Shown: piece by piece, positions 1 through 64,000 of the stretch
Layout of the letters: each line of letters starts with the position of its first letter
How positions within the stretch are numbered: position 1 is the first letter of the stretch
Source of the DNA: Methylophilus aquaticus
Lineage (GTDB): Bacteria > Pseudomonadota > Gammaproteobacteria > Burkholderiales > Methylophilaceae
Direction of reading: 5' to 3'
Assembly (NCBI RefSeq): GCF_030769565.1
Contig: NZ_JAVCAP010000031.1
Coordinates: forward strand, 62,001-126,000
DNA: 64,000 bases
Translations under genes and position numbers: made by a program
Notes under the pieces: model-generated
What the model saw: only the letters and a program-made list of their open reading frames with translations
What the model was told of the DNA's origin: nothing
Database searches by the model: none

Positions 1-314
1 AAGCGGGTGTGATAAGAGGTGGAGTAGGGAATACGGCGTGAGTTACACCAGCATCGTGCCACCAGCCCCATCAAGCCCTCGGTGGCAATATGCAATTGCT
101 CGGGCTGTATGCGTTGCAATGTGCGCCAGAGCCGCCAGGGCTGGATAGTGAGTTGTATTTCGGGATAAAAAGGCAGTGGAATCCAGCGGTAAAGGCTGGG
201 ATGCAATACGCGAAAACGGATATTGCGTGACTTTGCCACCCGTCGCAAATTTTTATAAGTGGTTGAAACCCCGTTGGTTTGCTGAAACGTATCCGTCACA
301 ATCAACACCGTCAT
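1..314 (-). CDS. Glycosyltransferase family 4-type, N-terminal part (runs off left edge)
   Basis: Reading the minus strand from the ATG at 314 gives an open frame of 104 codons to the window edge. It starts MTVLIVTDTFQQTNGVST, the opening strand and nucleotide-binding loop typical of GT4/GT-B glycosyltransferases (xxTDxxxPxxNGVxTT). Further in are HIATEGLMGLVAR and the ending TSYHTR, which match conserved N-domain motifs of the family that transfers sugars to lipid or diacylglycerol acceptors. A GGAG sits about ten bases before the ATG. The C-terminal nucleotide-sugar domain lies outside the window, so donor and acceptor cannot be named. An upstream in-frame TTG directly before the ATG is possible but less likely. 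Confidence 0.8.
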   Translation of the reverse strand, partial: MTVLIVTDTFQQTNGVSTTYKNLRRVAKSRNIRFRVLHPSLYRWIPLPFYPEIQLTIQPWRLWRTLQRIQPEQLHIATEGLMGLVARCWCNSRRIPYSTSYHTR

Positions 315-547
315 CAAACTGGCTCCGTCAAGAAGGTGAGGTCATCATGCCAAGCCTGCATGACGGTTTTGTGAAAGTATGCCCGCCTGAGTCAAGCCGG
401 CACAGCATTATTTCTTTGGTAAGTTGGCTGTAAGCTTCAGGCCAGGCTTGGTAAGTTCAGCGTAAGGTGCTGTTGATAAGGTAGGCACATCGGTTTCAGC
501 GATACCCCGAATGGAACCAGTGTTTAACATCTATCAGGAGAAACACC

Positions 548-1006
548 ATGAAAAAAATCCTCACACTTACTTTTTTAGCCATTAGTTTTTCTGGTGCCGT
601 CCATGCAGACACTTTGCTGCAAACCGCCCAGCAAGATGGCAGCTTTAAAACCTTTTTAAAAGCGGTCAAAACAGCAGGGCTGGAGAGCACCTTAAACGGC
701 AGCGGCCCCATCACCGTATTTGCCCCGGATGATGCTGCTTTTGCCAAGTTACCCAAAGCCAAACTCAACGCTTTAATGGGCAATAGCGCTGAACTCAAAA
801 AGGTACTTTCTTACCATATATACCCCGCTAAAATCACTCAGGCTGACGTGAGCGCAGGAAAAGTCAAATCACTTGAAGGCGCCGATTTGCAGCTCTCGGT
901 AACCGATGGTGTAAAAGTGAACAACGTGGCGGTGGTAGGGAATGAAATCAATGCGGATAATGGTGTGATTCATACCATGAGTGCGGTGCTGACTCCGAAA
1001 AACTAG
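548..1006 (+). CDS. Secreted fasciclin (FAS1) domain protein
   Basis: This 152-residue protein has a clear Sec signal peptide (MKKILTLTFLAISFSGAVHA, cleavage after HA) followed by a single FAS1 domain. Diagnostic blocks are TVFAPDDAAFAKLP (FAS1 box H1) near residues 57-70 and NGVIHTMSAVLTP at the C-terminus (box H2). FAS1 domains mediate adhesion or ligand binding; the bacterial role is usually unknown. AGGAG lies upstream of the ATG and two hairpin terminators follow the stop. It stands convergent to a TonB receptor remnant, and a decayed copy of its 3' end lies at 7885-8000 beside the next TonB receptor. This suggests that fasciclin and receptor/FecR/FecI genes were an ancestral unit. Family call is firm, ligand unknown. 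Confidence 0.9.
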   Translation: MKKILTLTFLAISFSGAVHADTLLQTAQQDGSFKTFLKAVKTAGLESTLNGSGPITVFAPDDAAFAKLPKAKLNALMGNSAELKKVLSYHIYPAKITQADVSAGKVKSLEGADLQLSVTDGVKVNNVAVVGNEINADNGVIHTMSAVLTPKN

Positions 1007-1035
1007 TGTACATCTTTGTAGCTGTTACCTAATTT

Positions 1036-1065
1036 GAAAAGGCCTTGTTTTAATAAGGCTTTTTC
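1036..1065 (+). terminator. Rho-independent terminator after the fasciclin gene
   Basis: AAAAGGCCTT pairs with AAGGCTTTT across a short A/T-rich loop and is followed by a T-run, about 30 bases after the fasciclin stop codon. Confidence 0.65.
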
Positions 1066-1081
1066 TAACTTATTGTAGGGT

Positions 1082-1106
1082 GCAGAAACTATTTCTGCTT
1101 GTTTTT
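1082..1106 (+). terminator. Second hairpin with T-run
   Basis: GCAGAAA-CTA-TTTCTGC is a perfect 7-bp stem with a 3-base loop, followed by TTGTTTTT. It fits a backup terminator for the fasciclin gene. Confidence 0.55.
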
Positions 1107-1132
1107 AAGTCATTAAGTTTTTGTTTTAAAAA

Positions 1133-1228
1133 CTAGTCTGGCACAAAGTGCCAGTTCAAGCTAAACCAGACTCTACGCGGTGTACCCGGAGCCACAAAGT
1201 TGGTACTTAACCAATCATCTGTATTCTA
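1133..1228 (-). pseudogene. Remnant of a TonB-dependent receptor 3' end
   Basis: The minus strand encodes the last ~31 residues of a receptor: TDDWLSTNF, then VAPGTPRRVWFSLNWHF and a terminal VPD before TAG. This closely parallels the C-terminus of the intact receptor whose stop lies at 2429 (SDDWLSTNFIAPGAP...HFVPD), with scattered nucleotide differences. Upstream of about 1228 the frame meets a stop and similarity ends. It is therefore the tail of another receptor paralogue, not a fresh copy. The rest was lost, with a RAYT gene and an IS110 remnant now next to the break. Confidence 0.75.
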
Positions 1229-1261
1229 GGGTGAGGTCTAGCTATATAGCATTCTTGCAAC

Positions 1262-2101
1262 TTACATAGCCTGCCTCACCACCCTCCCCACAGTAGTGAA
1301 ATGGATTTCAAAGTAATCTGCGATGTCCTGGTATGAATACGCACCTGTCGCATAAGCACGCCTGATCGCCGCATTTCTATCAGGTGTTTCATTTTGAATT
1401 TGACGCAATGATGGTGGGAGTGGGCGGCGTTGCACAAAAAGGATCTGCACGTCGTCGCGATGTTCTGCCGTTAAACATTCTTGCATGCGCTGCACAAAAG
1501 CTTCATCGCCCAAAAAAACCTGCCCTTTGATCTGCTGCCACGGTGAGTCAGCTTGCATGCCTTCTGCAACAAATTGCGCATAACGCGATTGAGCGAGGCT
1601 GCGCTGTTCAGCAAATGTTGCTAACAAATCATCCAGCGCCAACCATGCAGTCGGGGCTGTCAAGCCAACAGTTGCACTATAACTGCTCCATGCCCACTCA
1701 GCAGGCGTTTCAACCATACCCGCCCGCACCGGATTGAGCACCACATACCGCGATAACTCCAGCAAATAGGCATCACTATCCACTAAAATAGCTTTAAAAC
1801 GACCCTGAAAAAGATGCCCAACACGGCGATGGCGTCGATTGCTGGCCTGGGTGTAAACACCGTTCAATTGCCGCATTCCCTTTGAAAGGTTTCCATCTGG
1901 CGTTTGAATCAACAAATGATAGTGGTTATCCATCAAACACCATGCATAACACAGCCAGTTAAACTGTCTAATCACCTTCTCCAAGGTTTGCAAAAATACG
2001 CGCCTATCCTCATCATCTTCAACAATATCCTCACGCCGATCACCACGCGCAGTGACGTGATATAAGGCACCTGGAAAGGCTATGCGGACGGGACGGGACA
2101 T
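1262..2101 (-). CDS. REP-associated tyrosine transposase (RAYT, Y1_Tnp/IS200-like)
   Basis: From MSRPVRIAFPGALYHVTARG the protein (about 279 residues) shows the Y1 HUH transposase signature. The HUH motif is HYHLLIQT near residue 70, the GHLFQGRFKAILVD block follows, and the catalytic tyrosine lies in the YVVLNPVRAG block. The C-terminus (about residues 230-279) is a helix-turn-helix segment (YSYQDIADYFEIHFTTVGRVVR). RAYTs are single-copy chromosomal enzymes that act on REP/BIME palindromes by nicking and joining single-stranded DNA. The ATG at 2101 gives the family's usual N-terminus; the longer in-frame start at 2119 is less likely. No REP palindrome flanks the gene, but REP-like elements occur at 13502, 47661 and 48504. 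It sits between a receptor remnant and an IS110 remnant. Confidence 0.88.
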   Translation of the reverse strand: MSRPVRIAFPGALYHVTARGDRREDIVEDDEDRRVFLQTLEKVIRQFNWLCYAWCLMDNHYHLLIQTPDGNLSKGMRQLNGVYTQASNRRHRRVGHLFQGRFKAILVDSDAYLLELSRYVVLNPVRAGMVETPAEWAWSSYSATVGLTAPTAWLALDDLLATFAEQRSLAQSRYAQFVAEGMQADSPWQQIKGQVFLGDEAFVQRMQECLTAEHRDDVQILFVQRRPLPPSLRQIQNETPDRNAAIRRAYATGAYSYQDIADYFEIHFTTVGRVVRQAM

Positions 2102-2145
2102 GGAAAAAAGTATAACCAATGTTAAGAGTTTATGCTACATAGCAA

Positions 2146-2382
2146 GACCCCGTATGCTTTGCACTATACATGCAAGGGATGGTAGCTTTACGACATAATC
2201 CTGCGTTACAGGTCTTTGGTGAGAGAATGCGGTCAAACGGGCTGGCACCTAAAGCGGTGATCGGCGCGGTGATGCGAAAATTGGTGCATTTGATTTACGG
2301 AGTAATTAAGTCAGGCAAACCTTTTGATGCAGAAATTCCACTCAAGGGGCTTGCAATTCAAGACGGTATCTGACCCCGTATG
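2146..2382. repeat. 11-bp direct repeat bracketing the IS110 remnant
   Basis: GACCCCGTATG occurs at 2146-2156 and again at 2372-2382, at either side of the IS110 transposase fragment. It could be a target duplication or a recombination footprint; chance cannot be excluded. Confidence 0.4.
2150..2373 (+). pseudogene. IS110-family transposase, C-terminal remnant
   Basis: The frame encodes ALYMQGMVALRHNPAL, then a stretch with VMRKLVHLIYGVIKSGKPF and the end LAIQDGI. This is the characteristic end of the Transposase_20 domain of IS110-family enzymes, including the serine-containing C-terminal region. The DEDD N-terminal domain is missing and the ATG at 2170 lies inside the domain, so it is a fragment and not a functional gene. 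It lies just upstream of the RAYT start, in the opposite orientation. Confidence 0.75.
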
Positions 2383-2428
2383 TTCTTGCCTCCTCGAAAA
2401 CCGGGGCGATTCAGTGCGAGGCATGTTG

Positions 2429-5400
2429 CTAATCAGGGACAAAGTGCCAGTTCAAACTAAACCAGACTCCTCGTGGCGCTCCCGGAGCAATAAAGTTTGT
2501 ACTTAGCCAATCGTCTGAGTTGTGGTTATAACCATCAGGTCCAATCGCACCATTAATACTTGGTGAGAAAGGATTACGGCCCAATCGACCTGCTGTGAAA
2601 TACTCTCTATCAAAAATATTGTTAATTAATAGATTCGCTGTCCACTCTTTGCTTAACCGGTAGCTCGTTCTAAAATTGAAAACTGCATAACCTGGCACAG
2701 TGCCCGGGTTACTAGTCGGGCGTCGCTGTGCATTACCAACGGCCCCCAATCCACGATCTTGTACCACACCCACCCGGTGCCCATTATTTTCGTTGCCTCG
2801 CACATAACTATCAGAATGCAGCACTGCAGATAGACCTACAGTCCATGCATCAGTAAAATCATAACTAAGATTTGCGTTCATATTGTGTAAGGAGACACCA
2901 GGTATTCGATCTCCCTTTTCTACCTGAATAACATTGCCGTAACCATTTAGGAAATAGGAACTACTATTGTCATTACTAATCATCAAAAAGTTGTTTTCAA
3001 ATGTCGCATCTGTGAGTGAATAATTGACACTCATTCCCCATTTATCTTTTCTACCAGATACACCCGCTTCAATCCCCCTGCGTCGAGTATTTCCAATACT
3101 GTCAAAAAAACCTGCACCATTGCCAACTGACACAAAATAAATATCATCCTTTAAGTCGGTTTGATAAGCACCAAGATTCCACTGCATATTTTCAGCGAGC
3201 TTTCCACGTAAGCCAATGTCATAAGTAGTTGCTTTTATTTGAGGTAGAAAAGGGTCTCCAGATAAGGTTGTAGGCAACGTACATTGACGATTTTCAACAA
3301 TGCTTTTTGGCCCTAATCCTCCACCATTACTAGCGACCAACGTATCATCGAACGCACATCCCAGCTCCACTACGCTTGGAGTCCTAGTGCCTTGTGCAAA
3401 GTTGGCATATAAATTCAGCGTTTCTTTTGCCTGCCAGCTGACTCCCAAAGAGGGGTTTAAGGAGTAATAACTGAACTTTTCAGTCTCAGCTTTATTTAAA
3501 GTATTAAAAATTCTCGGAGTTCTAAAATTTGCTGGAACTGTTGAACAATCATCAGCATCCACATCCCCATCACCGTCTACATCAGTACAAATGTTATATG
3601 CGTCAGGCAAACCGATCAGATCACCAATCATATAAGCACCGCGTCCATACCTAGCTGCAATTTTGTTCTTGGCGATGGTTTGGTTGTATCTTGCAGATGT
3701 ATTGATATGAAGTGTGTCTATTGGTGTCCAGGTCTCACTAAAGTAAATGCTTTTTGTAATATTGGTTCCGCTAAAGTTATTATTAGAAATTGGAAGCTGT
3801 GCACCGATAAACTGTGGGTGCGCTTGACTCGGGTCTAGATACGCTTCACGGTCAGCAGTTAAAAAACCTAATTGACTAGTATTTTTATAAGTGGCGTCCG
3901 CTGCATCAATGGACATACCAACCATGACCTTGTGATGCTCAAGATTCCAATTTAATTGGAGTGAGGCACCATTTACTATTTGATTGATTTTATTATCATT
4001 AATGATTGCTGTTGGTGTACCTTCAACCACTCCTGGGAACCCTGTTCCATCCGCTTTATAGCCCCCAGTTGCACCATCAACGAATACCGCATTTCCATCA
4101 CTATCAACAATACTATAAGGCTTCCCCTGAACCCCATCTAATGCACGTGTCGCATTACAATTGATGGCATTCACTGGCGCGGTCAAAACCAATTGATATT
4201 TAATCAAATCACCCGTAACGTCATCAGTTTTGTAATAGTACAAGTCATTGATGCTATCGGGATTCAGTACATTATCATCGGGGCCATTTACGTTATAAGC
4301 ATTACCATTAGGAAAAGTGGACCCCCCTGACATGTAAGATGCCACAGAGTTTCCAAAGGCATCCAGGATTTGAGGCCCTTCCGTTACAGGCGCAGGATTG
4401 TCCCTGTTATAAACAAGACTCTCACGCTCATTTCTCCAGTAATCAAAAGTTTGCTTAAGTAATTTTGCATAGTCCTCATCCAGATCTACATTCTTGTACT
4501 GGTTAAACGAGGTAACTTGGAAGTTATTACTGTTATATTCGTTAAAAAAATCACCTGCAACTGATCCAGGTATATAAAGATTTTCTCCAGCTGTTTCATT
4601 AATCGGAATCAAATAGTAATCAGGAATTCCGTATTTATTGTCTGGCGAACTGGCAAATAAACACGCATATTGCTCTCCCGTTGCTGGCAATCTCCGTGCG
4701 TAAACCGCATTATCATTCCAGTCGGTAAAAACATCAGACCCAACCTGATGACGCTTACTATTCCTGCGATATACCTGACCGGTGACAGTGAAACTGTCAT
4801 TCACGAAATAGCTTCCAGACAATTGAAATTGAGCCAGTTGATTCTTGGTAGTATCTGGTGAGGTATATACACTATTGCGATCTTGAGAATACATTTGTGA
4901 TGGCAGCATTCCATTACCAGTCAAATCAGTTTGCACTAGCAGAGTGCTTAAATTCAGGTCTAATTTATCCCCTCTGTAACTAGCTTTCGTAAATAATTGA
5001 TTCACTCTGCTTGGTGAGTTTTCCCGCCAACCATCTTCTAAAAAGAAATTTCCTGCCGCAAATAATCCAACAGTGCCATTATTCCATCCACCCTCAGCTT
5101 GCAGTTGCTTCCTTCCAAAAGAGCCGGTGAGAATATCAGCATCCAATCCAGCATTATTAAAACCATCTTTAGTTTTCATAGAGAATGCGCCACCCAATGT
5201 ATTTAACCCAAAGATTGGATTTGAACCCGGAAATACATCAACACCAGCCAAGGCATTCATGGGAATCATGTCCCAATTCACTACATCACCAAATGGCTCA
5301 TTTATACGAATACCATCCAAGAAAACGCTCAAGCCCTGCGGCGTACCTATCTGTGGACCAGCAGTAAAACCGCGGTATTGCACATCCATCTGAAACGGGT

Positions 5401-5962
5401 TGCCCTGGTAATCATTCACCGTTACTGACTGCAGCTTACGGTTCATGAGATCCGTGATACTTAACGAATGTGCCTCTTTGATTTCTTTAGCAGAAATGCT
5501 TTGCACGTTGCCAGGAATTTCCTCCCTCGTTAAACCCAAACCTGGTAATGGCCCTACTTCATAAAACCGCTTTGCGCGCACTTCGACTTTATCCAGTTCA
5601 ATGTTTTCCGCTTTCTTTTGTACAACCGGGCGGGCAGTGCGGATGACGATGGTATTTTCTTCTTCGTAGGCTTCAAGGCCAGAATTTTCAAGTACGCGTT
5701 TCAGCGCTTCCATCTCTGCATAGTTGCCTTGCACAGGGGGGGAGACTTTGCCGTTGACCAGGGTTTTATCGTAGAGGATGTTTTTGCCGGTTTGGGTGGC
5801 AAATTGTTTGAGCGCGTTGCCCAGTGGTTGCGAGGGGATATTGATATTGGCTGGAATCCCCATTTTGAGCGGCTCTGCACCTACCGCTTGCATGTGGTAC
5901 ACCGCGCATACCACTAGCGCAGATTGTTTGCTGAATTGCTTTAATTTTTTTGTTTTGAACAT
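2429..5962 (-). CDS. Large FecA-type TonB-dependent receptor (paralogue 1)
   Basis: From MFKTKKLKQF the protein has 1177 residues, far longer than the usual 700-900. It has a signal peptide (cleavage near AVGA), then an STN domain (about residues 35-95) that contacts a FecR anti-sigma factor. The plug follows (EIPGNVQSISAKEIKEAH..., with FLDGIRINEPFGDVVNW), and then the barrel, ending in F-rich strands. Long inserts expand the extracellular loops. One carries CTDVDGDGDVDADDC (about residues 792-806), an acidic EF-hand/dockerin-like loop between two cysteines. FecR and FecI genes lie directly upstream on the same strand, so expression is probably induced by surface signalling. The nearest relative in the window is the receptor at 8073-11792, with nearly identical plug motifs. 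The ligand is unknown; a metal chelate is likely by family. A longer frame upstream lacks a signal peptide at its start. Confidence 0.9.
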   Translation of the reverse strand: MFKTKKLKQFSKQSALVVCAVYHMQAVGAEPLKMGIPANINIPSQPLGNALKQFATQTGKNILYDKTLVNGKVSPPVQGNYAEMEALKRVLENSGLEAYEEENTIVIRTARPVVQKKAENIELDKVEVRAKRFYEVGPLPGLGLTREEIPGNVQSISAKEIKEAHSLSITDLMNRKLQSVTVNDYQGNPFQMDVQYRGFTAGPQIGTPQGLSVFLDGIRINEPFGDVVNWDMIPMNALAGVDVFPGSNPIFGLNTLGGAFSMKTKDGFNNAGLDADILTGSFGRKQLQAEGGWNNGTVGLFAAGNFFLEDGWRENSPSRVNQLFTKASYRGDKLDLNLSTLLVQTDLTGNGMLPSQMYSQDRNSVYTSPDTTKNQLAQFQLSGSYFVNDSFTVTGQVYRRNSKRHQVGSDVFTDWNDNAVYARRLPATGEQYACLFASSPDNKYGIPDYYLIPINETAGENLYIPGSVAGDFFNEYNSNNFQVTSFNQYKNVDLDEDYAKLLKQTFDYWRNERESLVYNRDNPAPVTEGPQILDAFGNSVASYMSGGSTFPNGNAYNVNGPDDNVLNPDSINDLYYYKTDDVTGDLIKYQLVLTAPVNAINCNATRALDGVQGKPYSIVDSDGNAVFVDGATGGYKADGTGFPGVVEGTPTAIINDNKINQIVNGASLQLNWNLEHHKVMVGMSIDAADATYKNTSQLGFLTADREAYLDPSQAHPQFIGAQLPISNNNFSGTNITKSIYFSETWTPIDTLHINTSARYNQTIAKNKIAARYGRGAYMIGDLIGLPDAYNICTDVDGDGDVDADDCSTVPANFRTPRIFNTLNKAETEKFSYYSLNPSLGVSWQAKETLNLYANFAQGTRTPSVVELGCAFDDTLVASNGGGLGPKSIVENRQCTLPTTLSGDPFLPQIKATTYDIGLRGKLAENMQWNLGAYQTDLKDDIYFVSVGNGAGFFDSIGNTRRRGIEAGVSGRKDKWGMSVNYSLTDATFENNFLMISNDNSSSYFLNGYGNVIQVEKGDRIPGVSLHNMNANLSYDFTDAWTVGLSAVLHSDSYVRGNENNGHRVGVVQDRGLGAVGNAQRRPTSNPGTVPGYAVFNFRTSYRLSKEWTANLLINNIFDREYFTAGRLGRNPFSPSINGAIGPDGYNHNSDDWLSTNFIAPGAPRGVWFSLNWHFVPD

Positions 5963-6053
5963 ATGCGTCCCCGTCACCAAAAGTCGTCTTACAACTGGAT
6001 TGACGGGCAGAACGCAAACTCCCTGACGTGCAAAAAGTAAATTTTTATTATTT

Positions 6054-7031
6054 TTAACGATCGACCACAGCGGTCTGCGTGTCGGACTCCTCAAGTTTGA
6101 CCGGGGCGACAGACGGCAGTGCTTTCACAAACTTGTTGAGGGATTTTACATCGACCACCGCCGAGATTGGCGTGCGGGTGGTGGATTGGTTAACCACGGG
6201 CGGTTGGCGATAGCGGGAGAGCGTTTCGGTCACCTCTGCGATGGCCGCACCATCAAAGATGAGCCGACCTTGCAGAAAGGCAAACGCATCTTTGGCTGAT
6301 TTTTGCAGTGGCAACGGCGCAGAGTGGGCTTTTACCTCTGCAACCTGGTCGTTGGTCAGCAACACGCTGCCAGGCTGCCCGCTGGCGAGTGACTCCACCA
6401 GCACTTTGCCATGATCAACAGCCACCACAGTTTTGTGATTGATCATATTCACCAGGAAGCGGGTGCCTTTTACCGTGATTCTGGCGTGAGCACTTTCTAC
6501 CACAAAAGGTCGATCAGCGTCTTTCACCACCTCAAACACGGCCTGGCCTTGCAGTAATTTGACGTAGCGCTTGTCACGATAATAGAGCACCTGGGTCTGG
6601 CTTTGTGCATCCAGTACGAGTTTGCTGCCGTCAGACAGGTAATGTGTCACCATTTGTCCTGGTGCACTGGCTTGCGCAATCGTTTCCAATGGTTTGTCAT
6701 GCCAGTTTTGCCAGGTGTTAAAGCCGAATATCCCCGAAATAGATAGCATCACTAGGGCACCTAATTTAGCCAGTTGCGTTGTTTTGTGCCGTTTGCGGAT
6801 ATCGTCATCCAGTTTTTTCATCGACATCGCCTGCGAAAGCTGCTTGATGTGCTCAGAAGAGTCAAAGTCCTCCCAGGTATCTGCAATGGTTTGGTAAGCC
6901 TCCCGGTTGACTGCAGAAGACATAAGCCAAGCTTCAAACTTGCTACGGTCAACATGGTCTGGTGCGGCATCCTTCATGCGCAAAAACCATTTGGAGGCTT
7001 GTTCAAGCACACTGTTTTTGGACTTGATCAT
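6054..7031 (-). CDS. FecR-type anti-sigma/sigma-regulator protein (locus 1)
   Basis: At 325 residues it has the standard FecR length. The cytoplasmic N-terminal DUF4880 part has ASKWFLRMKD and SKFEAWLMSS (sigma-binding). A single membrane helix follows near residues 88-105, then the periplasmic FecR domain with DGSKLVLDAQSQ, VVDGKVL-like repeats, GTRFLVN and FDGAAIAEVTETLSRY. It relays the loaded state of the STN receptor to the sigma factor. Its start lies two bases after the stop of the sigma gene, which indicates translational coupling, and the receptor starts 91 bases downstream. Cognate pairing is inferred from gene order. Confidence 0.92.
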   Translation of the reverse strand: MIKSKNSVLEQASKWFLRMKDAAPDHVDRSKFEAWLMSSAVNREAYQTIADTWEDFDSSEHIKQLSQAMSMKKLDDDIRKRHKTTQLAKLGALVMLSISGIFGFNTWQNWHDKPLETIAQASAPGQMVTHYLSDGSKLVLDAQSQTQVLYYRDKRYVKLLQGQAVFEVVKDADRPFVVESAHARITVKGTRFLVNMINHKTVVAVDHGKVLVESLASGQPGSVLLTNDQVAEVKAHSAPLPLQKSAKDAFAFLQGRLIFDGAAIAEVTETLSRYRQPPVVNQSTTRTPISAVVDVKSLNKFVKALPSVAPVKLEESDTQTAVVDR

Positions 7032-7033
7032 AC

Positions 7034-7588
7034 TTATTCGCCAAGCAAGTGGCGTTTTGCCAGCGCAATATCTACCAGCGCGCGTATCATATGTTTTTCT
7101 ACCATGTTGAGGCTGATCTTGAGATCAGTGGCAATGTCGGTTTGCGCCATCCCCTCAATCCGGTGCAGCCAAAATACCTGGCGACATTTGGGAGGTAGGC
7201 AGTCAATGATATTTTGCAACGCCTGCATGCGTTGCTTGATATCTGCAATTTTTTCGGGAGAGTGCTGGTAGCTCAACTCCTGCTCAGGTGACTGAATTTC
7301 CTGGTCACTCGTCTGGCTGATATCAATAAAATAGGCAGCCTCTCGGTAATGGTCAATGATTGTATTTTTGACGATACCGCGCAAATACGCATGCGGCTTA
7401 TGAATCTGCTTGAGACTGTTTTTGACCGCAAACTTGACAATCGCATCATGCAACACATCGTTTGCCACATGCACATTTCTCGTCTGCCGATAAATGCTGC
7501 TGAACAATTCCGTATACACCCACTTAAGGTTAAGGTTGCTCCAGTAAAAATCAGTATTGGCTTGAGTAAAAAAGCGCATAGAGCTCAA
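7034..7588 (-). CDS. ECF sigma factor, FecI-like (locus 1)
   Basis: This 184-residue protein has sigma region 2 (VANDVLHDAIVKF, LRGIVKNTIIDHYR) and region 4 (LPPKCRQVFWLHRIEGM, then the helix-turn-helix DIATDLKISLNMVEKHMIRAL). It lacks regions 1 and 3, as FecI-type ECF factors do. It is the first gene of a sigma-FecR-receptor operon and should direct transcription of the receptor gene. The start at 7588 or the ATG three codons later are both possible. No convincing Fur box was seen upstream, unlike the third FecIR locus in this window. Confidence 0.92.
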   Translation of the reverse strand: MSSMRFFTQANTDFYWSNLNLKWVYTELFSSIYRQTRNVHVANDVLHDAIVKFAVKNSLKQIHKPHAYLRGIVKNTIIDHYREAAYFIDISQTSDQEIQSPEQELSYQHSPEKIADIKQRMQALQNIIDCLPPKCRQVFWLHRIEGMAQTDIATDLKISLNMVEKHMIRALVDIALAKRHLLGE

Positions 7589-7884
7589 CCAGCTTGCTTA
7601 GATAAATATAAACCTAATGCAATATCTATGCCGTTTAATGGAATGATTCTAAGTAATTGATTTTTAATAGATGTTGAAAATTGGCGGCTTGTAAAACTGG
7701 TTTATTTCAACTTGTGCCTGGTTGAAAACAACCAATTTCCATATTGAGAGTGATGTTTGAAGATGCATGCGTAGCCGCCAAACAGTAGTGAAAATAGCAA
7801 AGGCATCTTCGGGTTTTGCACGTTATGGCGCTAGCGAAAGGACGATAGCTTAATAATAATCGGCTGGTCAATAACCCCGATGAT

Positions 7885-8000
7885 ATTCGTGACTTGGTTA
7901 CCAATGGTGTAAAGCTAAACAGCATGACGGTGGGGATGAAATCAATGCTGATAATGGTGTGCTTCACACTATGAGTGCGGTGTTGATTCCGAAAGGCTAG
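7885..8000 (+). pseudogene. Decayed 3' fragment of a fasciclin gene
   Basis: The sequence from TTGGTTACCAATGGTGTAAA to the TAG at 8000 matches the last ~38 codons of the fasciclin gene at 548-1006. Shared blocks include ATGAAATCAATGC and ATAATGGTGTG, followed by ATGAGTGCGGTG. Small deletions shift the frame midway, and no upstream FAS1 part remains. It lies convergent to the second large TonB receptor, exactly as the intact fasciclin gene lies convergent to the receptor remnant at 1133. It marks an ancestral duplication. The rest of the interval 7589-7884 shows no gene and probably holds the promoter of the FecI operon. Confidence 0.75.
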
Positions 8001-8020
8001 AGCGTTAATCATTTGATAAT

Positions 8021-8064
8021 TTCATTTGCAGAAGTGTTGTTTGATCAAGGCTTCTACAAATGAA
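8021..8064. terminator. Inverted repeat at the end of the second receptor operon
   Basis: TTCATTTGCAGAAG pairs with CTTCTACAAATGAA (one mismatch) across a 16-base loop, just downstream of the receptor stop at 8073. Adjacent T/A-rich sequence is modest, so a bidirectional terminator is likely but not certain. Confidence 0.45.
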
Positions 8065-8072
8065 AAGCGCTT

Positions 8073-11000
8073 TTATTCAACCAACCCCTCCAGCTTTTTA
8101 GGTTGAAACTCATAACTCAACGTCACGAAAGCCGACCGCGGTGCACCGGTTCCTAGAAAGCTGGTTCCTTGCCAATCGGCGCTGTTATAGTTGAAGCCGC
8201 TTTCACCAATAACGCCTCTAATAGACGGAGAGAATGCGTTTAAACCAAGGCGCCCCGCGCTGGCATATTCTTTATCAAACAAGTTGTTAATGCGTAGGCC
8301 GAATGTCCACTCAGGGCTGATTTTGTAGGTAGTGTTGAAATTAACCACGGCATAGCCATCTGTTTTACCTTCACCAAAGTCAGCACGCTGGATCGTACAG
8401 ACTGTATTACCATTGTCACAAAATGGCCCCGTAATCGGTGAAGCTGGGCCAGCTCGATGTTTATTGTTTTCATTGCCTCGAATAAATGCATCGGAATGTG
8501 CAACTACATTTAAACCTACCCGCCAGGCGTTGGTGATGTCATAGCTGACATTTGCATTTAGGTTATGCAACGCAACGCCTGGCATACGGTCACCAGGATT
8601 AACTGTAATTTGTTGATAGTTACCCTCACCCGTTTGGGTCACAATATCGTAGACGTTCCCGGCACTACTATTACTAGGGCTAGCAAGCTTGAGTTTGGAC
8701 TGAAAAGTAGCGTCTGTGAGCGCATAGTTCACCCCCCAGCTAGCCTTGCCCCATTTCCCTTTCAGCCCCATTTCAAGGCCGCGCCGACGTGTATCTCCAA
8801 CATTCTGAAAATAACTACTGGTGGCATTCACCGCAACGAAATAAATATCGTCTGTTAAATCAGTTTGATATAAGGCAGCATTCCACTCAATACCATCTGT
8901 CAATTGACCTCGAGCACCAAGCTCATAGCTAGTAGACCTGACTTGCTTCAGATAAGGGTCCCCTGATAAGGCTCCTGGAAGATTGCATACACGCTGCTCA
9001 GCCAATGAACGAGGACGGCCGTCTGATAGAGGCGTCGGATCATAAGCGCAACCCAACTCAATCACGGTTGGTGTTCTAGCTCCACGACCCAAATTGGCGT
9101 ACAGATTCAAGTCTTCACGTGCTTGCCACGTAATACCGAGGGATGGATTAAATGAGCGATACTTGAACTTCTCTTTTTCTGGCGGACGGAGAGTCGCAAT
9201 ATTCTGACCATTGGCATCTACCGGGAATGTGCTTGGATCAAATGGCACGATTTGATCTGCTATACCAGTAGGGCACTCAGTATTTGGGTCTATCGTGCCA
9301 TCACTGTTGTTGTCCGTGCAAAGTACCATCGCATTAAGATAGTTAAGGATGGTATTTACATCCGTAAATGATGAGAGCCTTGCAACAGAAAGCTGGTTGT
9401 TAACGTAAGTGCGGTTATAGCGAGCAGAAGTAGTAATATTAAGTGTTTTGGTAGGAGACCAAGTCTCGCTGAAATATAGACTCTTGGTCAGACCACTCCC
9501 TTTAAAGTCGTTTAAGCCATATCCCCGATCAGGGCTATTTGCGTAATACTCCCAACCTAAAAGCTCAGGTGCCACATAGGCATTGCGTTGTGCATCAAGC
9601 ATGCCGAGATATTGCTTACTTTCATAGGTTGTATCCGCTTTATCAACTGAGCTACCGATCATGAACTTATGTTTATCGAGGTTCCAGTTAAATTGTAATG
9701 AGGCCCCCTTTCCCAATTGGTCAACTTGAGTATCAGTAAAGATAGCGGTTGGTGTACCTTCTATATAACCGGTATTTGCGTAAGGGCCACTAGCATATTT
9801 GCCATCGCGATAATAAAAATTTCCGTTGGCATCTTGGGCTAATGGTCCCATGGTAGAGATATAGGACAATCCGCCTACGGCACCAACTTGATTAGTGATA
9901 TTCGCACTATTAATCGGAACCACTAGCTCCCAATAATCATGAAAGAAGCCAGCATCGTCTGTGTATCCGCCCAATGCTCCAATATTTGGTGCTGAAGAAA
10001 TAATGTCATAGCTATATTCGCTACTCCCCGTTCCGGGATGAAGAGTACTGCTGCTGACAGCTGCACCATTGGCACTAGCCACAATAAGTCCATAATTTTC
10101 AAATGCGTTACGAACTATCTGCACATACTGATTGGTGACTGCTGCATTAAATGCACCAGGTACATTTGATGGCTGAGATATATCATCCAAGTTTCGTCTA
10201 GGATCGTAAGTCCAATTCCAAACAAGATTTCCTGAACCATCGCCTGCTGCAACCTGTACCTGATTTGCATTCGCTTGCGTATTGAAGTTTGTTCCATAAG
10301 CGAGATCGTTCACACAAGGATCAAGAGGATCCGTACAAATTGCACCACTTGTTGTTAAAGGGTTGCCATTCGCATCCGCAGCCACATTCATAGCATAGTT
10401 GTTATAGTCGGGCAGTCCGTCGCGGTTAATGTCAGGCAAACCATTTAACAATTGGCGAGAAGGATCATTAATGGTAGCGGCATTTGGCCTTGCACTGGTC
10501 CCCCCAAAGTTCTCATTCACATCTGACATATGTGATTTGCGCTTGCTATTTCGGTTATAGACCTGTGCCGTGATGTTGAAGGTATCTGTCACATCCCATA
10601 TACCTGATAGCTGGAATTGAAACAGGTTGTTTCTGCTCTCATCAGGAGACGTATAAACTTGCTTCGGGTTTTGATCGACCATTTGCTGCGGAAGCAAACC
10701 GTTACCCGTCAATTTATTTCCAGCATACAAGCCAGAAAGACTAAGTCTGGCGCGCTCATTTTGCCACTCGGCCTTACCAAATATCTGGTTGACCTTGCTT
10801 GGAGAGTTGTCTCGCCAACCATCCTCAAGGAAAAAATTGCCAGATAAGAAACCTGCGATCACACCATTATTGTTACCAGCGGATATTTGCAGCTGTTTAC
10901 GGCCAAATGAACCTGTGAGCACTTCGGCATCCAGCGTTTTTCCATCAAAACCACTCTTGGTACGCATGGCTAAGGCCCCGCCTAAAGTACCCAAGCCAAA

Positions 11001-11792
11001 CACAGGATTAGAACCAGGGAACATATCCAGACTGGCTAACGCGTTCATGGGAATCATGTCCCAGTTCACCACATCACCAAAGGGTTCGTTAACACGAATA
11101 CCGTCAAGAAATACTGAAATACCTTGTGCTGTACCAAGTTGCGGGGAAGCGGTAAAACCGCGATATTGCAAATCCATCTGGAATGGATTGCTTTGGTAAT
11201 CATTGACTGTGACTGATTGAAGCTTCTGGTTCATCAAATCAGTGATTGTGAGCGTGTGCGCCTCTTTAATGTCTTTGGCTGTAAGGGATTGCACATTGCC
11301 AGGAATTTCTTCTTTTGTGAGCGCAAGACCAGGCATGGGGCCTACCTCATAAAACTTCTTGGCGCGGACCTCAACCTTGTCTAAATCAAGACTGGTTTTT
11401 TCGTCTTTTAGCTCTTTGGATGTTTTTGTTGCGGGTTGAATATAAAGGGTTGATTGGTTGAGCTTGGCTTCAAGATTGTTGTTCGCGAGTAATTTTTTAA
11501 ACAGCTCTTTTGTCAGCATGGTGCCGCTGATGGCCGGTGCTTTTTTAACATTGACTAAAGCGTCATTGAATGTGATGTTGATACCAAGTTTTGCGCTGAT
11601 GGCTTTTAACGAAGTTGCTAGCGGCTGACTAGGCAGATCTATTGATATTGTGCGTGTAAAAAGTATTTCTTCTTCGGGTTGTGGCAAATTGGTATTAAGT
11701 TCTGCTGCCCATAAAGGATTGATCCAGACTGGCTGGCTACTAAAGCAGGCAGCGATGGCTGCGCTCAGAATCAGTTTTTTTGGTGTGTGCAT
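8073..11792 (-). CDS. Large FecA-type TonB-dependent receptor (paralogue 2)
   Basis: This 1239-residue protein has a signal peptide, an STN domain (about residues 45-115: ISIDLPSQPLATSLKAISAK), a plug (EIPGNVQSLTAKDIKEAH, FLDGIRVNEPFGDVVNW) and a long barrel. It is clearly paralogous to the receptor at 2429-5962, most strongly in plug and C-terminus. Its extracellular inserts differ in sequence but again contain an acidic loop between two cysteines (CTDNNSDGTIDPNTEC, about residues 823-838). A second Dx[DN]xDG stretch (DINRDGLPDYNN) lies near residue 450. FecR and FecI homologues lie upstream on the same strand. Import of a scarce metal complex with induction through surface signalling is inferred; the actual ligand is unknown. 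Confidence 0.9.
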   Translation of the reverse strand: MHTPKKLILSAAIAACFSSQPVWINPLWAAELNTNLPQPEEEILFTRTISIDLPSQPLATSLKAISAKLGINITFNDALVNVKKAPAISGTMLTKELFKKLLANNNLEAKLNQSTLYIQPATKTSKELKDEKTSLDLDKVEVRAKKFYEVGPMPGLALTKEEIPGNVQSLTAKDIKEAHTLTITDLMNQKLQSVTVNDYQSNPFQMDLQYRGFTASPQLGTAQGISVFLDGIRVNEPFGDVVNWDMIPMNALASLDMFPGSNPVFGLGTLGGALAMRTKSGFDGKTLDAEVLTGSFGRKQLQISAGNNNGVIAGFLSGNFFLEDGWRDNSPSKVNQIFGKAEWQNERARLSLSGLYAGNKLTGNGLLPQQMVDQNPKQVYTSPDESRNNLFQFQLSGIWDVTDTFNITAQVYNRNSKRKSHMSDVNENFGGTSARPNAATINDPSRQLLNGLPDINRDGLPDYNNYAMNVAADANGNPLTTSGAICTDPLDPCVNDLAYGTNFNTQANANQVQVAAGDGSGNLVWNWTYDPRRNLDDISQPSNVPGAFNAAVTNQYVQIVRNAFENYGLIVASANGAAVSSSTLHPGTGSSEYSYDIISSAPNIGALGGYTDDAGFFHDYWELVVPINSANITNQVGAVGGLSYISTMGPLAQDANGNFYYRDGKYASGPYANTGYIEGTPTAIFTDTQVDQLGKGASLQFNWNLDKHKFMIGSSVDKADTTYESKQYLGMLDAQRNAYVAPELLGWEYYANSPDRGYGLNDFKGSGLTKSLYFSETWSPTKTLNITTSARYNRTYVNNQLSVARLSSFTDVNTILNYLNAMVLCTDNNSDGTIDPNTECPTGIADQIVPFDPSTFPVDANGQNIATLRPPEKEKFKYRSFNPSLGITWQAREDLNLYANLGRGARTPTVIELGCAYDPTPLSDGRPRSLAEQRVCNLPGALSGDPYLKQVRSTSYELGARGQLTDGIEWNAALYQTDLTDDIYFVAVNATSSYFQNVGDTRRRGLEMGLKGKWGKASWGVNYALTDATFQSKLKLASPSNSSAGNVYDIVTQTGEGNYQQITVNPGDRMPGVALHNLNANVSYDITNAWRVGLNVVAHSDAFIRGNENNKHRAGPASPITGPFCDNGNTVCTIQRADFGEGKTDGYAVVNFNTTYKISPEWTFGLRINNLFDKEYASAGRLGLNAFSPSIRGVIGESGFNYNSADWQGTSFLGTGAPRSAFVTLSYEFQPKKLEGLVE

Positions 11793-11893
11793 CTGACTTC
11801 CCCGTTATTTTTTGGCTTGTTATTGCCTTAATGCACGGGGCGTCAAAACCCTGATATGTCGATTGCAAAAAAATGTAATGATACGAGCCAAGC

Positions 11894-12877
11894 TTATTTT
11901 GCTTGAGTGTAGGTTTCCAGTTGAATGCCTTCTGGGCTGCGGTGGACGCGGACATTGGCGATGCGTGGCAAGGTGGCGATAAAGCTGTTGCTATCTTTAA
12001 TGGCGACCACTGCGCTGATTTTCTCCTCTGAGCGATCATCGTTGGTGATGGGTTTTTGTTGGTAGCGAGAGACCGTTTCGGCGATTTCTGAGAGTGAGGC
12101 TTGGTTAAATACCAGTGTGCCGGTCATAAAGCGGAAGTAGTCTTGGGCGTTCACTTGCGGGCGGGTTTGTAAACCATGCTGGTTGATTTCTGCTACCTGG
12201 TTATTTTGCAGAATCAGCGCTTGCTGGCCTTGCTTGTTGAGCACTTGCACTTTGCCGTGATCGACGCTGACACGCTCAAGTTGTTTGAGCTTGTTGACGG
12301 CAAACCGGGTGCCCAGCACGGTGACTTTAAGTCGCTGGGTTTCTACCACGAAGGGGCGGCTGCGGTCTGGTTGCACTTCAAACACGGCTTCGCCTTGCAG
12401 CAGGTCGATGTGGCGCTGATTGCGGTAATACTTGATCTCAATGCGCGAGTTGGCGTTGAGCGTAACACGGCTGCCATCGTCCAGGGTTTGCGTGGTGAGT
12501 TGGGCAGTGCTGGTATGTGCAACCAACTGCATGGTTGGGGTGGCTTGCCATGCTTGATATTGATGGTAGCTTGCCCAGCCGATGCATATCGCAGCGACCA
12601 CGCTGGCCACAGTCCCAGCCAGCTTTTGGCGGGCCTTTTTGCGCTCGCTTTGTTTGAAGAAGCGATCTGCTTTTCTAGCTGTTGCCAGGGTTTGCAGTTC
12701 GTCCAGTGAGTCCAACCCACGCCAGGCTTCACTGATGCTCAGGTATTCCTGCTGGTGTAGCGGGCTTTGCATCAGCCAGGCTTCAAACTGGCTGCGTTCC
12801 GGCGCATCGACGGGGGCTTCCTGCATGCGGATAAACCAGCGGGCAGCGGTTTCACTGATTTTGTTGGGCGCAGGCAT
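11894..12877 (-). CDS. FecR-type anti-sigma/sigma-regulator protein (locus 2)
   Basis: This 327-residue FecR homologue has the N-terminal ARWFIRMQEAP and SQFEAWLMQSP sigma-contact segment. A membrane helix lies near residues 87-106 (GTVASVVAAICIGWASY). The periplasmic FecR domain includes LDDGSRVTLNANSRIEI, GEAVFEVQPDRSRPF, GTRFAVN and FNQASLSEIAETVSRY. Its ATG overlaps the sigma gene stop by one base (TAATG), so the two are translationally coupled. It should connect the receptor at 8073-11792 with the sigma factor at 12877-13374. Confidence 0.92.
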   Translation of the reverse strand: MPAPNKISETAARWFIRMQEAPVDAPERSQFEAWLMQSPLHQQEYLSISEAWRGLDSLDELQTLATARKADRFFKQSERKKARQKLAGTVASVVAAICIGWASYHQYQAWQATPTMQLVAHTSTAQLTTQTLDDGSRVTLNANSRIEIKYYRNQRHIDLLQGEAVFEVQPDRSRPFVVETQRLKVTVLGTRFAVNKLKQLERVSVDHGKVQVLNKQGQQALILQNNQVAEINQHGLQTRPQVNAQDYFRFMTGTLVFNQASLSEIAETVSRYQQKPITNDDRSEEKISAVVAIKDSNSFIATLPRIANVRVHRSPEGIQLETYTQAK

Positions 12878-13374
12878 TATTTTAAAAATTGTTCTCTGGC
12901 GGCGCGAATGTCGAGCAGGGCGCGGATTAAGTGGCGTTCAACCATGTTGACGCTGATATTGAGTTGGCTGGCGATGTCTTGCTGGGCATGGCCTTCAATC
13001 CGATACATGACAAACACTTGTCGGCAGCGCGTGGGTAAATCCTGAATAATCTGCGTGACGAGTTCCAGGCGTTGGCGGATATCCGCCAGGTGTTCGGCAG
13101 AAACAGCGGCGGGTTCTTCCAGGTCTGCCTGCTGCTGATATTCGTGAAAGTAGCTGTCTTTGCGGTATTGCTCCAGAATCAGGTTTTGGACGATGGTGCG
13201 CAGGTAAGCATGCGGTTCGGCGTCCCGATTCGGGCTGGTGGTCAGCGCAAAGCGCAGGAAGCCATCGTGCAAAATGTCTTTGGCTGCATGCGAGCACAGC
13301 GTTTTGCGCTTAATGCTGGGCAGTAAGGTGCTGTATGCCCAATGTAGGTTAATGCCATGCCAGAACATCATCAT
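12877..13374 (-). CDS. ECF sigma factor, FecI-like (locus 2)
   Basis: This 165-residue ECF factor has region 2 (AAKDILHDGFLRFAL, YLRTIVQNLILEQYR) and region 4 (LPTRCRQVFVMYRIEGHAQQD and the helix NISVNMVERHLIRAL). It parallels the FecI at 7034-7588. It is first in the operon FecI-FecR-receptor. No Fur-box-like sequence was found upstream. Confidence 0.92.
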   Translation of the reverse strand: MMMFWHGINLHWAYSTLLPSIKRKTLCSHAAKDILHDGFLRFALTTSPNRDAEPHAYLRTIVQNLILEQYRKDSYFHEYQQQADLEEPAAVSAEHLADIRQRLELVTQIIQDLPTRCRQVFVMYRIEGHAQQDIASQLNISVNMVERHLIRALLDIRAAREQFLK

Positions 13375-13501
13375 CGATCAAAAGTGGATTGCCATGGCTG
13401 GATTAGGCAAAGATCGTACCGTTTTGGTGAATACATGGTGTTTTTATATTAAGTTTAGACTTTTGCACGAAATGAACGCATTCCTAAAAATGCAACGTTT
13501 T

Positions 13502-13528
13502 GTCATCCTAGCGAAAGCGAGGGTCCAT
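13502..13528. repeat. Half of a REP-like palindromic element
   Basis: GTCATCCTAGCGAAAGCGAGG followed by GTCCAT matches one arm of the REP units at 47661 and 48504 (GTCATTCCCGCGAAAGCGGG plus AATCCAT). The second arm is absent. It is the main recognisable feature of the otherwise gene-free interval 13375-13854, which also holds the metG promoter. Confidence 0.55.
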
Positions 13529-13663
13529 ATAAGTGATTGATTAAAATATATTTATGCGTTCTATGGAATGAAAGGGTGCTGGTAATTTCGTCAAAAATAG
13601 CCTGTTTTTTTAGTGTGTACAAAAGTCTTAAGTGGATGATGATTATTTAGTTACGATAAAAAC

Positions 13664-13703
13664 GCTGATTGCTGACGCTGCGCTCAGAGTGGTTGCAATC
13701 AGC
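13664..13703 (-). terminator. Inverted repeat, possible minus-strand terminator
   Basis: GCTGATTGC and GCAATCAGC form a perfect 9-bp inverted repeat around a 22-base loop. On the minus strand it is followed by GTTTTTAT. No minus-strand gene now ends here, so it may be a leftover of a lost gene or a regulatory hairpin upstream of metG. Confidence 0.3.
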
Positions 13704-13854
13704 CGTCTTGGTTGATATTAGCCAGTGCCGGATGCTATTTCAGCGCAGGGCAAGCCCCATTTTTTTAAATAAACCTTGCGCAATGGCACGCCAACACGCT
13801 GAAACCGCTGCTGGTTTGCTAAAATAGACGCTTTTAGTTTTTGGTTACGGTGTC

Positions 13855-15909
13855 ATGACACGCAAAATTCTGGTCACTTCTGCACTCCCTTATGCCAATG
13901 GCAGTATTCATTTGGGGCATCTGGTTGAATATATTCAAACTGATATCTGGGTGCGCTTTCAAAAAATGCAGGGGCATACTGTGCATTATGTGTGCGCAGA
14001 CGATACGCATGGCACGCCGATTATGCTGCGTGCGGAAAAAGAGGGCATTACACCAGAAGCGTTGATTGAAAAAGTGCATGCCGAACATAGCCAGGATTTT
14101 GCTGATTTTCTGGTGCAATTTGATAACTACTATTCCACCAACTCCGAAGAAAATCGTGCGCTTGCCTCGGGCATTTACAAAGCCCTTAAAGCCAATGGCA
14201 AAATTGCCACTAAAACCATAGAGCAATATTTTGATCCGGTGAAAACCATGTTTTTGCCGGATCGCTTTATCAAGGGTGAATGTCCGAAGTGCCATGCCAA
14301 AGACCAGTATGGCGATAACTGTGAAGTCTGTGGTGCGACCTACAGCCCCACTGATCTGATTAATCCGTTTTCAGCGGTGTCCGGTGCGACACCCGTGCGC
14401 AAGGAAACTGAACATTACTTTTTTAAACTGAGCGAGTGCGCAGACTTTTTGCGTGACTGGACCAGATCTGGCACCTTGCAAGCCGAAGCTGCCAACAAAA
14501 TGAGCGAGTGGGTAGGTGAGGCGGGAGAAAACAAACTTTCAGACTGGGATATTTCACGCGATGCGCCGTATTTTGGCTTTGAAATCCCCGATGCACCCGG
14601 CAAGTACTTTTACGTGTGGCTGGATGCGCCGATAGGCTATATGGCCAGCTTTAAAAATCTGTGCAGCAAAGCCGGTATTGATTTTGATGAGTATTGGAAA
14701 AAGGATTCTTCAACCGAGTTGTACCACTTTATCGGCAAGGATATTCTGTATTTTCATGCCTTGTTCTGGCCAGCCACGCTCGAATACAGCGGGCATCGCA
14801 CGCCCACGCAGGTATTTGCCCATGGTTTCTTGACCGTCAACGGTGAAAAAATGTCCAAGTCGCGTGGTACGTTTATTACGGCACGCAGTTATCTTGATCA
14901 TGTGCAGAATCCTGAGTATTTGCGTTATTACTATGCCGCCAAGTTGAATGGCAGCATGGAAGACATCGACCTCAATCTTGAGGACTTTGTGGCGCGGGTG
15001 AATAGCGACCTGGTGGGTAAATATATCAATATCGCCAGCCGTACTGCCGGTTTTGTCGCCAAAAAGTTTGATAACCGGTTGACGTTGCCAAGCCATAGTG
15101 TCATTGATGACATGCGTGCGGCGGCACCTGCGATTGCTGAAGCCTATGCCGCCCGTGATTTCGCACGCGCGTTACGCGAAATTATGAAATTGACTGATGC
15201 TGCCAATGCTTATGTCGCAGACACAGCGCCATGGGTGCTGGCCAAGGATGACAGCAAAACAGCCGAGCTGCATGCGATTTGCAGCAATGCGCTGGAGATG
15301 TTCCGTCTGCTGACCATTTTTCTGAAGCCAGTATTGCCGAATATTGCGCAAGCTGTAGAAACGTTTCTCAATGTTTCGCCGCTGCAATGGGCGGATGTGG
15401 CGACGGGTCTGGGTGCGCAACAGATACAGGCCTACAATCATATGATTACCCGCATAGAGGGCAAGCACATCGAAGCCATGGTCGAAGCCAATAAGGAGAG
15501 CTTGCAGCCGGAAGCCAAACCAGCTGCGACAGAGACCAAACCTTTATCGTCTGCGGACGAAATTGCGCATGATCAAGCTGAGTACATTTCGATTGACGAC
15601 TTTACCAAAATTGATTTGCGCATTGCCAATATTGTCAGTGCCGAGCATGTGGAAGGCGCAGAAAAGTTGCTTAAATTGATGCTGGATATTGGCGAAGAAA
15701 AGCCGCGTCAAGTGTTTGCCGGAATTAAGTCAGCTTATGATCCGGCGACGCTAGTCGGGCGTCTGACCGTGATGGTGGCTAACCTTGCCCCGCGCAAAAT
15801 GAAGTTTGGGATGAGTGAGGGCATGGTGCTTGCGGCCAGCGACGAACGTGGAGGGCCTTATATTCTTGCGCCTGACAGTGGAGCGCAGGCGGGAATGCGC
15901 GTGAAATAA
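13855..15909 (+). CDS. metG: Methionyl-tRNA synthetase
   Basis: This 684-residue enzyme charges tRNA-Met with methionine. It has the HIGH-type motif [11 protein letters not shown] near residue 14 and a zinc-binding knuckle [18 protein letters not shown] near residues 143-160. The catalytic KMSKS motif lies near residue 331. A C-terminal tRNA-binding OB-fold domain (about residues 575-684: [21 protein letters not shown]) is typical of the dimeric form. Length and domain order are normal. The ATG lies inside TCATGACACGC with no strong Shine-Dalgarno. It is monocistronic by position, followed by a MITE-like element. Confidence 0.97.
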
Positions 15910-15941
15910 ACGATCACTTTGAGGGGTGGTTTTTTGTAAAA

Positions 15942-16080
15942 GGCATCTCTAATAATGCATATGCCGTCGCGATACTGTGTTGCTCATAAAAAAATTCTCC
16001 TTACATATTAACTATGTGCGGCGTCTAAATTTTTAAATCGCGTCAAGGCTAGCTTAGCAATTTGAATTATTAGAGACGCC
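15942..16080. mobile_element. MITE-like element derived from an insertion sequence
   Basis: Terminal inverted repeats GGCATCTCTAATAAT (15942) and ATTATTAGAGACGCC (16066) match at 14 of 15 positions and bound 139 bp. Read on the minus strand, the interior holds AAGGAG, a T-run and a start codon for MSNTVSRRHMHY, which then hits a stop at the far repeat. The element therefore looks like an IS reduced to its two ends plus the ribosome-binding site and first codons of its transposase. The ends resemble IS5-type elements, but the family is uncertain. No clear target duplication was identified. It fills most of the metG-ccoI gap; the remaining 180 bp are A/T-rich and should contain the ccoI promoter. 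Confidence 0.7.
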
Positions 16081-16260
16081 CTAAACACATTGGTTATGAA
16101 CAAAGCTGACTGCGTATTGTCTCTAGTTTGTCCCATATCAATGTGTTTATGGGCGGTGTATGTTGCAATATTACTTGCTAAAACTTCTCTAACCCATTGA
16201 TTTATATTATATACAATCATATAATATAAATTTATATATTGTCTATCAGGCATTGTCCAA

Positions 16261-18561
16261 ATGACAGATTCGCTTACAGCGGGTAACACAAATCCTTGGC
16301 AGGGCTTGGATGTCCAGTCTGAGTGGGAGCGTTTTAGTCAGCGCCACACGCAGGAGCCGGATATATGGACCTCTCATGTTTGGGTGGACAATATGCATTG
16401 CGCTGCATGCAGCGGTCGCATTGAACAGTCGGTTAAACAAATGCATGGCGTGCTTGGTGTGCATGCCAGTGCTGCTTCCAAGCGCGTCAAAGTGATTTGG
16501 GATGCAAACGTCGTACATCCTTCCCAATGGTTTGCCAATCTGAACGCCATTGGCTATCCGGCATTGCCAGTCAACGAATACCATGCGGTGACTGATAGAA
16601 CACGCGATCAGCGGAAAATGCTATGGCGGTTGGTGGTTGCAGTGTTCTGCATGATGCAGGTCATGATGTATGCCTACCCGACCTATGTGTCCGACAGCAA
16701 CGACATTACCCCGGATATGATTCAGTTGCTGAAATGGGCATCATGGCTGCTGACTTTGCCGGTGATGCTGTTTTCTTCTACACCTTTTCTCTCGCAAGCC
16801 TGGCTGAGTCTGCGTCAGCGTCAGCTGGGCATGGATGTGCCTGTTGCGCTTGGCATTATAGTGGCCTTTGTGATAAGTACGCTGGCGACCTTTGCACCTG
16901 GCGGCTGGTGGGGGGATGTTACTTATTATGACTCGCTCACTATGTTTGTCAGTTTTTTGCTGTGTGGCCGCTGGCTCGATGTGAAGTTACGCAACCGGAC
17001 TGCCGGTGCGTTGGAAAACATGATGCGTCGCTTACCACATGCTGTGCTTAAGAAAAATGAAGCCGGTGAATGGGTGCAGATTGCCGCGAGTAATATCGAT
17101 GTTGGTGATGTATTGTATGTCCGGCCGGGTGAAGTCTTTGCCGCCGACGGAAAGCTGATTGCAGGTAACACAAGCGTCGATGAGTCCATGCTGACTGGCG
17201 AATCAGAGCCGGTGTTAAAGTCTACAGGTGCGCAAGTGATTGCCGGTTCAGGTAATTTGACTTCAGTAGTAGAAATGCAGGTGCAGCAAGTCGGCGAAGG
17301 CACCCAATATCATGCACTTGTCAATTTAATGGCTTCAGCCTCTACCGAAAAACCTGGTATTGCATTGCTGGCTGACAAAGTAGCCCAGCCGTTTTTGTGG
17401 GGCGTGTTGCTGGCGGCCTTGTTTGCGGTTATTTTTTGGTGGACCACCGATCCGGTTAAAGCGGTAATGTCGGCAGTTGCCGTGCTGGTGGTCACTTGTC
17501 CTTGTGCATTATCGCTCGCCACACCTGCGGCCATGTTGGCCAGTGCTGGAACCTTTGCCAAAGGTGGTGTACTTATCCGTCGTTTACAGGCCATTCAGGC
17601 GCTCAGTGAAATTGATACTATCGTCTTTGATAAAACCGGCACGCTGACAGAAAATTTGCAGCAGGTGGTGTTGCTGGATAGCCATCCGGATTGGAACAGC
17701 ACTTTGTTGCTGAATTTGACGGCTACCATTAGTAGAGATTCATTGCATCCTGTTGCTAAGGCTTTGTATACATTTGCTAAAAAAGAGAACGCTGCTGAGC
17801 ATTTGCCGATGCAGGATTGGCAAGAAATTGTGGGTGGCGGTATTTCTGCAACATTAGTCACACAGGATCAGCAGTCTATTGCGTTAAAATTGGGCAATGC
17901 ATCATTTTGCGAGGTGCATACGGAGGCTGATGCCGGTGTGCAGCGCTTGGTATACTTGGTAGCCGGTCACACTGTGTTGGCAAGATTTGGTTTGTCTGAG
18001 CAAACCAAGCCGCAAGCAAAAGCGGCCATTTCACAATTAATTTCGCAAGGCTATGAGATTCAGCTCTTATCTGGTGATAGAATAGCCGCCGTGAAAAATC
18101 TGGCAGCGAAACTGGGAATCCAGGTCGCACTAGGTTTACAAAAAGCAGAAAATAAGCTGCAAAACGTCAAGGCGTTGCAACAACAGGGGCGAAAAGTTTT
18201 AATGGTAGGTGATGGTTTGAATGACGGCCCTGTCATTGCCGCAGCGCATACTTCTATTGCAATGGGCACCGGCGTTCCACTCACGCAGGCACAGGCCGAT
18301 ATGGTGGTTATGGGTAATGATATCGGTGTGTTGGTGTCGCTCATTTCTCACTGCAAAAAAACCATCCTCATCGTAAAACAAAATTTGTTATGGGCAGCGT
18401 TGTATAACGCTGCCGGGGTGCCTTTGGCGATTATGGGACTTCTTCCTGCCTGGCTTGCCGGCTTAGGCATGGCGGCCAGTTCGCTATTGGTGTTGCTAAA
18501 TGCATTGCGCCTTACCAAGTGGCAAAAAGGCGTGTTGGCAGAAAGGGCAAAGGTCGCCTGA
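16261..18561 (+). CDS. ccoI: Copper-translocating P-type ATPase for cbb3 oxidase (CcoI/FixI)
   Basis: This 766-residue P1B-type ATPase has an N-terminal heavy-metal-binding domain with the CxxC motif MHCAACSGR (about residues 43-51) and several membrane helices. TGES lies near residue 318. The metal-site motif CPC (TCPCALSLATP) lies near residue 413, the phosphorylation site DKTGTLT near residue 457 and GDGLNDGP near residue 651. Its place directly before ccoS and ccoNOQP identifies it as the CcoI/FixI type, which supplies copper for CuB of the cbb3 oxidase, and not the detoxifying CopA. The stop overlaps the ccoS start (TGATG). Confidence 0.93.
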   Translation: MTDSLTAGNTNPWQGLDVQSEWERFSQRHTQEPDIWTSHVWVDNMHCAACSGRIEQSVKQMHGVLGVHASAASKRVKVIWDANVVHPSQWFANLNAIGYPALPVNEYHAVTDRTRDQRKMLWRLVVAVFCMMQVMMYAYPTYVSDSNDITPDMIQLLKWASWLLTLPVMLFSSTPFLSQAWLSLRQRQLGMDVPVALGIIVAFVISTLATFAPGGWWGDVTYYDSLTMFVSFLLCGRWLDVKLRNRTAGALENMMRRLPHAVLKKNEAGEWVQIAASNIDVGDVLYVRPGEVFAADGKLIAGNTSVDESMLTGESEPVLKSTGAQVIAGSGNLTSVVEMQVQQVGEGTQYHALVNLMASASTEKPGIALLADKVAQPFLWGVLLAALFAVIFWWTTDPVKAVMSAVAVLVVTCPCALSLATPAAMLASAGTFAKGGVLIRRLQAIQALSEIDTIVFDKTGTLTENLQQVVLLDSHPDWNSTLLLNLTATISRDSLHPVAKALYTFAKKENAAEHLPMQDWQEIVGGGISATLVTQDQQSIALKLGNASFCEVHTEADAGVQRLVYLVAGHTVLARFGLSEQTKPQAKAAISQLISQGYEIQLLSGDRIAAVKNLAAKLGIQVALGLQKAENKLQNVKALQQQGRKVLMVGDGLNDGPVIAAAHTSIAMGTGVPLTQAQADMVVMGNDIGVLVSLISHCKKTILIVKQNLLWAALYNAAGVPLAIMGLLPAWLAGLGMAASSLLVLLNALRLTKWQKGVLAERAKVA

Positions 18562-18698
18562 TGGAAATTGCGTTTTTGTTAATACCGCTGGCCGTGATGC
18601 TGGTGTTTGTCATTCTGGGTGGCCTGTGGTGGGCGATTCAAACAGGACAGTTTGAGGATTTGGAAGAAGAGGGCTCCCGAATTCTTGAGCAGGATTGA
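18561..18698 (+). CDS. ccoS: cbb3 oxidase maturation protein CcoS
   Basis: This 45-residue single-helix membrane protein starts MEIAFLLIPLAVMLVFV and ends in an acidic tail (EDLEEEGSRILEQD). It contains the conserved GLWWAIQTGQFEDLE segment of the CcoS/FixS family, required for cofactor insertion into cbb3 oxidase. Its start overlaps the ccoI stop by one base, so the two are coupled. An FNR box begins at its stop codon and separates it from ccoN. Confidence 0.93.
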   Translation: MEIAFLLIPLAVMLVFVILGGLWWAIQTGQFEDLEEEGSRILEQD

Positions 18699-18708
18699 TG
18701 TGTGTCAA
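18695..18708. promoter_or_regulatory. FNR box upstream of ccoNOQP
   Basis: TTGATGTGTGTCAA is a close match to the FNR consensus TTGAT-N4-ATCAA, 99 bases before the ccoN start. The fnr gene of this window (24615-25406) is the obvious candidate regulator, giving low-oxygen induction of the oxidase. Confidence 0.75.
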
Positions 18709-18807
18709 ATTGTCGCAGCTCTGGCTGTGCGATAGTGGGTGCGTATCATAAAAAATGAGTGTTATTTCGAGTAGTTGGGTGTTTGTTTTAATCTTTGGGA
18801 GAAATCC

Positions 18808-20244
18808 ATGCAAAATGCAACCGTGAAGGCTGCGACCTACAATGATACGGTGGTCCGGCAGTTTTCTATCATGGCAGTCGTTTGGGGAGTAGTGGGAACA
18901 CTGATGGGCGTGATTATCGCGTCTCAGCTGGTGTGGCCAGAACTCAACCTGGGCTTGCCATTTACATCTTTTGGTCGTTTACGTCCACTGCATACCAATG
19001 CAGTGATTTTTGCATTTGGTGGCTGTGCTTTATTTGCTACTTCATACTATGTTGTACAGCGTACCTGCCAAACCCGTTTGTTTAGCGATAAGCTTTCGGC
19101 CTTTACTTTCTGGGGCTGGCAGGCGGTGATTGTGGCGGCCGCCATTTCCTTGCCCTTGGGTTACACCCAAGGTAAAGAGTATGGTGAACTGGAATGGCCA
19201 ATTGATATCTTGATCGCGTTGGTCTGGATTGCTTATGCCATTAACTTTTTCGGAACCATCGGTATCCGTAAGGTTAAGCATATTTATGTGGCTAACTGGT
19301 TTTACGGTGCGTTTATTCTGGCTGTAGCTTTGTTGCATATTGTTGAAAGTGCAGCCATTCCAGCAGGCTGGATGAAGTCATATTCTGCTTATGCAGGCGT
19401 ACAAGATGCAATGGTGCAGTGGTGGTATGGCCACAATGCGGTAGGTTTCTTCCTGACTGCAGGTTTTCTGGGCATGATGTACTACTTTGTGCCTAAACAA
19501 GCCGAGCGTCCTGTGTATTCATACAGTTTGTCTATCGTGCACTTCTGGGCGTTGATTTTCACCTACATGTGGGCGGGTCCTCACCACCTGCATTACACTG
19601 CATTGCCTGACTGGACCCAATCTCTGGGTATGGTGTTGTCTTTGATTCTGTTTGCACCAAGCTGGGGCGGTATGATCAACGGTATCATGACCTTGTCCGG
19701 TGCATGGCACAAACTGCGTACAGATCCTATCTTGCGCTTCCTGATTGTTTCACTGTCTTTCTATGGTATGAGTACCTTTGAAGGCCCAATGATGGCAATC
19801 AAGACTGTGAACGCTTTATCTCACTACACTGACTGGACAGTTGGCCACGTGCACTCTGGTGCCTTGGGCTGGGTGGGTTTTGTGTCTATCGGTTCTCTGT
19901 ACTTCCTGATTCCACGCTTGTTTGGTCAAAAACAAATGTACAGCGTGAAAGCGATTGAAGTGCACTTCTGGATGGCGACTATTGGCGTGGTGTTATACAT
20001 CGCTGCCTTGTGGATCTCCGGTGTGATGGAGGGGTTAATGTGGCGCGCTATGAATGCTGACGGTACGCTTGCCTACACATTTGTTGAAAGTGTGAAAGCC
20101 AAGTTCCCGTACTACTTCACACGTGCATTGGGCGGTTTCCTGTACATGACTGGTCTGATCATCATGTTGTGGAACACTATCAAAACTGCAACCAGTGGCA
20201 AACCGGTAACGGTTGATGTTCCCGCTGTTGTTGCGCACGCTTAA
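18808..20244 (+). CDS. ccoN: cbb3-type cytochrome c oxidase subunit I
   Basis: From [10 protein letters not shown] the protein has 478 residues. It is the catalytic heme-copper subunit, an all-helical membrane protein with the conserved histidine motifs [29 protein letters not shown] and [15 protein letters not shown] that ligate hemes b and b3 and CuB. It reduces oxygen at high affinity at the end of the respiratory chain. GGGAGA precedes the ATG. The genes ccoO, ccoQ and ccoP follow in close order, and an FNR box lies upstream. Confidence 0.97.
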
Positions 20245-20254
20245 GGAAGTAGCT

Positions 20255-20881
20255 ATGGCAAATCAACATCACAATAGTGGCAATTTGCACGAGAAAATCG
20301 AAACCAATAACTTTTTGATGATTGTGCTGATTTTTATCACCATCTCATTTGGTGGCCTGGTTGAAATCGTGCCCTTGTTTTTCCAAAAGTCCATGACCGA
20401 ACCGATCAAAGGTTTGATGCCATACACTGCGTTGGAATTGGCCGGACGAGACATTTACTTGCGGGAAGGCTGCTATAACTGCCACTCACAGATGATTCGT
20501 CCGTTCCATGCCGAAACCATGCGTTATGGTCATTACTCGGTGGCTGGCGAGTATGTGTACGACCATCCATTTCAATGGGGAAGTAAACGTACAGGCCCAG
20601 ACCTACATCGTGTAGGTGGCAAATACAGTGATGACTGGCAACGTGTGCACTTGCACAACCCGCGTGATGTCGTGCCTGAATCTATCATGCCTGCTTATCC
20701 ATGGCTTGAAGAGAATCTGGTAGACGATAAAACGATCGGTGACCACATGGCGGCTTTACGTAAAGTAGGCGTGCCATACACTGATGAGCAGATCAAAACT
20801 GCCGGCGAAGAAGTGAAGGGTAAAACCGAACAAGACGCCTTGGTGGCTTATCTGCAAATATTGGGTACACACTTGAAATAA
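20255..20881 (+). CDS. ccoO: cbb3-type cytochrome c oxidase subunit II (monoheme)
   Basis: From [10 protein letters not shown] (GGAAG upstream) it has 208 residues. One N-terminal membrane helix (about residues 20-40) anchors a periplasmic cytochrome c domain with the heme motif CYNCH near residue 72. A later methionine in the [10 protein letters not shown] segment is the likely axial ligand. It passes electrons from CcoP to CcoN. The gap after ccoN is ten bases, so the genes are co-transcribed. Confidence 0.96.
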
Positions 20882-20894
20882 CAGGAGACGCGCC

Positions 20895-21032
20895 ATGGAA
20901 GTGAATACATTACGAATTTTGTTTACTGTCATCAGCTTTGTCGCGTTTGTGGCAATTGCAATATGGGCATGGCGCAATCGCAACTCCTCACAGTTTAAAG
21001 ACGCGCAGAATCTGCCGTTCGATCAAGACTAA
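20895..21032 (+). CDS. ccoQ: cbb3-type oxidase subunit CcoQ
   Basis: This 45-residue protein starts MEVNTLRILFTVISFVAFV, has a single membrane helix, and ends in the polar tail NLPFDQD. Size, position between ccoO and ccoP, and the WAWRN segment fit CcoQ, which stabilises the oxidase complex. AGGAG lies upstream. Confidence 0.92.
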   Translation: MEVNTLRILFTVISFVAFVAIAIWAWRNRNSSQFKDAQNLPFDQD

Positions 21033-21062
21033 TCGCTGTGTGGAAAGGTTAAGGAAAACATC

Positions 21063-21959
21063 ATGAATGATTTTGTAAACGGATTTTGGCCGATCTGGAT
21101 TTCGACCATTACCTTGGGCGGGATTGCCTTTTGCGTAGGCTTGCTGATTTTTGCAAGCCGCGTCAAAGTGACACTATACAGTGATAATACCAATGGCCAT
21201 GAATGGGATGGCATTAAAGAAATGAACAATCCGCTGCCAATGTGGTGGGTAGGTTTGTTTGTGATTACCGTGATTTTCGGCCTGGTTTACCTGTACTTGT
21301 TCCCGGGTCTGGGTACTTACAATGGTAAGTTTGGCTGGTCTGAGGTCAAGCAGTACGAAGCTGAAGTTGCAAAGAACAACGACAAGATTGCACCTTTGTA
21401 TGCCAAGTACGCAGCAATTCCGGTAGAAGAACTTGCCAAAGTGCCCGAAGCACGTGATATCGGCAAGCGTATTTTCCTGAACAACTGTGCGGCTTGTCAT
21501 GGTTCAGATGCCAAAGGGAGCCGCGGCTTTCCTAACTTGACCGATAACGACTGGCTGTACGGTGGTGTACCGGAAAAAATTACCGAAACCATCAACAACG
21601 GTCGTAATGGCATCATGCCGCCAATGGCTGCTGCGCTTGGCACTGAAGAAGATGTTAAAAATGTAGCCAACTACGTATTGAGCCTGTCTGGCAGCATTCA
21701 TGACTCTGGTCGTGCCAATGCCGGTAAGGACAAATTTGTGGTCTGTGCTGCTTGCCACGGTGCTGAAGGTAAAGGTAACCAGGCCATTGGTGCACCTAAC
21801 CTGTCAGACAATATCTGGCTGCATGGCCAGGGCGAAGCGGCGATTATCAAGCGTATCCATGAAGGTAAAAACAATGTCATGCCTGCCTGGAAAGAGAAAT
21901 TCTCTCCAGAGCAAATTCACTTGTTAACGGCCTACGTGTGGGGCCTGTCAAACAAGTAA
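21063..21959 (+). CDS. ccoP: cbb3-type cytochrome c oxidase subunit III (diheme)
   Basis: This 298-residue protein has two N-terminal membrane helices (the second about residues 58-82) and two cytochrome c domains. The heme motifs are CAACHGSD near residue 142 and CAACHGAEG near residue 230, each followed by a downstream methionine (IMPPM, VMPAW). It receives electrons from soluble cytochrome c. It is the last oxidase subunit gene, followed after 29 bases by ccoG. Confidence 0.96.
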   Translation: MNDFVNGFWPIWISTITLGGIAFCVGLLIFASRVKVTLYSDNTNGHEWDGIKEMNNPLPMWWVGLFVITVIFGLVYLYLFPGLGTYNGKFGWSEVKQYEAEVAKNNDKIAPLYAKYAAIPVEELAKVPEARDIGKRIFLNNCAACHGSDAKGSRGFPNLTDNDWLYGGVPEKITETINNGRNGIMPPMAAALGTEEDVKNVANYVLSLSGSIHDSGRANAGKDKFVVCAACHGAEGKGNQAIGAPNLSDNIWLHGQGEAAIIKRIHEGKNNVMPAWKEKFSPEQIHLLTAYVWGLSNK

Positions 21960-21988
21960 TGTTCTTTTAATTAAAAGAGAAACCCATC

Positions 21989-23440
21989 ATGAGCGCATTA
22001 AAAAAGGACGCCGTGAAAGAAACCACCATTCCTGTTGAGGAGGTGGTTTTTTCACTTTATAAATCTGCAGACAAGATCTATGCACGCAGCGTGTCTGGGT
22101 TATTTGACAAGTGGCGATGGCTGATGGTCTGGGTGACACAGCTATTTTTTTACGGTGTGCCATGGTTGCAATGGGATGGTCGTCAGGCCATGTTGTTTGA
22201 TTTAGAAACAAAGCGTTTCTATGTGTTTGGTCTGATATTCCATCCACAAGATTTGATTTATTTGTCCTTTTTGTTGATCGTTTCTGCGCTGGCACTGTTT
22301 TTGTTTACTGCCGTTGCTGGTCGCTTGTGGTGTGGGTTTACATGTCCTCAGACGGTTTATACCGAAATTTTTATGTGGATGGAGACCAAAATAGAGGGCG
22401 ATCGTTTGGCCCGTATGCGATTGGATGAGGGCGGCTGGACTGCCAAAAAACTCTCGCGTAAAACCATGAAGCATATAGCGTGGCTATTGTTTGCATTGTG
22501 GACTGGTATTACATTCGTTGGCTATTTTTCGCCAATACGCGATTTGCTTTTTAATATGCAGCTGTTACAGCTTAGTGGTTGGGAAACCTTCTGGGTGGCT
22601 TTTTACGGCTTTGCAACCTATGGTAACGCTGGTTTTATGCGTGAGCAGGTTTGCAAGTACATGTGTCCTTACGCGCGCTTTCAAAGTGCTATGTTCGATG
22701 ATGACACGCTCATCGTGACTTATGATGAAGCACGCGGTGAGCCACGTGGCGCACGCTCGAAAAAACTGGCAGAAAAAGAAACTGGTCTGGGTAGTTGTAT
22801 TGATTGCAGTATTTGTGTGCAAGTATGTCCGACCGGGATTGATATTCGCAAAGGCTTGCAATACGAGTGTATCGGTTGCGGCGCCTGTATCGATGCTTGT
22901 GATGATGTAATGGATAAAATGGGCTACGAAAAAGGCCTAATCAAGTACTCCACACAAAATGCCATGCAAAATGGCTGGACGCGTAGCCAAATGCTGCGTC
23001 GACTGGTGCGTCCACGTGTGTTAGTCTATTCAGCCATTTTGAGTTTGCTGATGGTGGGTATGGTGGTCAGTTTATACATGAAGCCTGATTTCAGAGTGGA
23101 TATATTGCGTGATCGCGGTATGATGGGGCGTTTTACCAATGATGGTAAGATCGAGAACGTGTTTAATCTCAAGCTGGAAAATGATACTGAAGTTGCTCGT
23201 GATTATGCACTAACGGTTTCAGGTCTAGATGGTCTAACCTTTAATTACTCTGACAGCAATGGCATGAACGGTGAGTTTTCTGGCGTTAAACCTTTTGAAA
23301 CCCGTAATGTGGTCATTGAAATGCAATTGCCAGATGGTGTCGCCAGACCTGGATCACACAAAATTTATTTTGAAGTAACGGATTTACAAAGCAAGCAAAC
23401 ACTTAAAGAGAAATCCGTCTTTATTATTCCCGTTAACTAG
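21989..23440 (+). CDS. ccoG: cbb3 oxidase accessory protein CcoG (RdxA/FixG), 4Fe-4S membrane protein
   Basis: This 483-residue protein has an NapH-like membrane part with WCGFTCPQTVY and YMCPYARFQ. Two 4Fe-4S clusters are bound by CIDCSICVQVCP and CIGCGACIDACD (about residues 267-300), and an Ig-like C-terminal domain follows. CcoG of Rhodobacter has been described as a cupric reductase that supplies Cu(I) for oxidase assembly. The gene stands between ccoP and the short fixH/ccoH gene, whose start lies nine bases after its stop. Confidence 0.95.
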   Translation: MSALKKDAVKETTIPVEEVVFSLYKSADKIYARSVSGLFDKWRWLMVWVTQLFFYGVPWLQWDGRQAMLFDLETKRFYVFGLIFHPQDLIYLSFLLIVSALALFLFTAVAGRLWCGFTCPQTVYTEIFMWMETKIEGDRLARMRLDEGGWTAKKLSRKTMKHIAWLLFALWTGITFVGYFSPIRDLLFNMQLLQLSGWETFWVAFYGFATYGNAGFMREQVCKYMCPYARFQSAMFDDDTLIVTYDEARGEPRGARSKKLAEKETGLGSCIDCSICVQVCPTGIDIRKGLQYECIGCGACIDACDDVMDKMGYEKGLIKYSTQNAMQNGWTRSQMLRRLVRPRVLVYSAILSLLMVGMVVSLYMKPDFRVDILRDRGMMGRFTNDGKIENVFNLKLENDTEVARDYALTVSGLDGLTFNYSDSNGMNGEFSGVKPFETRNVVIEMQLPDGVARPGSHKIYFEVTDLQSKQTLKEKSVFIIPVN

Positions 23441-23449
23441 GAGCACCAT

Positions 23450-23704
23450 GTGCAAGACTCACTAAAAAGCTGGTATCAAAATCCTTATGTGTGGATGCTG
23501 ATTGCTGGTCCGCTGGCGGTCATTATTGCCAGCATGATTACGGTATACTTGGCGATTACGCATCCTGACCCAGCAATTGATGACTATTATCGTAAAGGTA
23601 TTGAAATCAATAAGACGTTAGAAGCTGCTGAGCAGAACGAGGCTATGGCGCCAGCAGTACAGGCCAGAAACCACGCCCAAACTGGCTTAAAATCCAACCA
23701 TTGA
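23450..23704 (+). CDS. ccoH: Short FixH/CcoH-like membrane protein
   Basis: The frame starts with GTG six bases after AGGAG; an ATG two bases earlier is out of frame and leads to a stop after five codons. The 84-residue product has one membrane helix (VWMLIAGPLAVIIASMITVYLAI) followed by DDYYRKGIEINKTLE, the signature of the FixH N-terminal region. Typical FixH proteins are about twice as long and carry a periplasmic domain, which is missing here. Its place after ccoG fits CcoH, a cbb3 assembly factor. Assignment rests on motif and context. Confidence 0.82.
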   Translation: MQDSLKSWYQNPYVWMLIAGPLAVIIASMITVYLAITHPDPAIDDYYRKGIEINKTLEAAEQNEAMAPAVQARNHAQTGLKSNH

Positions 23705-23714
23705 ATTAACTATT

Positions 23715-23741
23715 ACAGGCAGCCGGAGGGTTGCCTGTTTT
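23715..23741 (+). terminator. Terminator of the cco gene cluster
   Basis: ACAGGCAGCC pairs with GGTTGCCTGT (one G-T pair) around a GGAG-type loop and is followed by TTTTG. It ends between the convergent ccoH and radical SAM genes. Confidence 0.7.
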
Positions 23742-23742
23742 G

Positions 23743-24594
23743 TTATGCGAAGACACTGACTTGGTATCCTGCATTACGCAGTGTTTCGGCATACTCTTCC
23801 AAAATCATGACTGAGACCGGTGCAATGCTGCTGCTTAAAGGCTGTTGACCGGGTCTGGCAATGCCATACAACAATACGCCCGCAATTTCTGATTTAACTT
23901 TATCCAGTAACTCAATATAAGGCAGCAGGGATGGCGTAGTGACGAGGCCATGATTTGTTTTGCGTGTGACGATGGCGGTTTGTACCCATGTTCGGCAGTA
24001 TTGGCAGCATGTTTTTAATCTCTGCAAATGTAGTGCGACGGGCAGTCGTGTCTGGTTAATATCTAGCATTTCCTGATCAGTGCCCGCATCCAGTTTAAAC
24101 CAAACTTCTCCATGCAGCATGGACAAGCTGCGCAAAGCATGTTGTACATGGCCATGGTGTAACTGGCTGCCATTGGTAATGACGCGAACTGACTGCGGTC
24201 TCTGTGTGGCAGGGTAAGCGGCTAGCAGCGTAGCGAGGGCTTCTATCGCCTCAGGAAATTGTAGCGATGTTGTTGGTTCGCCATCGCCTGCAAATGCAAT
24301 ATCACTCACCACCGCATTGATTAAAAGACCTTGGCTGCTTAAATAATCGATCAGCCATTGCAAACAGCCTTGTAATTCATCCATGAGTTGCGGAACGTTA
24401 ATGATTGGTGAATGACCACGATGCAGCCCATGCACTTGGCAATAGATGCATTGCCAGTTGCAGGCATGATTGGGATGCAAGTTGATACCCAATGATAAAC
24501 CTTGTGCACGACGAGACAATACGGGGTAAACATATTGCCATTGTTGCTGCGCAGCATAGTGTGACAACGCTGCAAATAATGTTGCAGGTTCCAT
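23743..24594 (-). CDS. Radical SAM protein (COG0731-like)
   Basis: This 283-residue protein has the cluster motif CNWQCIYC (CxxxCxxC) near residues 40-47, followed by the SAM-binding segment FAGDGEPTTS near residues 100-110 and ITNGSQL. The architecture resembles the small family related to the radical SAM domain of Tyw1 (Fe-S oxidoreductases, COG0731). Substrate unknown. It is convergent with ccoH and lies just downstream of fnr on the same strand (20-base gap), so it is probably co-transcribed with fnr. An anaerobic or low-oxygen function is inferred only from this setting. Confidence 0.8.
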   Translation of the reverse strand: MEPATLFAALSHYAAQQQWQYVYPVLSRRAQGLSLGINLHPNHACNWQCIYCQVHGLHRGHSPIINVPQLMDELQGCLQWLIDYLSSQGLLINAVVSDIAFAGDGEPTTSLQFPEAIEALATLLAAYPATQRPQSVRVITNGSQLHHGHVQHALRSLSMLHGEVWFKLDAGTDQEMLDINQTRLPVALHLQRLKTCCQYCRTWVQTAIVTRKTNHGLVTTPSLLPYIELLDKVKSEIAGVLLYGIARPGQQPLSSSIAPVSVMILEEYAETLRNAGYQVSVFA

Positions 24595-24614
24595 AATCAG
24601 GCGCGGAACAGTGA

Positions 24615-25406
24615 CTAGCAGGTGCTGGAGTTAAAAATGGTTTTCAGCTTCTCGTGGTCAAGAATACGTACATTTTTCTGTTTGACCTCGATAATGCCCT
24701 CATCGCTAAACTTGGAGAAAGTCCGGCTGACGGTTTCCAGTTTCATGCCGAGATAGCTGCCGATTTCTTCACGTGTCATGCGTAAAATCAGTTCTGATTT
24801 GGAGTAACCACGAGCATGCAAACGCTGCAACAGGTTGAGTAAAAACGCTGCCAGGCGCTCTTCGGCGCGCATATTCGCCAGCAACATCATCACGCCGTTT
24901 TCACGCACAATTTCGCGACTCATGATTTTGTGCACATGGCGCTGCAATACAGGAATCTCGCGCGACAAATCTTCGACATGATTGAACGGCATCACACAGA
25001 CCTCTGCATCTTCCAGTGCAATCGCATTGCAGTTGTGTTTGTCAGCCACAATGCCATCAAGGCCGACAATTTCACCTGCCATTTGAAACCCTGTCACTTG
25101 TTCACGACCATCTTCTGAAACTACGCAAGTTTTGAAAAAGCCGGTACGGATTGCATACAGTGTGGTGAAAGCATCACCACTGCTATACAAGTGGCCGCCT
25201 TGCTTGATCTTTTTACGGGTTGCCACCATACCATCCAGCTGTTTCATTTCATCCGTACTTAAGCCGATGGGCAAGCACAATTCACGAAGGTTGCAGTTTG
25301 AGCAAGCAACTTTAAAACTTGATTCTGCATGCATGCTGATGGTCTTTGCAGGTCGTTGTAGATGCTCTGTATTATACGCTTCTTCTTGCGTGATTTCATT
25401 GAACAT
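24615..25406 (-). CDS. fnr: FNR-type oxygen-sensing transcription regulator
   Basis: This 263-residue CRP/FNR-family protein has an N-terminal cysteine cluster CSNCNLRELC (about residues 35-44). A further cysteine in the cyclic-nucleotide-like domain completes the four ligands of an oxygen-labile 4Fe-4S cluster. The C-terminal helix-turn-helix is REEIGSYLGMKLETVSRTFS, with the ExxSR contact pattern that reads TTGAT half-sites. The divergent region to hemN contains an FNR box at 25464-25477, which suggests autoregulation and control of hemN. It probably also controls ccoN through the box at 18695. Confidence 0.95.
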   Translation of the reverse strand: MFNEITQEEAYNTEHLQRPAKTISMHAESSFKVACSNCNLRELCLPIGLSTDEMKQLDGMVATRKKIKQGGHLYSSGDAFTTLYAIRTGFFKTCVVSEDGREQVTGFQMAGEIVGLDGIVADKHNCNAIALEDAEVCVMPFNHVEDLSREIPVLQRHVHKIMSREIVRENGVMMLLANMRAEERLAAFLLNLLQRLHARGYSKSELILRMTREEIGSYLGMKLETVSRTFSKFSDEGIIEVKQKNVRILDHEKLKTIFNSSTC

Positions 25407-25463
25407 GGTTTGACGCTTCCCTTATGTTTTTGCGCATTATGCAAGAATGCCCGAGCTTGGAGT

Positions 25464-25477
25464 TTGATGTGCGTCAA
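25464..25477. promoter_or_regulatory. FNR box between fnr and hemN
   Basis: TTGATGTGCGTCAA matches the FNR consensus TTGAT-N4-ATCAA except for one base. It lies in the divergent promoter region, 58 bases from the fnr start and 107 from hemN, so it could act on either or both. Confidence 0.75.
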
Positions 25478-25583
25478 TAATGATGTCATTCAGCTGTGGC
25501 AAAGTGTCGGTGATGATGGGGCCCGCAGATGATGCAAACATTCTGGTGCCCTGCAATTAAGCAAAGAGAGTGTTACGCGACCC

Positions 25584-26969
25584 ATGAAGCAACCGTTGAT
25601 GATTACCCAGGCACATATTGAGCGATACGATGTATCAGGGCCGCGCTATACCTCCTATCCAACCGCAGACCGTTTTGTAGAGGCCTTTGATGCATCTGCT
25701 TATGTCAAGGCTTTGGAACAGCGCAATATCAGTGCCTGGACGCAGCCACTTTCGGTGTATGTGCATGTGCCATTTTGCGAGTCATTGTGTTTTTATTGTG
25801 CCTGCAACAAGATTGTCACTAAGCGCCACGAGCAAGGTGCTCAATATCTGAACTATCTGAAACGCGAGATTGATCTGCACTTGTCCAGATTTGATCATCC
25901 GCAAACGGTCAATCAATGTCATTTGGGCGGTGGTACGCCAACCTTCTTGAATGACGATGAATTATCTGCCTTGATGCAGATGTTGAAACAGGTGTTTGTA
26001 TTTGAAGCCGCTGGTGAATACTCCATCGAGATTGATCCGCGCACGGTCGATACCCAACGCTTACAGCATCTGCGTGACTTGGGGTTTAACCGACTCAGTT
26101 TTGGTGTGCAGGACTTTGACGCCGATGTACAGCAAGCCGTGCATCGGGTGCAGTCTTACAAACAGGTCGCCAGCCTGATGCAGGATGCGCGTAATATGGG
26201 TTTTCAGTCGATGAATGCTGACCTGATCTACGGATTGCCCAAACAAACGCCAGTCACCTTCCGGCAAACTATTTCGCAAATCATCACCTTGCGTCCGGAT
26301 CGTATTGCCTTGTACGGCTATGCCCACCTGCCTTCGAGATTTAAACCGCAACGCCGCATTCTGCATGAGGATCTGCCCAATGCGGTAGACAAAATTCAAA
26401 TGCTGTCCGAAGCCATCCAGCAACTGATCAGTGCCGGTTACGTCTATATCGGCATGGACCATTTTGCGCTGCCTGAAGATGCCTTGGCTATCGCCAAGCA
26501 GCAGGGCAGGTTACACCGCAACTTTCAAGGCTACAGCACCATGGCAGATCAGGACATTCTGGCACTGGGCGTTTCAGCCATTGGCAAAATGGGCTCCACT
26601 TACAGCCAGAATGCCAAAACAATCGAAGAATATTACGACTACCTCGATCAGGGCCAACTGCCCATCGTCCGTGGCCTTGCACTCAACCGGGATGACCTGA
26701 TCCGTCGTGCCGTGATTATGGCCATCATGTGCCACGGCGAATTAAGCTACGAATCGATTGAGCTTTCCTACATGATAAACTTTAAAGAGTACTTTAAGAC
26801 TGAGCTGCAACAGATTGAAGAAAAACAGAAACAGGGCCTGGTTTATCTGGAACACGACGGCATCAAAGTGACGGATATGGGCTGGTTTTTTGTACGCGCG
26901 ATTGCCATGGTATTTGACCGTTACCTGCAACTCGACGCCAACCGTGCAAGGTTTTCCAAAATCCTTTAA
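25584..26969 (+). CDS. hemN: Oxygen-independent coproporphyrinogen III oxidase
   Basis: This 461-residue radical SAM enzyme has the motif CESLCFYCAC near residues 63-72 (CxxxCxxC plus the extra cysteine typical of HemN). The N-terminal block YDVSGPRYTSYPTADRF and the glycine-rich HLGGGTPTFL are also conserved. It decarboxylates coproporphyrinogen III to protoporphyrinogen IX without oxygen, which fits the neighbouring heme-rich cbb3 oxidase and fnr. An FNR box lies upstream. The SafE-type gene follows after nine bases and is probably co-transcribed. Confidence 0.96.
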   Translation: MKQPLMITQAHIERYDVSGPRYTSYPTADRFVEAFDASAYVKALEQRNISAWTQPLSVYVHVPFCESLCFYCACNKIVTKRHEQGAQYLNYLKREIDLHLSRFDHPQTVNQCHLGGGTPTFLNDDELSALMQMLKQVFVFEAAGEYSIEIDPRTVDTQRLQHLRDLGFNRLSFGVQDFDADVQQAVHRVQSYKQVASLMQDARNMGFQSMNADLIYGLPKQTPVTFRQTISQIITLRPDRIALYGYAHLPSRFKPQRRILHEDLPNAVDKIQMLSEAIQQLISAGYVYIGMDHFALPEDALAIAKQQGRLHRNFQGYSTMADQDILALGVSAIGKMGSTYSQNAKTIEEYYDYLDQGQLPIVRGLALNRDDLIRRAVIMAIMCHGELSYESIELSYMINFKEYFKTELQQIEEKQKQGLVYLEHDGIKVTDMGWFFVRAIAMVFDRYLQLDANRARFSKIL

Positions 26970-26978
26970 ACTCACGGC

Positions 26979-27683
26979 ATGTTAGCCAGTTTACTCGCCA
27001 CCGCCTTTATCATGGGTCTGGCAGGCGGACCGCACTGCATTGCCATGTGTGGCGCAGCCTGCGGCGCCATGCAAGCACCCAGCAATGCCCGCAGTATTCC
27101 CATCCGCGTCATGCAAAGCATCCCCTGGAGTTTTTATCTCGGCAGACTCATCGGCTACGCCGCGCTCGGCGCACTTGCCGCATCCTCACTCCGTGGCCTG
27201 GCCTGGCTTTCAAACCAGAGCGGCGTATTTCAACCCCTATGGACCTTCTCGCACACCCTGATTTTTGCCTGGGGCCTTTTACTGCTCATCACCGGCCAGC
27301 AACCCAACTGGGCCGTGCAGGGCGCCCAACAAGTCTGGGGCTGGATTAAACAACGCACACAACACGCCAGACTCGGCTATTTTTTCACTGGCACCTTATG
27401 GGCCTTGCTGCCTTGTGGCCTGCTATATTCAGCAGTGATGCTAGCCTCACTGCAATCGCACTGGCTGCAGGGCGCACTGGTCATGGCCGCCTTCTCGCTC
27501 GGCTCCGCCACCATCCTCGCCACCGCACCACTTATCTGGAAAAGCAGCCAGCAAACCCTGCCCAAGTGGCTTAGTGAAGCCAATGGCATGCGACTGAGTG
27601 GCCTGATACTCATTGCTTTGAGCGTAATAGCGTTATGGATGGACCTCATGCACCACGATAAACTGTGGTGCCAGATGCTGTAA
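26979..27683 (+). CDS. SafE/UreH-like membrane protein (COG2836)
   Basis: This 234-residue protein has about six membrane helices and the N-terminal signature GLAGGPHCIAMCGAACG, with conserved cysteine and histidine that could bind a metal, mirrored by LLPCGLLYSAV in the second half. COG2836 proteins commonly neighbour cbb3 assembly genes and are related to DsbD/CcdA and UreH-type transporters. A role in copper or redox delivery for oxidase maturation is inferred from context. It is annotated in many genomes as a sulfite exporter, which the sequence alone does not support. Confidence 0.8.
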   Translation: MLASLLATAFIMGLAGGPHCIAMCGAACGAMQAPSNARSIPIRVMQSIPWSFYLGRLIGYAALGALAASSLRGLAWLSNQSGVFQPLWTFSHTLIFAWGLLLLITGQQPNWAVQGAQQVWGWIKQRTQHARLGYFFTGTLWALLPCGLLYSAVMLASLQSHWLQGALVMAAFSLGSATILATAPLIWKSSQQTLPKWLSEANGMRLSGLILIALSVIALWMDLMHHDKLWCQML

Positions 27684-27692
27684 AACAGCATT
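27675..27692 (+). terminator. Short hairpin overlapping the SafE-type gene end
   Basis: ATGCTG-TAAAA-CAGCAT forms a 6-bp stem across the stop codon and is followed by TCTT. It is a weak terminator candidate. The stretch 27693-27797 shows no gene. Confidence 0.35.
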
Positions 27693-27797
27693 CTTAAAAT
27701 CGCATTAAAAATCAGTTGCGAATATCCAGCCGATTACTGTATTTTTCATATTAAAAATTGTTACGCTCTGTGTATGGCTTGTTTAAGGTGGGCGCGC

Positions 27798-28908
27798 TCA
27801 AAATTGAAGTGCAACATTTTTTGAAGGAGAATGTTGCATGGGGAAATACAAGCATTTAAGTATAGAATAACGAAGTTTTATTCAGGTGCAGTTAACCTCA
27901 GGGTTAAAGCCTAGTTTGATTGCGGCTGGGTTAGGCAGGTCTGTTTCGACAATTTTGCGTGAACTTGGACGCAACGGATGGGAGAAGCCTCAACACAGGC
28001 GTGGTCGAGGGCGTCCAGCTATCGCAGGTAAGTACAGAGCAGTAGTCGCTCAAGACAGAGCGGATAGCTTATCAACCAAGCCAAGGATAGAAAGGCGGCT
28101 ACAGATTGGGAATCGACTGTGGCAAGTTGTGATGGGCTATTTAAAGCAAGGCTACTCACCCGAGCAAATTGCTGGCACACTTAAAACCGTGAACGCAGAC
28201 CATCCACAGTTGCAGGTTTCGCATGAGACCATATACAGCGCCATTTATTTAATGCCGCGTGGAGAGTTGCGCACTGAAGTGATAGGCTGGTTGCGTTTTG
28301 GGCATACGAAACGCCGTCCAAGAGCGCGTGGCGAGGATAGGCGTGGCAAAATCCCTGATATGGTCAGCATTCATGACAGGCCGCCAGAAGTGGATGAACG
28401 ATTAGTCCCTGGACACTGGGAGGGTGACTTGATTAAAGGGAAAGGCAACCGCAGTGCGATAGGCACGATTGTGGAAAGAACAACGCTGTTTACGGTGTTA
28501 GCCAAGATGGAAAATGCAACGGCTGAATCTGCGGTAAGTGGTTTCAGCCATGTGTTAAATCGCATTGAGGCACAGAAGCGATTATCGATGACGTATGATC
28601 AAGGGCGCGAGATGGCTAAGCATGTAGAGTTAACCGAGAGCACTGGCATCTCCGTTTACTTTGCTGACCCGCATAGTCCTTGGCAACGCGGGATTAACGA
28701 AAACACGAATGGTTTGTTGCGCCAATACTTGCCCAAGGGCGAAGATTTAAGCGTCTTCAGCCAAGACGAGTTAGATGCGATAGCGTGGAAACTCAATACA
28801 AGACCCCGCAAATCGTTAGGCTTCAAATGCCCTGCTGAGTTGTTCACGCCAGACGCATTTGATTTTAGGCAGCATCATGCTGCTGCTTTTGCACTTCAAC
28901 CTTGAAAC
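27798..28908. mobile_element. IS30-family insertion sequence
   Basis: One transposase gene is bounded by inverted ends containing TTGAAGTGCAA (left, about 27804) and its complement TTGCACTTCAA (right, about 28889-28899, inside the last codons). Exact tips are uncertain by a few bases and no target duplication was recognised. The element abuts the recombination site of the DUF262-HNH cassette. Confidence 0.8.
27838..28905 (+). pseudogene. IS30-family transposase with premature stop
   Basis: The natural start is the ATG at 27838, seven bases after AAGGAG; it opens MGKYKHLSIE. Codon 11 is TAA (27868-27870), where relatives continue with an acidic residue before RSFIQ. After it the same frame runs uninterrupted to 28905. 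It has the IS30 helix-turn-helix (AAGLGRSVSTILRELGRNGW) and the DDE domain: GHWEGDLIKGKGN, MTYDQGREMAKH and ADPHSPWQRGINENTNGLLRQYLPKG. A single nonsense mutation therefore disrupts an otherwise intact gene. Restart at the GTG at 27886 would lose the first 16 residues and might leave some activity. Confidence 0.85.
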
Positions 28909-28968
28909 CGCCATTTATAGCCCCCGGCCTAAATAAAAAAATTAGGTTCTTTTTTGGGTCTAATTAAC

Positions 28969-28975
28969 GTTATGC
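28969..28975 (+). other. Cassette recombination point (GTTATGC core site)
   Basis: AACGTTATGC contains GTTRRRY-type core GTTATGC, the exact reverse complement of the GCATAAC at 30574-30580. In an excised circular cassette the two would be the complementary R' and R'' boxes of one attC site. The site is 28 bases before the ATG of the cassette gene and 61 bases after the IS30 end. Whether the left side is an attI, another attC or a secondary site cannot be told, since no integrase is in the window. Confidence 0.65.
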
Positions 28976-29003
28976 ATTCGTAAATTCCAAAGGAAATTAG
29001 TCA

Positions 29004-30572
29004 ATGGCCTTGCGATCCAATCTTGTAAACCTAGACGCCATGATCAAGAGGGAGGATTTCGCGGCTTCGGACGCAGAGCCCTCGTCATTTGAGAACGTGT
29101 CCACAATTTCACTCCGCGATTTTACGAAAGGCGGATTGATCGGACCAAGCTTGAGAAAGCCCGACTTCCAGAGAGAAACAAATCACTGGGGCCCTGATCA
29201 AGTCGTTTCGCTGCTTGAGTGTTTCGTAAATGGCGATTTAATTCCTTCGGTGATTTTATGGCAGTCACCTACCTATCTTTTTGTCATTGATGGCGGCCAT
29301 CGTCTCAGTGCCCTTAAGGCATGGATTGACGATGACTATGGTGATGGCCCGACTTCACAACCATTTTTCGGCTATCAAATTTCTGATGAGCAAAAGAAGA
29401 ATGCCGAAAAGGTTCGCACCCTAGTTAGTAAGCGGATCGGGAGTTGGCAACACTATCTCGCCAAAGCAGAGGATCAGAATTTGGATTCATCTGAACGTAA
29501 AAAGCTAAATGCGCTAATTACTCGTGGTCTTCCTATTCAATGGGTAAAAGGTGATGCCGATAAAGCGGAAAGTTCTTTCTTCAAAATCAACACAAAAGGA
29601 ACACCGCTTGACGACATCGAAGAGCTTTTGCTGAAGAGCAGAAAGAAACCAATATCTATTGCTGCACGAGCAATTATCAGAGCGGGAAAGGGACATCGAT
29701 ACTGGTCTTCCTTTGATAAAGATTCCGCCTCAAAAATTGAGTCGCTTGCGAGCGGACTTCACTCTGTTCTGTTTGACCCCGAGATCAAGAGACCGATTAA
29801 AACACTGGACCTGCCTCTTGGTGGCCCGAAGGGAGTCAGGACGGCTCTCCAAGCTTTGATTGACCTAGCGTTAATTGCCACAAGAAACCAGGAAGGGTTA
29901 CCAAAAGGAATCTACGACACCGCTGATGATTTTGATGGTACAGAGACAATCGCGATTCTCACCAAAGCTCTCGCGCTGGCTAAACGGGTAACAGGAAACG
30001 ACAGTGGTAGCTTGGGCCTACATCCAGCCGTCTATTTTTATGGCCCAACGGGCCGGCATTCTGGCCCCATGTTTATGGGAACGATGACGCTCGTCGGTAG
30101 AAAACTATCAAATAATGATAAAACCTTCTTTCAAAAATTCACAGCAGTACGCTCCAAACTGGAAGATATTTTGGTCAATCACAAGGACCTAATCGCGACA
30201 ATTCTGCAAAAACATGTGAGCCCAAAGAGAGTTGATAAATACGCAGACTTTCTTGACGAGTTGATAAATCACCTCACCACAAACGACCTTCCGTCGGAAA
30301 TGGATTTGGTGAAAATGTCGGGATTAGACGGAAAAGTTGTTGTTGGGAGTGGTAGCGATGTTTCAAAGGAGTTTTCTGACGATGTAAAGAGCGGCGCATT
30401 TATCAATGCCGCACTAAGTTCATCAATAAAATGTCCGCTTTGCAACGGGTACTTGGATACTGAGAAATCTGTTTCTTATGATCATGTTGTGCGTGCGCGT
30501 GAAGGCGGTCTTGGACATTCAAACAACTGTCACCTGACGCATCCATATTGCAACCAGTCGGTTAAGAATTAA
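29004..30572 (+). CDS. DUF262 protein with C-terminal HNH endonuclease domain
   Basis: The 522-residue protein begins with a DUF262 (ParB/sulfiredoxin-like) domain. It has KPDFQRETNHWGPDQVVSLL, then FVIDGGHRLSALKAW near residue 94, which corresponds to the DGQQR nucleotide motif, and FFKINTKGTPLDDIE, the family's usual third block. The C-terminus is an HNH nuclease with zinc cysteines: CPLC near residue 476, DHVVRAREGG near residue 493, and a final HPYCN. This combination resembles the fused GmrSD-like type IV restriction and related anti-phage proteins, but it is a short stand-alone form. It lies in an integron-type gene cassette with no own neighbours. A defence role is inferred, not shown. 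GGAAA precedes the ATG. Confidence 0.82.
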   Translation: MALRSNLVNLDAMIKREDFAASDAEPSSFENVSTISLRDFTKGGLIGPSLRKPDFQRETNHWGPDQVVSLLECFVNGDLIPSVILWQSPTYLFVIDGGHRLSALKAWIDDDYGDGPTSQPFFGYQISDEQKKNAEKVRTLVSKRIGSWQHYLAKAEDQNLDSSERKKLNALITRGLPIQWVKGDADKAESSFFKINTKGTPLDDIEELLLKSRKKPISIAARAIIRAGKGHRYWSSFDKDSASKIESLASGLHSVLFDPEIKRPIKTLDLPLGGPKGVRTALQALIDLALIATRNQEGLPKGIYDTADDFDGTETIAILTKALALAKRVTGNDSGSLGLHPAVYFYGPTGRHSGPMFMGTMTLVGRKLSNNDKTFFQKFTAVRSKLEDILVNHKDLIATILQKHVSPKRVDKYADFLDELINHLTTNDLPSEMDLVKMSGLDGKVVVGSGSDVSKEFSDDVKSGAFINAALSSSIKCPLCNGYLDTEKSVSYDHVVRAREGGLGHSNNCHLTHPYCNQSVKN

Positions 30573-30573
30573 T

Positions 30574-30660
30574 GCATAACATGGCGGTCGACCCCGTTCC
30601 CTTTGGTCACTGGACGCTGCGCGATGAGGCCGCGCAGCGCCGGTCACCTCTACGTTAGGG
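30574..30660 (+). other. Integron attC site of the DUF262-HNH cassette
   Basis: The 87-bp element begins with R'' box GCATAAC one base after the stop codon and ends with R' box GTTAGGG. Between them lies a palindromic core with CGCTGCGCG pairing with CGCGCAGCG around ATGAGGC, plus GGTCAC/GGTCACC segments. Size, position right after the stop and box consensus (RYYYAAC...GTTRRRY) fit an attC recombination site. The box complementarity to the site at 28969 supports one complete gene cassette of about 1.69 kb. The following stretch to 30865 holds only a 29-codon frame at 30671. Confidence 0.75.
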
Positions 30661-30865
30661 TTTACCAAAAATGTTCGTTAAGCCATTAATTTTATTGGTT
30701 GCGTCTCTTTGCATATGGGATATGAAATCACTTGAGCAATCAACGATCATATGTCAGTAATTTACTAAAAATTCTTAAGCCTTGATGCAGCAAGTAAATT
30801 TGCCGTATTAGCATTTAAATTAAACATCAACTCCTTATCGCCCCAATTCTTAAAGGCACACAATT

Positions 30866-31084
30866 ATGTTCCGCGCACTGATCTATGCTTTAAGCATTCT
30901 CCATCTCGGGCCTGGCTTTGCCTTTGCGGTGGTTGCTTTTGGGTGTGATTCTTCTCTTTCCTGGTTTGAGTCTATTTGTCAGCAGGACACTTTTTCTGCA
31001 TTTATCAAACTCACGCTGGGTGCGTGGGCAGTCATGATTGTGGTGTTGCTGGCTGTCTTGGCTTATTCGCGCAGCACGCGCTAG
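30866..31084 (+). CDS. Small hydrophobic membrane protein
   Basis: This 72-residue product has two predicted membrane helices (about residues 3-24 and 47-67) with a short loop containing two cysteines (FGCDSSLSWFESICQQD). It ends in basic residues. No family is recognised. AAAGGC lies before the ATG. A longer frame of the next gene overlaps it on paper, but that gene probably starts at 31210. Existence as a real gene is plausible but unproven. Confidence 0.5.
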   Translation: MFRALIYALSILHLGPGFAFAVVAFGCDSSLSWFESICQQDTFSAFIKLTLGAWAVMIVVLLAVLAYSRSTR

Positions 31085-31209
31085 GCCTTGCCTGTGCGGC
31101 CCGATTCCACGTAATATGCGGATTATTGCATTGTGGTAAATGTTATGAGCGTAAACCTTTTATGGGTGTGTTGTTCATACATGTGTGGAATGAAAAGAGC
31201 CTTATTCAA

Positions 31210-32505
31210 ATGTTGATGAATATCAGTGACGATTGTTTTAGTATTTTTTATAAGGGCTTGCAGTTTTTTGTGGGGGCTGGCTTGTTGCTCGGGGCTTTGC
31301 ACGGGCAGGCTATTGCCCAAGACAACGCAGATGAGACGGTGCCCAGGTTGTTGCTTTCTGGTGCAGCGGCTGAAGCCGGTAAAGAAGCGCAGGGCAAGGA
31401 GCCGGAGCCGCCGCGGATTACTTCGGTGTTTGGCACGCAGGCGCTCAAGGTATACCAACTGCCGTTTGAGGATCAATACCCGACAGGACCGTTTGAGCGG
31501 TTGGATAAAAACGGTTTTTTGTTTATCAGCAAGTGCGGGGAGGTTTACTTTGCCAGGCTGAATGAAAAACTGGAGTTGGTTAAACCCGGCAAGCCGCTGG
31601 CCAAGTTTATTCCTGGCAACGAGAGTTCGGCCGATGAAAGCAGCAGCAAGCAGGTGGTTTACTGTCGTGAACTGTCGGGGGTAAAAGATTCACTGCTGAT
31701 CGGCAACACGCTGTATGTGGCTTACACCACTTGGGATGATACTAATAATGGGGTGCGATTGGCGGTGAGCGAGTTTGATGTGGATGTGGAAAATAGCGAG
31801 GTGAGTTTCAGCCGTGAAATCTATTTGAGCCGTCCAGCGATCAAAGAGCCTATTTTGGGGCATCAGGTTGGTGGCAAGCTTGCGCTGGGTGAAAATGAAC
31901 GCACCCTTTATTTGAGCATTGGCGACTTTTCCAAGCCTGATCGCGTGCAGGATAAAACCACTTCGCTGGGCAAGGTGATCCGCATTAACCTGCAACAGTT
32001 GAATGCAGAGGTGTATGCCACTGGCTTTCGGTCACCTTCGGGCGGGTTGTATTTTGATAAAGAGACCAGCGAGTTATGGCTGACAGACCATGGGCCGCGT
32101 GGCGGGGATGAAATTAACCTGATTAAGCGCGGCAAAAACTACGGCTGGCCGATTGTGAGTTACGGTACGATTTATGAGCGGGATGGCATGAGTGGCTATT
32201 ATGGCAATAAATTTAATAACCATGATGGTCACGAAAAGCCGCTGATGACCTTTGTGCCTTCGATTGGCATTGGCCCGCTGGCAAAGTACCCTTCCACCGG
32301 GCGCAATGACTTTTGGGATAATGATTTGTTTGTGGCCGGAATGGGTAACACCACGCTGTACCGGGTGCGCAAAGAGGGCACTAATCTGGTGTATGCCGAA
32401 CCGTTGCTGCAAGGCTTTCGCATCCGTGCATTGCAAATTGATGCCAAAGGGACGTTTTATCTGAAAACAGACCACAACCAGTTGCTGATCTCAGATCAGG
32501 AATAG
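31210..32505 (+). CDS. PQQ-dependent sugar dehydrogenase-like beta-propeller protein
   Basis: From the ATG at 31210 the protein has 431 residues with a signal peptide (hydrophobic stretch then HGQAIA-Q). Its central and C-terminal part matches the soluble glucose/aldose sugar dehydrogenase propeller: HQVGGKLALGENERTLYLSIGD, VYATGFRSPSGGLYFD and DHGPRGGDEINLI, where the last two are the PQQ-contacting blocks of the family. Such enzymes oxidise sugars or related alcohols in the periplasm using PQQ. Presence of pqqA 1.5 kb away is consistent. The N-terminal part (about residues 35-110) is specific to this protein. The frame is open further upstream, but an earlier start would overlap the small gene at 30866. 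Confidence 0.82.
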   Translation: MLMNISDDCFSIFYKGLQFFVGAGLLLGALHGQAIAQDNADETVPRLLLSGAAAEAGKEAQGKEPEPPRITSVFGTQALKVYQLPFEDQYPTGPFERLDKNGFLFISKCGEVYFARLNEKLELVKPGKPLAKFIPGNESSADESSSKQVVYCRELSGVKDSLLIGNTLYVAYTTWDDTNNGVRLAVSEFDVDVENSEVSFSREIYLSRPAIKEPILGHQVGGKLALGENERTLYLSIGDFSKPDRVQDKTTSLGKVIRINLQQLNAEVYATGFRSPSGGLYFDKETSELWLTDHGPRGGDEINLIKRGKNYGWPIVSYGTIYERDGMSGYYGNKFNNHDGHEKPLMTFVPSIGIGPLAKYPSTGRNDFWDNDLFVAGMGNTTLYRVRKEGTNLVYAEPLLQGFRIRALQIDAKGTFYLKTDHNQLLISDQE

Positions 32506-32524
32506 TCTGTCGCGGGCGGTAGAC

Positions 32525-32562
32525 ATAAAAAAACCTCTGGCACTTGGGAGAGTGTCAGAGGT
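32525..32562 (-). terminator. Terminator of ompW
   Basis: ACCTCTGGCAC and GTGTCAGAGGT form an 11-bp stem (one wobble) with a T-run on the minus strand. It ends the ompW transcript and may also stop transcription from the opposite dehydrogenase gene. Confidence 0.75.
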
Positions 32563-32612
32563 GAATGGAACCTTGTTAGGGGCCCCAGGGAAGAGGGTGT
32601 GTAAACGGTGTA

Positions 32613-33314
32613 TTAAAAGCGTTTGCCAAAGCCAACACTGATGACCCATGGATTGATGTCTAGCTCGTCAATTTTGGTCCAGCGGTTGCCGGTCAGCGCT
32701 GCGCTTTTTAATTCAACATCCGTGTTCAGCCATAGATATTTCACATCGGCGTTGAGCTGCCAACCATCTTTCAAATTAACATCCATCCCGGCTTGCAGGG
32801 CAGGGCCAAAGCTGTCGCGGTCGATTCTGATTTTTTGACCATCAATCGCGCCAGCAGAGCCTCTTAAGTATCTATCAAGCATAAATGTTGCATTAATCCC
32901 GGCGCCAACATAAGGATCAAATGTTTGGTCTGGGTTAAAGTGCCATTGGACGGTCAATGTAGGTGGTAGCAGGTCAACTTCACCGAGTTTTTGATTGTTC
33001 ACGGCACCGCCGCTGTCACCGCTGATTTTGACATCGTGCTTGGTGCCGAGCGCCAGAATCAATTCTGTGGCGATGTTTTTTGTCCAGTAGTAACTGATGT
33101 CCAGTTCTGGAATGGTGTTGCTGTCAACTTTCAGTTCTGAACTGGGTGTCATGACATTCGCTACGTTTTTATTCACATATTTGCCCAGATCACTATTTTC
33201 ATTTGGGCTGATGTTGGTGGCGCGCAAACGTACTACCCAGTCCCCTTGTTCTGCATGCGCAGAAAAGGCAGGTAGCAAAGAAGCCAGGATTAAGCTGAGG
33301 GCGGTTTTTTTCAT
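32613..33314 (-). CDS. ompW: OmpW-family outer membrane protein
   Basis: This 233-residue protein has a signal peptide ending AHA and the OmpW opening WVVRLRATNISPNE. It has VDLLPPTLTVQWHFNP and YVGAGINATFML, and the terminal strand WVISVGFGKRF with a C-terminal phenylalanine for BAM-dependent assembly. It forms an eight-stranded barrel that may pass small hydrophobic compounds. It is monocistronic, with its own terminator and a 152-base gap to the next minus-strand gene upstream. Confidence 0.92.
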   Translation of the reverse strand: MKKTALSLILASLLPAFSAHAEQGDWVVRLRATNISPNENSDLGKYVNKNVANVMTPSSELKVDSNTIPELDISYYWTKNIATELILALGTKHDVKISGDSGGAVNNQKLGEVDLLPPTLTVQWHFNPDQTFDPYVGAGINATFMLDRYLRGSAGAIDGQKIRIDRDSFGPALQAGMDVNLKDGWQLNADVKYLWLNTDVELKSAALTGNRWTKIDELDINPWVISVGFGKRF

Positions 33315-33466
33315 TTTATTTCACTCCATTAAGTGCATCGAACATGGAGCTATTTTAGGGGCTGAAAAAAAGCCGGTATTGACCCAAGTCAATTAAACTT
33401 GAGCCAATCGTTAACAATGTGTGAGATGTGGCCGCCGGAAATTAGCGCGCTGGCTTGTGGATGAAA

Positions 33467-33781
33467 CTAGTATTCTTTGCGTTGTTGCCAGGCTTTGTCG
33501 AGCTCTTTGGCTTTTTGATCGTAGATGGCTTGTGTACGATCAATCTCTTTACGCACTTGCGCTTCTTCATTTTGCATTTCTTTTAAGCGGTCTTGCTCGC
33601 GCTGCACCACCTGTTGCTGATTGCTGATGCGCTTTTGCACTTCCTCCAGCTTGAGTCTGGCGTCGCGATTGGCATCACGTGCGGCGGCGGCTTCGTTCTG
33701 CTCAGTCATAATATTTCTCGCCATCAGTTGCGGACTTGCCGTGACGATCAACAATAGTGCCAGAAGGGTGAAAAGACGCAT
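33467..33781 (-). CDS. Small exported coiled-coil protein, unknown function
   Basis: This 104-residue protein has a signal peptide (MRLFTLLALLLIVTASPQLMA) followed by a highly charged, almost wholly helical segment rich in E, K, Q and R (KLEEVQKRISNQQQVVQREQ...). This predicts a coiled coil of about 75 residues. It has no known domain. It would lie in the periplasm. It stands between ompW and pqqA, on the same strand as both, but the pqqA terminator separates it from pqqA. Confidence 0.65.
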   Translation of the reverse strand: MRLFTLLALLLIVTASPQLMARNIMTEQNEAAAARDANRDARLKLEEVQKRISNQQQVVQREQDRLKEMQNEEAQVRKEIDRTQAIYDQKAKELDKAWQQRKEY

Positions 33782-33909
33782 GCGGAACTCCAGTCTGAAA
33801 TTAACGGTGAAACAAAAGTGATATTGTACTGGTGTCGCAGGCGATCACCAACAAACTGTTGGTCTCGGTGTATCCATGGTAGGTTCCCCGGAGGGCATTA
33901 GAAAAACAA

Positions 33910-33932
33910 AAAACCCGCCATTGGCGGGTTTT
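33910..33932 (-). terminator. Terminator of pqqA
   Basis: AAAACCCGCC-ATT-GGCGGGTTTT is a perfect 10-bp stem. On the minus strand it is followed by TTGTTTTTC. It lies 31 bases after the pqqA stop, so pqqA forms its own short transcript. Confidence 0.85.
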
Positions 33933-33963
33933 TGCTTCAGCTTGTAATCAATACAAGGTCTGA

Positions 33964-34035
33964 TTATTTGTTCATGACGTACATAGTCACTTCAAAGCCA
34001 AAACGCATTTCGGTAGCAGCTGGTTTAGTCCACAT
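33964..34035 (-). CDS. pqqA: PQQ precursor peptide PqqA (orphan gene)
   Basis: This 23-codon gene on the minus strand encodes [14 protein letters not shown], then EVTMYVMNK. It contains the conserved glutamate and tyrosine spaced E-x3-Y (residues 15 and 19) that PqqE cross-links to form the backbone of pyrroloquinoline quinone. AAAGGAGA lies eight bases before the ATG, and a strong terminator follows. The genes pqqB-E are not in the window, so this is a separate pqqA copy, a situation known from several methylotrophs. The peptide is too short for usual gene finders. Confidence 0.93.
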
Positions 34036-34225
34036 AATGATCTCCTTTGGGTTGTTTGGAAGTACATCGTGTTTGATGTGCTTGTATGACTCTCACTATA
34101 CGCGGGTGTTTCAATTTCACCCTGAGGCCTTTGCGTAAAATGCACTCATGATTTTACGTAGATTTAACGATGGCTTTGCTGTGCGCGGACATGCATATGC
34201 TCCATTTACAACAGCGCCTTTTTGC

Positions 34226-34238
34226 GCAACAATGTTGC
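34226..34238. promoter_or_regulatory. Palindrome GCAAC-N3-GTTGC before the AspA-type gene
   Basis: GCAACAATGTTGC has the same half-sites and spacing as the paired palindromes upstream of the ZIP transporter (44710 and 44762). It ends 17 bases before the preferred start of the hydrolase gene. A shared metal-responsive repressor is possible; chance occurrence is not excluded. Confidence 0.35.
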
Positions 34239-34255
34239 AATTTATTTTTGGGGCG

Positions 34256-35311
34256 ATGATGCGTTACTTGTTCACCATGATGATGGGGCTTCATCTGTCA
34301 GCTGCATTCGCACAGGCGCCATTTGTTGGAATAGCGCAGCATGTGTTACCGGGAAGTGTGCACGCATGGATGCAGCCTGTAGGAAAAACGGCATTACCGA
34401 TCACGGTTATCCACGGTCAATTTTCCGGCCCGGTATTGACACTGACTGCGGGGATTCATGGCGATGAGTTCCCAGCGATTTTTGCCTTGCAGCAGCTTGC
34501 TCAAAACATACGGCCTGACCAACTGCATGGCACATTGATAGTGGTACACCTTGCCAATCTGGAGGGCTTTCACGGGCGCAGAATCGCACTCAGCCCGGTG
34601 GATGAGAAAAACCTCAACCGTGTGTTTCCAGGCCGGGCAGAGGGCACCCTGACTGAACAGATTGCCTACTTTATGACTGAGAATATTATTAGCCAGACTG
34701 ATTATCTGCTGGATATTCACTCCGGCAGTGCCAACCAGACGTTGTTGCCGCACGTGTATTCCCCGGTCATGCATCAGGCGCCGCTGGATGAGAAAACATT
34801 GGCATTTGCCAAATCACTGGGCATCCCGCAGATTGTGCTGTACGACGAGCGGCCCCATGACCCTGCGCATTCAATTTCCTATCCGAATACCGCGCAAACC
34901 AGAGGCAAGCCGGGGTTGACACTGGAAGTCGGGCAGTTGGGGCAGCGCTCGGCAGAGGATAGTGCCCTGATTGTGCAGGCATGCCTGAACGCCATGCGTC
35001 ATTTGAATATGCTCGATCCGTCAGCGGTAAACGGCAGTGCCATGGTTGCGTCGACCGCCCAGCCAAAATCACAGCCGGTGCTCTACCGCAAACTGGTGGA
35101 AGTGCACAGCCCGGTGACCGGCATTTTTTATCCGCTGGTCAAGGTAGGCGATGCCGTGGTATCAGGGCAAGCCGTGGGGCGGGTAGCCAATTACTTTGGC
35201 CAGCCTCTGGAAACGTTGTATGCGCCGGTGGCCGGGACGGTGCTCATGCAAAAAGAAACACCGCCCATCCGTGAGGGCGAATCGACCATAGACATCGGCG
35301 TCTTGCAATAA
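34256..35311 (+). CDS. AspA/AstE (M14-like) zinc-dependent deacylase family protein
   Basis: The protein of about 351 residues has a signal peptide (MMRYLFTMMMGLHLSAAFAQ). A carboxypeptidase-like zinc domain follows with GIHGDEFPA (ligands H and E), the ENLNR-like motif KNLNRVFPG and DIHSGS (third ligand H). A glutamate lies in GLTLEVGQLG near the end. A C-terminal biotinyl/lipoyl-like hairpin segment (VHSPVTGIFYPLVKVGDAV) is present, as in the succinylglutamate desuccinylase/aspartoacylase family. The substrate is unknown, and the export signal is unusual for aspartoacylases. The frame is open from 34148, but only the start at 34256 or 34259 gives a signal peptide. Confidence 0.82.
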   Translation: MMRYLFTMMMGLHLSAAFAQAPFVGIAQHVLPGSVHAWMQPVGKTALPITVIHGQFSGPVLTLTAGIHGDEFPAIFALQQLAQNIRPDQLHGTLIVVHLANLEGFHGRRIALSPVDEKNLNRVFPGRAEGTLTEQIAYFMTENIISQTDYLLDIHSGSANQTLLPHVYSPVMHQAPLDEKTLAFAKSLGIPQIVLYDERPHDPAHSISYPNTAQTRGKPGLTLEVGQLGQRSAEDSALIVQACLNAMRHLNMLDPSAVNGSAMVASTAQPKSQPVLYRKLVEVHSPVTGIFYPLVKVGDAVVSGQAVGRVANYFGQPLETLYAPVAGTVLMQKETPPIREGESTIDIGVLQ

Positions 35312-35321
35312 CTGCCAGCGT

Positions 35322-36587
35322 TCAATCAGCGCCTGTTGATTTAAAGGTTGGCAGTTGCTGGAAGTCTTCCGCAGTGAACGGTTGTTCTTCAAACAGAAAA
35401 GGGTACACAAAGTGGCGCAGTTGCGTATGAAACTGTTCAATCTGCTGCCGATGCGCAAGCAAGTGCGCCACATTACTTTGTGCAAGCTGCTCCAGTTGTC
35501 GCTGTGCCCATACCCCCGGCAGGCCCCACCCCAGTTGTTGTGTGGCTTGATCGCGCTGCATCAGGGCCTGCTCGCGCGCTGCCACTTGCGGCGCTAGCCT
35601 GACATCTGCCATGTGTTGAAAGGCGAAATACCATTTCCAGTGAAAGCGGCCAATGACGGGTGAGGTATCGCGCCATTGCGGATACAAGGCATAAAAAGGT
35701 GTGAGCGTGTCGGTTTTAGGTAAATCCCATGCGCCATGCACCAGTTGCCGGTGTTGCAGGGCAATCTGGCTACCGTCTTGCACCGGCGCACGGGCGTGAC
35801 ACCACAGTTGCGCCAGATTAGGCAATATCACCGTCATGCAGAGCCATAAGCTTGTCAGTAACATGGCGTTAAAGCTGGCATTGACTGCCCGTGTATGCAA
35901 ACTGATGGCTGCACTCACCATTGTCCAGAACAGGGTGTAAAGCAGGGTGACGACGAGCACCAGCAACAGTGGGCCAGTCGACAGCGCATGCAGGGTCGCG
36001 AAGGCAATCACTGGCAAGGTCAATGTCGTCACAATCAACAGCCAGCGCGCCAGCGCCCGTTTAAACCAAAAGTGTGCAGGCTTGGCGACCAGGCTATTTA
36101 AAAATAACAGGCGCTGGGCTTGCTGTTCACTGGCCCTGAGGTCATGCAGCAAAGCGATGCATAGCAGCGGCGAAAAAAACACCAGCCAGAAGGCATAATC
36201 AAAGCTGCCCAGCATCACATACTCCGGATGATGCGACTCGCCGTCATACAGCTGCCCCTGCAAACCCAGCAGACGGATCCGTTGCACATAAGGCGTGACC
36301 AGACGATTGCCCAGCGCAATAAAACTCCACTCTGTGGGGGCATGGTAGACATTATGAAACAGGTAATAACCTATCTCGCCCGCATCCAGTGTGCCATCGT
36401 GTTGATGGCTGTGCAGATAGTCTTGCTTGCGCAGGCTTTCCTCCTGCTGTGCGTGCAGGATTTGTGTGCGGATATGGCTGATATTTTGCCAGCCATTTTG
36501 CAGGCTGAGGCTGGTAAGTATCAGGCTGAGTAGCACCAGCAGTACCATGCTGCGTTGTTTGAGGAGAAGAATCAGTTCGTGTTTCAT
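35322..36587 (-). CDS. ABC-2 type permease, DUF3526 family (second permease)
   Basis: From MKHELILLLKQRSM the protein has 421 residues. An N-terminal helix is followed by a long periplasmic loop, then a group of about five helices (WLVFFSPLLCIALLHDLRASEQQ and following), and a long C-terminal region with GRFHWKWYFAFQHMAD. The plan is that of DUF3526 ABC-2 membrane subunits. Its ATG overlaps the stop of the other permease (ATGA). It is the last of four overlapping genes (receptor, ATPase, two permeases). Confidence 0.8.
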   Translation of the reverse strand: MKHELILLLKQRSMVLLVLLSLILTSLSLQNGWQNISHIRTQILHAQQEESLRKQDYLHSHQHDGTLDAGEIGYYLFHNVYHAPTEWSFIALGNRLVTPYVQRIRLLGLQGQLYDGESHHPEYVMLGSFDYAFWLVFFSPLLCIALLHDLRASEQQAQRLLFLNSLVAKPAHFWFKRALARWLLIVTTLTLPVIAFATLHALSTGPLLLVLVVTLLYTLFWTMVSAAISLHTRAVNASFNAMLLTSLWLCMTVILPNLAQLWCHARAPVQDGSQIALQHRQLVHGAWDLPKTDTLTPFYALYPQWRDTSPVIGRFHWKWYFAFQHMADVRLAPQVAAREQALMQRDQATQQLGWGLPGVWAQRQLEQLAQSNVAHLLAHRQQIEQFHTQLRHFVYPFLFEEQPFTAEDFQQLPTFKSTGAD

Positions 36588-37993
36588 GTCCGTTTGCTCA
36601 CTTTGTAAAGCAGTGCGCAAGGCAAGACAATCCAGCCCAGCAACACCAGTAGCGAGGCCAGCAGGGTGGTGCGGCTGACGTCAATCCCGGCCAGGCTGAC
36701 CGTCGGACGCGGGGCGTTTTGCCAAAACGCGGCATCCACGCGGGTATCTTTATCCTCTGCCTGATTGACTTTAAACGTATGAATCTGGTTTAAATATTGA
36801 ATCAGCTGATAACGCCGCACTTCGGCTTGTCTGATAAAAGCTTGATGATGTGCGAGGTCATTGCCGCTGCTCGCCATCTGCACATATTGCATGGCCAGTG
36901 CCGGGCTTAACCATAACCAGTGCCTAATCTGCGCGTTTTGTTTGGCCAGTTGCGCATCATGCAGGGCTTGCTGTTCGCGATAGACCGCAGTGGTCAGGCG
37001 CTCGCCTTCCTGCATCAGCAGGCCGTTGTAATTGACTGGCAGGTCTTCTGTACGCGAGACGCCATACAGTTTGAGGGTTTGGGCCTTGAATCCAGCAAAG
37101 TGCGGGTCATTCGGGTGATGGCTATCGCCCAGGGTTTTGAGTTTGATTTCAGCATGGTATTCGGCCTCGGTACGAGGCTGCGTCGGATGCAGCACCTGCG
37201 CCAGATTGGCCAAGCCGCGCGGAAAAATAATACACACGCATACCCAGCACAACAGCAAGGTTAACAAGGCCGCATGCAGTTGTCGGCTCCACCACGACAC
37301 GGCAACCACCAGCCCGCACCAGCCTGCCATATACAGCACCTGTGCCAGCAGCATCAGGCCAAGCCTGAGTCCGGCCTGATCACTGTGCCAGCTCCACAAG
37401 CCAACCAGTAGCCCCTGCAGGCATAACAACAGCAGAAAAGGCAGAAACAGTGCCAGCCATTTGCCTGTAGCGATCTGCCACGCCGCAGTGCCGTTGCCAC
37501 GCATATAAGCCAGTGTGCCTGCCAGTTTTTCTGCAGTGACGGTGGCGTATGCGATCATGATTAAAAACAGTGGCATCCACCACTGCACGATCATGCCGGG
37601 GGTCATCAGCGGAAACCGTCCCAGACTGGTGGCCTCAGTGGCCGGGTTGAAATTGGCACTGTTTAAACGATGGGCTTCCAGATAGACCAGATGCCCGGAC
37701 TGGTCGAGAATGCCAGGCTCAATGACTGTCAGCGGGTGTAAGGGTTTCGCGACAAAATCACCAAAATGGGATACCCGGTGCGGATGCCGGTCTGGCTGTG
37801 ATTGCCAGTCATGCTGGCTGCGTAGCGTGACGTCTGCCACTGTGCGGGCATGGTCTTGCCAATGGTGGTGCGCCGCCAATGCAGCCAGCCCCCACAAACC
37901 CAGCAAAACCACGAGCAGCAAGGCAGGCACGCGGGCGTGCCACCAGCGTCGCCATTCATTGCAGGCGATGGTCCATACAGGGGAAGCGTTCAT
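36584..37993 (-). CDS. ABC-2 type permease, DUF3526 family (first permease)
   Basis: This 469-residue protein has an N-terminal helix, a large external segment (about residues 45-130) and a cluster of helices from FPLMTPGMIVQWWMPLFLIM onwards, plus a C-terminal helix. It is a homologue of the following gene, so the two probably form a heterodimeric transmembrane part. Its ATG overlaps the ATPase stop (ATGA). Relatives such as NosY belong to export-type or maturation-type ABC systems rather than binding-protein-dependent importers. Confidence 0.8.
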   Translation of the reverse strand: MNASPVWTIACNEWRRWWHARVPALLLVVLLGLWGLAALAAHHHWQDHARTVADVTLRSQHDWQSQPDRHPHRVSHFGDFVAKPLHPLTVIEPGILDQSGHLVYLEAHRLNSANFNPATEATSLGRFPLMTPGMIVQWWMPLFLIMIAYATVTAEKLAGTLAYMRGNGTAAWQIATGKWLALFLPFLLLLCLQGLLVGLWSWHSDQAGLRLGLMLLAQVLYMAGWCGLVVAVSWWSRQLHAALLTLLLCWVCVCIIFPRGLANLAQVLHPTQPRTEAEYHAEIKLKTLGDSHHPNDPHFAGFKAQTLKLYGVSRTEDLPVNYNGLLMQEGERLTTAVYREQQALHDAQLAKQNAQIRHWLWLSPALAMQYVQMASSGNDLAHHQAFIRQAEVRRYQLIQYLNQIHTFKVNQAEDKDTRVDAAFWQNAPRPTVSLAGIDVSRTTLLASLLVLLGWIVLPCALLYKVSKRT

Positions 37994-38703
37994 GCCTGTC
38001 CTTGATACAATTGTTTGAGGCTATCCAGCGTTAGCGTGGACTGATCCAGCAACACTGGCTGTAATTGGCCGTTGGCCAACATCAGCAAGCGGTCAGAAAA
38101 TGCCATGGCAGACAGCACATCATGGGTTACTACCAGCACGCCCATGCCCTTTTTTTTGCATTGTAAAATCAGCTGGTTAAGCTCTTCGGTGGCTTGCGGG
38201 TCCAGGCCTGAATTGGGCTCATCCAGCAGCAATAGTTTTGCCTGCTTTGCCAGCGCCAGTGCCAGCATGACCTTTTGTTTCATGCCTTTTGAATATTCAC
38301 TGCATGGGCGTTGCCAGGCGTGCGCTGGCAATCCCACCATGTCCAAATAGGCTGAAATCTCCATGGTGGGTGTGACCGCCGCCAGGCGCAAAAAATAGCC
38401 AATATTTTCGATGGCAGACAAATGGCCGTAGACCGCAGGCTGCTCTGGCACATAGGCCAGTTGTGCCAACGCCTGTGGCCGCGCCTGTTGAATATCAAGC
38501 CCGGCAATCAGAATCTGGCCGCTTTGATCCACACCGGCATCATGCAGGCCAAGAATGCTCTTGAGCAGTGTGGATTTGCCTGCACCGTTGCTGCCCAATA
38601 CCGAAACCACTTCACCGGCGTGCAGCGTGAGCGCAAGCTGTTGCAAAATATCGCGCCCGGCAAAGCGCAGACTGAGTTGCGCAATGGATAATAATGCGGT
38701 CAT
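37990..38703 (-). CDS. ABC transporter ATP-binding protein (ABC-2 type)
   Basis: This 237-residue ATPase has a Walker A GSNGAGKSTLLKS near residue 38, a Q-loop YVPEQPAVYG, the signature block YSKGMKQKVMLALAL, Walker B LLLLDEPNSGLD near residue 160 and the H-loop VTHD. The GMKQK form of the signature is typical of NosF/CcmA-like ABC-2 exporters. It overlaps the receptor stop and the permease start by four bases each, so the whole set is translationally coupled. Confidence 0.9.
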   Translation of the reverse strand: MTALLSIAQLSLRFAGRDILQQLALTLHAGEVVSVLGSNGAGKSTLLKSILGLHDAGVDQSGQILIAGLDIQQARPQALAQLAYVPEQPAVYGHLSAIENIGYFLRLAAVTPTMEISAYLDMVGLPAHAWQRPCSEYSKGMKQKVMLALALAKQAKLLLLDEPNSGLDPQATEELNQLILQCKKKGMGVLVVTHDVLSAMAFSDRLLMLANGQLQPVLLDQSTLTLDSLKQLYQGQA

Positions 38704-40748
38704 TTGAAATCCACAGTGGCGGTGAGCATAAAGTTACGGCCTGCGCCGGGAGCGAAGTTGAGCTGATTCAAAGCGCCGGTACTTGAGAAGTCATACACAT
38801 ACTCGTAATATTTATCAAAAATATTATTGGCTAACAGACTGACTCTGCCCCAACTTGTTTTGTAGTCAATGTTGGCGTTGGTGAGGGTATAGGCCCCATA
38901 TTTGCCGCCTTGATTACTTTCGTTGACGTAGTAAGCACCTTGTCTGTCAATATGCAGTCTGGCAATCCAGTCAGCATTGGGTACAAATTGTAAGCCGAGC
39001 GAAGCCGTGTGGTCTGGAATGCCGCGAATGGTATTCCCTTTAAAGCTCGGATTCTGCGCGTTAGGCTCCTCAATTTTGGCATAAACTTTCGAGACATTGC
39101 CCCAGAAGCTTAATTGGTCATTTAATTTGTAATCGAAGCTTGCATCAAGACCCTGTCTCCGTGTCGCGCCCAATAAGCGGCGAGTACCATCAATATTGAT
39201 AAATTCGTTTTCTGCTTTTTGTTGCCAGTATGAAACGCGGGTATTGAAATCATTGTTCCATCCGCTCTTGATTCCAAGCTCCCAGCCGTCGTTAATGGCT
39301 ACATCCACCGGAATTGTTCCACCGCGTGTATTTAAATCGGTGCCAGTAGGGGTTTGAAAGCTGCGACCAGCATTTGCAAACAACGTTTGTTGATCGTTCA
39401 AATTTGCAAAAATGTTAAATTTAGGTTGCACAATGGTCTGGTCATTCAACAGAGTGGTCACCAGTGTTGTGCCATTGTTTACAAAGCTGTTTTTAGGATC
39501 ACTGGATAGTCGATCAACGCGATAAGCCATATTCCAGCGTAGCCAGTCTAAAGGGGTATTCTCAAATTTTGCATAAATGCCTTGTGCAGTAAAGTCATAC
39601 TTGGCATTGCGGCGGATTGTGGTTAAACGTTGACGAAATTCGCTCACCTCCTGATGCTCAATGTCGTAACCTGACTCGAACGCCCAATGAGGATTGATTT
39701 TCCAGTTAAGTTTAGCGATGAAGCCCGTAGACGTTTGATCATCAAACCTGTTTTCGACAGCGGGCGAACCTACAAAACGTACATTCCGTTCACGGTCAAA
39801 ATTCTGCCAATAAGTCTTCAGGCTTAAATCCACGTCATTGTTAAAAAAGTAATCATAGTGAAGGCTTAAGTGCTTGAATTCTTTTTCGCCGCTATCGTTG
39901 AGTGCATTCGGTGCCACGCCTCTACGGTCTGCACGTGCCTGCGCTTTGCTCATATACCCCGGCGCTTCAGGCGAATTATATTTGCCGTATTTGGCACTTA
40001 AGGCGAGTGTGGACTGCTCAAAGTCGAGTTGCCAGCGGCCGGACAAGGCAATCTTTTCATTCTCGGTGTGATCGCGGAAGCCGTTGCCTTTGCGGTAGCC
40101 GATGGCATAGTTTTGGGTGAGGTTGTCTTGTTTTTCGCCGTAATAACCTTGCATTTCGCGGGTTTGAAAGCTGCCATAGCCAAATTGCAACTGTTTGCCC
40201 ACATCTTTGCGGGTTTCAACTTTATAGTTACCTGCTGTTGCAAACAGGCCAGTGCTGGCATCACTGGTGCCTTTAAATACCTGTACGCTCTGAATATTGG
40301 TTGGGAACAGATAATCCAGCTCACTTAAACCGGAAAACAGGTTTGAAGGAATGCCATCCACCAGCAGTTTGGCGTTGGGTGTTTCGCCATCACCGCTAAA
40401 GCCGCGAATAGAAATTTCTGTATTGACGATGCCCTGACTGAATCTAGACAGCACCACACCGGGCGTTTTGCTAAACAGTTCCAGCGTGTCTGTCACATGC
40501 TCGTATTCGAGTTCTTCACGCGTGATCACATCGACAGAACCTGCCAGGCCTTTGTCTGTGGCGGTCACTTGCTCTTGTTTGCCAAGCACTACCACACTGT
40601 CAAGCTCTACGCTCACGGTATCCTCTGTGTTTTGTTTTGCCTTGCTACGCGCGTTTTTATCGTCTGTCGCTGTTGCTTCTTCAGCCATGGCAGGCACGGC
40701 AGGTAGCAACAAAAGGGCCAGCAAGCTGGCGATTGTTTTTTGACGCAT
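38700..40748 (-). CDS. TonB-dependent receptor linked to an ABC-2 transporter
   Basis: From MRQKTIASLLALLLLPAVP (GGAAG upstream) the protein has 682 residues. It has a signal peptide ending AMA, a TonB-box-like VELDSVVVLG, the plug (VDVITREELEYEHVTDTLEL, SIRGFSGDGE) and a 22-strand-type barrel ending FMLTATVDFK. There is no STN domain, and no FecIR genes lie nearby. The sequence resembles siderophore-type receptors. Coupling by overlap to an ABC ATPase and two DUF3526 permeases is distinctive, because no periplasmic binding protein is present. A Fur-box-like site upstream suggests iron control. Ligand unknown. Confidence 0.9.
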   Translation of the reverse strand: MRQKTIASLLALLLLPAVPAMAEEATATDDKNARSKAKQNTEDTVSVELDSVVVLGKQEQVTATDKGLAGSVDVITREELEYEHVTDTLELFSKTPGVVLSRFSQGIVNTEISIRGFSGDGETPNAKLLVDGIPSNLFSGLSELDYLFPTNIQSVQVFKGTSDASTGLFATAGNYKVETRKDVGKQLQFGYGSFQTREMQGYYGEKQDNLTQNYAIGYRKGNGFRDHTENEKIALSGRWQLDFEQSTLALSAKYGKYNSPEAPGYMSKAQARADRRGVAPNALNDSGEKEFKHLSLHYDYFFNNDVDLSLKTYWQNFDRERNVRFVGSPAVENRFDDQTSTGFIAKLNWKINPHWAFESGYDIEHQEVSEFRQRLTTIRRNAKYDFTAQGIYAKFENTPLDWLRWNMAYRVDRLSSDPKNSFVNNGTTLVTTLLNDQTIVQPKFNIFANLNDQQTLFANAGRSFQTPTGTDLNTRGGTIPVDVAINDGWELGIKSGWNNDFNTRVSYWQQKAENEFINIDGTRRLLGATRRQGLDASFDYKLNDQLSFWGNVSKVYAKIEEPNAQNPSFKGNTIRGIPDHTASLGLQFVPNADWIARLHIDRQGAYYVNESNQGGKYGAYTLTNANIDYKTSWGRVSLLANNIFDKYYEYVYDFSSTGALNQLNFAPGAGRNFMLTATVDFK

Positions 40749-40852
40749 GATGTTTCTTCCCTGTAAGTGATGTTTCAAAATGAATTACTGTTGTGATGTC
40801 TCGCTTGCAGCGCCAGCATTGTGCCACCAGGATTCTTTTTAGCTTTTACTAT

Positions 40853-40871
40853 TTAAATAAGAATCATTATA
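40853..40871. promoter_or_regulatory. Fur-box-like site upstream of the receptor operon
   Basis: AAATAAGAATCATTAT lies within a 19-base window matching the Fur consensus GATAATGATAATCATTATC at 13 positions by hand count. It is 105 bases before the receptor start. Nothing else was recognised between 40749 and 41011. Confidence 0.5.
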
Positions 40872-41011
40872 AATTGGCCGCCAAGCGTTTTTGATGAAAA
40901 ATGCGGGGCATTATTAAAAAAAAACACTGCATGGACGCTGTGTATCGATTGTGTGATCTGGTGTCTCATTGATGTGCATATGCATGTATGCAGGCGCTTG
41001 AACGGGCAGGC

Positions 41012-41689
41012 TTACCATATTGCGTCCAGCGCCAGCACCACGCGTGTGCTCCCTGTTTCAATCTGCGGCGAGCGATGCACCGCGCCTGCATGCTGGTTGC
41101 CTTGCCATAGGCTGCCTTTAAGCAATACCAGCGCTTGCTCGGATGCTTGACAGATCCCCTGCGGGTGCACAATCAGGGCCTGATGAAATGCTTCCAGTGT
41201 GCTGTTCGGTGTTGCAAAGGCGTTTCTGTTGCAATACGCTTCGTCCAGCCATTCGGTGCCAGGTCCAAGATAGGTGCACAGTAGACGGATGCCTGTACGG
41301 TCAATATGAAACTTGGGGCACATGGCCTGTGACAGTACTTCCAGCCGCAGGCCGATATGTGGGCAATCCAGCAAATCGGCGTAAACGGTGGCTATGTGTG
41401 CCATATCCGCGAGCAAAGCCTCTTTGCCGTGCCCGACAACCAGTGCCAATTGACTGGCCAATTGCGGCTGGATCGCCTGCCTTGTGTTGAGCACCATACG
41501 GTAGCCCGGCACCATCTTATGGGCACTTTGTGCCAGATAGTGATGAATGGCGGGGTCGGGTGTGCGCGGCACCATACAGACTTGCTGCGCCTCCTCAAAA
41601 ATCGGCAGTAATGCCAGTGGATTAAAATGGGGATGCGCAGTGAGTCCATGCGGCGGCGTGGGTGGCGCGACATCTCTGACGGCGAGCAT
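41012..41689 (-). CDS. DUF1826 protein of a metal-homeostasis operon
   Basis: From MLAVRDVAPPTPPHG (GGAGGT upstream) the protein has 225 residues. It has the block FHIDRTGIRLLCTYLGPGTEWL (about residues 134-155), LKGSLWQGN near residue 197 and AVHRSPQIETG, the conserved region of DUF1826. The H-x-D and VHR elements recall a cupin-like oxygenase, but no activity is established. DUF1826 genes commonly neighbour COG0523 GTPases. Here the gene starts one base after the stop of such a GTPase and is the last gene of the operon. Confidence 0.8.
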   Translation of the reverse strand: MLAVRDVAPPTPPHGLTAHPHFNPLALLPIFEEAQQVCMVPRTPDPAIHHYLAQSAHKMVPGYRMVLNTRQAIQPQLASQLALVVGHGKEALLADMAHIATVYADLLDCPHIGLRLEVLSQAMCPKFHIDRTGIRLLCTYLGPGTEWLDEAYCNRNAFATPNSTLEAFHQALIVHPQGICQASEQALVLLKGSLWQGNQHAGAVHRSPQIETGSTRVVLALDAIW

Positions 41690-41690
41690 G

Positions 41691-42968
41691 TTAGAGCACC
41701 TCCTCAACACTATCCTCTTCTGCTGGCAGGTTGACTGACCACTGCGGGAAAGGGTCAGGCAGGGTCCGCCAGGCTTCCATGCCGAGCGCCATTTCGGCCT
41801 CGGTCATCAGACAGGCATCAAACTGTGCGGTGAGTGCGGCTTTGTCCATCTGCATGCCTATGATCACCAGTTCCTGCTGGCGGTCGCCATAAGGCTCTTG
41901 CCAGCGCGATTTGATATGCTGAAAACTGTCTGCATCTTCTGGCCAGTATTCACTCGGGGTGGCCACCCACCACATGCCTGCCAGTTCGGTACGGGTGACG
42001 GCGCCGGCCTGTGACCAGGTCGCGCAGAAGTCCGGGCGCGAGGCGATCCAGTAGCGGCCTTTGGAGCGCACGACGCCTGGCCATTCGGTGTTAAACCACT
42101 GCCACAGGCGTTGCGGGTGAAACGGCTTGCGCGCGCGGTAGACAAAGCTGGAAATACCATATTCCTCGGTTTCCGGCACGTGCTCGCCGCGCAGTTCCTG
42201 CAACCAGCCTGGCGCTTCTGCAGCCTGGTCAAAGTCAAACAGGCCAGTATTCATGATGCGGTTGAGCGGGACTTTGCCAAAGCTGCTGTGCAGTAAATGC
42301 GCACGCGGATTCAGTGTTTTCAGAATGCCTTCCAGCTGGCCTATCTCGGACGGCGTCATCAGGTCGGTTTTATTGAGCACCAGCACGTCGCAAAACTCGA
42401 TCTGGTCGACCAGTAAATCCACCACCGTACGTTCATCTTCTTCGCCCAGCGATTCGCCGCGGTCTCCCAGCATGTCCTGCGAGCTGTAGTCTTTGAGAAA
42501 GTTATAGCCATCAACCACGGTGACCATGGTATCCAGTTGTGCCACATCCCCGAGTGAGGTGCCGTCTTCATCGGCAAAGGTAAAGGTTTCGGCGATGGGC
42601 AAGGGTTCGGAGATGCCGGTGGTTTCAATCAGCAGGTAATCAAAGCGGCCTTCTTTGGCCAGCCGGGTGATTTCGACCAGCAGGTCTTCACGTAAGGTGC
42701 AGCAGATGCAGCCATTGCTCATTTCGACCAGTTTTTCTTCCTGGCGCGAAAGCTCGGCACCGCCTTCACGCACCAGTTGCGCATCGATATTCACTTCCGA
42801 CATATCATTGACGATGACTGCTACGCGCTTACCTTCGCGGTTGTTGAGGATATGGTTGAGCAGGGTGGTTTTGCCTGCCCCTAAAAAACCGGAGAGCACG
42901 GTGACAGGGAGTTTTTTGACAATTGCATTGCTTGTGCCAGACACAATTGCAGTGTTTATACCAGACAT
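41691..42968 (-). CDS. zigA: COG0523 GTPase metallochaperone, ZigA-like
   Basis: This 425-residue protein has Walker [12 protein letters not shown] near residue 27, the metal-site CxCC motif [11 protein letters not shown] near residue 88, [10 protein letters not shown], the NKTD base-recognition motif near residue 199 and a C-terminal CobW_C domain. The larger size and sequence suit the ZigA/YciC branch, known as zinc chaperones under zinc limitation. It overlaps the preceding GTPase gene by 13 bases. Its placement in a ZIP transporter operon supports a zinc role; the metal is inferred. Confidence 0.88.
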
Positions 42969-43933
42969 AATTGGAGTCCTTCTTCAAAACGGGCTTGTGG
43001 TAAATCCTTACCGATAAATACCAGGGTGGAGTGTCGTTGTTCGTGTGCTTGCCACGCAGTGGTGTGGTCGCCGCTCATCAACATATGTACACCTTGAAAC
43101 ACAATGCGTTGCGGATCATTGAAGGCGTTAACAATGCCTTTGTAACGTAACAGTTGCGTCCCATAGATTTCTATCATGGCTTCCAGAAAGACTTCCAGTT
43201 TGGCCAAATCAAACGGGCGTTCAGTGTTAAATACAAAGGCACGTATCTCGTCATCATGGCTGTGCGCCACATCTTGCAAAAAGTCAGGCTCGATGGCGAG
43301 AATGGCATCCAGTGAAAAGCCATCGATATCCAGAATCTGTTTTAAATCAGTCTGGCCAAAGTGGGCCGGCTGAATGCTGGCACGCGGATTGATCTGCATA
43401 AGTCTATGTTGTAGTTGCGCTACTTGTTCCGCAGCAACCAGATCGGTTTTGGATAACAGAATACGGTCTGCAAAGCCAATCTGCTCTTGTGCTTCGTGGT
43501 GCGCATCCAGTTGCTGCATGGCATGCACGGCATCCACCACTGTAATGATGGCATCCAGCGTATAGTCGGCATAAATGGCATCCTCGACAAAAAACGTTTG
43601 CGCGACCGGGGCTGGATCTGCGAGCCCGGTGGTTTCAATAATCACGCGGTCAAAGCGCAGTTGGCCTGCCGCCTGCTTTTGCGCAAGCTCGCCCAATATG
43701 CGCACCAGATCGCCGCGCACAGTACAGCAGATGCAGCCATTGTTCATTTCCACAATCTGCTCATCGCCCTGAATCAGCAAATCGCCGTCGATGCCGGTTT
43801 CGCCAAACTCGTTTTCAATCACCGCAATCCGCTGTCCATGTTGCTCTTGCAGGATACGGTTGAGCAGGGTGGTTTTACCTGCACCGAGAAAACCGGTCAG
43901 GATAGTTACCGGTGTTTTTGAAGCTGTGCTCAT
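42956..43933 (-). CDS. COG0523 GTPase metallochaperone, YjiA-like
   Basis: This 325-residue protein has Walker [12 protein letters not shown] near residue 14, the CxCC motif [11 protein letters not shown] near residue 66, [10 protein letters not shown], and a variant SKTD in place of NKTD. The C-terminal CobW_C domain includes a histidine-rich stretch (AHSHDDE). The size corresponds to the YjiA branch. It overlaps the ZIP gene by four bases (ATGA) and the ZigA-like gene by 13, so the four genes form one operon. Confidence 0.88.
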
Positions 43934-44703
43934 ACCAAGGCCTTCCAGTAGTGAATCAAAAATTGTTGCATCATGGGCGATGTCCAGGCCACCGCCAGCC
44001 CGGTGATCAGCAAACCGCTTTGTAGAATCAGATCTTTGGGTTGAAAGTGACGGTGCAAACTGGGTACCAGATCGGCCAGCGCAATGTAAATAAAGCTCGC
44101 AGCTGCGACCAGCAGGGCATGTGGAATCAGGTGATTGATATGGCTAAAGCCGATCCAGCCGACCAGACCGCCTGCCAACATGGCCGAGCCGGAGAGCATA
44201 TTGAGTAACAGTGCGCGGGTTCTGGACAAGCCAGCATGCATCAACACCATAAAATCCGAGATTTCTTGCGGGATTTCGTGTGCGGTAATGGCCATGGCAG
44301 TGACCCAGCCGAGCGTGATATCGGTCATAAAAGTGGCGGCCAACAAAATACCGTCCACAAAATTATGCACGCCATCCCCCACCAGAATGATGGTGACTTC
44401 CGCACGGTAAGCTTGGGGGTGCTGCGTGAACTGATGCGAATGGCGCCAGATCGCCAGTTTTTCCAGCACAAAAAACAGCAGCATGCCACCAATCAAGGTC
44501 CAGCCAGCATCAGCTGTGTCTATGCCTAAATTCAAGGCTTCAGGTAGCAAATCAGTGAAAGCAAAGCCGAGCAACACCCCCACGGCAAATGCCACCATGC
44601 GATGTGCGTGATTGGCCAGAACGGTCATGGATAACAATCCGGCCAGGAGGACAGAGCACACACCACCAATGAGACACGCAAGGACGAGAGAGAAAAACAC
44701 CAT
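43930..44703 (-). CDS. ZIP-family metal transporter
   Basis: From [15 protein letters not shown] the protein has 257 residues with about eight helices. It has the ZIP signature in helix IV ([15 protein letters not shown]) and helix V ([14 protein letters not shown]), whose histidines and glutamate form the binuclear metal site. A histidine-containing loop ([15 protein letters not shown]) lies between helices III and IV. It imports zinc or a similar divalent metal. A TTG at 44724 would extend the frame, but that region overlaps a palindromic operator, so the ATG at 44703 is preferred. It is the first gene of the operon. Confidence 0.88.
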
Positions 44704-44709
44704 TTTTAA

Positions 44710-44778
44710 GCAACTTTGTTGCAATGCATTAATGTTGCATTTTATAGTGCAAGTGCATTAATTGCAACTTTGTTGCAA
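44710..44778. promoter_or_regulatory. Paired palindromic operators upstream of the ZIP operon
   Basis: GCAACTTTGTTGC at 44710-44722 and TTGCAACTTTGTTGCAA at 44762-44778 are perfect inverted repeats with a three-base centre, 54 bases apart centre to centre (about five helical turns). Between them lie further TTGCA half-sites. They flank the probable promoter and are candidate sites for the Fur/Zur-type repressor encoded at 45129. The remainder up to 45128 contains no recognisable gene. Confidence 0.65.
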
Positions 44779-45128
44779 AAAATATACATTGGTGTCTAAA
44801 TGCACGGCTGGCTGATGTGATCAGCATGCAGATACGCGCATGCGGGAATATCCTCTTGGTATTGGATGCCAATGATCGCGCCTGAGGTGCTAAGTCTATG
44901 GTCGGCTGTAAGCGTTTTAGTCCAGCGCTTGCGTAACCATTAACCTGACATGCGTACAGTATCTATTGCTGAGGATGTTTACTGAGATTAGGATTTACCA
45001 CGGTTAAAACGGATGCACGATGTGACAGAATAGTGATGACATAAAGAGTGCAAACGACGGCGGTGTGAGGGCAAAGCCTGTGACAATCGAGGGATACGGA
45101 TTGAGTAATAGGCTGCGCATGCGCACTG
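44779..45128. other. Intergenic region without recognisable gene
   Basis: About 350 bases between the operator pair and the Fur-family gene. No open frame with coding character, hairpin terminator or repeat was recognised. It contains the 3' flank of the repressor gene. Confidence 0.6.
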
Positions 45129-45596
45129 TTACTTTGCACTCTCCGTAGACTGACAATCCGGACAGCGTCCTTTCAAACTGATTTCAATCTGTGAAACCTG
45201 ATAGGTATCAAAAATGGCTTGCGGAATATGTGCGGCCAGTTCGTGTATGCATAACACTGTGCCGCAAGACTGACAATGCAGATGGGCGTGACCGTGGTTG
45301 TTGATCATGCCGGAAGTTGCACTAGCAGGCGTCTTGAAACTGCGTTTCGGGCTGTTTAACTGGAACTTCCAGGCACGGTCATCGCTTGAGATTTTATGAA
45401 TGAGTGCATTTTCCTGTAGCCAGTCCAATACACGATACACCGTGACCCGATCAATTTCCTTGATGCCTTGTAACGCCGACAAAATCTCGGTATGACTCAA
45501 GGCCGTGGGGGAGTTTATCAAGGTGTTCAATACCGCAATACGTGCCTTGGTCGGGCGTAGTGCGGCGTCAGTCATCAATTGTTCAGCAGTTTTCAT
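45129..45596 (-). CDS. Fur-family repressor, probably Zur
   Basis: This 155-residue protein has a winged-helix domain (LRPTKARIAVLNTLINSP, DRVTVYRVLDWLQENALIHKI). The metal-binding C-terminal half has HAHLHCQSCGTVLCIHE and CPDC, giving two CxxC pairs for structural zinc. Fur proteins usually carry HHHDH; this variant (NNHGHAHLHC) and the adjacent ZIP/COG0523 operon favour Zur. It would repress zinc uptake genes when zinc is sufficient. Assignment to zinc rather than iron is an inference from context. Confidence 0.82.
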   Translation of the reverse strand: MKTAEQLMTDAALRPTKARIAVLNTLINSPTALSHTEILSALQGIKEIDRVTVYRVLDWLQENALIHKISSDDRAWKFQLNSPKRSFKTPASATSGMINNHGHAHLHCQSCGTVLCIHELAAHIPQAIFDTYQVSQIEISLKGRCPDCQSTESAK

Positions 45597-45762
45597 AGGG
45601 GGTGATTATGAACCACAAGCCCTGGCATCACAATATTTTGCAACGCGCACGTAATAGCATTTATGATTAGGTGCTGAGATATTGATCACCTGTTTACTGT
45701 TGGCAATACTCTTTAAATGCATCCAATGGTGTCTACCAGAAAAGTAATTACTTAAAATAAAA

Positions 45763-48700
45763 ATGACTTTGAACGACTACATCCAGATTGTTAATCAACG
45801 CTACCAGGCAGGCAACGCAACCGAACACAGCTATCGTGGTGATCTGCAAAATCTCCTGCAAGCTTTATTGCCTAATGTCGATATCACCAATGAGCCCAAG
45901 AGGATAGGCTGCGGAGCACCAGATTACATCATTAGCCGAAAAGGGAAAGATATCCCGATAGGTTATATAGAAGCCAAAGATGTGGTTGAAGACATCAACG
46001 CCAAAAAACATCAGGCACAGTTTGAGCGTTACAAAGCTGCACTAGACAACCTGATCATCACTGATTATTTACAGTTTCAATTTTATAAAGATGGCAAGCT
46101 GATAGAGACCATCAAGATTGCACAATTCAACAACGGCACTATTCAAGCCTTGTCACAAAACTTTGAGCGTTTTCAGGCGCTGGTTCAAAACTTTGCTTTA
46201 GTGGTGACCCAAAGCATTAAATCACCCACTAAACTCGCCGCAATGATGGCTGCAAAAGCCAAACTGATGGCGCAAGTGATTTTTGATGCACTGCAACAAG
46301 ACGATGAGCAGCAGCAAAACAGTGAGTTACAGGCTCAGCGTGAGGCGTTTAAAAACATCCTGATTCACGATATTGATAACGCCCAATTTGCTGATATTTA
46401 CGCGCAAACCATTGCCTATGGCTTGTTTGCCGCACGTTATCACGACCCAACATTGCCTACTTTCTCGCGTGAAGAGGCTGCAACGCTGATTCCTAAAAGC
46501 AACCCCTTTTTGCGCAAACTTTTTCAAACAGTGGCTACTTACAGCTTGGATGACAATGTTGGTGAGCGATTGTTATGGATAGTAGAAGAACTGGTACAAG
46601 TGTTTTTAGCCACTGACGTGGCAAAAATCATGCAGAGCTTTGGCAAAAGTACCCGCCAGCAAGACCCGATTGTGCACTTTTACGAAACCTTTTTGGCTGA
46701 GTACGACCCCAAACTGCGTAAAGCGCGTGGTGTTTGGTATACGCCAGAGCCAGTGGTCGATTTTATTGTCCGTGCAGTCGATGACATTCTAAAAACCAAA
46801 TTCAACCTGCCTCAAGGCTTGGCCGATACCAGCAAAATCACCCGTGAAATTGAAAGCATAGAGCCCGGTAGCAAAGGCAAACCTGTCAAAAAAACAAAAA
46901 CCTTTCACCGTGTACAAATTTTAGACCCTGCCACTGGTACGGGCACATTTTTAGCCAAAACAGTCGAGCACATTTACCAAAACAACTTTGCCAGCATGCA
47001 AGGCATGTGGCCTGCCTATGTGAAAGAGCATTTAATCCCAAGGCTTAATGGCTTTGAATTGCTGATGACCAGCTATGCCATGGCGCATTTAAAGCTGGAT
47101 ATGCTGCTCACGCAAACGGGCTATCAAGCTGAAAACAACAATGAGCGTTTTCAAATCTACCTCACCAATAGCTTGGAAGAACATCACCCGGATACAGGCA
47201 CCTTGTTTGCCAGTTGGCTGAGTAGCGAGGCAAACGAGGCAAACCACATCAAGCGCGATGCGCCTGTGATGGTGGTCATCGGCAATCCGCCATATTCGGT
47301 GAGCAGTAGCAACAAAAGTGATTGGATTCAAAACCTGCTCAAAGACTACAAAAAAGACCTCAACGAGCGCAATATACAACCGCTATCAGACGACTACATT
47401 AAATTTATTCGCTTTGGGCAACACTTTATTGATAAAAACGGTGAAGGTGTGCTGGCCTACATCAGCAACAACAGCTTTATTGATGGCCTCATTCACCGTC
47501 AAATGCGCAAACATTTGCTAGAGAGTTTTGACGAAATTTATATTTTAGATTTGCACGGCAACGCCAAAAAGAAAGAAACCGCGCCCGATGGCAGCAAAGA
47601 TGAAAACGTGTTCGATATTATGCAAGGCGTAAGCATTAACCTGTTTGTTAAACATAACGCCGTCATTCCTGCGAAAGCCGGAAGCCAAGTTGAACCAGAA
47701 CAAACACCTAAAATGGATTCCCGTCTACGCGAGAATGACGACGCGGAAACTAAGCCACTTGCAAAGGTCTTTCACCACAGCCTGTATGGCAAGCGCGAGG
47801 CAAAATATGAAGCATTGAATGCAGGTGGGTTTGAGACTTTGCCTTGGCAGGAGATTAGCTACAAAACTCCAGAATTTTTGTTTATACAAAAGGATGCGGA
47901 AGTTGAGCAGGCTTATAAACAAGGCTTTTCAATCAATGAGTTATTTCCGCTTAATTCAAGTGGCATCAGCACACATCGCGATCATTTTGTGGTTGACATG
48001 CATAAAGAGAAACTCGCACAGCGCATCCAGCATTTTTATGATTTATCGGTTAGTGATGATGCAATCAAGAATGAAGTGGCGTTGAAAGATAATCGTGATT
48101 GGCAGTTAAGTTCTGCTAGGAAAAGCTCGAAGTTTGATGATCACTTAATTAAAACAGTGACATATCGCCCTTTTGATAATCAGTTTATTTATTACGATGG
48201 GAATTTGATTGATTTTGGCAGGCAAAAAGTAATGCAACATTTGTTAGCGGGTGAAAATTTCGCTTTCGTCTGTTTGCGCCAATCAAGAAATATGGAGCAA
48301 GGTACATTTTTTATAACGAAAGATTTGGTAATCAAGGATACGATTTCGTTGCTAGATAGATGCTCTACTTTCCCACTCTACACCTATCCTGACTCCACCG
48401 ACTTGCTCGCCAAAACCACCCGCACCCCCAACCTCAATATGCAAATTGTCAACACCATTGCACAAGGCTTGGGGCTGACATTTACCACCGAAAAAACTTC
48501 CCCCGTCATTCCCGCGAAAGCGGGAATCCATGTTGAACTTAAACAAAACCAAAAAATGGATTCCCATTTTCACGGGAATGACGAACAGACCTTTGCACCG
48601 ATAGATTTACTCGATTATATCTACGCCGTGTTGCACAGCCCACGCTACCGCGAAACCTACAAAGAGTTTTTAAAAATTGACTTTCCGCGTGTGCCTTACC

Positions 48701-49062
48701 CCAACAATACCGAAACATTTTGGCAACTGGTGGCGCTAGGTAGTGAGTTACGCAAAACCCATCTGTTGGAAACTGCTGCTAACTCGACAATGATTTATCC
48801 AGTGTCAGGCAACCACGTGGTGGGCAAGCTGCGTTATGAAGACAGCAAGGTTTACATCAACGAAACCCAATACTTTGACCACGTGCCAGCACTGGCGTGG
48901 AATTTTTATATAGGCGGCTACCAACCCGCCCAAAAATGGCTAAAAGACCGTAAAGACCGCACCTTGACGCGTGAAGATATTCAACATTATCAACGTATTA
49001 TCCATGCTCTCTGCGAAACAGACAGGCTGATGCAAGCGGTGGATAAGGTGTTTGAGGTGTAA
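45763..49062 (+). CDS. Type ISP-like restriction-modification enzyme (nuclease + N6-adenine methyltransferase)
   Basis: The 1099-residue protein starts with a Mrr/PD-(D/E)xK-type domain: GAPDYIIS, then IGYIEAKD (about residues 55-70). A helical linker follows. The methyltransferase has SAM motif ILDPATGTGTFLAKTVE near residue 386 and the catalytic NPPYSVSS near residue 508. A C-terminal target-recognition region has IDLLDYIYAVLHSPRYRETY and YDHVPALAWNFYIGGYQPAQKWLKDR. This resembles type ISP/IIG enzymes but lacks the helicase domain of classical ISP proteins such as LlaBIII. Two short segments (about residues 634-660 and 915-940) are translated REP elements. The partner gene overlaps functionally, starting four bases after the stop. 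Confidence 0.88.
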   Translation: MTLNDYIQIVNQRYQAGNATEHSYRGDLQNLLQALLPNVDITNEPKRIGCGAPDYIISRKGKDIPIGYIEAKDVVEDINAKKHQAQFERYKAALDNLIITDYLQFQFYKDGKLIETIKIAQFNNGTIQALSQNFERFQALVQNFALVVTQSIKSPTKLAAMMAAKAKLMAQVIFDALQQDDEQQQNSELQAQREAFKNILIHDIDNAQFADIYAQTIAYGLFAARYHDPTLPTFSREEAATLIPKSNPFLRKLFQTVATYSLDDNVGERLLWIVEELVQVFLATDVAKIMQSFGKSTRQQDPIVHFYETFLAEYDPKLRKARGVWYTPEPVVDFIVRAVDDILKTKFNLPQGLADTSKITREIESIEPGSKGKPVKKTKTFHRVQILDPATGTGTFLAKTVEHIYQNNFASMQGMWPAYVKEHLIPRLNGFELLMTSYAMAHLKLDMLLTQTGYQAENNNERFQIYLTNSLEEHHPDTGTLFASWLSSEANEANHIKRDAPVMVVIGNPPYSVSSSNKSDWIQNLLKDYKKDLNERNIQPLSDDYIKFIRFGQHFIDKNGEGVLAYISNNSFIDGLIHRQMRKHLLESFDEIYILDLHGNAKKKETAPDGSKDENVFDIMQGVSINLFVKHNAVIPAKAGSQVEPEQTPKMDSRLRENDDAETKPLAKVFHHSLYGKREAKYEALNAGGFETLPWQEISYKTPEFLFIQKDAEVEQAYKQGFSINELFPLNSSGISTHRDHFVVDMHKEKLAQRIQHFYDLSVSDDAIKNEVALKDNRDWQLSSARKSSKFDDHLIKTVTYRPFDNQFIYYDGNLIDFGRQKVMQHLLAGENFAFVCLRQSRNMEQGTFFITKDLVIKDTISLLDRCSTFPLYTYPDSTDLLAKTTRTPNLNMQIVNTIAQGLGLTFTTEKTSPVIPAKAGIHVELKQNQKMDSHFHGNDEQTFAPIDLLDYIYAVLHSPRYRETYKEFLKIDFPRVPYPNNTETFWQLVALGSELRKTHLLETAANSTMIYPVSGNHVVGKLRYEDSKVYINETQYFDHVPALAWNFYIGGYQPAQKWLKDRKDRTLTREDIQHYQRIIHALCETDRLMQAVDKVFEV
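47661..47742. repeat. REP/BIME-like element inside the ISP-type gene (copy 1)
   Basis: CGTCATTCCTGCGAAAGCCGG and, in opposite orientation, GATTCCCG...GAGAATGACG flank a linker of about 35 bases. The frame is kept and encodes VIPAKAGSQV and, after the linker, MDSRLRENDD. This is the widespread VIPAKAG...MDSRLRGND signature of translated repeats. The arms are partly diverged. Confidence 0.75.
48504..48583. repeat. REP/BIME-like element inside the ISP-type gene (copy 2)
   Basis: CGTCATTCCCGCGAAAGCGGG and the inverted arm CACGGGAATGACG surround a linker. The same reading frame as in copy 1 is used (VIPAKAGIHV, then MDSHFHGND). Copy 2 has better preserved arms, so it may be the younger insertion. 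Confidence 0.75.
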
Positions 49063-49066
49063 TGCG

Positions 49067-49750
49067 ATGTCTTTTGATGTTGAATTAAAAGTAGGGGACA
49101 TCGTCCGTACCTTTGATGATTTGCGCGGCACGGTGACGCATTTAAATTATTTTAAAGGCGAACTTTCGTCGGTGACCGTCAGATGGTTGAACGGGCGCGT
49201 GATGACCCACCCATGTACTGCCGAGGATATTTGGCTGGAAGGTCAACCCGCCAAAGAAGATCCGGACGTGAAAGCCCGCAAGTGGTTTGTGGCGCATGAG
49301 GATGAGATGCATGCCCAAAATTTGGTTTTGCAACACGCTTACAGATTAGCCACACGTGCAGCGGTTGATGGCTTGGCGAATATTGTATGGGCACCTGAGC
49401 CATTTGACGAAAATGCGAGCTTAGACGATTTGGCGCAAGCAATTGACGGCTGGTCTGAAATTGTGAAGCGTTTAGATGGGCATGCCAAAGAGGATTTGAT
49501 TAAACATGATTTGTTTGCACGTGAGTGTTTGCATGGCTTAATCAATGGACTGAAAATGCAAGGTGTTGCTATACCGTCTGCGTTATTAGACAAGCTTGTG
49601 CAAGCCGACCAATTTTTCATCGACCACAGTATTGCGTTGGCCCCGCCGCGTCTAACAGGCCTGAACGCTGTTGCACCGGATAGCGTAGTTACGGTGCAAG
49701 ATCTGGATGCGTTTTGGTATGAATATCGTTGGCCTAAAGCCGAAACTTAA
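49067..49750 (+). CDS. Unknown protein coupled to the ISP-like gene
   Basis: From MSFDVELKVGD the protein has 227 residues. The N-terminus (about residues 1-50) resembles a small beta-barrel (VGDIVRTFDDLRGTVTHLNYFKGELSSVTVRWLNG is interpreted as SH3-like strands). The rest is helical, with several acidic stretches (FDENASLDDLAQAIDGW). No known family was recognised. GAGGTG, the ribosome-binding site, lies at the end of the upstream methyltransferase gene, and the start is four bases past its stop, so the two are probably co-expressed. A role in modification, restriction control or nucleic-acid binding is only a guess from position. Confidence 0.7.
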   Translation: MSFDVELKVGDIVRTFDDLRGTVTHLNYFKGELSSVTVRWLNGRVMTHPCTAEDIWLEGQPAKEDPDVKARKWFVAHEDEMHAQNLVLQHAYRLATRAAVDGLANIVWAPEPFDENASLDDLAQAIDGWSEIVKRLDGHAKEDLIKHDLFARECLHGLINGLKMQGVAIPSALLDKLVQADQFFIDHSIALAPPRLTGLNAVAPDSVVTVQDLDAFWYEYRWPKAET

Positions 49751-49781
49751 AAGTGTTGGGAACGCCAGCTTTTGCAAAGCG

Positions 49782-51368
49782 TTATGAACTACACGACAGC
49801 ATTGAGCAACCCGCTTTTTGACGTGCCCAGTCTGGACGCTTGTTGGCAAACTGTTCCATCCCAGACTGTTCGATGTAGGGATTGCGCAACAGTTGCAGCA
49901 ACGTCAGCAAGCGGCTGTTGTCACCGGTGGTGGCGAGGTCTATGGCTTCTTGCGCCATATAGTTGCGTAATACATATAACGGATTGGCTGCGGCCATCTG
50001 TTGCAAGCGTTGCGCAGAACCGCGCTGGGAGGATTGCACCCGCTGCGCATAGTCCTGGAGCCAGGCCTGACAGTCAGCGCCATATTGCTGGTAGCCTTGC
50101 TCGGTATAAAAAGCTGCCTGCAAGGTTTGCAGTTGCGGGTGGGTGATCTCCACTTGTGCAAGCAAAGTGAAGAATAAGGTCATATCGACTTCTGCCCGCG
50201 TCATCAGTTCGAATATGCGGTTAATCAGTTCGCCATCGGCGTCTTGCCATGTATCCAGGCCAAATTTACGGGTGAGTGAGCCAGTCAGTTCACGCATGTA
50301 CACGCGGTCAAACGCACTCAAGCCTTGCGCCAGGCCTTGGCTATCCGGCAATATGGTTGCCAGGGCTTCTGCCAGTCGCTCCAGATTCCAGCGTGCAATC
50401 TCAGGTTGCCTGCCATAGCAATAGCGGCGGCCTTGGGCATCCGTTGTATTGGGCGTCCAGCCTGCATCAAAATTATCTACCCAGCCATAAGGGCCATAAT
50501 CGATGGTGAGGCCGAGAATGGACATATTGTCGGTATTCATTACGCCATGCACAAAGCCAACGCGCATCCAGTGGGCGATCATCGCGGCGGTGCGGCTGCA
50601 AATTTCTTCAAACCAGGCTTCGACCTGCTCGGCTTGTAGATTGCGTGGATCCAATGCTAACCCAGTCTCTGCCAGCCATTCACCATAATCGCGGTCTATG
50701 GTGAATGCGATGAATTGTTTCAGCAGATCCAGTTCGCCACGGCTGGCCAGTATTTCAAAGTGGCCAAAACGGGTAAAGGAGGGCGCAACACGACAGACAA
50801 TGGCACCTGGCTCAATTTGCCGGTTGCCGTCATAAAACATATCGCGGATGACGCCGTCACCAGTAGTGACCAGACTCAAGGCGCGGGTGGTAGGCACGCC
50901 CAGATAATGCATGGCTTCAGAGCATAAAAACTCGCGCAAACTGGAACGCAATACGGCGCGGCCATCCGCAGAGCGCGAGTAGGGCGTTTCGCCTGCGCCT
51001 TTTAGTTGCAGTTCAAAGCGCTTGCCCGCATGCAATAACTCACCCAGATAAATGGCGCGGCCATCGCCCAGCTGTCCGGCCCAATGCCCGAACTGGTGGC
51101 CACCATAGCGGGTGGCATAGGTCCGCATGCCAGTGATTTCGCCATTGCCGCCGAGCACCTGTATCCAGTCAGGCGTTTGCATGTCTTGTGCTGACAGCCC
51201 CAGCATGTCGGCCACCTCGTGGCTGTAGGCTAGCAGCTGCGGATGCTTGACCGGCGTGGGCTGGACTGCTGACCACAGGCAACCGGAGACCTGGCGGGTG
51301 TAGTTGTCGGTAATCGGGTCGCCCGGCAGTTCGCGGACAAAGCGGTTGTCAAAATTTAAAGGGCGCAT
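49782..51368 (-). CDS. selO: Protein adenylyltransferase SelO (YdiU/UPF0061)
   Basis: The protein from MRPLNFDNRFVRELPGDP has 528 residues. SelO is a pseudokinase-fold enzyme that AMPylates proteins. Visible are RYGGHQFGHWAGQLGDGRA near residue 78, the lysine of LQLKGAGETPYSR, SADGRAVLRSSLREFL, and GVMNTDNMSILGLTIDYGPYGW with the metal-binding N and D. The C-terminal cysteine motif SCSS is the conserved end of the family. A TTG extension to 51395 is less likely. It is convergent with the unknown gene at 49067. Confidence 0.94.
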   Translation of the reverse strand: MRPLNFDNRFVRELPGDPITDNYTRQVSGCLWSAVQPTPVKHPQLLAYSHEVADMLGLSAQDMQTPDWIQVLGGNGEITGMRTYATRYGGHQFGHWAGQLGDGRAIYLGELLHAGKRFELQLKGAGETPYSRSADGRAVLRSSLREFLCSEAMHYLGVPTTRALSLVTTGDGVIRDMFYDGNRQIEPGAIVCRVAPSFTRFGHFEILASRGELDLLKQFIAFTIDRDYGEWLAETGLALDPRNLQAEQVEAWFEEICSRTAAMIAHWMRVGFVHGVMNTDNMSILGLTIDYGPYGWVDNFDAGWTPNTTDAQGRRYCYGRQPEIARWNLERLAEALATILPDSQGLAQGLSAFDRVYMRELTGSLTRKFGLDTWQDADGELINRIFELMTRAEVDMTLFFTLLAQVEITHPQLQTLQAAFYTEQGYQQYGADCQAWLQDYAQRVQSSQRGSAQRLQQMAAANPLYVLRNYMAQEAIDLATTGDNSRLLTLLQLLRNPYIEQSGMEQFANKRPDWARQKAGCSMLSCSS

Positions 51369-51521
51369 TTGAAACTGGCATTTCCATCCACTCAATATTA
51401 CCGTTCATCATAACATTATCATCCCATGCTAAACTTTGGCGCGTTTAAAACTTCATGTGCACAAAGACTTTATGCAGCATTTGTTTATGGAAGCTATTTT
51501 TGAAAGCGATTGATTGATTTT

Positions 51522-52070
51522 ATGGGCAGTTTGCAACACTCAAGCTTGAAAGGCGCTGGCAAGCTGAAGGGCGTGTTGGTGTTTTTTTGCCTTTTTATAG
51601 TCATGCAGCAAATTTGGTTACATGTTGCCAATACAAGCTTGGGTGCATGGTGGATTAATGATGTGATCACCCAAGGATTGGCATTGACTATTGCATGGGT
51701 GCAAGTCGAGCAGGTGACCGTGGTGGGGAGCACGATTATCGGTGCGCATGCCAGCATGAACATTGCCAATGGCTGTGATGGTGTGGACATGATGATCATG
51801 TTGGTAGCCGCACTGATAAGTACCACCTTAAGCCTGAGGCAGACGCTGCTGGGCGCTTTATTTGGCTTGCTATTTTTATTTATAATCAATCAGTTGCGGT
51901 TGTTACTATTGTTTAATGTATTGCAGCACCATCGCGCGCACTTTACTCTCACCCATGGCATGCTTGCCCCTTTTTTAATGCTAGGCGCAACGGGCGTATT
52001 TTATGCGTGGTGGTTAGCCTTATCTCACAAACACCCGGCGAGCGATTCATCCGCATGCACTTCGCATTAA
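51522..52070 (+). CDS. xrtH: Exosortase H (IPTL-CTERM specific)
   Basis: The 182-residue membrane protein from MGSLQHSSLKG has about five helices. It carries the exosortase catalytic triad: cysteine in NGCDGVDMMIMLVAAL (about residue 87), arginine in NQLRLLLLF (about residue 128) and histidine in LTHGMLAPF (about residue 148). Exosortases cleave and transfer proteins with C-terminal sorting tails during envelope export. The downstream protease ends in VPTLPEWG, the tail handled by the XrtH type. The next gene overlaps by 16 bases. The ATG at 51522 is chosen over an upstream TTG at 51510; the ribosome site is weak in both cases. Confidence 0.9.
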   Translation: MGSLQHSSLKGAGKLKGVLVFFCLFIVMQQIWLHVANTSLGAWWINDVITQGLALTIAWVQVEQVTVVGSTIIGAHASMNIANGCDGVDMMIMLVAALISTTLSLRQTLLGALFGLLFLFIINQLRLLLLFNVLQHHRAHFTLTHGMLAPFLMLGATGVFYAWWLALSHKHPASDSSACTSH

Positions 52071-52624
52071 AATTTTTCTGTTATGTATTGTGCATAGGTT
52101 TGACGCTCAATACATTTTTTAGCCCTGCCATAGAGCCCCTGTTGTCTCTTTTTAAGTTTGTTTTTATGGCGATTGACAGTACGTTTGAGGTGGTTGCTTG
52201 TCAGGTCACAACACTGGGCGACGCGGAAGTGATTGCTTTTGAAGTCAAATTGGCAAAGTCTTTCTGGTTAGGAAAGCATTTTGTTGCGGCGGATCCAAGG
52301 GGCATCGCACACGTCAGTACCACTTTGGTACATCTTTGGCAAAGCCTGGCTGTGTGCATCGCCTTGATTTTATCCTGGCCAGATATCAGCGTGCGCAAAC
52401 GCATGCTTGCACTGGTCTACGGGCTATTTTTGTGCCTGCTGGCCTGGTGCGCAGACGTGCCTTTGGTCTTGCTGGCATCATTATGGCAAATGATCTATGC
52501 ACATTATTCCATTACGGACTTTTCTATTTTGACGTATTGGCAGGATGTGCTGGAGAACGGTGGTCGATTGATCATTGGATTGCTCGTCGGGTATTTAGCC
52601 ATTGTGTTTGGCATAAAAACCTAA
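52055..52624 (+). CDS. Exosortase H-associated membrane protein
   Basis: From MHFALKFFCYVLCIG the protein has 189 residues and about four helices with a loop region after the first (about residues 30-80). It overlaps the xrtH 3' end by 16 bases, so it is translationally coupled. A membrane partner of this size typically follows xrtH in genomes with that system; function is unknown but presumably in the sorting complex. The frame is open further upstream, but an earlier start would run deeper into xrtH. Confidence 0.75.
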   Translation: MHFALKFFCYVLCIGLTLNTFFSPAIEPLLSLFKFVFMAIDSTFEVVACQVTTLGDAEVIAFEVKLAKSFWLGKHFVAADPRGIAHVSTTLVHLWQSLAVCIALILSWPDISVRKRMLALVYGLFLCLLAWCADVPLVLLASLWQMIYAHYSITDFSILTYWQDVLENGGRLIIGLLVGYLAIVFGIKT

Positions 52625-52845
52625 ATAAATACAAATGCTTATGAATACAAAATATCTTTCATTATCCTCATTCACGCTGTAGCTTGTCCTTGATTGACTT
52701 TGTAATGCAGCCTCCGGTTCGTGAAAGCGCCTGATGCTCTTGAGGTTGAAGGGATTAGCTCCATTTCTGGGTATGCGTTCATCACGCTTTCATAAATAAA
52801 ACTTAGCATCGGTAAATTATTTGAAATTAATCTTTCCAGTGCGTG

Positions 52846-54969
52846 ATGCCGACTTTTCTGCTGTGCCTTTTCATCCTCTTTTCTACTTCTTCTCATGCAG
52901 CAGAGATTGAGCAAGAAGTCTTGACTCGTTTTAATCAGGGCAAGACACAAGATTTGATTGTTGAGTTTGATGATACGGCTGTTAACAAAAGCCTGGTCGA
53001 AACGCGCGTAAAAAAGCGGCTGAAGACGGATAACGACGATGTGTTGGTGATGAAGCGCAAGGCTTATGCCTCACTGAAAAGCCAAATGAAAACGCTCGAG
53101 TTGCAGCAGGATATCCAGGCGCTTAAAGACTATCCATATTTGCCATTGAGCTTAAAGCGTTTTAAATCGCTCAGGTCGCTCAAAACCTTCATGGCCAGTG
53201 ACAATATCAAGGCCGTTTATGCCGACAGGTTGATGCACAAGGTGCTCGCACAGAGTTTGCCTTTGATTAATCAACCTGTGGTGAGCCAGGTCAGCTATAA
53301 AGGTGCCGGGTCCACGGTGGTTGTAATTGATGATGGCATCGACTTTACAAAGTCGGCTTTTGGTCCATGTACTGGGGTCGCGACGCCATCGGCTTCATGT
53401 CGGGTTGTGGTGTCAAATACGATTGTCAATTCTGGCACTGTGAATACAGACACCAGTCATGGCACCAATGTTGCAGCTACAGTGTTGGGTGTTGCACCAG
53501 AGGCCAGAATCGCAGCAATCAATGTGTTCAATGATGCAGGGGGCGCCTATTCAAGCGATATTTTAAGTGCTATCAACTGGGCAATTGCCAATCGCTCGAC
53601 TTACAATATTGTGGCGATTAATATGAGTTTGGGCGCTTCTGATAAAAATACCAGTGCTTGTCAGTTCAATCCTTTTACCAGCCCCATACAGCGCGCAAAA
53701 GATGCTGGAATCAATGTAGTGGTCGCCTCCGGCAATGATGGCTATCTGGATGGCATCAGTTCACCCGCCTGCGCACCGGCTGCAATTTCAGTCGGGGCTG
53801 TTTACGATAGTAATGTCGGTGGCCTTGCCTACAGCAGTTGTACTGATATGACTTCGGCAGCTGATAAAGTTACTTGTTTTTCAAACAGTGCCAATTATTT
53901 AACCCTGTTGGCGCCGGGTGCTTTAATCACCGCTGCGGGGATCACAATGGCGGGTACTTCTCAAGCGTCTCCGCATGTGGCCGGTGCAGTGGCCGTTCTG
54001 CGGTCAGCCTTTGCCAATGAAACAGCAGATCAAATTCAAACGCGCTTGATCAGCTTTGGCAAAAGTGTCGCTGACAGCCGTAATAATATCGTCACACCCA
54101 GACTGAATTTAAGCGCTTCGGCGTGTCCGCCAAATGATTCTTTCTTTACCCCTACGCTGATGAATGACGCTTCTGGCAGCATCAGTGGCACCAATGTGCT
54201 TGCCACTGCTGAAGTGGGCGAGCCCGCCCATGCAAACCTGGATGCCAAAAATACCGTATGGTTACAGTGGACTGCGCCAGCGTCTGGTCAAATGACATTA
54301 AGTGTGACGGGCAATCTTGCAGCTCCTCGGCTGGCCGTCTATACAGGGACGGCAATCAATGCATTGACCACTAAAGTGAAAACCAATAACGCGAATACCC
54401 CGCTTTATTTTCAAGTGGTCTCGGGAACACAGTACAAGATTGCACTGAATACCAATGCTTCAGAGGCTGGCAATTATCAACTGCAGTGGCAATTGAATAC
54501 GCAGGCAAACGCCAATTTATCCGTTGCTTTTAGTGGCCCTAACCAAGCGCCGGCATTGGGAACGCCTTATCTTTACACCTTAAGCGTTGCTAACGCCGGA
54601 CCTGCGAATGCCACCAATATCGCCGTGCAACTGGCCTTGCCTGATGGCGCAGACTTTATCAATGCCGATCAGCGTTGCCAACTGGTGAGTCGAACACTGA
54701 CTTGCAGTGTTACACAGTTAAATGCAGGGGATGCAAGCAGCTTTGAGATCACTCTGTCGTGGAACAAGGTTGTGGATGTGCCTCCGCTGGTGATCACAGT
54801 GAATTCGGATTTGGCCGATGCTGACACCAGCAATAACTCGGCGACATTTACGCTACCAAAAGACCCACATACAGATGTAATCGATGTGCCGACCCTCCCT
54901 GAATGGGGGCTAATCATCATGGCGTTGATGTTTGTTTTCCTCAATCGAAGAGACATCAAGCGTTTCTAA
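52846..54969 (+). CDS. Subtilisin-like (S8) serine protease with IPTL-CTERM sorting tail
   Basis: From MPTFLLCLFILFSTSSHAA the protein has 707 residues. After the signal peptide comes an inhibitor-type propeptide (about residues 20-120). The S8 domain has Asp in VVVIDDGIDF (about residue 162), His in DTSHGTNVA (about 204) and Ser in GTSQASPHVAGA (about 370). A beta-rich region, possibly pre-peptidase C-terminal-like, is followed by a DUF11-type domain (TYTLSVANAGPANATNIAV-like strand pattern). The C-terminus is VPTLPEWGLIIMALMFVFLNRR..., the motif-helix-basic tail of IPTL-CTERM substrates. The genes for exosortase H and its partner lie directly upstream. Stretch 52625-52845 has no convincing gene. 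Confidence 0.92.
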   Translation: MPTFLLCLFILFSTSSHAAEIEQEVLTRFNQGKTQDLIVEFDDTAVNKSLVETRVKKRLKTDNDDVLVMKRKAYASLKSQMKTLELQQDIQALKDYPYLPLSLKRFKSLRSLKTFMASDNIKAVYADRLMHKVLAQSLPLINQPVVSQVSYKGAGSTVVVIDDGIDFTKSAFGPCTGVATPSASCRVVVSNTIVNSGTVNTDTSHGTNVAATVLGVAPEARIAAINVFNDAGGAYSSDILSAINWAIANRSTYNIVAINMSLGASDKNTSACQFNPFTSPIQRAKDAGINVVVASGNDGYLDGISSPACAPAAISVGAVYDSNVGGLAYSSCTDMTSAADKVTCFSNSANYLTLLAPGALITAAGITMAGTSQASPHVAGAVAVLRSAFANETADQIQTRLISFGKSVADSRNNIVTPRLNLSASACPPNDSFFTPTLMNDASGSISGTNVLATAEVGEPAHANLDAKNTVWLQWTAPASGQMTLSVTGNLAAPRLAVYTGTAINALTTKVKTNNANTPLYFQVVSGTQYKIALNTNASEAGNYQLQWQLNTQANANLSVAFSGPNQAPALGTPYLYTLSVANAGPANATNIAVQLALPDGADFINADQRCQLVSRTLTCSVTQLNAGDASSFEITLSWNKVVDVPPLVITVNSDLADADTSNNSATFTLPKDPHTDVIDVPTLPEWGLIIMALMFVFLNRRDIKRF

Positions 54970-55063
54970 TATGCTCTTTTCTTTTGTTCACGGCTGCATT
55001 TCTTGCACGCTTAATTAAACGCGCTAAGGTATCATTACGACTGTATTTTAAAGAATCAGTTTA

Positions 55064-57028
55064 ATGAACGTATTTTACGAAGAAGACGGTGGCTTCAAAA
55101 TCGCTTCCATCATGACCGAGGCTGATAGCAGCCTGCAAGTCGAATCCGGCACTGGCAAACGCAGCAAAATCAAAGTGGCGAATGTGCTGATGCGATTTGA
55201 AGGCACGCTGGCCGGGTTCATGGAGGCTGCACAGGCCGAAGCCGAAACCCTGGATACCGGCTTTTTGTGGGAGTGCTGCAGCGAGCCGGAGTTTGGGTTT
55301 GAGGCACTGGCCGAAGAGTATTACGGTGGCAAGCCAAGCCGTCAGCAGGCCGCTGCCATCGCGCTTAAACTGCAAAGCGCGCCCATGTATTTTTACCGCA
55401 AGGGCAAGGGCCGCTATAAAGCCGCTCCGGAAGAAACCTTAAAAGCCGCCATGGCTGGCATGGAGAAAAAACGCCAGCAAGCCGAATTTGTGGCACAGAT
55501 GGTCGAACAGCTTAAAGCGCAACAGTTACCTGAGAGTATGCTGGCCAAACTGGATCAGTTGCTCTACGCGCCGGATAAAAATGCGCTGGAATGGAAAGCA
55601 CTGGATCAGGCCGCGGCCGAGCTGAAGCAATTGCCGATTCAGGTATTGTTTGCCGCCGGGGCCTTGCATTCGGTGCATGATTACCATCTGGGGGCGTTTT
55701 TACGCGAATACTTCCCGCATGGGGATGTATTCCCTACATTCAGTCTGGCCAGCCTGCCGGAGGCTTTGCCTATCGCTGAGGTACAGGCATTCAGTATTGA
55801 TGACAGTACCACCACCGAGATTGACGATGCTTTGTCAGTCACCGTGCTAGCCAATGGCAATACGCAAGTGGGCATCCATATTGCAGCGCCTGCGCTGGGC
55901 ATTACCGCACATGAGGCGCTGGATAATGAGGTGATGAAGCGCTTGTCCACGGTCTATATGCCGGGGCATAAGATTACCATGTTGCCTGAAGCGGCCATTC
56001 GTCCGTTCAGCCTCGATGCCGGGCAAACAAAGCCAGCACTGTCCCTTTATCTTGAAGTCGCCCCTGATTTGACGGTGGTGCAGCAGCACAGCCGCCTGGA
56101 ACAGGTGCATATCGTCGAAAACTTGCGGCATGATACGCTGGAACCCTATTTTAACGAGCAAACGCTGGAAGCCGACAGTGGCCACCCATTCTGGTCCAAG
56201 CTGGTCTATTTATTCCGGTTTGCCGAAAGCCTGGAAAAAGCGCGGGGCAAATATGATCCCACCCGCCCGCCACAGGTCGATTACAACTTTTATGTCACAG
56301 ATGGTCTCGTCCGTATCATCAACCGCCAGCGTGGTTCCCCCATGGATAAACTGGTGGCAGAACTGATGATTGCCGCCAACAGCCAGTGGGGCGCTGTGCT
56401 GGCTGAACATGGCGTGCCGGGGATCTACCGGGCGCAAAATGGTGGCAAGGTCTATATGACGACCAAAGCTGAAGGCCATCAAGGCCTGGGCGTGGCACAG
56501 TATGCGTGGTGTACCTCGCCATTGCGGCGGGCGGTTGATTTGATTAACCAGCGGCAATTGATTGCAGTCTTAAGCCTGACGCCGCCGACTTATCCGGCAG
56601 GCTCGGATGAAATCGTCGGCCATATGCGCAATTTTGACCAAACCTATAATGCCTATAACGAGTTTCAAACCCGTATGGAGCGCTACTGGTGCCTGCAATA
56701 CCTGATTCAGGAAAACATTGCCGAAGTCGATGCCACGGTCTGGCGCGAGAATCTGGTGCGGCTGGATGGCTTGCCTTACATGACGAAAGTGCACAGCCTG
56801 CCAGCCATGAAACCCGGCAGCAAGGTACGGCTGACGGTACAAAAAGTGGATACGCTGCTGATGGAACTGGACTGCAAATTCTTGCGGGTGCTTGAAGAGC
56901 CTGCGGGTGCTGTGGTGGATGAGCGTCTGGATATGGCTGATGATATGCTGGCTGGAGACCCTGCAGTGGTGCAAGAGCCTGAGGCAACTGCCCAAATTGC
57001 AGTGGCGGGTGAGGCGGGTAATGTTTAA
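55064..57028 (+). CDS. RNase II/RNB-domain exoribonuclease family protein
   Basis: This 654-residue protein has the RNB domain with FSIDDSTTTEIDDALSV (metal-binding aspartates, about residues 244-260), MPGHKITMLPE near residue 303 and AQYAWCTSPLRRAVDLINQRQLI near residue 480. The N-terminus is a helical region unlike the cold-shock domains of RNase R. The short C-terminal OB-like part ends in a low-complexity acidic tail. It degrades RNA 3' to 5' by family. The stop overlaps the start of the spermidine-synthase-like gene (eight bases), so they are coupled. Confidence 0.88.
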   Translation: MNVFYEEDGGFKIASIMTEADSSLQVESGTGKRSKIKVANVLMRFEGTLAGFMEAAQAEAETLDTGFLWECCSEPEFGFEALAEEYYGGKPSRQQAAAIALKLQSAPMYFYRKGKGRYKAAPEETLKAAMAGMEKKRQQAEFVAQMVEQLKAQQLPESMLAKLDQLLYAPDKNALEWKALDQAAAELKQLPIQVLFAAGALHSVHDYHLGAFLREYFPHGDVFPTFSLASLPEALPIAEVQAFSIDDSTTTEIDDALSVTVLANGNTQVGIHIAAPALGITAHEALDNEVMKRLSTVYMPGHKITMLPEAAIRPFSLDAGQTKPALSLYLEVAPDLTVVQQHSRLEQVHIVENLRHDTLEPYFNEQTLEADSGHPFWSKLVYLFRFAESLEKARGKYDPTRPPQVDYNFYVTDGLVRIINRQRGSPMDKLVAELMIAANSQWGAVLAEHGVPGIYRAQNGGKVYMTTKAEGHQGLGVAQYAWCTSPLRRAVDLINQRQLIAVLSLTPPTYPAGSDEIVGHMRNFDQTYNAYNEFQTRMERYWCLQYLIQENIAEVDATVWRENLVRLDGLPYMTKVHSLPAMKPGSKVRLTVQKVDTLLMELDCKFLRVLEEPAGAVVDERLDMADDMLAGDPAVVQEPEATAQIAVAGEAGNV

Positions 57029-57812
57029 ATTTAATCGCAAAATACACAAAGCGGTGTCCGACCACGAGATGGTTGAAGTGACCGAAATTGATGGCATCCG
57101 CTCACTGCATTTGGGCTCGCCGACCATCCAGAGCAGCATGAAGGTGAAAGACCCTTACGCGCTGGTGCTGGCGTATTCATGGGGCATGCTGAGTAGCCTG
57201 CTGTTCAAACCGGACTGCAAGCAAGCCATTCTGGTCGGGCTGGGTGGCGGTTCGATTGCGAAATATGTGTGGAAGTATTGTCCGGATATCCGGCAAACCG
57301 TGATTGAGCTGAATGCCCAGGTGATTGCGGTGGCCCGCAGCCACTTTTTTGTGCCCGAAGATGATCAAACAATGACCATTATCGAAGGCGATGGCATTGC
57401 CTATGTGCAACAGCATCCCGGCAGTTGCGACTGGCTGATGATGGATGCCTTTGGCAGCAACGGTTTACCGCCAGATTTCTGCACACAAACCTTTTTTGAT
57501 GACTGTGCGGAAGCCTTGACGCCGGATGGTTTGATGGCGATTAATTTGTGGGGCTCGGATAAAAACTTTGATGTGTATATGCAGCGCATGGAACAATCAT
57601 TTGACCAGCGTGTGCTGATGATGCCCACCGGCAAGCCCGGCAACATCATCGTGTTTGGCTTTAAACCAGAGTTGCCGGTGCCCGGCCTCGCTACCTTGCG
57701 CAAGCGCGCGCAGATCGCCATGCAAACGCATGCGATTGATTTTCTCGACTTAATCGACCGCTTGCAGGGCGCCAATCCTAACAACGGTCAAACTTTTAGT
57801 ATCGGTCCATAA
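57021..57812 (+). CDS. Spermidine-synthase-fold (SAM-binding) protein
   Basis: The frame from MFKFNRKIHKAVSDHEM has 263 residues. It has the SAM/decarboxylated-SAM site AILVGLGGGSIAKYVWKY (about residue 70), the acidic VIELNAQVIAVAR at the end of strand 2 and the catalytic-region DWLMMDAFGSNGLP near residue 140. This is the polyamine aminopropyltransferase fold. Substrate and activity are not evident, since the N-terminal putrescine-binding part is short. It is coupled with the RNase II-like gene and followed after one base by the methyltransferase gene. Confidence 0.85.
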   Translation: MFKFNRKIHKAVSDHEMVEVTEIDGIRSLHLGSPTIQSSMKVKDPYALVLAYSWGMLSSLLFKPDCKQAILVGLGGGSIAKYVWKYCPDIRQTVIELNAQVIAVARSHFFVPEDDQTMTIIEGDGIAYVQQHPGSCDWLMMDAFGSNGLPPDFCTQTFFDDCAEALTPDGLMAINLWGSDKNFDVYMQRMEQSFDQRVLMMPTGKPGNIIVFGFKPELPVPGLATLRKRAQIAMQTHAIDFLDLIDRLQGANPNNGQTFSIGP

Positions 57813-57813
57813 C

Positions 57814-58983
57814 ATGTTGAATCAATATTTTGCCACCTGTCCACGCGGTTTAGAAACCTTGCTGGTCGATGAACTCAAACAGAGTGGTGCCAAAGAAATC
57901 AAAGTCACCGATGGTGGTGCCAGCTTTGCTGGCGAACTGGCGGTGGTCTATCACGCCAATCTGCATTCACGCGTCGCTACGCGCATTTTGATGCAAGTGG
58001 GCCGCGGTCAGTATAAGACCGAAGATGACCTCTATCAGGGCGCCTTTAAAATCAACTGGCCCAACTGGTTTGATGTCAAACATGCGTTTATGGTCAAGGT
58101 CACCGCCGTACGCTGCCCGCTGAAAAGCCTGGAGTTTGTCACCTTGCGCGTCAAAGACGCCGTGTGCGACAAGTTCCGCCAGGCCGTGGGCAGCCGCCCC
58201 AATATCGATACGCGTGAACCGGCTGTGCGCGTGCACGTCTACCTCACCGCAGATAGCTACCAATTGTATGTCGATACCTCCGGCAACCCCTTGTACCAGC
58301 GCGGCAACCGCAAAAACAGTATTGAAGCGCCGCTACGCGAAAACCTGGCCGCCGGCATTCTCAAGCTGATTGGCTGGAAACCCGGCCAGACCTTGCTCGA
58401 CCCGATGTGCGGCAGTGGCACATTTTTGCTCGAAGCCGTGATGATGGCCCTCAACATCGCACCTGGCCTGTATCGCAGTTTTGGCTTTGAAAAACTCAAA
58501 AACTTTGAGTCAGACACCTTCAAGAAAATCAAAAATGCAGCGACCAAAGCCGTCAAGCCGCTGTCTTTTCAAAAGATTTATGGCTCAGACCTTGATTTGC
58601 GCGCAGTGCGCATCACCAAGCAAAACCTGAGTGAAGCGGGCTGGCTGGAAGCCGTGCAAATCACGCATACCGATTTCAATAGCCTGGTGCCGCCTGCCGA
58701 GCCCGGTATTCTGGTGGCTAACCCGCCTTATGGCGTTCGAATCGGTGAGGATGACACCCTGGCTGCGCTGTATCCCTTAATGGCTGCCACGCTCAAACAA
58801 AAACTGGCGGGCTGGAACACTTACTTTTTGACCAATGACTTGCGCATGCCCAAACTGATGCGTTTAAGCCCCAGCAAAAAAACGCCGCTGTTTAACGGTC
58901 CGCTGGAGTGCCGTTTGTTTGAGATTAAAATGGTGGCAGGCAGCAACCGTAAAGATAAAGACGACGCTAAAGCTGCGGAATAA
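57814..58983 (+). CDS. rlmL: 23S rRNA m2G methyltransferase, RlmL type (THUMP + MTase)
   Basis: This 389-residue protein has an N-terminal THUMP domain (YFATCPRGLETLLVDEL, then YQGAFKINWPNWF) and a methyltransferase domain. LDPMCGSGTFLLEA lies near residue 192, GSDLDLRAVRIT follows near residue 254 and the catalytic NPPYGVRIGEDDTL near residue 306. It corresponds to the N-terminal half of E. coli RlmKL, which makes m2G2445; the m7G-forming RlmK half is absent. The gene is part of a three-gene operon with RNase-like and spermidine-synthase-like proteins, which fits RNA metabolism. Confidence 0.88.
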   Translation: MLNQYFATCPRGLETLLVDELKQSGAKEIKVTDGGASFAGELAVVYHANLHSRVATRILMQVGRGQYKTEDDLYQGAFKINWPNWFDVKHAFMVKVTAVRCPLKSLEFVTLRVKDAVCDKFRQAVGSRPNIDTREPAVRVHVYLTADSYQLYVDTSGNPLYQRGNRKNSIEAPLRENLAAGILKLIGWKPGQTLLDPMCGSGTFLLEAVMMALNIAPGLYRSFGFEKLKNFESDTFKKIKNAATKAVKPLSFQKIYGSDLDLRAVRITKQNLSEAGWLEAVQITHTDFNSLVPPAEPGILVANPPYGVRIGEDDTLAALYPLMAATLKQKLAGWNTYFLTNDLRMPKLMRLSPSKKTPLFNGPLECRLFEIKMVAGSNRKDKDDAKAAE

Positions 58984-59141
58984 CCTTGAAAATGCCCCTT
59001 GGATAAACACACATTTTTTAATTGTGAACCCACCGATGCACGCAGAAATCCCAACAGCAACTGGATGCGTAAACACAGCACTCATCGGATTTATCAGCGG
59101 TTGACTGGGGTTTTATCGGCAGTAAATTTTTTGGAAACCCT

Positions 59142-59495
59142 ATGACAGACACCATCAATGCATTACGTGCCCGGATCAACCAGTTTGTAGAAGAACGTGA
59201 CTGGGCACAGTTTCATTCTCCGAAAAACCTGGCCATGGCCATGATTGTCGAAGCAGCAGAAGTGGTTGAGCATTTTCAATGGATGACAGAAGCCGACAGC
59301 CGTGCGCTGGATGCCGAGACCCGCGAGAAAGTAGGGCAGGAGTTGGCCGATACCTTTGTGTATTTGTTGCGCATCGCCGAAGTCTGCGGCATTGACCTGA
59401 TTCAGGCCACCCATGCCAAAATTGATTTGAATGCGCAGAAATATCCGGTCGAGAAGTGCCGGGGAAGCAATGCCAAATATACAGAGTATCAATAG
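59142..59495 (+). CDS. MazG-like nucleotide pyrophosphohydrolase
   Basis: The 117-residue protein has the all-alpha NTP-pyrophosphatase motif EAAEVVEHFQW (EExxE-like, about residues 36-46) and ELADTFVYLLRIAEVCGIDL (ExxD helix, about residues 67-86). Size and pattern place it in the short single-domain MazG/RS21-C6 group, which hydrolyses (d)NTPs such as modified dCTP to monophosphates. It is monocistronic by position. Confidence 0.88.
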   Translation: MTDTINALRARINQFVEERDWAQFHSPKNLAMAMIVEAAEVVEHFQWMTEADSRALDAETREKVGQELADTFVYLLRIAEVCGIDLIQATHAKIDLNAQKYPVEKCRGSNAKYTEYQ

Positions 59496-59593
59496 CCTTG
59501 AGATTGAGTCGTGACGTGAGGCAGGTAATGATGCCCTTGCCGTTATTCACAAATCATTAACACAGGTTGTTTGCAGGGCCTCACTCCAGATGA

Positions 59594-59612
59594 TAGAATG
59601 CGAATCATTATC
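59594..59612. promoter_or_regulatory. Fur box upstream of the third FecIR locus
   Basis: TAGAATGCGAATCATTATC matches the 19-base Fur consensus at 15 positions by hand count and ends 18 bases before the sigma gene ATG. Iron repression of this FecI operon follows directly from this placement. Confidence 0.75.
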
Positions 59613-59630
59613 ATTTGCATGGATGAATAG

Positions 59631-60149
59631 ATGCTCACCCCGGTACAATCTGCTGAATTTGACAGGCTCTACCTTGGACATCATGCATGGTTACAACGCT
59701 GGTTTTGTAAAAAACTCGGTTGCACTTTCCAGGCCGCCGATTTAACCCAGGATACTTTTGTGCGTCTATTGCTCAAGCAAGTTGAGCAGCATCATTTCAC
59801 CACGCCACACTTCTATCTGCTCCACATTGCCAAAGGCTTGTTAGTGGATCATTGGCGCAGGCAATCGCTGGAAAAAAGTTATCTTGACGCTTTGCTATTG
59901 CAGGAGCCCTCACAAACCTCTTCACTTGAAGTGCAGGCAATCCTCCTCGAAACCCTGCTGGAGGTGGATGCCATGCTGGATAGTCTGCCATTGAAAGTAC
60001 GCAAGGCATTTTTATTCGCGCAAATTGATGGGTTAACCTATCGGGAAATTGCTGAGTTGCTGACAGTTTCGGAGCGGATGGTAAAAAAGTATATGGCTTC
60101 TGCCATGATGCATTGCCTGCAATACAAGCGAAGCATGGAAATGCTGTAA
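59631..60149 (+). CDS. ECF sigma factor, FecI-like (locus 3)
   Basis: This 172-residue protein has region 2 (CTFQAADLTQDTFVRLL, AKGLLVDHWRRQ) and region 4 (LPLKVRKAFLFAQIDGLTYREIAELLTVSERMVKKYMASAM). A Fur box overlaps the expected promoter. FecR, receptor and PepSY protein genes follow on the same strand, so this is an iron-regulated surface-signalling locus. It differs in sequence from the FecI proteins at 7034 and 12877. Confidence 0.93.
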   Translation: MLTPVQSAEFDRLYLGHHAWLQRWFCKKLGCTFQAADLTQDTFVRLLLKQVEQHHFTTPHFYLLHIAKGLLVDHWRRQSLEKSYLDALLLQEPSQTSSLEVQAILLETLLEVDAMLDSLPLKVRKAFLFAQIDGLTYREIAELLTVSERMVKKYMASAMMHCLQYKRSMEML

Positions 60150-60154
60150 CAGCG

Positions 60155-61153
60155 ATGGGTAAACCAAGCATGCAACTTCCGGAAAATGCAGCGTTACAGC
60201 AAGCAGCAGAGTGGTTTGCCATTTTGCGCAGTGAGCAGGCTAAAGAAACCGATTACCTGGAGTGGAAAGTATGGCTGGACGCCGATACTGCGCACCAGTC
60301 GGCCTGGGTTGAAGTGGAGTCGATTGACGCCACTTTTAAGCATATGGCCGGATCAGGCAATCCGCAGGCCGCTAAATCCGCATTACTCACTCACGCTTCG
60401 GCTTCCCGTCGTCATGCACTCAAAGTATTAAGCCTGACTGGCGTCTCTGTGATCACCGGTCTGGTGGTCAAGCGTTACAGCCCATGGCGGGATTGGCTGA
60501 CCAATGTTGTAGCGACACATAGCGAATATCAAGTAGCGGTTGGCCAGACCAGATTGCTTACCCTTGCTGAAGGCAGCAGGCTTTGGCTCAATACCAACAG
60601 TCATGCCGAGGTGCGCTATAGTTTCGCTTTGCGCCGTATCACGCTGCATACAGGTGAATTATTGATTGCTTCCGCTAAAGATAACTCAGGCATTGATAGA
60701 CCGCTGGTCGTGGATACCATCCATGGCCGTATTACCGCAATCGGCACACGTTTCACCGTCAAGTTGAACACACACGCTACCTATGTTGCAGTATTTGAGG
60801 GGGCAGTGTCAGTGCAAGCAGTTAACTCCGGCAGGGCTCAGGTTTTAAAAGCAGGCGAGCAGCTACAGTTTGATGCGCAAGCAATGCAGGCCATTCAGCC
60901 TGCCGAAAAAGCGCGCGAAGTCTGGACGCGGGGTATTTTGCTGGCTGACAATCGACGCCTTGACGACTTTATGACCGAGGTATCTCGTTACCGCACTGGT
61001 CGCATCATCGTCTCGCCCAAGATCGCACACCTGCGCATCATGGGCGCATTTCCAATCAGCCATACTGATTTGATTCTGACATCCATCGCCGAATCTTTTC
61101 CGGTGACCATCAACCATGTCGGCGGGATGGATATTCAGCTCGTCGAAAAATAA
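60155..61153 (+). CDS. FecR-type anti-sigma/sigma-regulator protein (locus 3)
   Basis: From MGKPSMQLPENAALQQ the protein has 332 residues. The N-terminus has AAEWFAILRSEQ and YLEWKVWLDAD, and a membrane segment lies near residues 105-122 (VLSLTGVSVITGLVV). The periplasmic FecR domain has LAEGSRLWLNTNSHAEV, GTRFTVKLN, FEGAVSVQ and LDDFMTEVSRYRTG. The start is five bases after the sigma stop; an alternative ATG lies five codons later. It should link receptor and sigma factor of this locus. Confidence 0.92.
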   Translation: MGKPSMQLPENAALQQAAEWFAILRSEQAKETDYLEWKVWLDADTAHQSAWVEVESIDATFKHMAGSGNPQAAKSALLTHASASRRHALKVLSLTGVSVITGLVVKRYSPWRDWLTNVVATHSEYQVAVGQTRLLTLAEGSRLWLNTNSHAEVRYSFALRRITLHTGELLIASAKDNSGIDRPLVVDTIHGRITAIGTRFTVKLNTHATYVAVFEGAVSVQAVNSGRAQVLKAGEQLQFDAQAMQAIQPAEKAREVWTRGILLADNRRLDDFMTEVSRYRTGRIIVSPKIAHLRIMGAFPISHTDLILTSIAESFPVTINHVGGMDIQLVEK

Positions 61154-61231
61154 TTTTTTCTCAGGTTCCCTTTTTCTAAACCTGTTCGGTTTAGTGAATG
61201 TAATACAAAAATGTATCCAAGAGGGAACGTC

Positions 61232-63649
61232 ATGCAACAACACGCTTTAAAACCCGTTAGAAAAATTGTCCAGGCGCTATTGATCGGCGCCACCGTTGCC
61301 ACATGCAATTACATCAGCATTACCACTGCGTATGCGGAGACGGCAGCAAGCACAAAGAAAACTTATCGCATTGCTGCCGGGTCACTGGCCAATGTGCTGA
61401 GTCAGTTTGCAGCGGAGTCAGGTATTTTGCTCTCTGCCAATGCTGCGCTGGCGGATGGTAAAAGCAGCCCTGGTTTAAACGGCAATTACACGGTAGATGA
61501 AGGCTTTGCCGCTTTACTTTCCGGCACGCAGTTACAGGCATCACAACAAGCAAGTGGAAGTTATACCATCCTCAAGAAGTCCGCGGAAACCTCGTCCGGC
61601 TCGCCAGACATCTTGCCGGAAGTTGCCATTCAATCAGAACGTGTCACGCCCAATACAAACGCTTATGAAGGCGGGATGATTGCAAGAAGAAACCGTCTCG
61701 GCATGTTAGGGGATGTGGATGTGAAGGATGCACCCTTCAGCGTGACGGGATTTACCGCCGAGGCGATTGCCAATCGGCAGGCAAATACGGTTGCCGATGT
61801 GGTGGCAAGGGATCCTTCGGTACGCAGCACAGCACCCAGTGGCGACGTTGCAGATGCATTTTTTGTGCGTGGCTTCCCGATTGGGGATAACAATATTGGT
61901 GAGATTGCCTTTGATGGCCTGTTTGGCGTGGCCCCCAATTACCGGCTGATGACGGATTATGCCGAGCGGATTGAAGTGCTCAAAGGCCCGGCGGCCATGC
62001 TCTACGGCATGTCGCCCAATAGCGGGATTGGTGGCAGTATTAACGTGGTGCCCAAACGGGCAGGTGAAGACTTGTCGCGAGTGCGGCTTGGCTATACGAC
62101 GGGTGGTCAGCCTAATGGTGCCGTGGATATCAGCCGTCGCCTGGGAGATGAACGCCAGTTCGGCGTACGTTTCAACGGCAGCCATCGTGATGGCGATACG
62201 CCGATTGATCACCAGTCGCAACGGGCTACGCTCGGTGCATTGGCACTTGATTACCAGGGAGAGCGCCTGCATGCCACGCTAGACCTGATTGATCAGGTGG
62301 AGAAGGTCGATGCGCCTTCGCGGCGCCCTTTTCTGAGCGCCGGCCTTGCGGCGCCACGCGCCCCAGATAACCGTAACAATATTAGCCAGCGTTGGGAATG
62401 GTACGACAGCCATGAGCAATCGGCCTTGCTCCGCGGGGAGTACGACCTGCATGAACAGGTCTCGGTGTTTGCCAGTTACGGGGTCGCCCACTCGACAGTT
62501 GACCGACTGTTCAACACTCCCGTGATCAACAATGCGGCAGGCGACACCAGTGTGACCCCCACGCGTGCCGAATTTGATGTGGATCGAAACTCCGCAGAAG
62601 CAGGTGTCCGTGGCAAATTCACTACGGGCGCACTGAAACACCAGGTCACGATGCAATGGAGCCATTACGAGGATCGCTTTGATCAAGGCACGGTGGCAGG
62701 GCAAAGCTATACTTCCAATATTTATTCACCGGTCACCCGTGCCGCCCAGCAGGTGGCCGCACCGGCTTCAGTGCCCAAGCGTTCAACCAATACGCTCGGT
62801 GGCGTGGCCATTTCAGATTCACTCTCTATGCTGGATGAGCGTGTGCAGGTCATGCTCGGCCTGCGCAGGCAACAGGTGCAATCTGAAAACTTCAATCCTG
62901 CCACTGGGGCCAAAACATCCAGCTATGATCAGCACGCGGTGACGCCTATAGTAGGTCTGGTCGTCAAACCATGGCAATCCGTATCATTTTACGGCAATTA
63001 CATTGAAGGGCTGAGCAAAGGCGATATTGCGCCAGCAGGAACCACAAACGCCGGTGAGGCATTTTCGCCCTATAAAGCCAAGCAGCAAGAAGTGGGGATC
63101 AAGATTGACCATGGCCGCCTGATGACCACTTTAAGCTTGTTTCAGATTGAACGCCCGAGTGCACAAACCACCAATGGCGTTTTTTCCGTAAACGGTGAAC
63201 AGCGTAACCGAGGCATCGAGTTGAGTGCTTACGGGACGGTGGAGGATGGTCTGCGCATGTATGGCGGTGCAACATTCATTGATGCTGAACTGACAAAAAC
63301 CAATAGTGTGCTGACCCAAGGCAATACGGCGGTGGGTGTTCCTAAAGTGCAGTTATCACTCAACGGAGAATGGGATATTCCGCTGCTCAACGGTTTCACG
63401 CTGACTGGTGGCATTTTCCATAGCGGAAAACAGTATGTGAACCAAGCGAACACCCAGCGCCTGCCATCCTGGACCACGCTGGATATCGGCGCACGCTACC
63501 GTAGTTTCATGGGCGGAAAGCCAGTCACATTGCGCGCGGATTTACGCAATGTGACTGACAAGGATTACTGGGCCGGCGCATCCACTTATGGCACCCTTTC
63601 TCTGGGGGCACCAAGGACACTGTTGCTTTCAGCCACTGTAGATTTCTAA
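61232..63649 (+). CDS. TonB-dependent siderophore receptor with STN domain (locus 3)
   Basis: From MQQHALKPVRK (GAGGG upstream) the protein has 805 residues. It has a signal peptide (cleavage near AYA), an STN domain (about residues 45-110: YRIAAGSLANVLSQFAAESG), the plug with VKDAPFSVTGFTAEAIANRQ and RIEVLKGPAAMLYG, and a barrel with the terminal strand RTLLLSATVDF. The pattern is that of FpvA/FhuE-type transducing siderophore receptors. With the Fur box, FecI, FecR and a downstream PepSY protein it forms a complete iron-siderophore uptake and signalling locus. The siderophore is not identifiable. Confidence 0.93.
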   Translation: MQQHALKPVRKIVQALLIGATVATCNYISITTAYAETAASTKKTYRIAAGSLANVLSQFAAESGILLSANAALADGKSSPGLNGNYTVDEGFAALLSGTQLQASQQASGSYTILKKSAETSSGSPDILPEVAIQSERVTPNTNAYEGGMIARRNRLGMLGDVDVKDAPFSVTGFTAEAIANRQANTVADVVARDPSVRSTAPSGDVADAFFVRGFPIGDNNIGEIAFDGLFGVAPNYRLMTDYAERIEVLKGPAAMLYGMSPNSGIGGSINVVPKRAGEDLSRVRLGYTTGGQPNGAVDISRRLGDERQFGVRFNGSHRDGDTPIDHQSQRATLGALALDYQGERLHATLDLIDQVEKVDAPSRRPFLSAGLAAPRAPDNRNNISQRWEWYDSHEQSALLRGEYDLHEQVSVFASYGVAHSTVDRLFNTPVINNAAGDTSVTPTRAEFDVDRNSAEAGVRGKFTTGALKHQVTMQWSHYEDRFDQGTVAGQSYTSNIYSPVTRAAQQVAAPASVPKRSTNTLGGVAISDSLSMLDERVQVMLGLRRQQVQSENFNPATGAKTSSYDQHAVTPIVGLVVKPWQSVSFYGNYIEGLSKGDIAPAGTTNAGEAFSPYKAKQQEVGIKIDHGRLMTTLSLFQIERPSAQTTNGVFSVNGEQRNRGIELSAYGTVEDGLRMYGGATFIDAELTKTNSVLTQGNTAVGVPKVQLSLNGEWDIPLLNGFTLTGGIFHSGKQYVNQANTQRLPSWTTLDIGARYRSFMGGKPVTLRADLRNVTDKDYWAGASTYGTLSLGAPRTLLLSATVDF

Positions 63650-63687
63650 ACATGGATTTCTGGAATTTTTTGTTTTAAAGAGACTCA

Positions 63688-64000
63688 ATGCGTCAATTTT
63701 TTGTTGTTTTTCACCGCTATATCGGCTTAGTCATGGTGCTGTTTCTGGTGGTTGCCGGATCAACGGGCACCATGCTGGCCTTTTACGATGAACTTGAAGC
63801 GCTTCTGCATCCCAAGGTCATGGTGGTTCCTGCGCCGCCAAACCAGGCAATGTTACCGCCGCTTGTGCTGGCGACACTGGTTGAGAAGCGCTATCCCAAT
63901 GCCGTCCTCAACCGGATTCCGTTACATCAGGAAGCCGGAAAGCCGATGCGCTTCTTTTTGCAGCCTGCACCTGGTGTTCCGGCAGACAGTCTTCAGAATA
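63688..64000 (+). CDS. PepSY-associated membrane protein, N-terminal part (runs off right edge)
   Basis: The open frame starts MRQFFVVFHRYIGLVMVLFLVVAG, a first membrane helix with HRYIGL, followed by STGTMLAFYDELEALLHPKV, the usual opening of PepSY_TM proteins. AAAGAGA lies upstream. Such proteins follow siderophore receptors and have been linked to reductive iron release in the periplasm. The C-terminal part is outside the window. Confidence 0.85.
   Translation, partial: MRQFFVVFHRYIGLVMVLFLVVAGSTGTMLAFYDELEALLHPKVMVVPAPPNQAMLPPLVLATLVEKRYPNAVLNRIPLHQEAGKPMRFFLQPAPGVPADSLQN

Follow-up and report, generated by a model that had tools for sequence, protein, structure and literature searches.

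The two outsized TonB-dependent receptors near the start of the window (the whole 64,000-nucleotide stretch of a Methylophilus aquaticus contig analysed here) are FecA-type transducing receptors, each of which carries, in a predicted extracellular loop, an acidic loop with EF-hand spacing between two cysteines. They belong to a receptor family that co-occurs with a family of secreted proteins that appears to be undescribed.

Both receptors, P0001 and P0002 (48% identity), are encoded on the minus strand at window positions 2429-13374, in two tandem modules that each consist of FecI, FecR, and the large receptor (Table 1); the open frame of P0001 reaches as far as a TTG at 6094. They had been described preliminarily as STN-type receptors of 1177 and 1239 residues, and domain searches agree: the Pfam plug (PF07715) and barrel (PF00593) scored above cut-off in both, as did STN in P0001 (34.8 bits), and a weak STN match of 19.2 bits (E 0.0011) lies in place in P0002, under the cut-off of 28.4. 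Plug, barrel, N-terminal STN, and the linked ECF sigma factor and FecR together make up the transducing FecA type. Neither of two candidate ligands was supported by NCBIfam models, as P0001 and P0002 scored 45.2 and 28.4 bits against a cut-off of 1100 for ferric citrate (FecA, NF041676) and 71.3 and 102.1 bits against the equivalog cut-off of 1200 for PQQ (PqqU, NF041535). A PDB sequence search with P0001 returned distant TonB receptors only.

Table 1. Positions in the window of the two receptor modules and of the loops discussed in the text
Feature	Position	Strand	Description
P0001	2429..5962	-	STN-plug-barrel TonB-dependent receptor, 1177 aa; AlphaFold2 model
Extracellular loop L6 of P0001	3488..3655	-	Residues 770-825 (model 653-708); from strand count on model
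Cysteine-bracketed EF-type loop of P0001	3545..3589	-	CTDVDGDGDVDADDC; residues 792-806, 12-mer 794-805; in extracellular loop L6
Long insert of P0001 (extracellular loop L4)	4010..4729	-	Residues 412-651, ~240 aa
FecR-type anti-sigma regulator, upstream of P0001	6054..7031	-	PF04773 + PF16220
FecI-type ECF sigma factor, upstream of P0001	7034..7588	-	PF04542 + PF08281
P0002	8073..11792	-	STN-plug-barrel TonB-dependent receptor, 1239 aa
Cysteine-bracketed EF-type loop of P0002	9273..9320	-	CTDNNSDGTIDPNTEC; residues 825-840; L6 by alignment
Second acidic loop of P0002	10398..10433	-	DINRDGLPDYNN; residues 454-465; L4 by alignment
FecR-type anti-sigma regulator, upstream of P0002	11894..12877	-	PF04773 + PF16220
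FecI-type ECF sigma factor, upstream of P0002	12877..13374	-	PF04542 + PF08281

An AlphaFold2 model of P0001 (residues 118-1177; mean pLDDT 75.7) has, by our count, 22 barrel strands, with short turns alternating with long loops. Structure prediction had been proposed as a check of surface exposure, and the model places the cysteine-bracketed loop outside the cell, in L6, within a block of pLDDT 82-86; for P0002 the same placement comes from the alignment. As in EF-hands, a helix begins at loop position 10, although the full helix-loop-helix is lacking, with a strand before the loop and a 4-residue helix after it. A single insert, L4, accounts for most of the outsized length, as shorter relatives are without roughly model positions 420-640. 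Among the folds closest to the model are BtuB, FecA, and PqqU (Z about 34-35). BtuB shares the barrel-plug fold (VIA-align Z 35.3, rmsd 2.7, 543 residues aligned), but it is without an STN domain and the 240-aa L4 insert, and its calcium site, which is not of the EF-hand type, lacks a flanking disulfide like the one presumed in L6. It is a TonB receptor whose structure has been determined with calcium bound (1nqg and 1nqh, from their titles). FecA (Z 34.2) likewise has STN, plug, and barrel, with FecI and FecR upstream, but the L4 of P0001 and P0002 is far longer and their L6 holds the EF loop. PqqU (YncD) was the top Foldseek match of the model (9c4o, E 2.3e-35, TMt 0.80), yet it is far shorter (661 residues in 9c4o).

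The acidic loop between two cysteines that had been noted in both receptors was found again in other members of the family when their sequences were aligned, and in exact register, but not as a general trait. Of 91 distinct homologues, 87 have the cysteine pair at one position and four have no pair; between the cysteines, an EF-type loop (defined as D-x-[DN]-x-[DN]-G-x-hydrophobic) is present in 24, and a shorter or non-EF stretch, often CPNGDC, in 63. The loop is thus dispensable for the basic function of the family, as 67 of the 91 homologues are without it. The paralogues P0003-P0005 in the same genome likewise have the cysteine pair and no EF loop. Two of them share the P0001 hairpin minus its insert (P0004 NICTDPPACTGV, P0005 NICTDAACTGV), and the loop of P0001 seems to have been inserted recently into a CTD..C hairpin. 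Where the loop does occur, it has the 12-residue ligand spacing of EF-hands, with Gly at position 6 and a hydrophobic residue at position 8: D at position 1, D/N at positions 3 and 5, and G at position 6 are each found in 24/24 loops, I/V/L at position 8 in 23/24, and D/E at position 9 in 20/24. The P0001 loop contains seven Asp, and that of P0002, together with six others, has one or two extra residues ahead of the closing cysteine, which puts T at position 12 in P0002. The strict 12-residue pattern was matched 16 times in the L6 loop and not once in the remaining ~108,600 residues, compared to about 0.04 matches in the L6 loop and 0.8 overall expected from composition when the homologues, which are related, are treated as independent. 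Dockerins, EF-hands, TSP type 3 repeats, and Excalibur domains are extracellular and share the 12-residue D-x-[DN]-x-[DN]-G-x-[ILV] spacing, and in the calcium loops of TSP3 and Excalibur a cysteine adjoins the loop. The receptors differ from all of these in having a single loop inside a loop of a beta-barrel receptor, with cysteines on both sides and no full helices. In the literature searched, of which coverage was partial, neither this receptor family nor a TonB receptor with an EF-hand loop in one of its extracellular loops was found to have been reported.

The second acidic loop reported earlier for P0002 is also real, and falls in L4 by alignment. In 27 of the 91 receptors this site fits D-x-[DN]-x-[DN]-G, with one change on the tree, and every one of the 19 EF-bearing members of the P0002 clade has it; in most other receptors the position is occupied by uncharged residues, for example STNxYG. 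Related receptors of up to 1411 aa at L031, L055, L060, L074, and L078 have the L4 acidic site without the L6 EF loop.

Members of the family were found in a narrow range of hosts. A profile search recovered three further receptors of similar size (P0003-P0005) on another contig of the same genome, and a contig scan gave 68 related loci, for which the genus-named hosts are Methylophilus, Methylotenera, Methylobacillus, Methylovorus, and Methylophaga and the rest are metagenome-assembled genomes (MAGs) without a genus name. Among 150 genomes of the host family, 44 match and 41 have full-length receptors, the other three (G021, G038, and G125) holding shorter relatives only, of about 800-960 aa. 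Beyond the family, just three genomes of the wider order gave partial matches, 369 genomes sampled across the class gave no match apart from the own genome, and plasmid records gave plug-level relatives only. Within the samples searched, all hosts of full-length receptors are methylotrophs or MAGs without a genus name.

Within the family, conservation is distributed very unevenly along the receptor. Comparison of P0001 with four relatives gave plug identities of 90-99% and L4 identities of 28-48%, and the receptor at L054 (7935-11588) resembles that of L091 in L4 and L6 (63% and 84%), while L065 is the closer match for its plug and first strands (98% and 90%); this receptor is therefore best read as an exchange of the extracellular part, likely by recombination. 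A nearly invariant plug with a variable face is expected if paralogues are tuned to different ligands, and, taken with the exchangeability of that face, the several paralogues, and the dedicated FecIR pairs, it fits ligand-specialised uptake and signalling. We put it at about an even chance that these proteins are FecA-like transducing receptors with an outer face that varies to suit a protein or metallophore ligand, and that the stapled loop holds a metal, most likely Ca2+, which shapes the binding surface. Each receptor would sense and import its own ligand, most probably a secreted protein or a metallophore, and report it via FecR to FecI, with the plug staying nearly the same and the extracellular face (mainly the ~240-aa L4, and L6) varying strongly and able to recombine. 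In a subset of receptors, L6 would present a 12-residue EF-hand loop in which a putative disulfide staple replaces the flanking helices, and P0002 and its clade would have an additional EF/TSP3-like site in L4. The L6 loop would most likely take Ca2+ from the medium, and the bound ion would hold the ligand-binding mouth in shape, as calcium does in BtuB. Because an EF loop on its own usually has a low affinity for Ca2+, occupancy of the loop is uncertain, and the loop may stabilise the receptor instead of recognising the ligand.

The ligand might also be a protein, or its cargo, that the cells themselves make or share, as for HasR and HasA. A secreted protein of about 330 aa with conserved cysteines and no Pfam family (e.g., at L009:9999-13268, with further sequences in L013-L075) is present in 39 of the 41 genomes with full-length receptors and in none of the 109 other genomes of the family, and was absent from about 290 genomes sampled across the order's other families. 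Of 94 distinct receptor genes checked, 27 have its gene immediately downstream, and it is often followed by an RTX protein and then by type I secretion genes (two ABC proteins, HlyD, and a TolC-like protein) or genes assigned to type II secretion from a reading of their sequences. This companion or the RTX protein would be the carrier, with the metal loop in contact with it, which is compatible with the explanation preferred above, and L4 is long here, as it is in receptors for protein ligands. HasR, which is among the fold matches, has its own sigma/anti-sigma pair and is genetically linked to a secreted protein and type I secretion, as receptor genes are here; the companion differs from HasA in being a beta-sandwich family without a known relative. 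P0001 and P0002, however, have no adjoining companion gene, the sole copy found in the genome lying beside P0003, and the companion model, a confident beta-sandwich (pLDDT 86.2), has no fold match that would reveal a cargo: fold searches gave nothing at E < 0.001 and a best Z of 6.7, within the usual background, and a PDB sequence search gave no match. We regard such HasR/HasA-like import as possible, though clearly the less probable account. The co-occurrence nevertheless makes a receptor for a metal-loaded protein more plausible than before. The preliminary suggestion of a receptor for a metal or a metal-loaded protein thus stands insofar as the EF spacing, the predicted extracellular position, the recurrence of the loop, and the methylotroph hosts agree with it; its lanthanide branch gained nothing over calcium, and most homologues are without the EF loop.

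Alternatively, the acidic loop may have no function as a metal site and reflect drift, or surface variation driven by phages or bacteriocins, in a tolerant disulfide hairpin. The loop is short, surface exposed, and missing from most relatives, and the L4/L6 region in which it lies changes fastest and bears signs of exchange. Yet the EF positions are exact while the rest of L4 and L6 diverges, strict matches are confined to this loop, and this pattern originated or was transferred repeatedly. On an unrooted tree, built by a quick search with a simple model, at least four changes of the EF state are required, in the P0002 clade as a whole (19 receptors), P0001, L012/L087/L091, and L054, a count that pools gains and losses. 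With three states coded, the tree needs 7 changes, compared to a mean of 25 with shuffled labels. An independent origin of all EF loops, which we had considered, is weakened by L054 and its exchanged extracellular part. We judge it unlikely that the loop has no function as a metal site.

Lanthanides are another candidate for the bound metal, in which case the receptors would recognise Ln3+, an Ln-loaded protein, or a lanthanophore for lanthanide-dependent methanol dehydrogenase. Every named host is a methylotroph, the others being MAGs without a genus name. The EF-hand loops of lanmodulin have D at position 9 and E at position 12, as do loops such as DNNNDGTIDASE, and the P0001 loop is rich in Asp. 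However, calmodulin-type loops can have D9/E12 too, so that Ca and Ln sites are not told apart by sequence, and the proline at position 2 that is typical of lanmodulin occurs in 0 of the 24 L6 loops. LanA and LutH, other TonB receptors for lanthanides, have been reported in methylotrophs (PMC12482762), and the present receptors resemble them in being TonB receptors of methylotrophs. Against this, no known lanthanide gene was seen adjoining the receptor pair in the window, and the literature searched, with partial coverage, held no link of this receptor family to lanthanides. We consider lanthanide sites improbable, and we give very little credence to the most elaborate combination, a methylotroph-specific uptake route in which a scarce metal, perhaps a lanthanide, is captured by a protein family that leaves the cell through type I or type II secretion and that the large receptors then bind via metal-bridged, disulfide-stapled EF loops.

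If the L6 loop does bind a metal, as in the preferred Ca2+ reading, it would represent an EF-hand stripped to the loop alone and held by a disulfide within a transport receptor, and such a loop would have been gained or exchanged repeatedly at a single position. For researchers of methylotrophs, the co-occurrence of receptor and companion offers a concrete candidate uptake system, for which the ligand can be sought directly.

At the site marked by metG and a fasciclin-domain gene (window 548-16000; L023, L044, L048, L050, and L057), the FecI-FecR-receptor modules differ between Methylophilus strains, some with the EF loop and some without it, as if this were an exchange site. Judged from sequence, a REP-associated-type transposase lies just downstream of P0001 (window 1262-2119). 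Elsewhere in the window (38700-44724), one gene run, likewise judged from sequence, encodes a 692-aa TonB receptor, two CobW-like GTPases, and a ZIP-like transporter, a gene content that suggests zinc acquisition.

What the first reader, a model, noticed from the sequence alone, without database searches (positions are those of the whole stretch)
28969..30660. Integron-type gene cassette carrying a DUF262-HNH protein
The stop codon is followed at once by an attC-like 87-bp site (GCATAAC ... GTTAGGG) with a palindromic core. The point before the gene reads GTTATGC, the exact complement of the R'' box. That is the pattern of an excisable cassette. DUF262 and HNH domains together occur in type IV restriction and anti-phage proteins. 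A single mobile defence cassette far from any visible integrase is of interest.
Basis: partly seen in the sequence, partly recalled or inferred. Interest (0 to 1): 0.68.

Follow-up and report, generated by a model that had tools for sequence, protein, structure and literature searches.

The report
Stranded integron cassette encoding a nuclease
A bacterial gene-capture site, cut off from the enzyme that serves it and moved elsewhere in the chromosome, still holds one captured gene for a DNA-cutting enzyme that probably defends against phages.

Summary
Window 28970-30654 is an integron gene cassette: a DUF262(GmrSD_N)-HNH gene followed by a canonical attC at 30574-30660 (L''/L' pair 7/7 with one extrahelical base). 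It is the only window match of an attC covariance model built without it (E=0.0047). The integrase gene is absent; attI homology starts at the first base after an IS30 element. The small ORF and dehydrogenase that follow the cassette lie 3-14 kb beyond the integrase in the genus's chromosomal integron, whose flanks and intact integrase remain on C15. So this is a relocated, integrase-less integron fragment with one cassette. The gene occurs in 1 of 22 genus genomes. Its homologues recur beside EcoRII-type methylase/Vsr/endonuclease modules (10 of 66 loci; also phage KL3, 80% identical). Best reading: a GmrSD-like, modification-dependent anti-phage nuclease. Excision, expression and defence were not tested.

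The parts
26979..27683 (+). TauE-like gene (name recalled), left outer neighbour of the block
   Evidence: Found in 19 of 22 genus genomes; followed by other genes, not an integron, in relatives
27791..28912 (+). IS30-family element; inverted repeats 27791-27814 and 28889-28912; transposase frame 27838-28905 with an in-frame stop at codon 11
   Evidence: Transposase NF033563, E 4.7e-89; inverted repeats; stop; single copy in the genome
28913..28975 (+). attI site without its integrase gene
   Evidence: 90% identical to C15:91800-91859 beside intI; 79-93% to the same place in 9 other genus genomes; homology starts at 28913
28970..30654 (+). gene cassette, between the two G^TT crossover points
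29004..30572 (+). 522-aa DUF262 (GmrSD_N) - HNH protein
   Evidence: PF03235 E 1.8e-14; HNH residues invariant in 33 of 33 aligned members; HNH match in 33 of 33 at E up to 1
30574..30660 (+). attC site: R'' 30574-30580, L'' 30586-30593, L' 30642-30648, R' 30654-30660
   Evidence: covariance model hit E 0.0047; box pairing; C14 relatives
30866..31084 (+). 72-aa ORF that in the genus lies beyond the integron
   Evidence: 61-70% identical copies in five integron loci
31210..32505 (+). glucose/sorbosone dehydrogenase (PF07995), also beyond the integron in the genus; start codon approximate
   Evidence: 80-86% identical copies in five integron loci, sixth in L168; PF07995 E 1.3e-55; single copy here
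32613..33314 (-). OmpW-like gene (name recalled), right outer neighbour; next to the TauE-like gene in L131, L132, L134

Best explanation
The locus is a relocated fragment of the genus's chromosomal integron: an attI site, one gene cassette in first position, and two genes that lie beyond the array in relatives. The integrase gene is missing, and an IS30 element abuts the attI where that gene should be. The cassette entered attI by ordinary IntI-catalysed attI x attC recombination (inferred), before or after the move; the intact integrase on C15, which sits beside a 90% identical attI, could still act on it in trans (inferred, untested). The cassette gene encodes a ParB/Srx-type DUF262 domain joined to an HNH nuclease. 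Its most likely job is that of a nucleotide-regulated, modification-dependent restriction nuclease that works like GmrSD, BrxU and SspE and cuts incoming phage DNA. Shown: the sites, the synteny, the domains, the conserved catalytic residues, the neighbour associations. Inferred: capture, mobilisation in trans, nucleotide use, DNA target, defence.
For: attC. attI and integrase elsewhere. Genus arrays headed by the same attI. Synteny of the block. Gene present in 1 of 22 genus genomes with relatives scattered over many phyla. Domains and residues. Model resembles ParB N-domains, BrxU, SspE and HNH nucleases. C5-methylase, Vsr and EcoRII-type endonuclease are the three commonest neighbour families of the gene, within 2.3 kb in 10 of 66 loci, 0 of 51 control loci; phage KL3 gp44, 80% identical, sits beside the same trio.
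Against: The genome-wide attC score is weak by itself (E 0.219). Box scans at gene ends show no general enrichment of attC among relatives (0 of 60 strict, 5 of 60 lax against 3.5% in control tiles). No target-site duplication flanks IS30, and in relatives 3-14 kb lie between the integrase region and the small ORF, so the move was not a clean one-step transfer. No sigma-70-like promoter was found upstream of the gene. The protein has DGGHR rather than DGQQR and HNH rather than DUF1524; Foldseek E 0.025 and Z under 6 are weak. Ten of 66 loci with RM neighbours leaves 56 without.
Confidence: 0.7

Rival explanations
1. The cassette was inserted by an integrase at a secondary, non-attI site next to an IS30; the resemblance of the upstream DNA to attI is incidental.
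For: No integrase gene adjoins the site.
Against: Sixty bases at 90-93% identity to the integrase-proximal DNA of C15 and G009, ending at the crossover point.
Confidence: 0.03
2. The block was not moved within this genome but came in from a related species by horizontal transfer, as a second partial integron, and the resident ORF-dehydrogenase pair on C15 was lost.
For: The window attI differs from the C15 attI at 10 of 61 aligned columns, more than C15 differs from G009 (3 of 61), so it is not a recent within-genome copy.
Against: Few sites; the alignment differences include a shifted run of A; no donor found; dehydrogenase is as distant from all relatives as expected within the genus (80-86%).
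Confidence: 0.3
3. The protein is not a defence nuclease but a phage- or plasmid-borne nuclease with another role (DNA processing, competition between mobile elements) or a partner needed by C5 restriction-modification modules.
For: Occurs in phages KL3 and pf8 and on plasmids, and beside EcoRII-type modules.
Against: Most copies are solitary in bacterial chromosomes (56 of 66 without such a module); the domain combination is that of type IV restriction enzymes.
Confidence: 0.3
4. The junctions are assembly artefacts.
For: Draft genome of 45 contigs; contigs C35 and C42 begin with the same 118-bp repeat beside integron material.
Against: IS30 is single copy and the block is inside a 130-kb contig; no repeat at the right junction was seen.
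Confidence: 0.05

Closest known systems
Integron gene cassettes and integrase-less attC clusters (CALIN)
   Same: Promoter-poor single gene plus attC; integrase elsewhere in the genome. Relocated integrons and attC clusters away from the integrase are described for Xanthomonas (PMC12444791, passages read).
   Different: Here a single attC is still seated in an attI, which CALINs by definition need not have; IS30 adjoins it.
Anti-phage cassettes of chromosomal and mobile integrons
   Same: Compact defence genes, including shortened type IV systems, carried as cassettes (reviewed in PMC12409362, passages read, which cites the original studies; I did not read those).
   Different: No function tested here, and there is no large array at this locus.
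GmrSD-family type IV restriction enzymes (GmrSD, BrxU, SspE, TgvAB)
   Same: N-terminal DUF262 with QR and FxxxN motifs, helical middle, C-terminal D-H-N nuclease signature; BrxU is the best Foldseek match.
   Different: DGGHR in place of DGQQR; PF01844-type HNH with C-x2-C and C-N in place of DUF1524; 522 aa single protein; different neighbours.
Burkholderia phage KL3 gp44
   Same: 80% identical over all 522 residues.
   Different: In a P2-like phage beside EcoRII methylase, Vsr and EcoRII endonuclease, not in a cassette; listed as unknown by its authors (PMC3091744, passages read).

Membership tests
Integron gene cassette | attC with R''/R' and L''/L' pairing and an extrahelical base | tested here: met
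   the R'/R'' pair in the integrated state is 5 of 7, 7 of 7 in the circular form
Integron gene cassette | one gene bounded by two G^TT crossover points | tested here: met
   28969/28970 and 30654/30655
Integron gene cassette | excised and integrated by IntI | not testable with these tools
   needs an excision assay
Complete integron | attI recombination site | tested here: met
Complete integron | integrase gene beside attI | tested here: not met
   no integrase in the window neighbourhood or as a remnant; present on C15 and C42
CALIN | at least two attC sites without a nearby integrase | tested here: not met
   one attC only in the window
GmrSD-family type IV restriction enzyme | N-terminal DUF262/GmrSD_N domain | tested here: met
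   PF03235 54.8 bits, cut-off 33.2
GmrSD-family type IV restriction enzyme | DGQQR motif | tested here: not met
   D96-G-G-H-R100 in the window protein; D96, G97, H99, R100 invariant in 33 of 33
GmrSD-family type IV restriction enzyme | C-terminal DUF1524 domain | tested here: not met
   no DUF1524 match; HNH (PF01844) in 33 of 33 members at E up to 1, 12.5 bits for the window protein, below its cut-off of 21.4
GmrSD-family type IV restriction enzyme | D-H-N-N nuclease residues | tested here: met
   D493, H494, N508, N517 invariant in 33 of 33; motif as described
GmrSD-family type IV restriction enzyme | cleaves modified, not plain, DNA | not testable with these tools
   needs purified protein
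PADLOC NsnA | match over the whole model | tested here: not met
   21.5 bits over positions 68-128 of 385

The most novel reading that the evidence does not exclude
This genome runs a dispersed integron: orphan attI sites scattered over the chromosome (the window; another type on C14 and in the distal part of the C15 locus) are served in trans by integrases at other loci, so cassettes can be captured and fixed away from the main array. And the DUF262-HNH protein is a mobile extra nuclease of EcoRII-type C5 restriction-modification modules that also travels alone as a cassette and phage accessory gene.
Probability: 0.18. Interest if true: 0.65.

Novelty: new variant of a known kind. Interest (0 to 1): 0.46.

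Why it matters
It shows one way in which a first-position cassette can become fixed: attI and cassette part from the integrase by rearrangement, so that a likely defence gene stays put while an integrase elsewhere in the cell may still reach it. It also points to a compact DUF262-HNH family, spread over many bacterial phyla, phages and plasmids, whose commonest neighbours are cytosine-C5 restriction-modification genes, which makes its function directly testable.

Tried and rejected
Rfam scan for attC: no match. A first ad hoc attC scan was too loose to use. An integrase remnant left of IS30: only a 46-bp, 76% match in the wrong orientation, rejected. A simple reciprocal inversion: the genes that follow the TauE-like gene in most near relatives are on C13 beside unrelated genes, so not supported. 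Reading the block as the exact distal end of the array: rejected, since 3-14 kb lie between in relatives. Cassette status of relatives by box scan at gene ends: not enriched (60 of 66 loci tested). The covariance model finds attC at E under 0.02 in 3 of 66 loci: Pseudoxanthomonas yeongjuensis L049 (both sides of the gene), Salinisphaera L050 (upstream), Paucibacter L065 (just upstream of the matched part). Alkalimonas L039 and Saccharospirillum L022 look attC-like to the eye only. Sequence search of solved structures gave only the C-terminal part of a group II intron maturase at E 0.0077. Families not listed are not taken as excluded. Gene names TauE, OmpW, ChaN, HrpA, TrhO and HPP are recalled and come from no call.

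Full report
Observation. The gene 29004-30572 is followed, after one base, by an 87-bp site: R'' GCATAAC, spacer ATGGC, L'' GGTCGACC, an imperfect G+C-rich hairpin, L' GGTCACC, spacer TCTAC, R' GTTAGGG. L'' less one extrahelical C pairs with L' at 7 of 7. The cassette start reads GTTATGC at 28969-28975, which on circularisation rebuilds an R' fully complementary to the cassette's own R''. A covariance model (R1) from 28 attC sites (26 from genus arrays, one each from C42 and C35 of this genome; window and C14 sites excluded) has this as its only match in 64 kb at E up to 10 (E 0.0047). Over the whole genome the match is weak by itself (E 0.219) beside seven others at E up to 1 (two of those are training sites). 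Two sites on C14 are 87% and 90% identical to it. A search of plasmid records finds the 3' part of this attC at 86% over 66 bp in an Azoarcus plasmid, 87% over 60 bp in a Serpentinimonas plasmid and 89% over 47 bp under OXA-21 annotations in resistance plasmids (23 records in all, 10 listed), so this type of attC circulates among cassettes.

attI. A search of the own genome with the interval before the cassette returned one other place, C15:91800-91859, 90% identical. It lies just upstream of a full integron integrase (TIGR02249, 461.9 bits). The same sequence lies beside the integrase in 9 of the 19 other genus genomes with an over-cut-off integrase (31 loci searched), at 79-93% identity, and heads arrays of attC-like sites in G007, G009, G014 and G015. 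In alignment the homology begins at window 28913 and runs through the crossover point. Base 28912 is the last base of the right inverted repeat of an IS30-family element, 27791-28912. So attI is here, its integrase gene is not, and IS30 stands where that gene should be. The IS30 transposase frame has a stop at codon 11, so the element may be dead.

Where the block came from. In 6 of 6 genus genomes examined (G004, G007, G009, G014, G015, G016) the 72-aa ORF and the glucose/sorbosone dehydrogenase that follow the window cassette lie beyond the integrase on the array side, 3-14 kb away. In this genome C15 keeps the near flank (TrhO-like gene, HPP-family gene, integrase, attI) and, further on, the genes that follow the dehydrogenase in relatives, but the dehydrogenase itself is single copy and in the window. 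The outer neighbours of the window block, a TauE-like gene on the left and an OmpW-like gene on the right, are directly adjacent in three more distant genus members (L131, L132, L134); in most near members the TauE-like gene precedes ChaN-like and HrpA-like genes instead, which here are on C13. The simplest account is relocation of an attI-cassette-ORF-dehydrogenase segment into the gap between the TauE-like and OmpW-like genes, with loss of the integrase and of the DNA between attC and the ORF. How it moved is open: there is no target-site duplication at IS30 and no integrase remnant. The window attI differs from C15's at 10 of 61 columns and from G009's at 8, while C15 and G009 differ at 3, so it is not a fresh copy of the C15 site; transfer from a relative remains possible.

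The gene. It is in 1 of 22 genus genomes and 4 of 399 genomes drawn from the order at E up to 1e-60, the own genome included. In a collection of 84,980 species genomes 66 loci hold relatives, 42-70% identical where a long match is held: a pattern of horizontal spread. The closest found is gp44 of Burkholderia phage KL3, 80% identical over the full length. The N-terminal domain is GmrSD_N/DUF262. An alignment of 33 members (the window protein and 32 of the 66 loci; truncated, stop-bearing and some other loci left out) keeps a C-terminal signature C-x2-C ... D-H ... N ... H-x2-C-N invariant, and all 33 match Pfam HNH at E up to 1, the best at 3.3e-8, the window protein itself only at 0.16. A model (pLDDT 78.3, pTM 0.69) resembles ParB/Noc N-domains and the type IV enzymes BrxU and SspE in its N-terminal part and HNH nucleases at its end, all weakly (Foldseek E 0.025 for BrxU; Z up to 5.9). 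It departs from GmrSD proper in its motif (DGGHR) and in its nuclease (no DUF1524; motifs as given in PMC4619093, passages read).

Neighbours. All-against-all clustering of 339 neighbouring ORFs from 61 loci (5 truncated ones left out) puts a C5-cytosine methylase family first (9 loci), then Vsr and an EcoRII-type endonuclease (5 each) (names by their likeness to the KL3 genes). A search with KL3 gp45-47 finds one or more of them within 2.3 kb of the gene in 10 of 66 loci and in 0 of 51 control loci (361 kb against 765 kb), while one of two structural control proteins hits one family locus. In KL3, gp44 lies directly beside gp45-47; its authors list gp44 as unknown and describe 45-47 as a DNA modification module (PMC3091744, passages read). 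GmrSD-like proteins embedded in restriction-modification clusters are known (TgvAB, PMC12409362, passages read). I therefore favour a modification-dependent nuclease that complements classical restriction. Its target is not known.

Comparison with print. The searches DUF262 + integron + cassette (9 papers), DUF262 + Vsr + HNH (2 papers), integron + Methylophilaceae (18, 10 listed) and Methylophilus + integron + attC (0) gave listings in which I saw no description of this cassette or of a DUF262-HNH partner of EcoRII modules; preprints and most subscription journals are not in that library. That integrons carry anti-phage cassettes, and that chromosomal integrons get displaced and lose integrases, are both known. 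What differs here is a lone cassette still seated in an attI, moved together with genes from beyond the array, in a genome that keeps an intact integrase elsewhere. I rate it a new variant of known kinds.

Noticed in passing
L011 (G000:C14) 14000-16800; L016 (C15) 12470-12620; L017 (C35) 2280-2430: A second attI-like sequence type, nearly identical over about 38 bp, occurs three times: next to a truncated integrase on C35, and without an adjoining integrase on C14 (before three attC-like sites) and in the distal part of the C15 locus. Orphan attI-like sites thus recur in this genome.
   Followed up: partly
L015 (C42) 1-118 and L017 (C35) 1-118: Both contigs begin with the same repeat of about 118 bp beside integron material, so the assembly breaks at integron sequences.
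   Followed up: no
G000:C34:173730-173781: A further attC-like match (E 4.2e-4, model positions 8-53) near a contig end.
   Followed up: no
window 45763-49062: A type IIG / type ISP restriction enzyme-methyltransferase of 1099 aa, 15 kb from the cassette.
   Followed up: partly
L176 (phage pf8, MN710383) 5992-7530: A filamentous Pseudomonas phage carries a 39% identical DUF262-HNH homologue that is annotated as a repressor C protein, probably wrongly.
   Followed up: no
L045 7551-7997 and L055 7551-7916: In Thiobacillus and Granulicella the Vsr match begins 0-3 bp from the end of the DUF262-HNH gene, inside the methylase/endonuclease cluster, as expected of an operon.
   Followed up: partly
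window 27838-28905: IS30 transposase with an in-frame stop at codon 11.
   Followed up: yes
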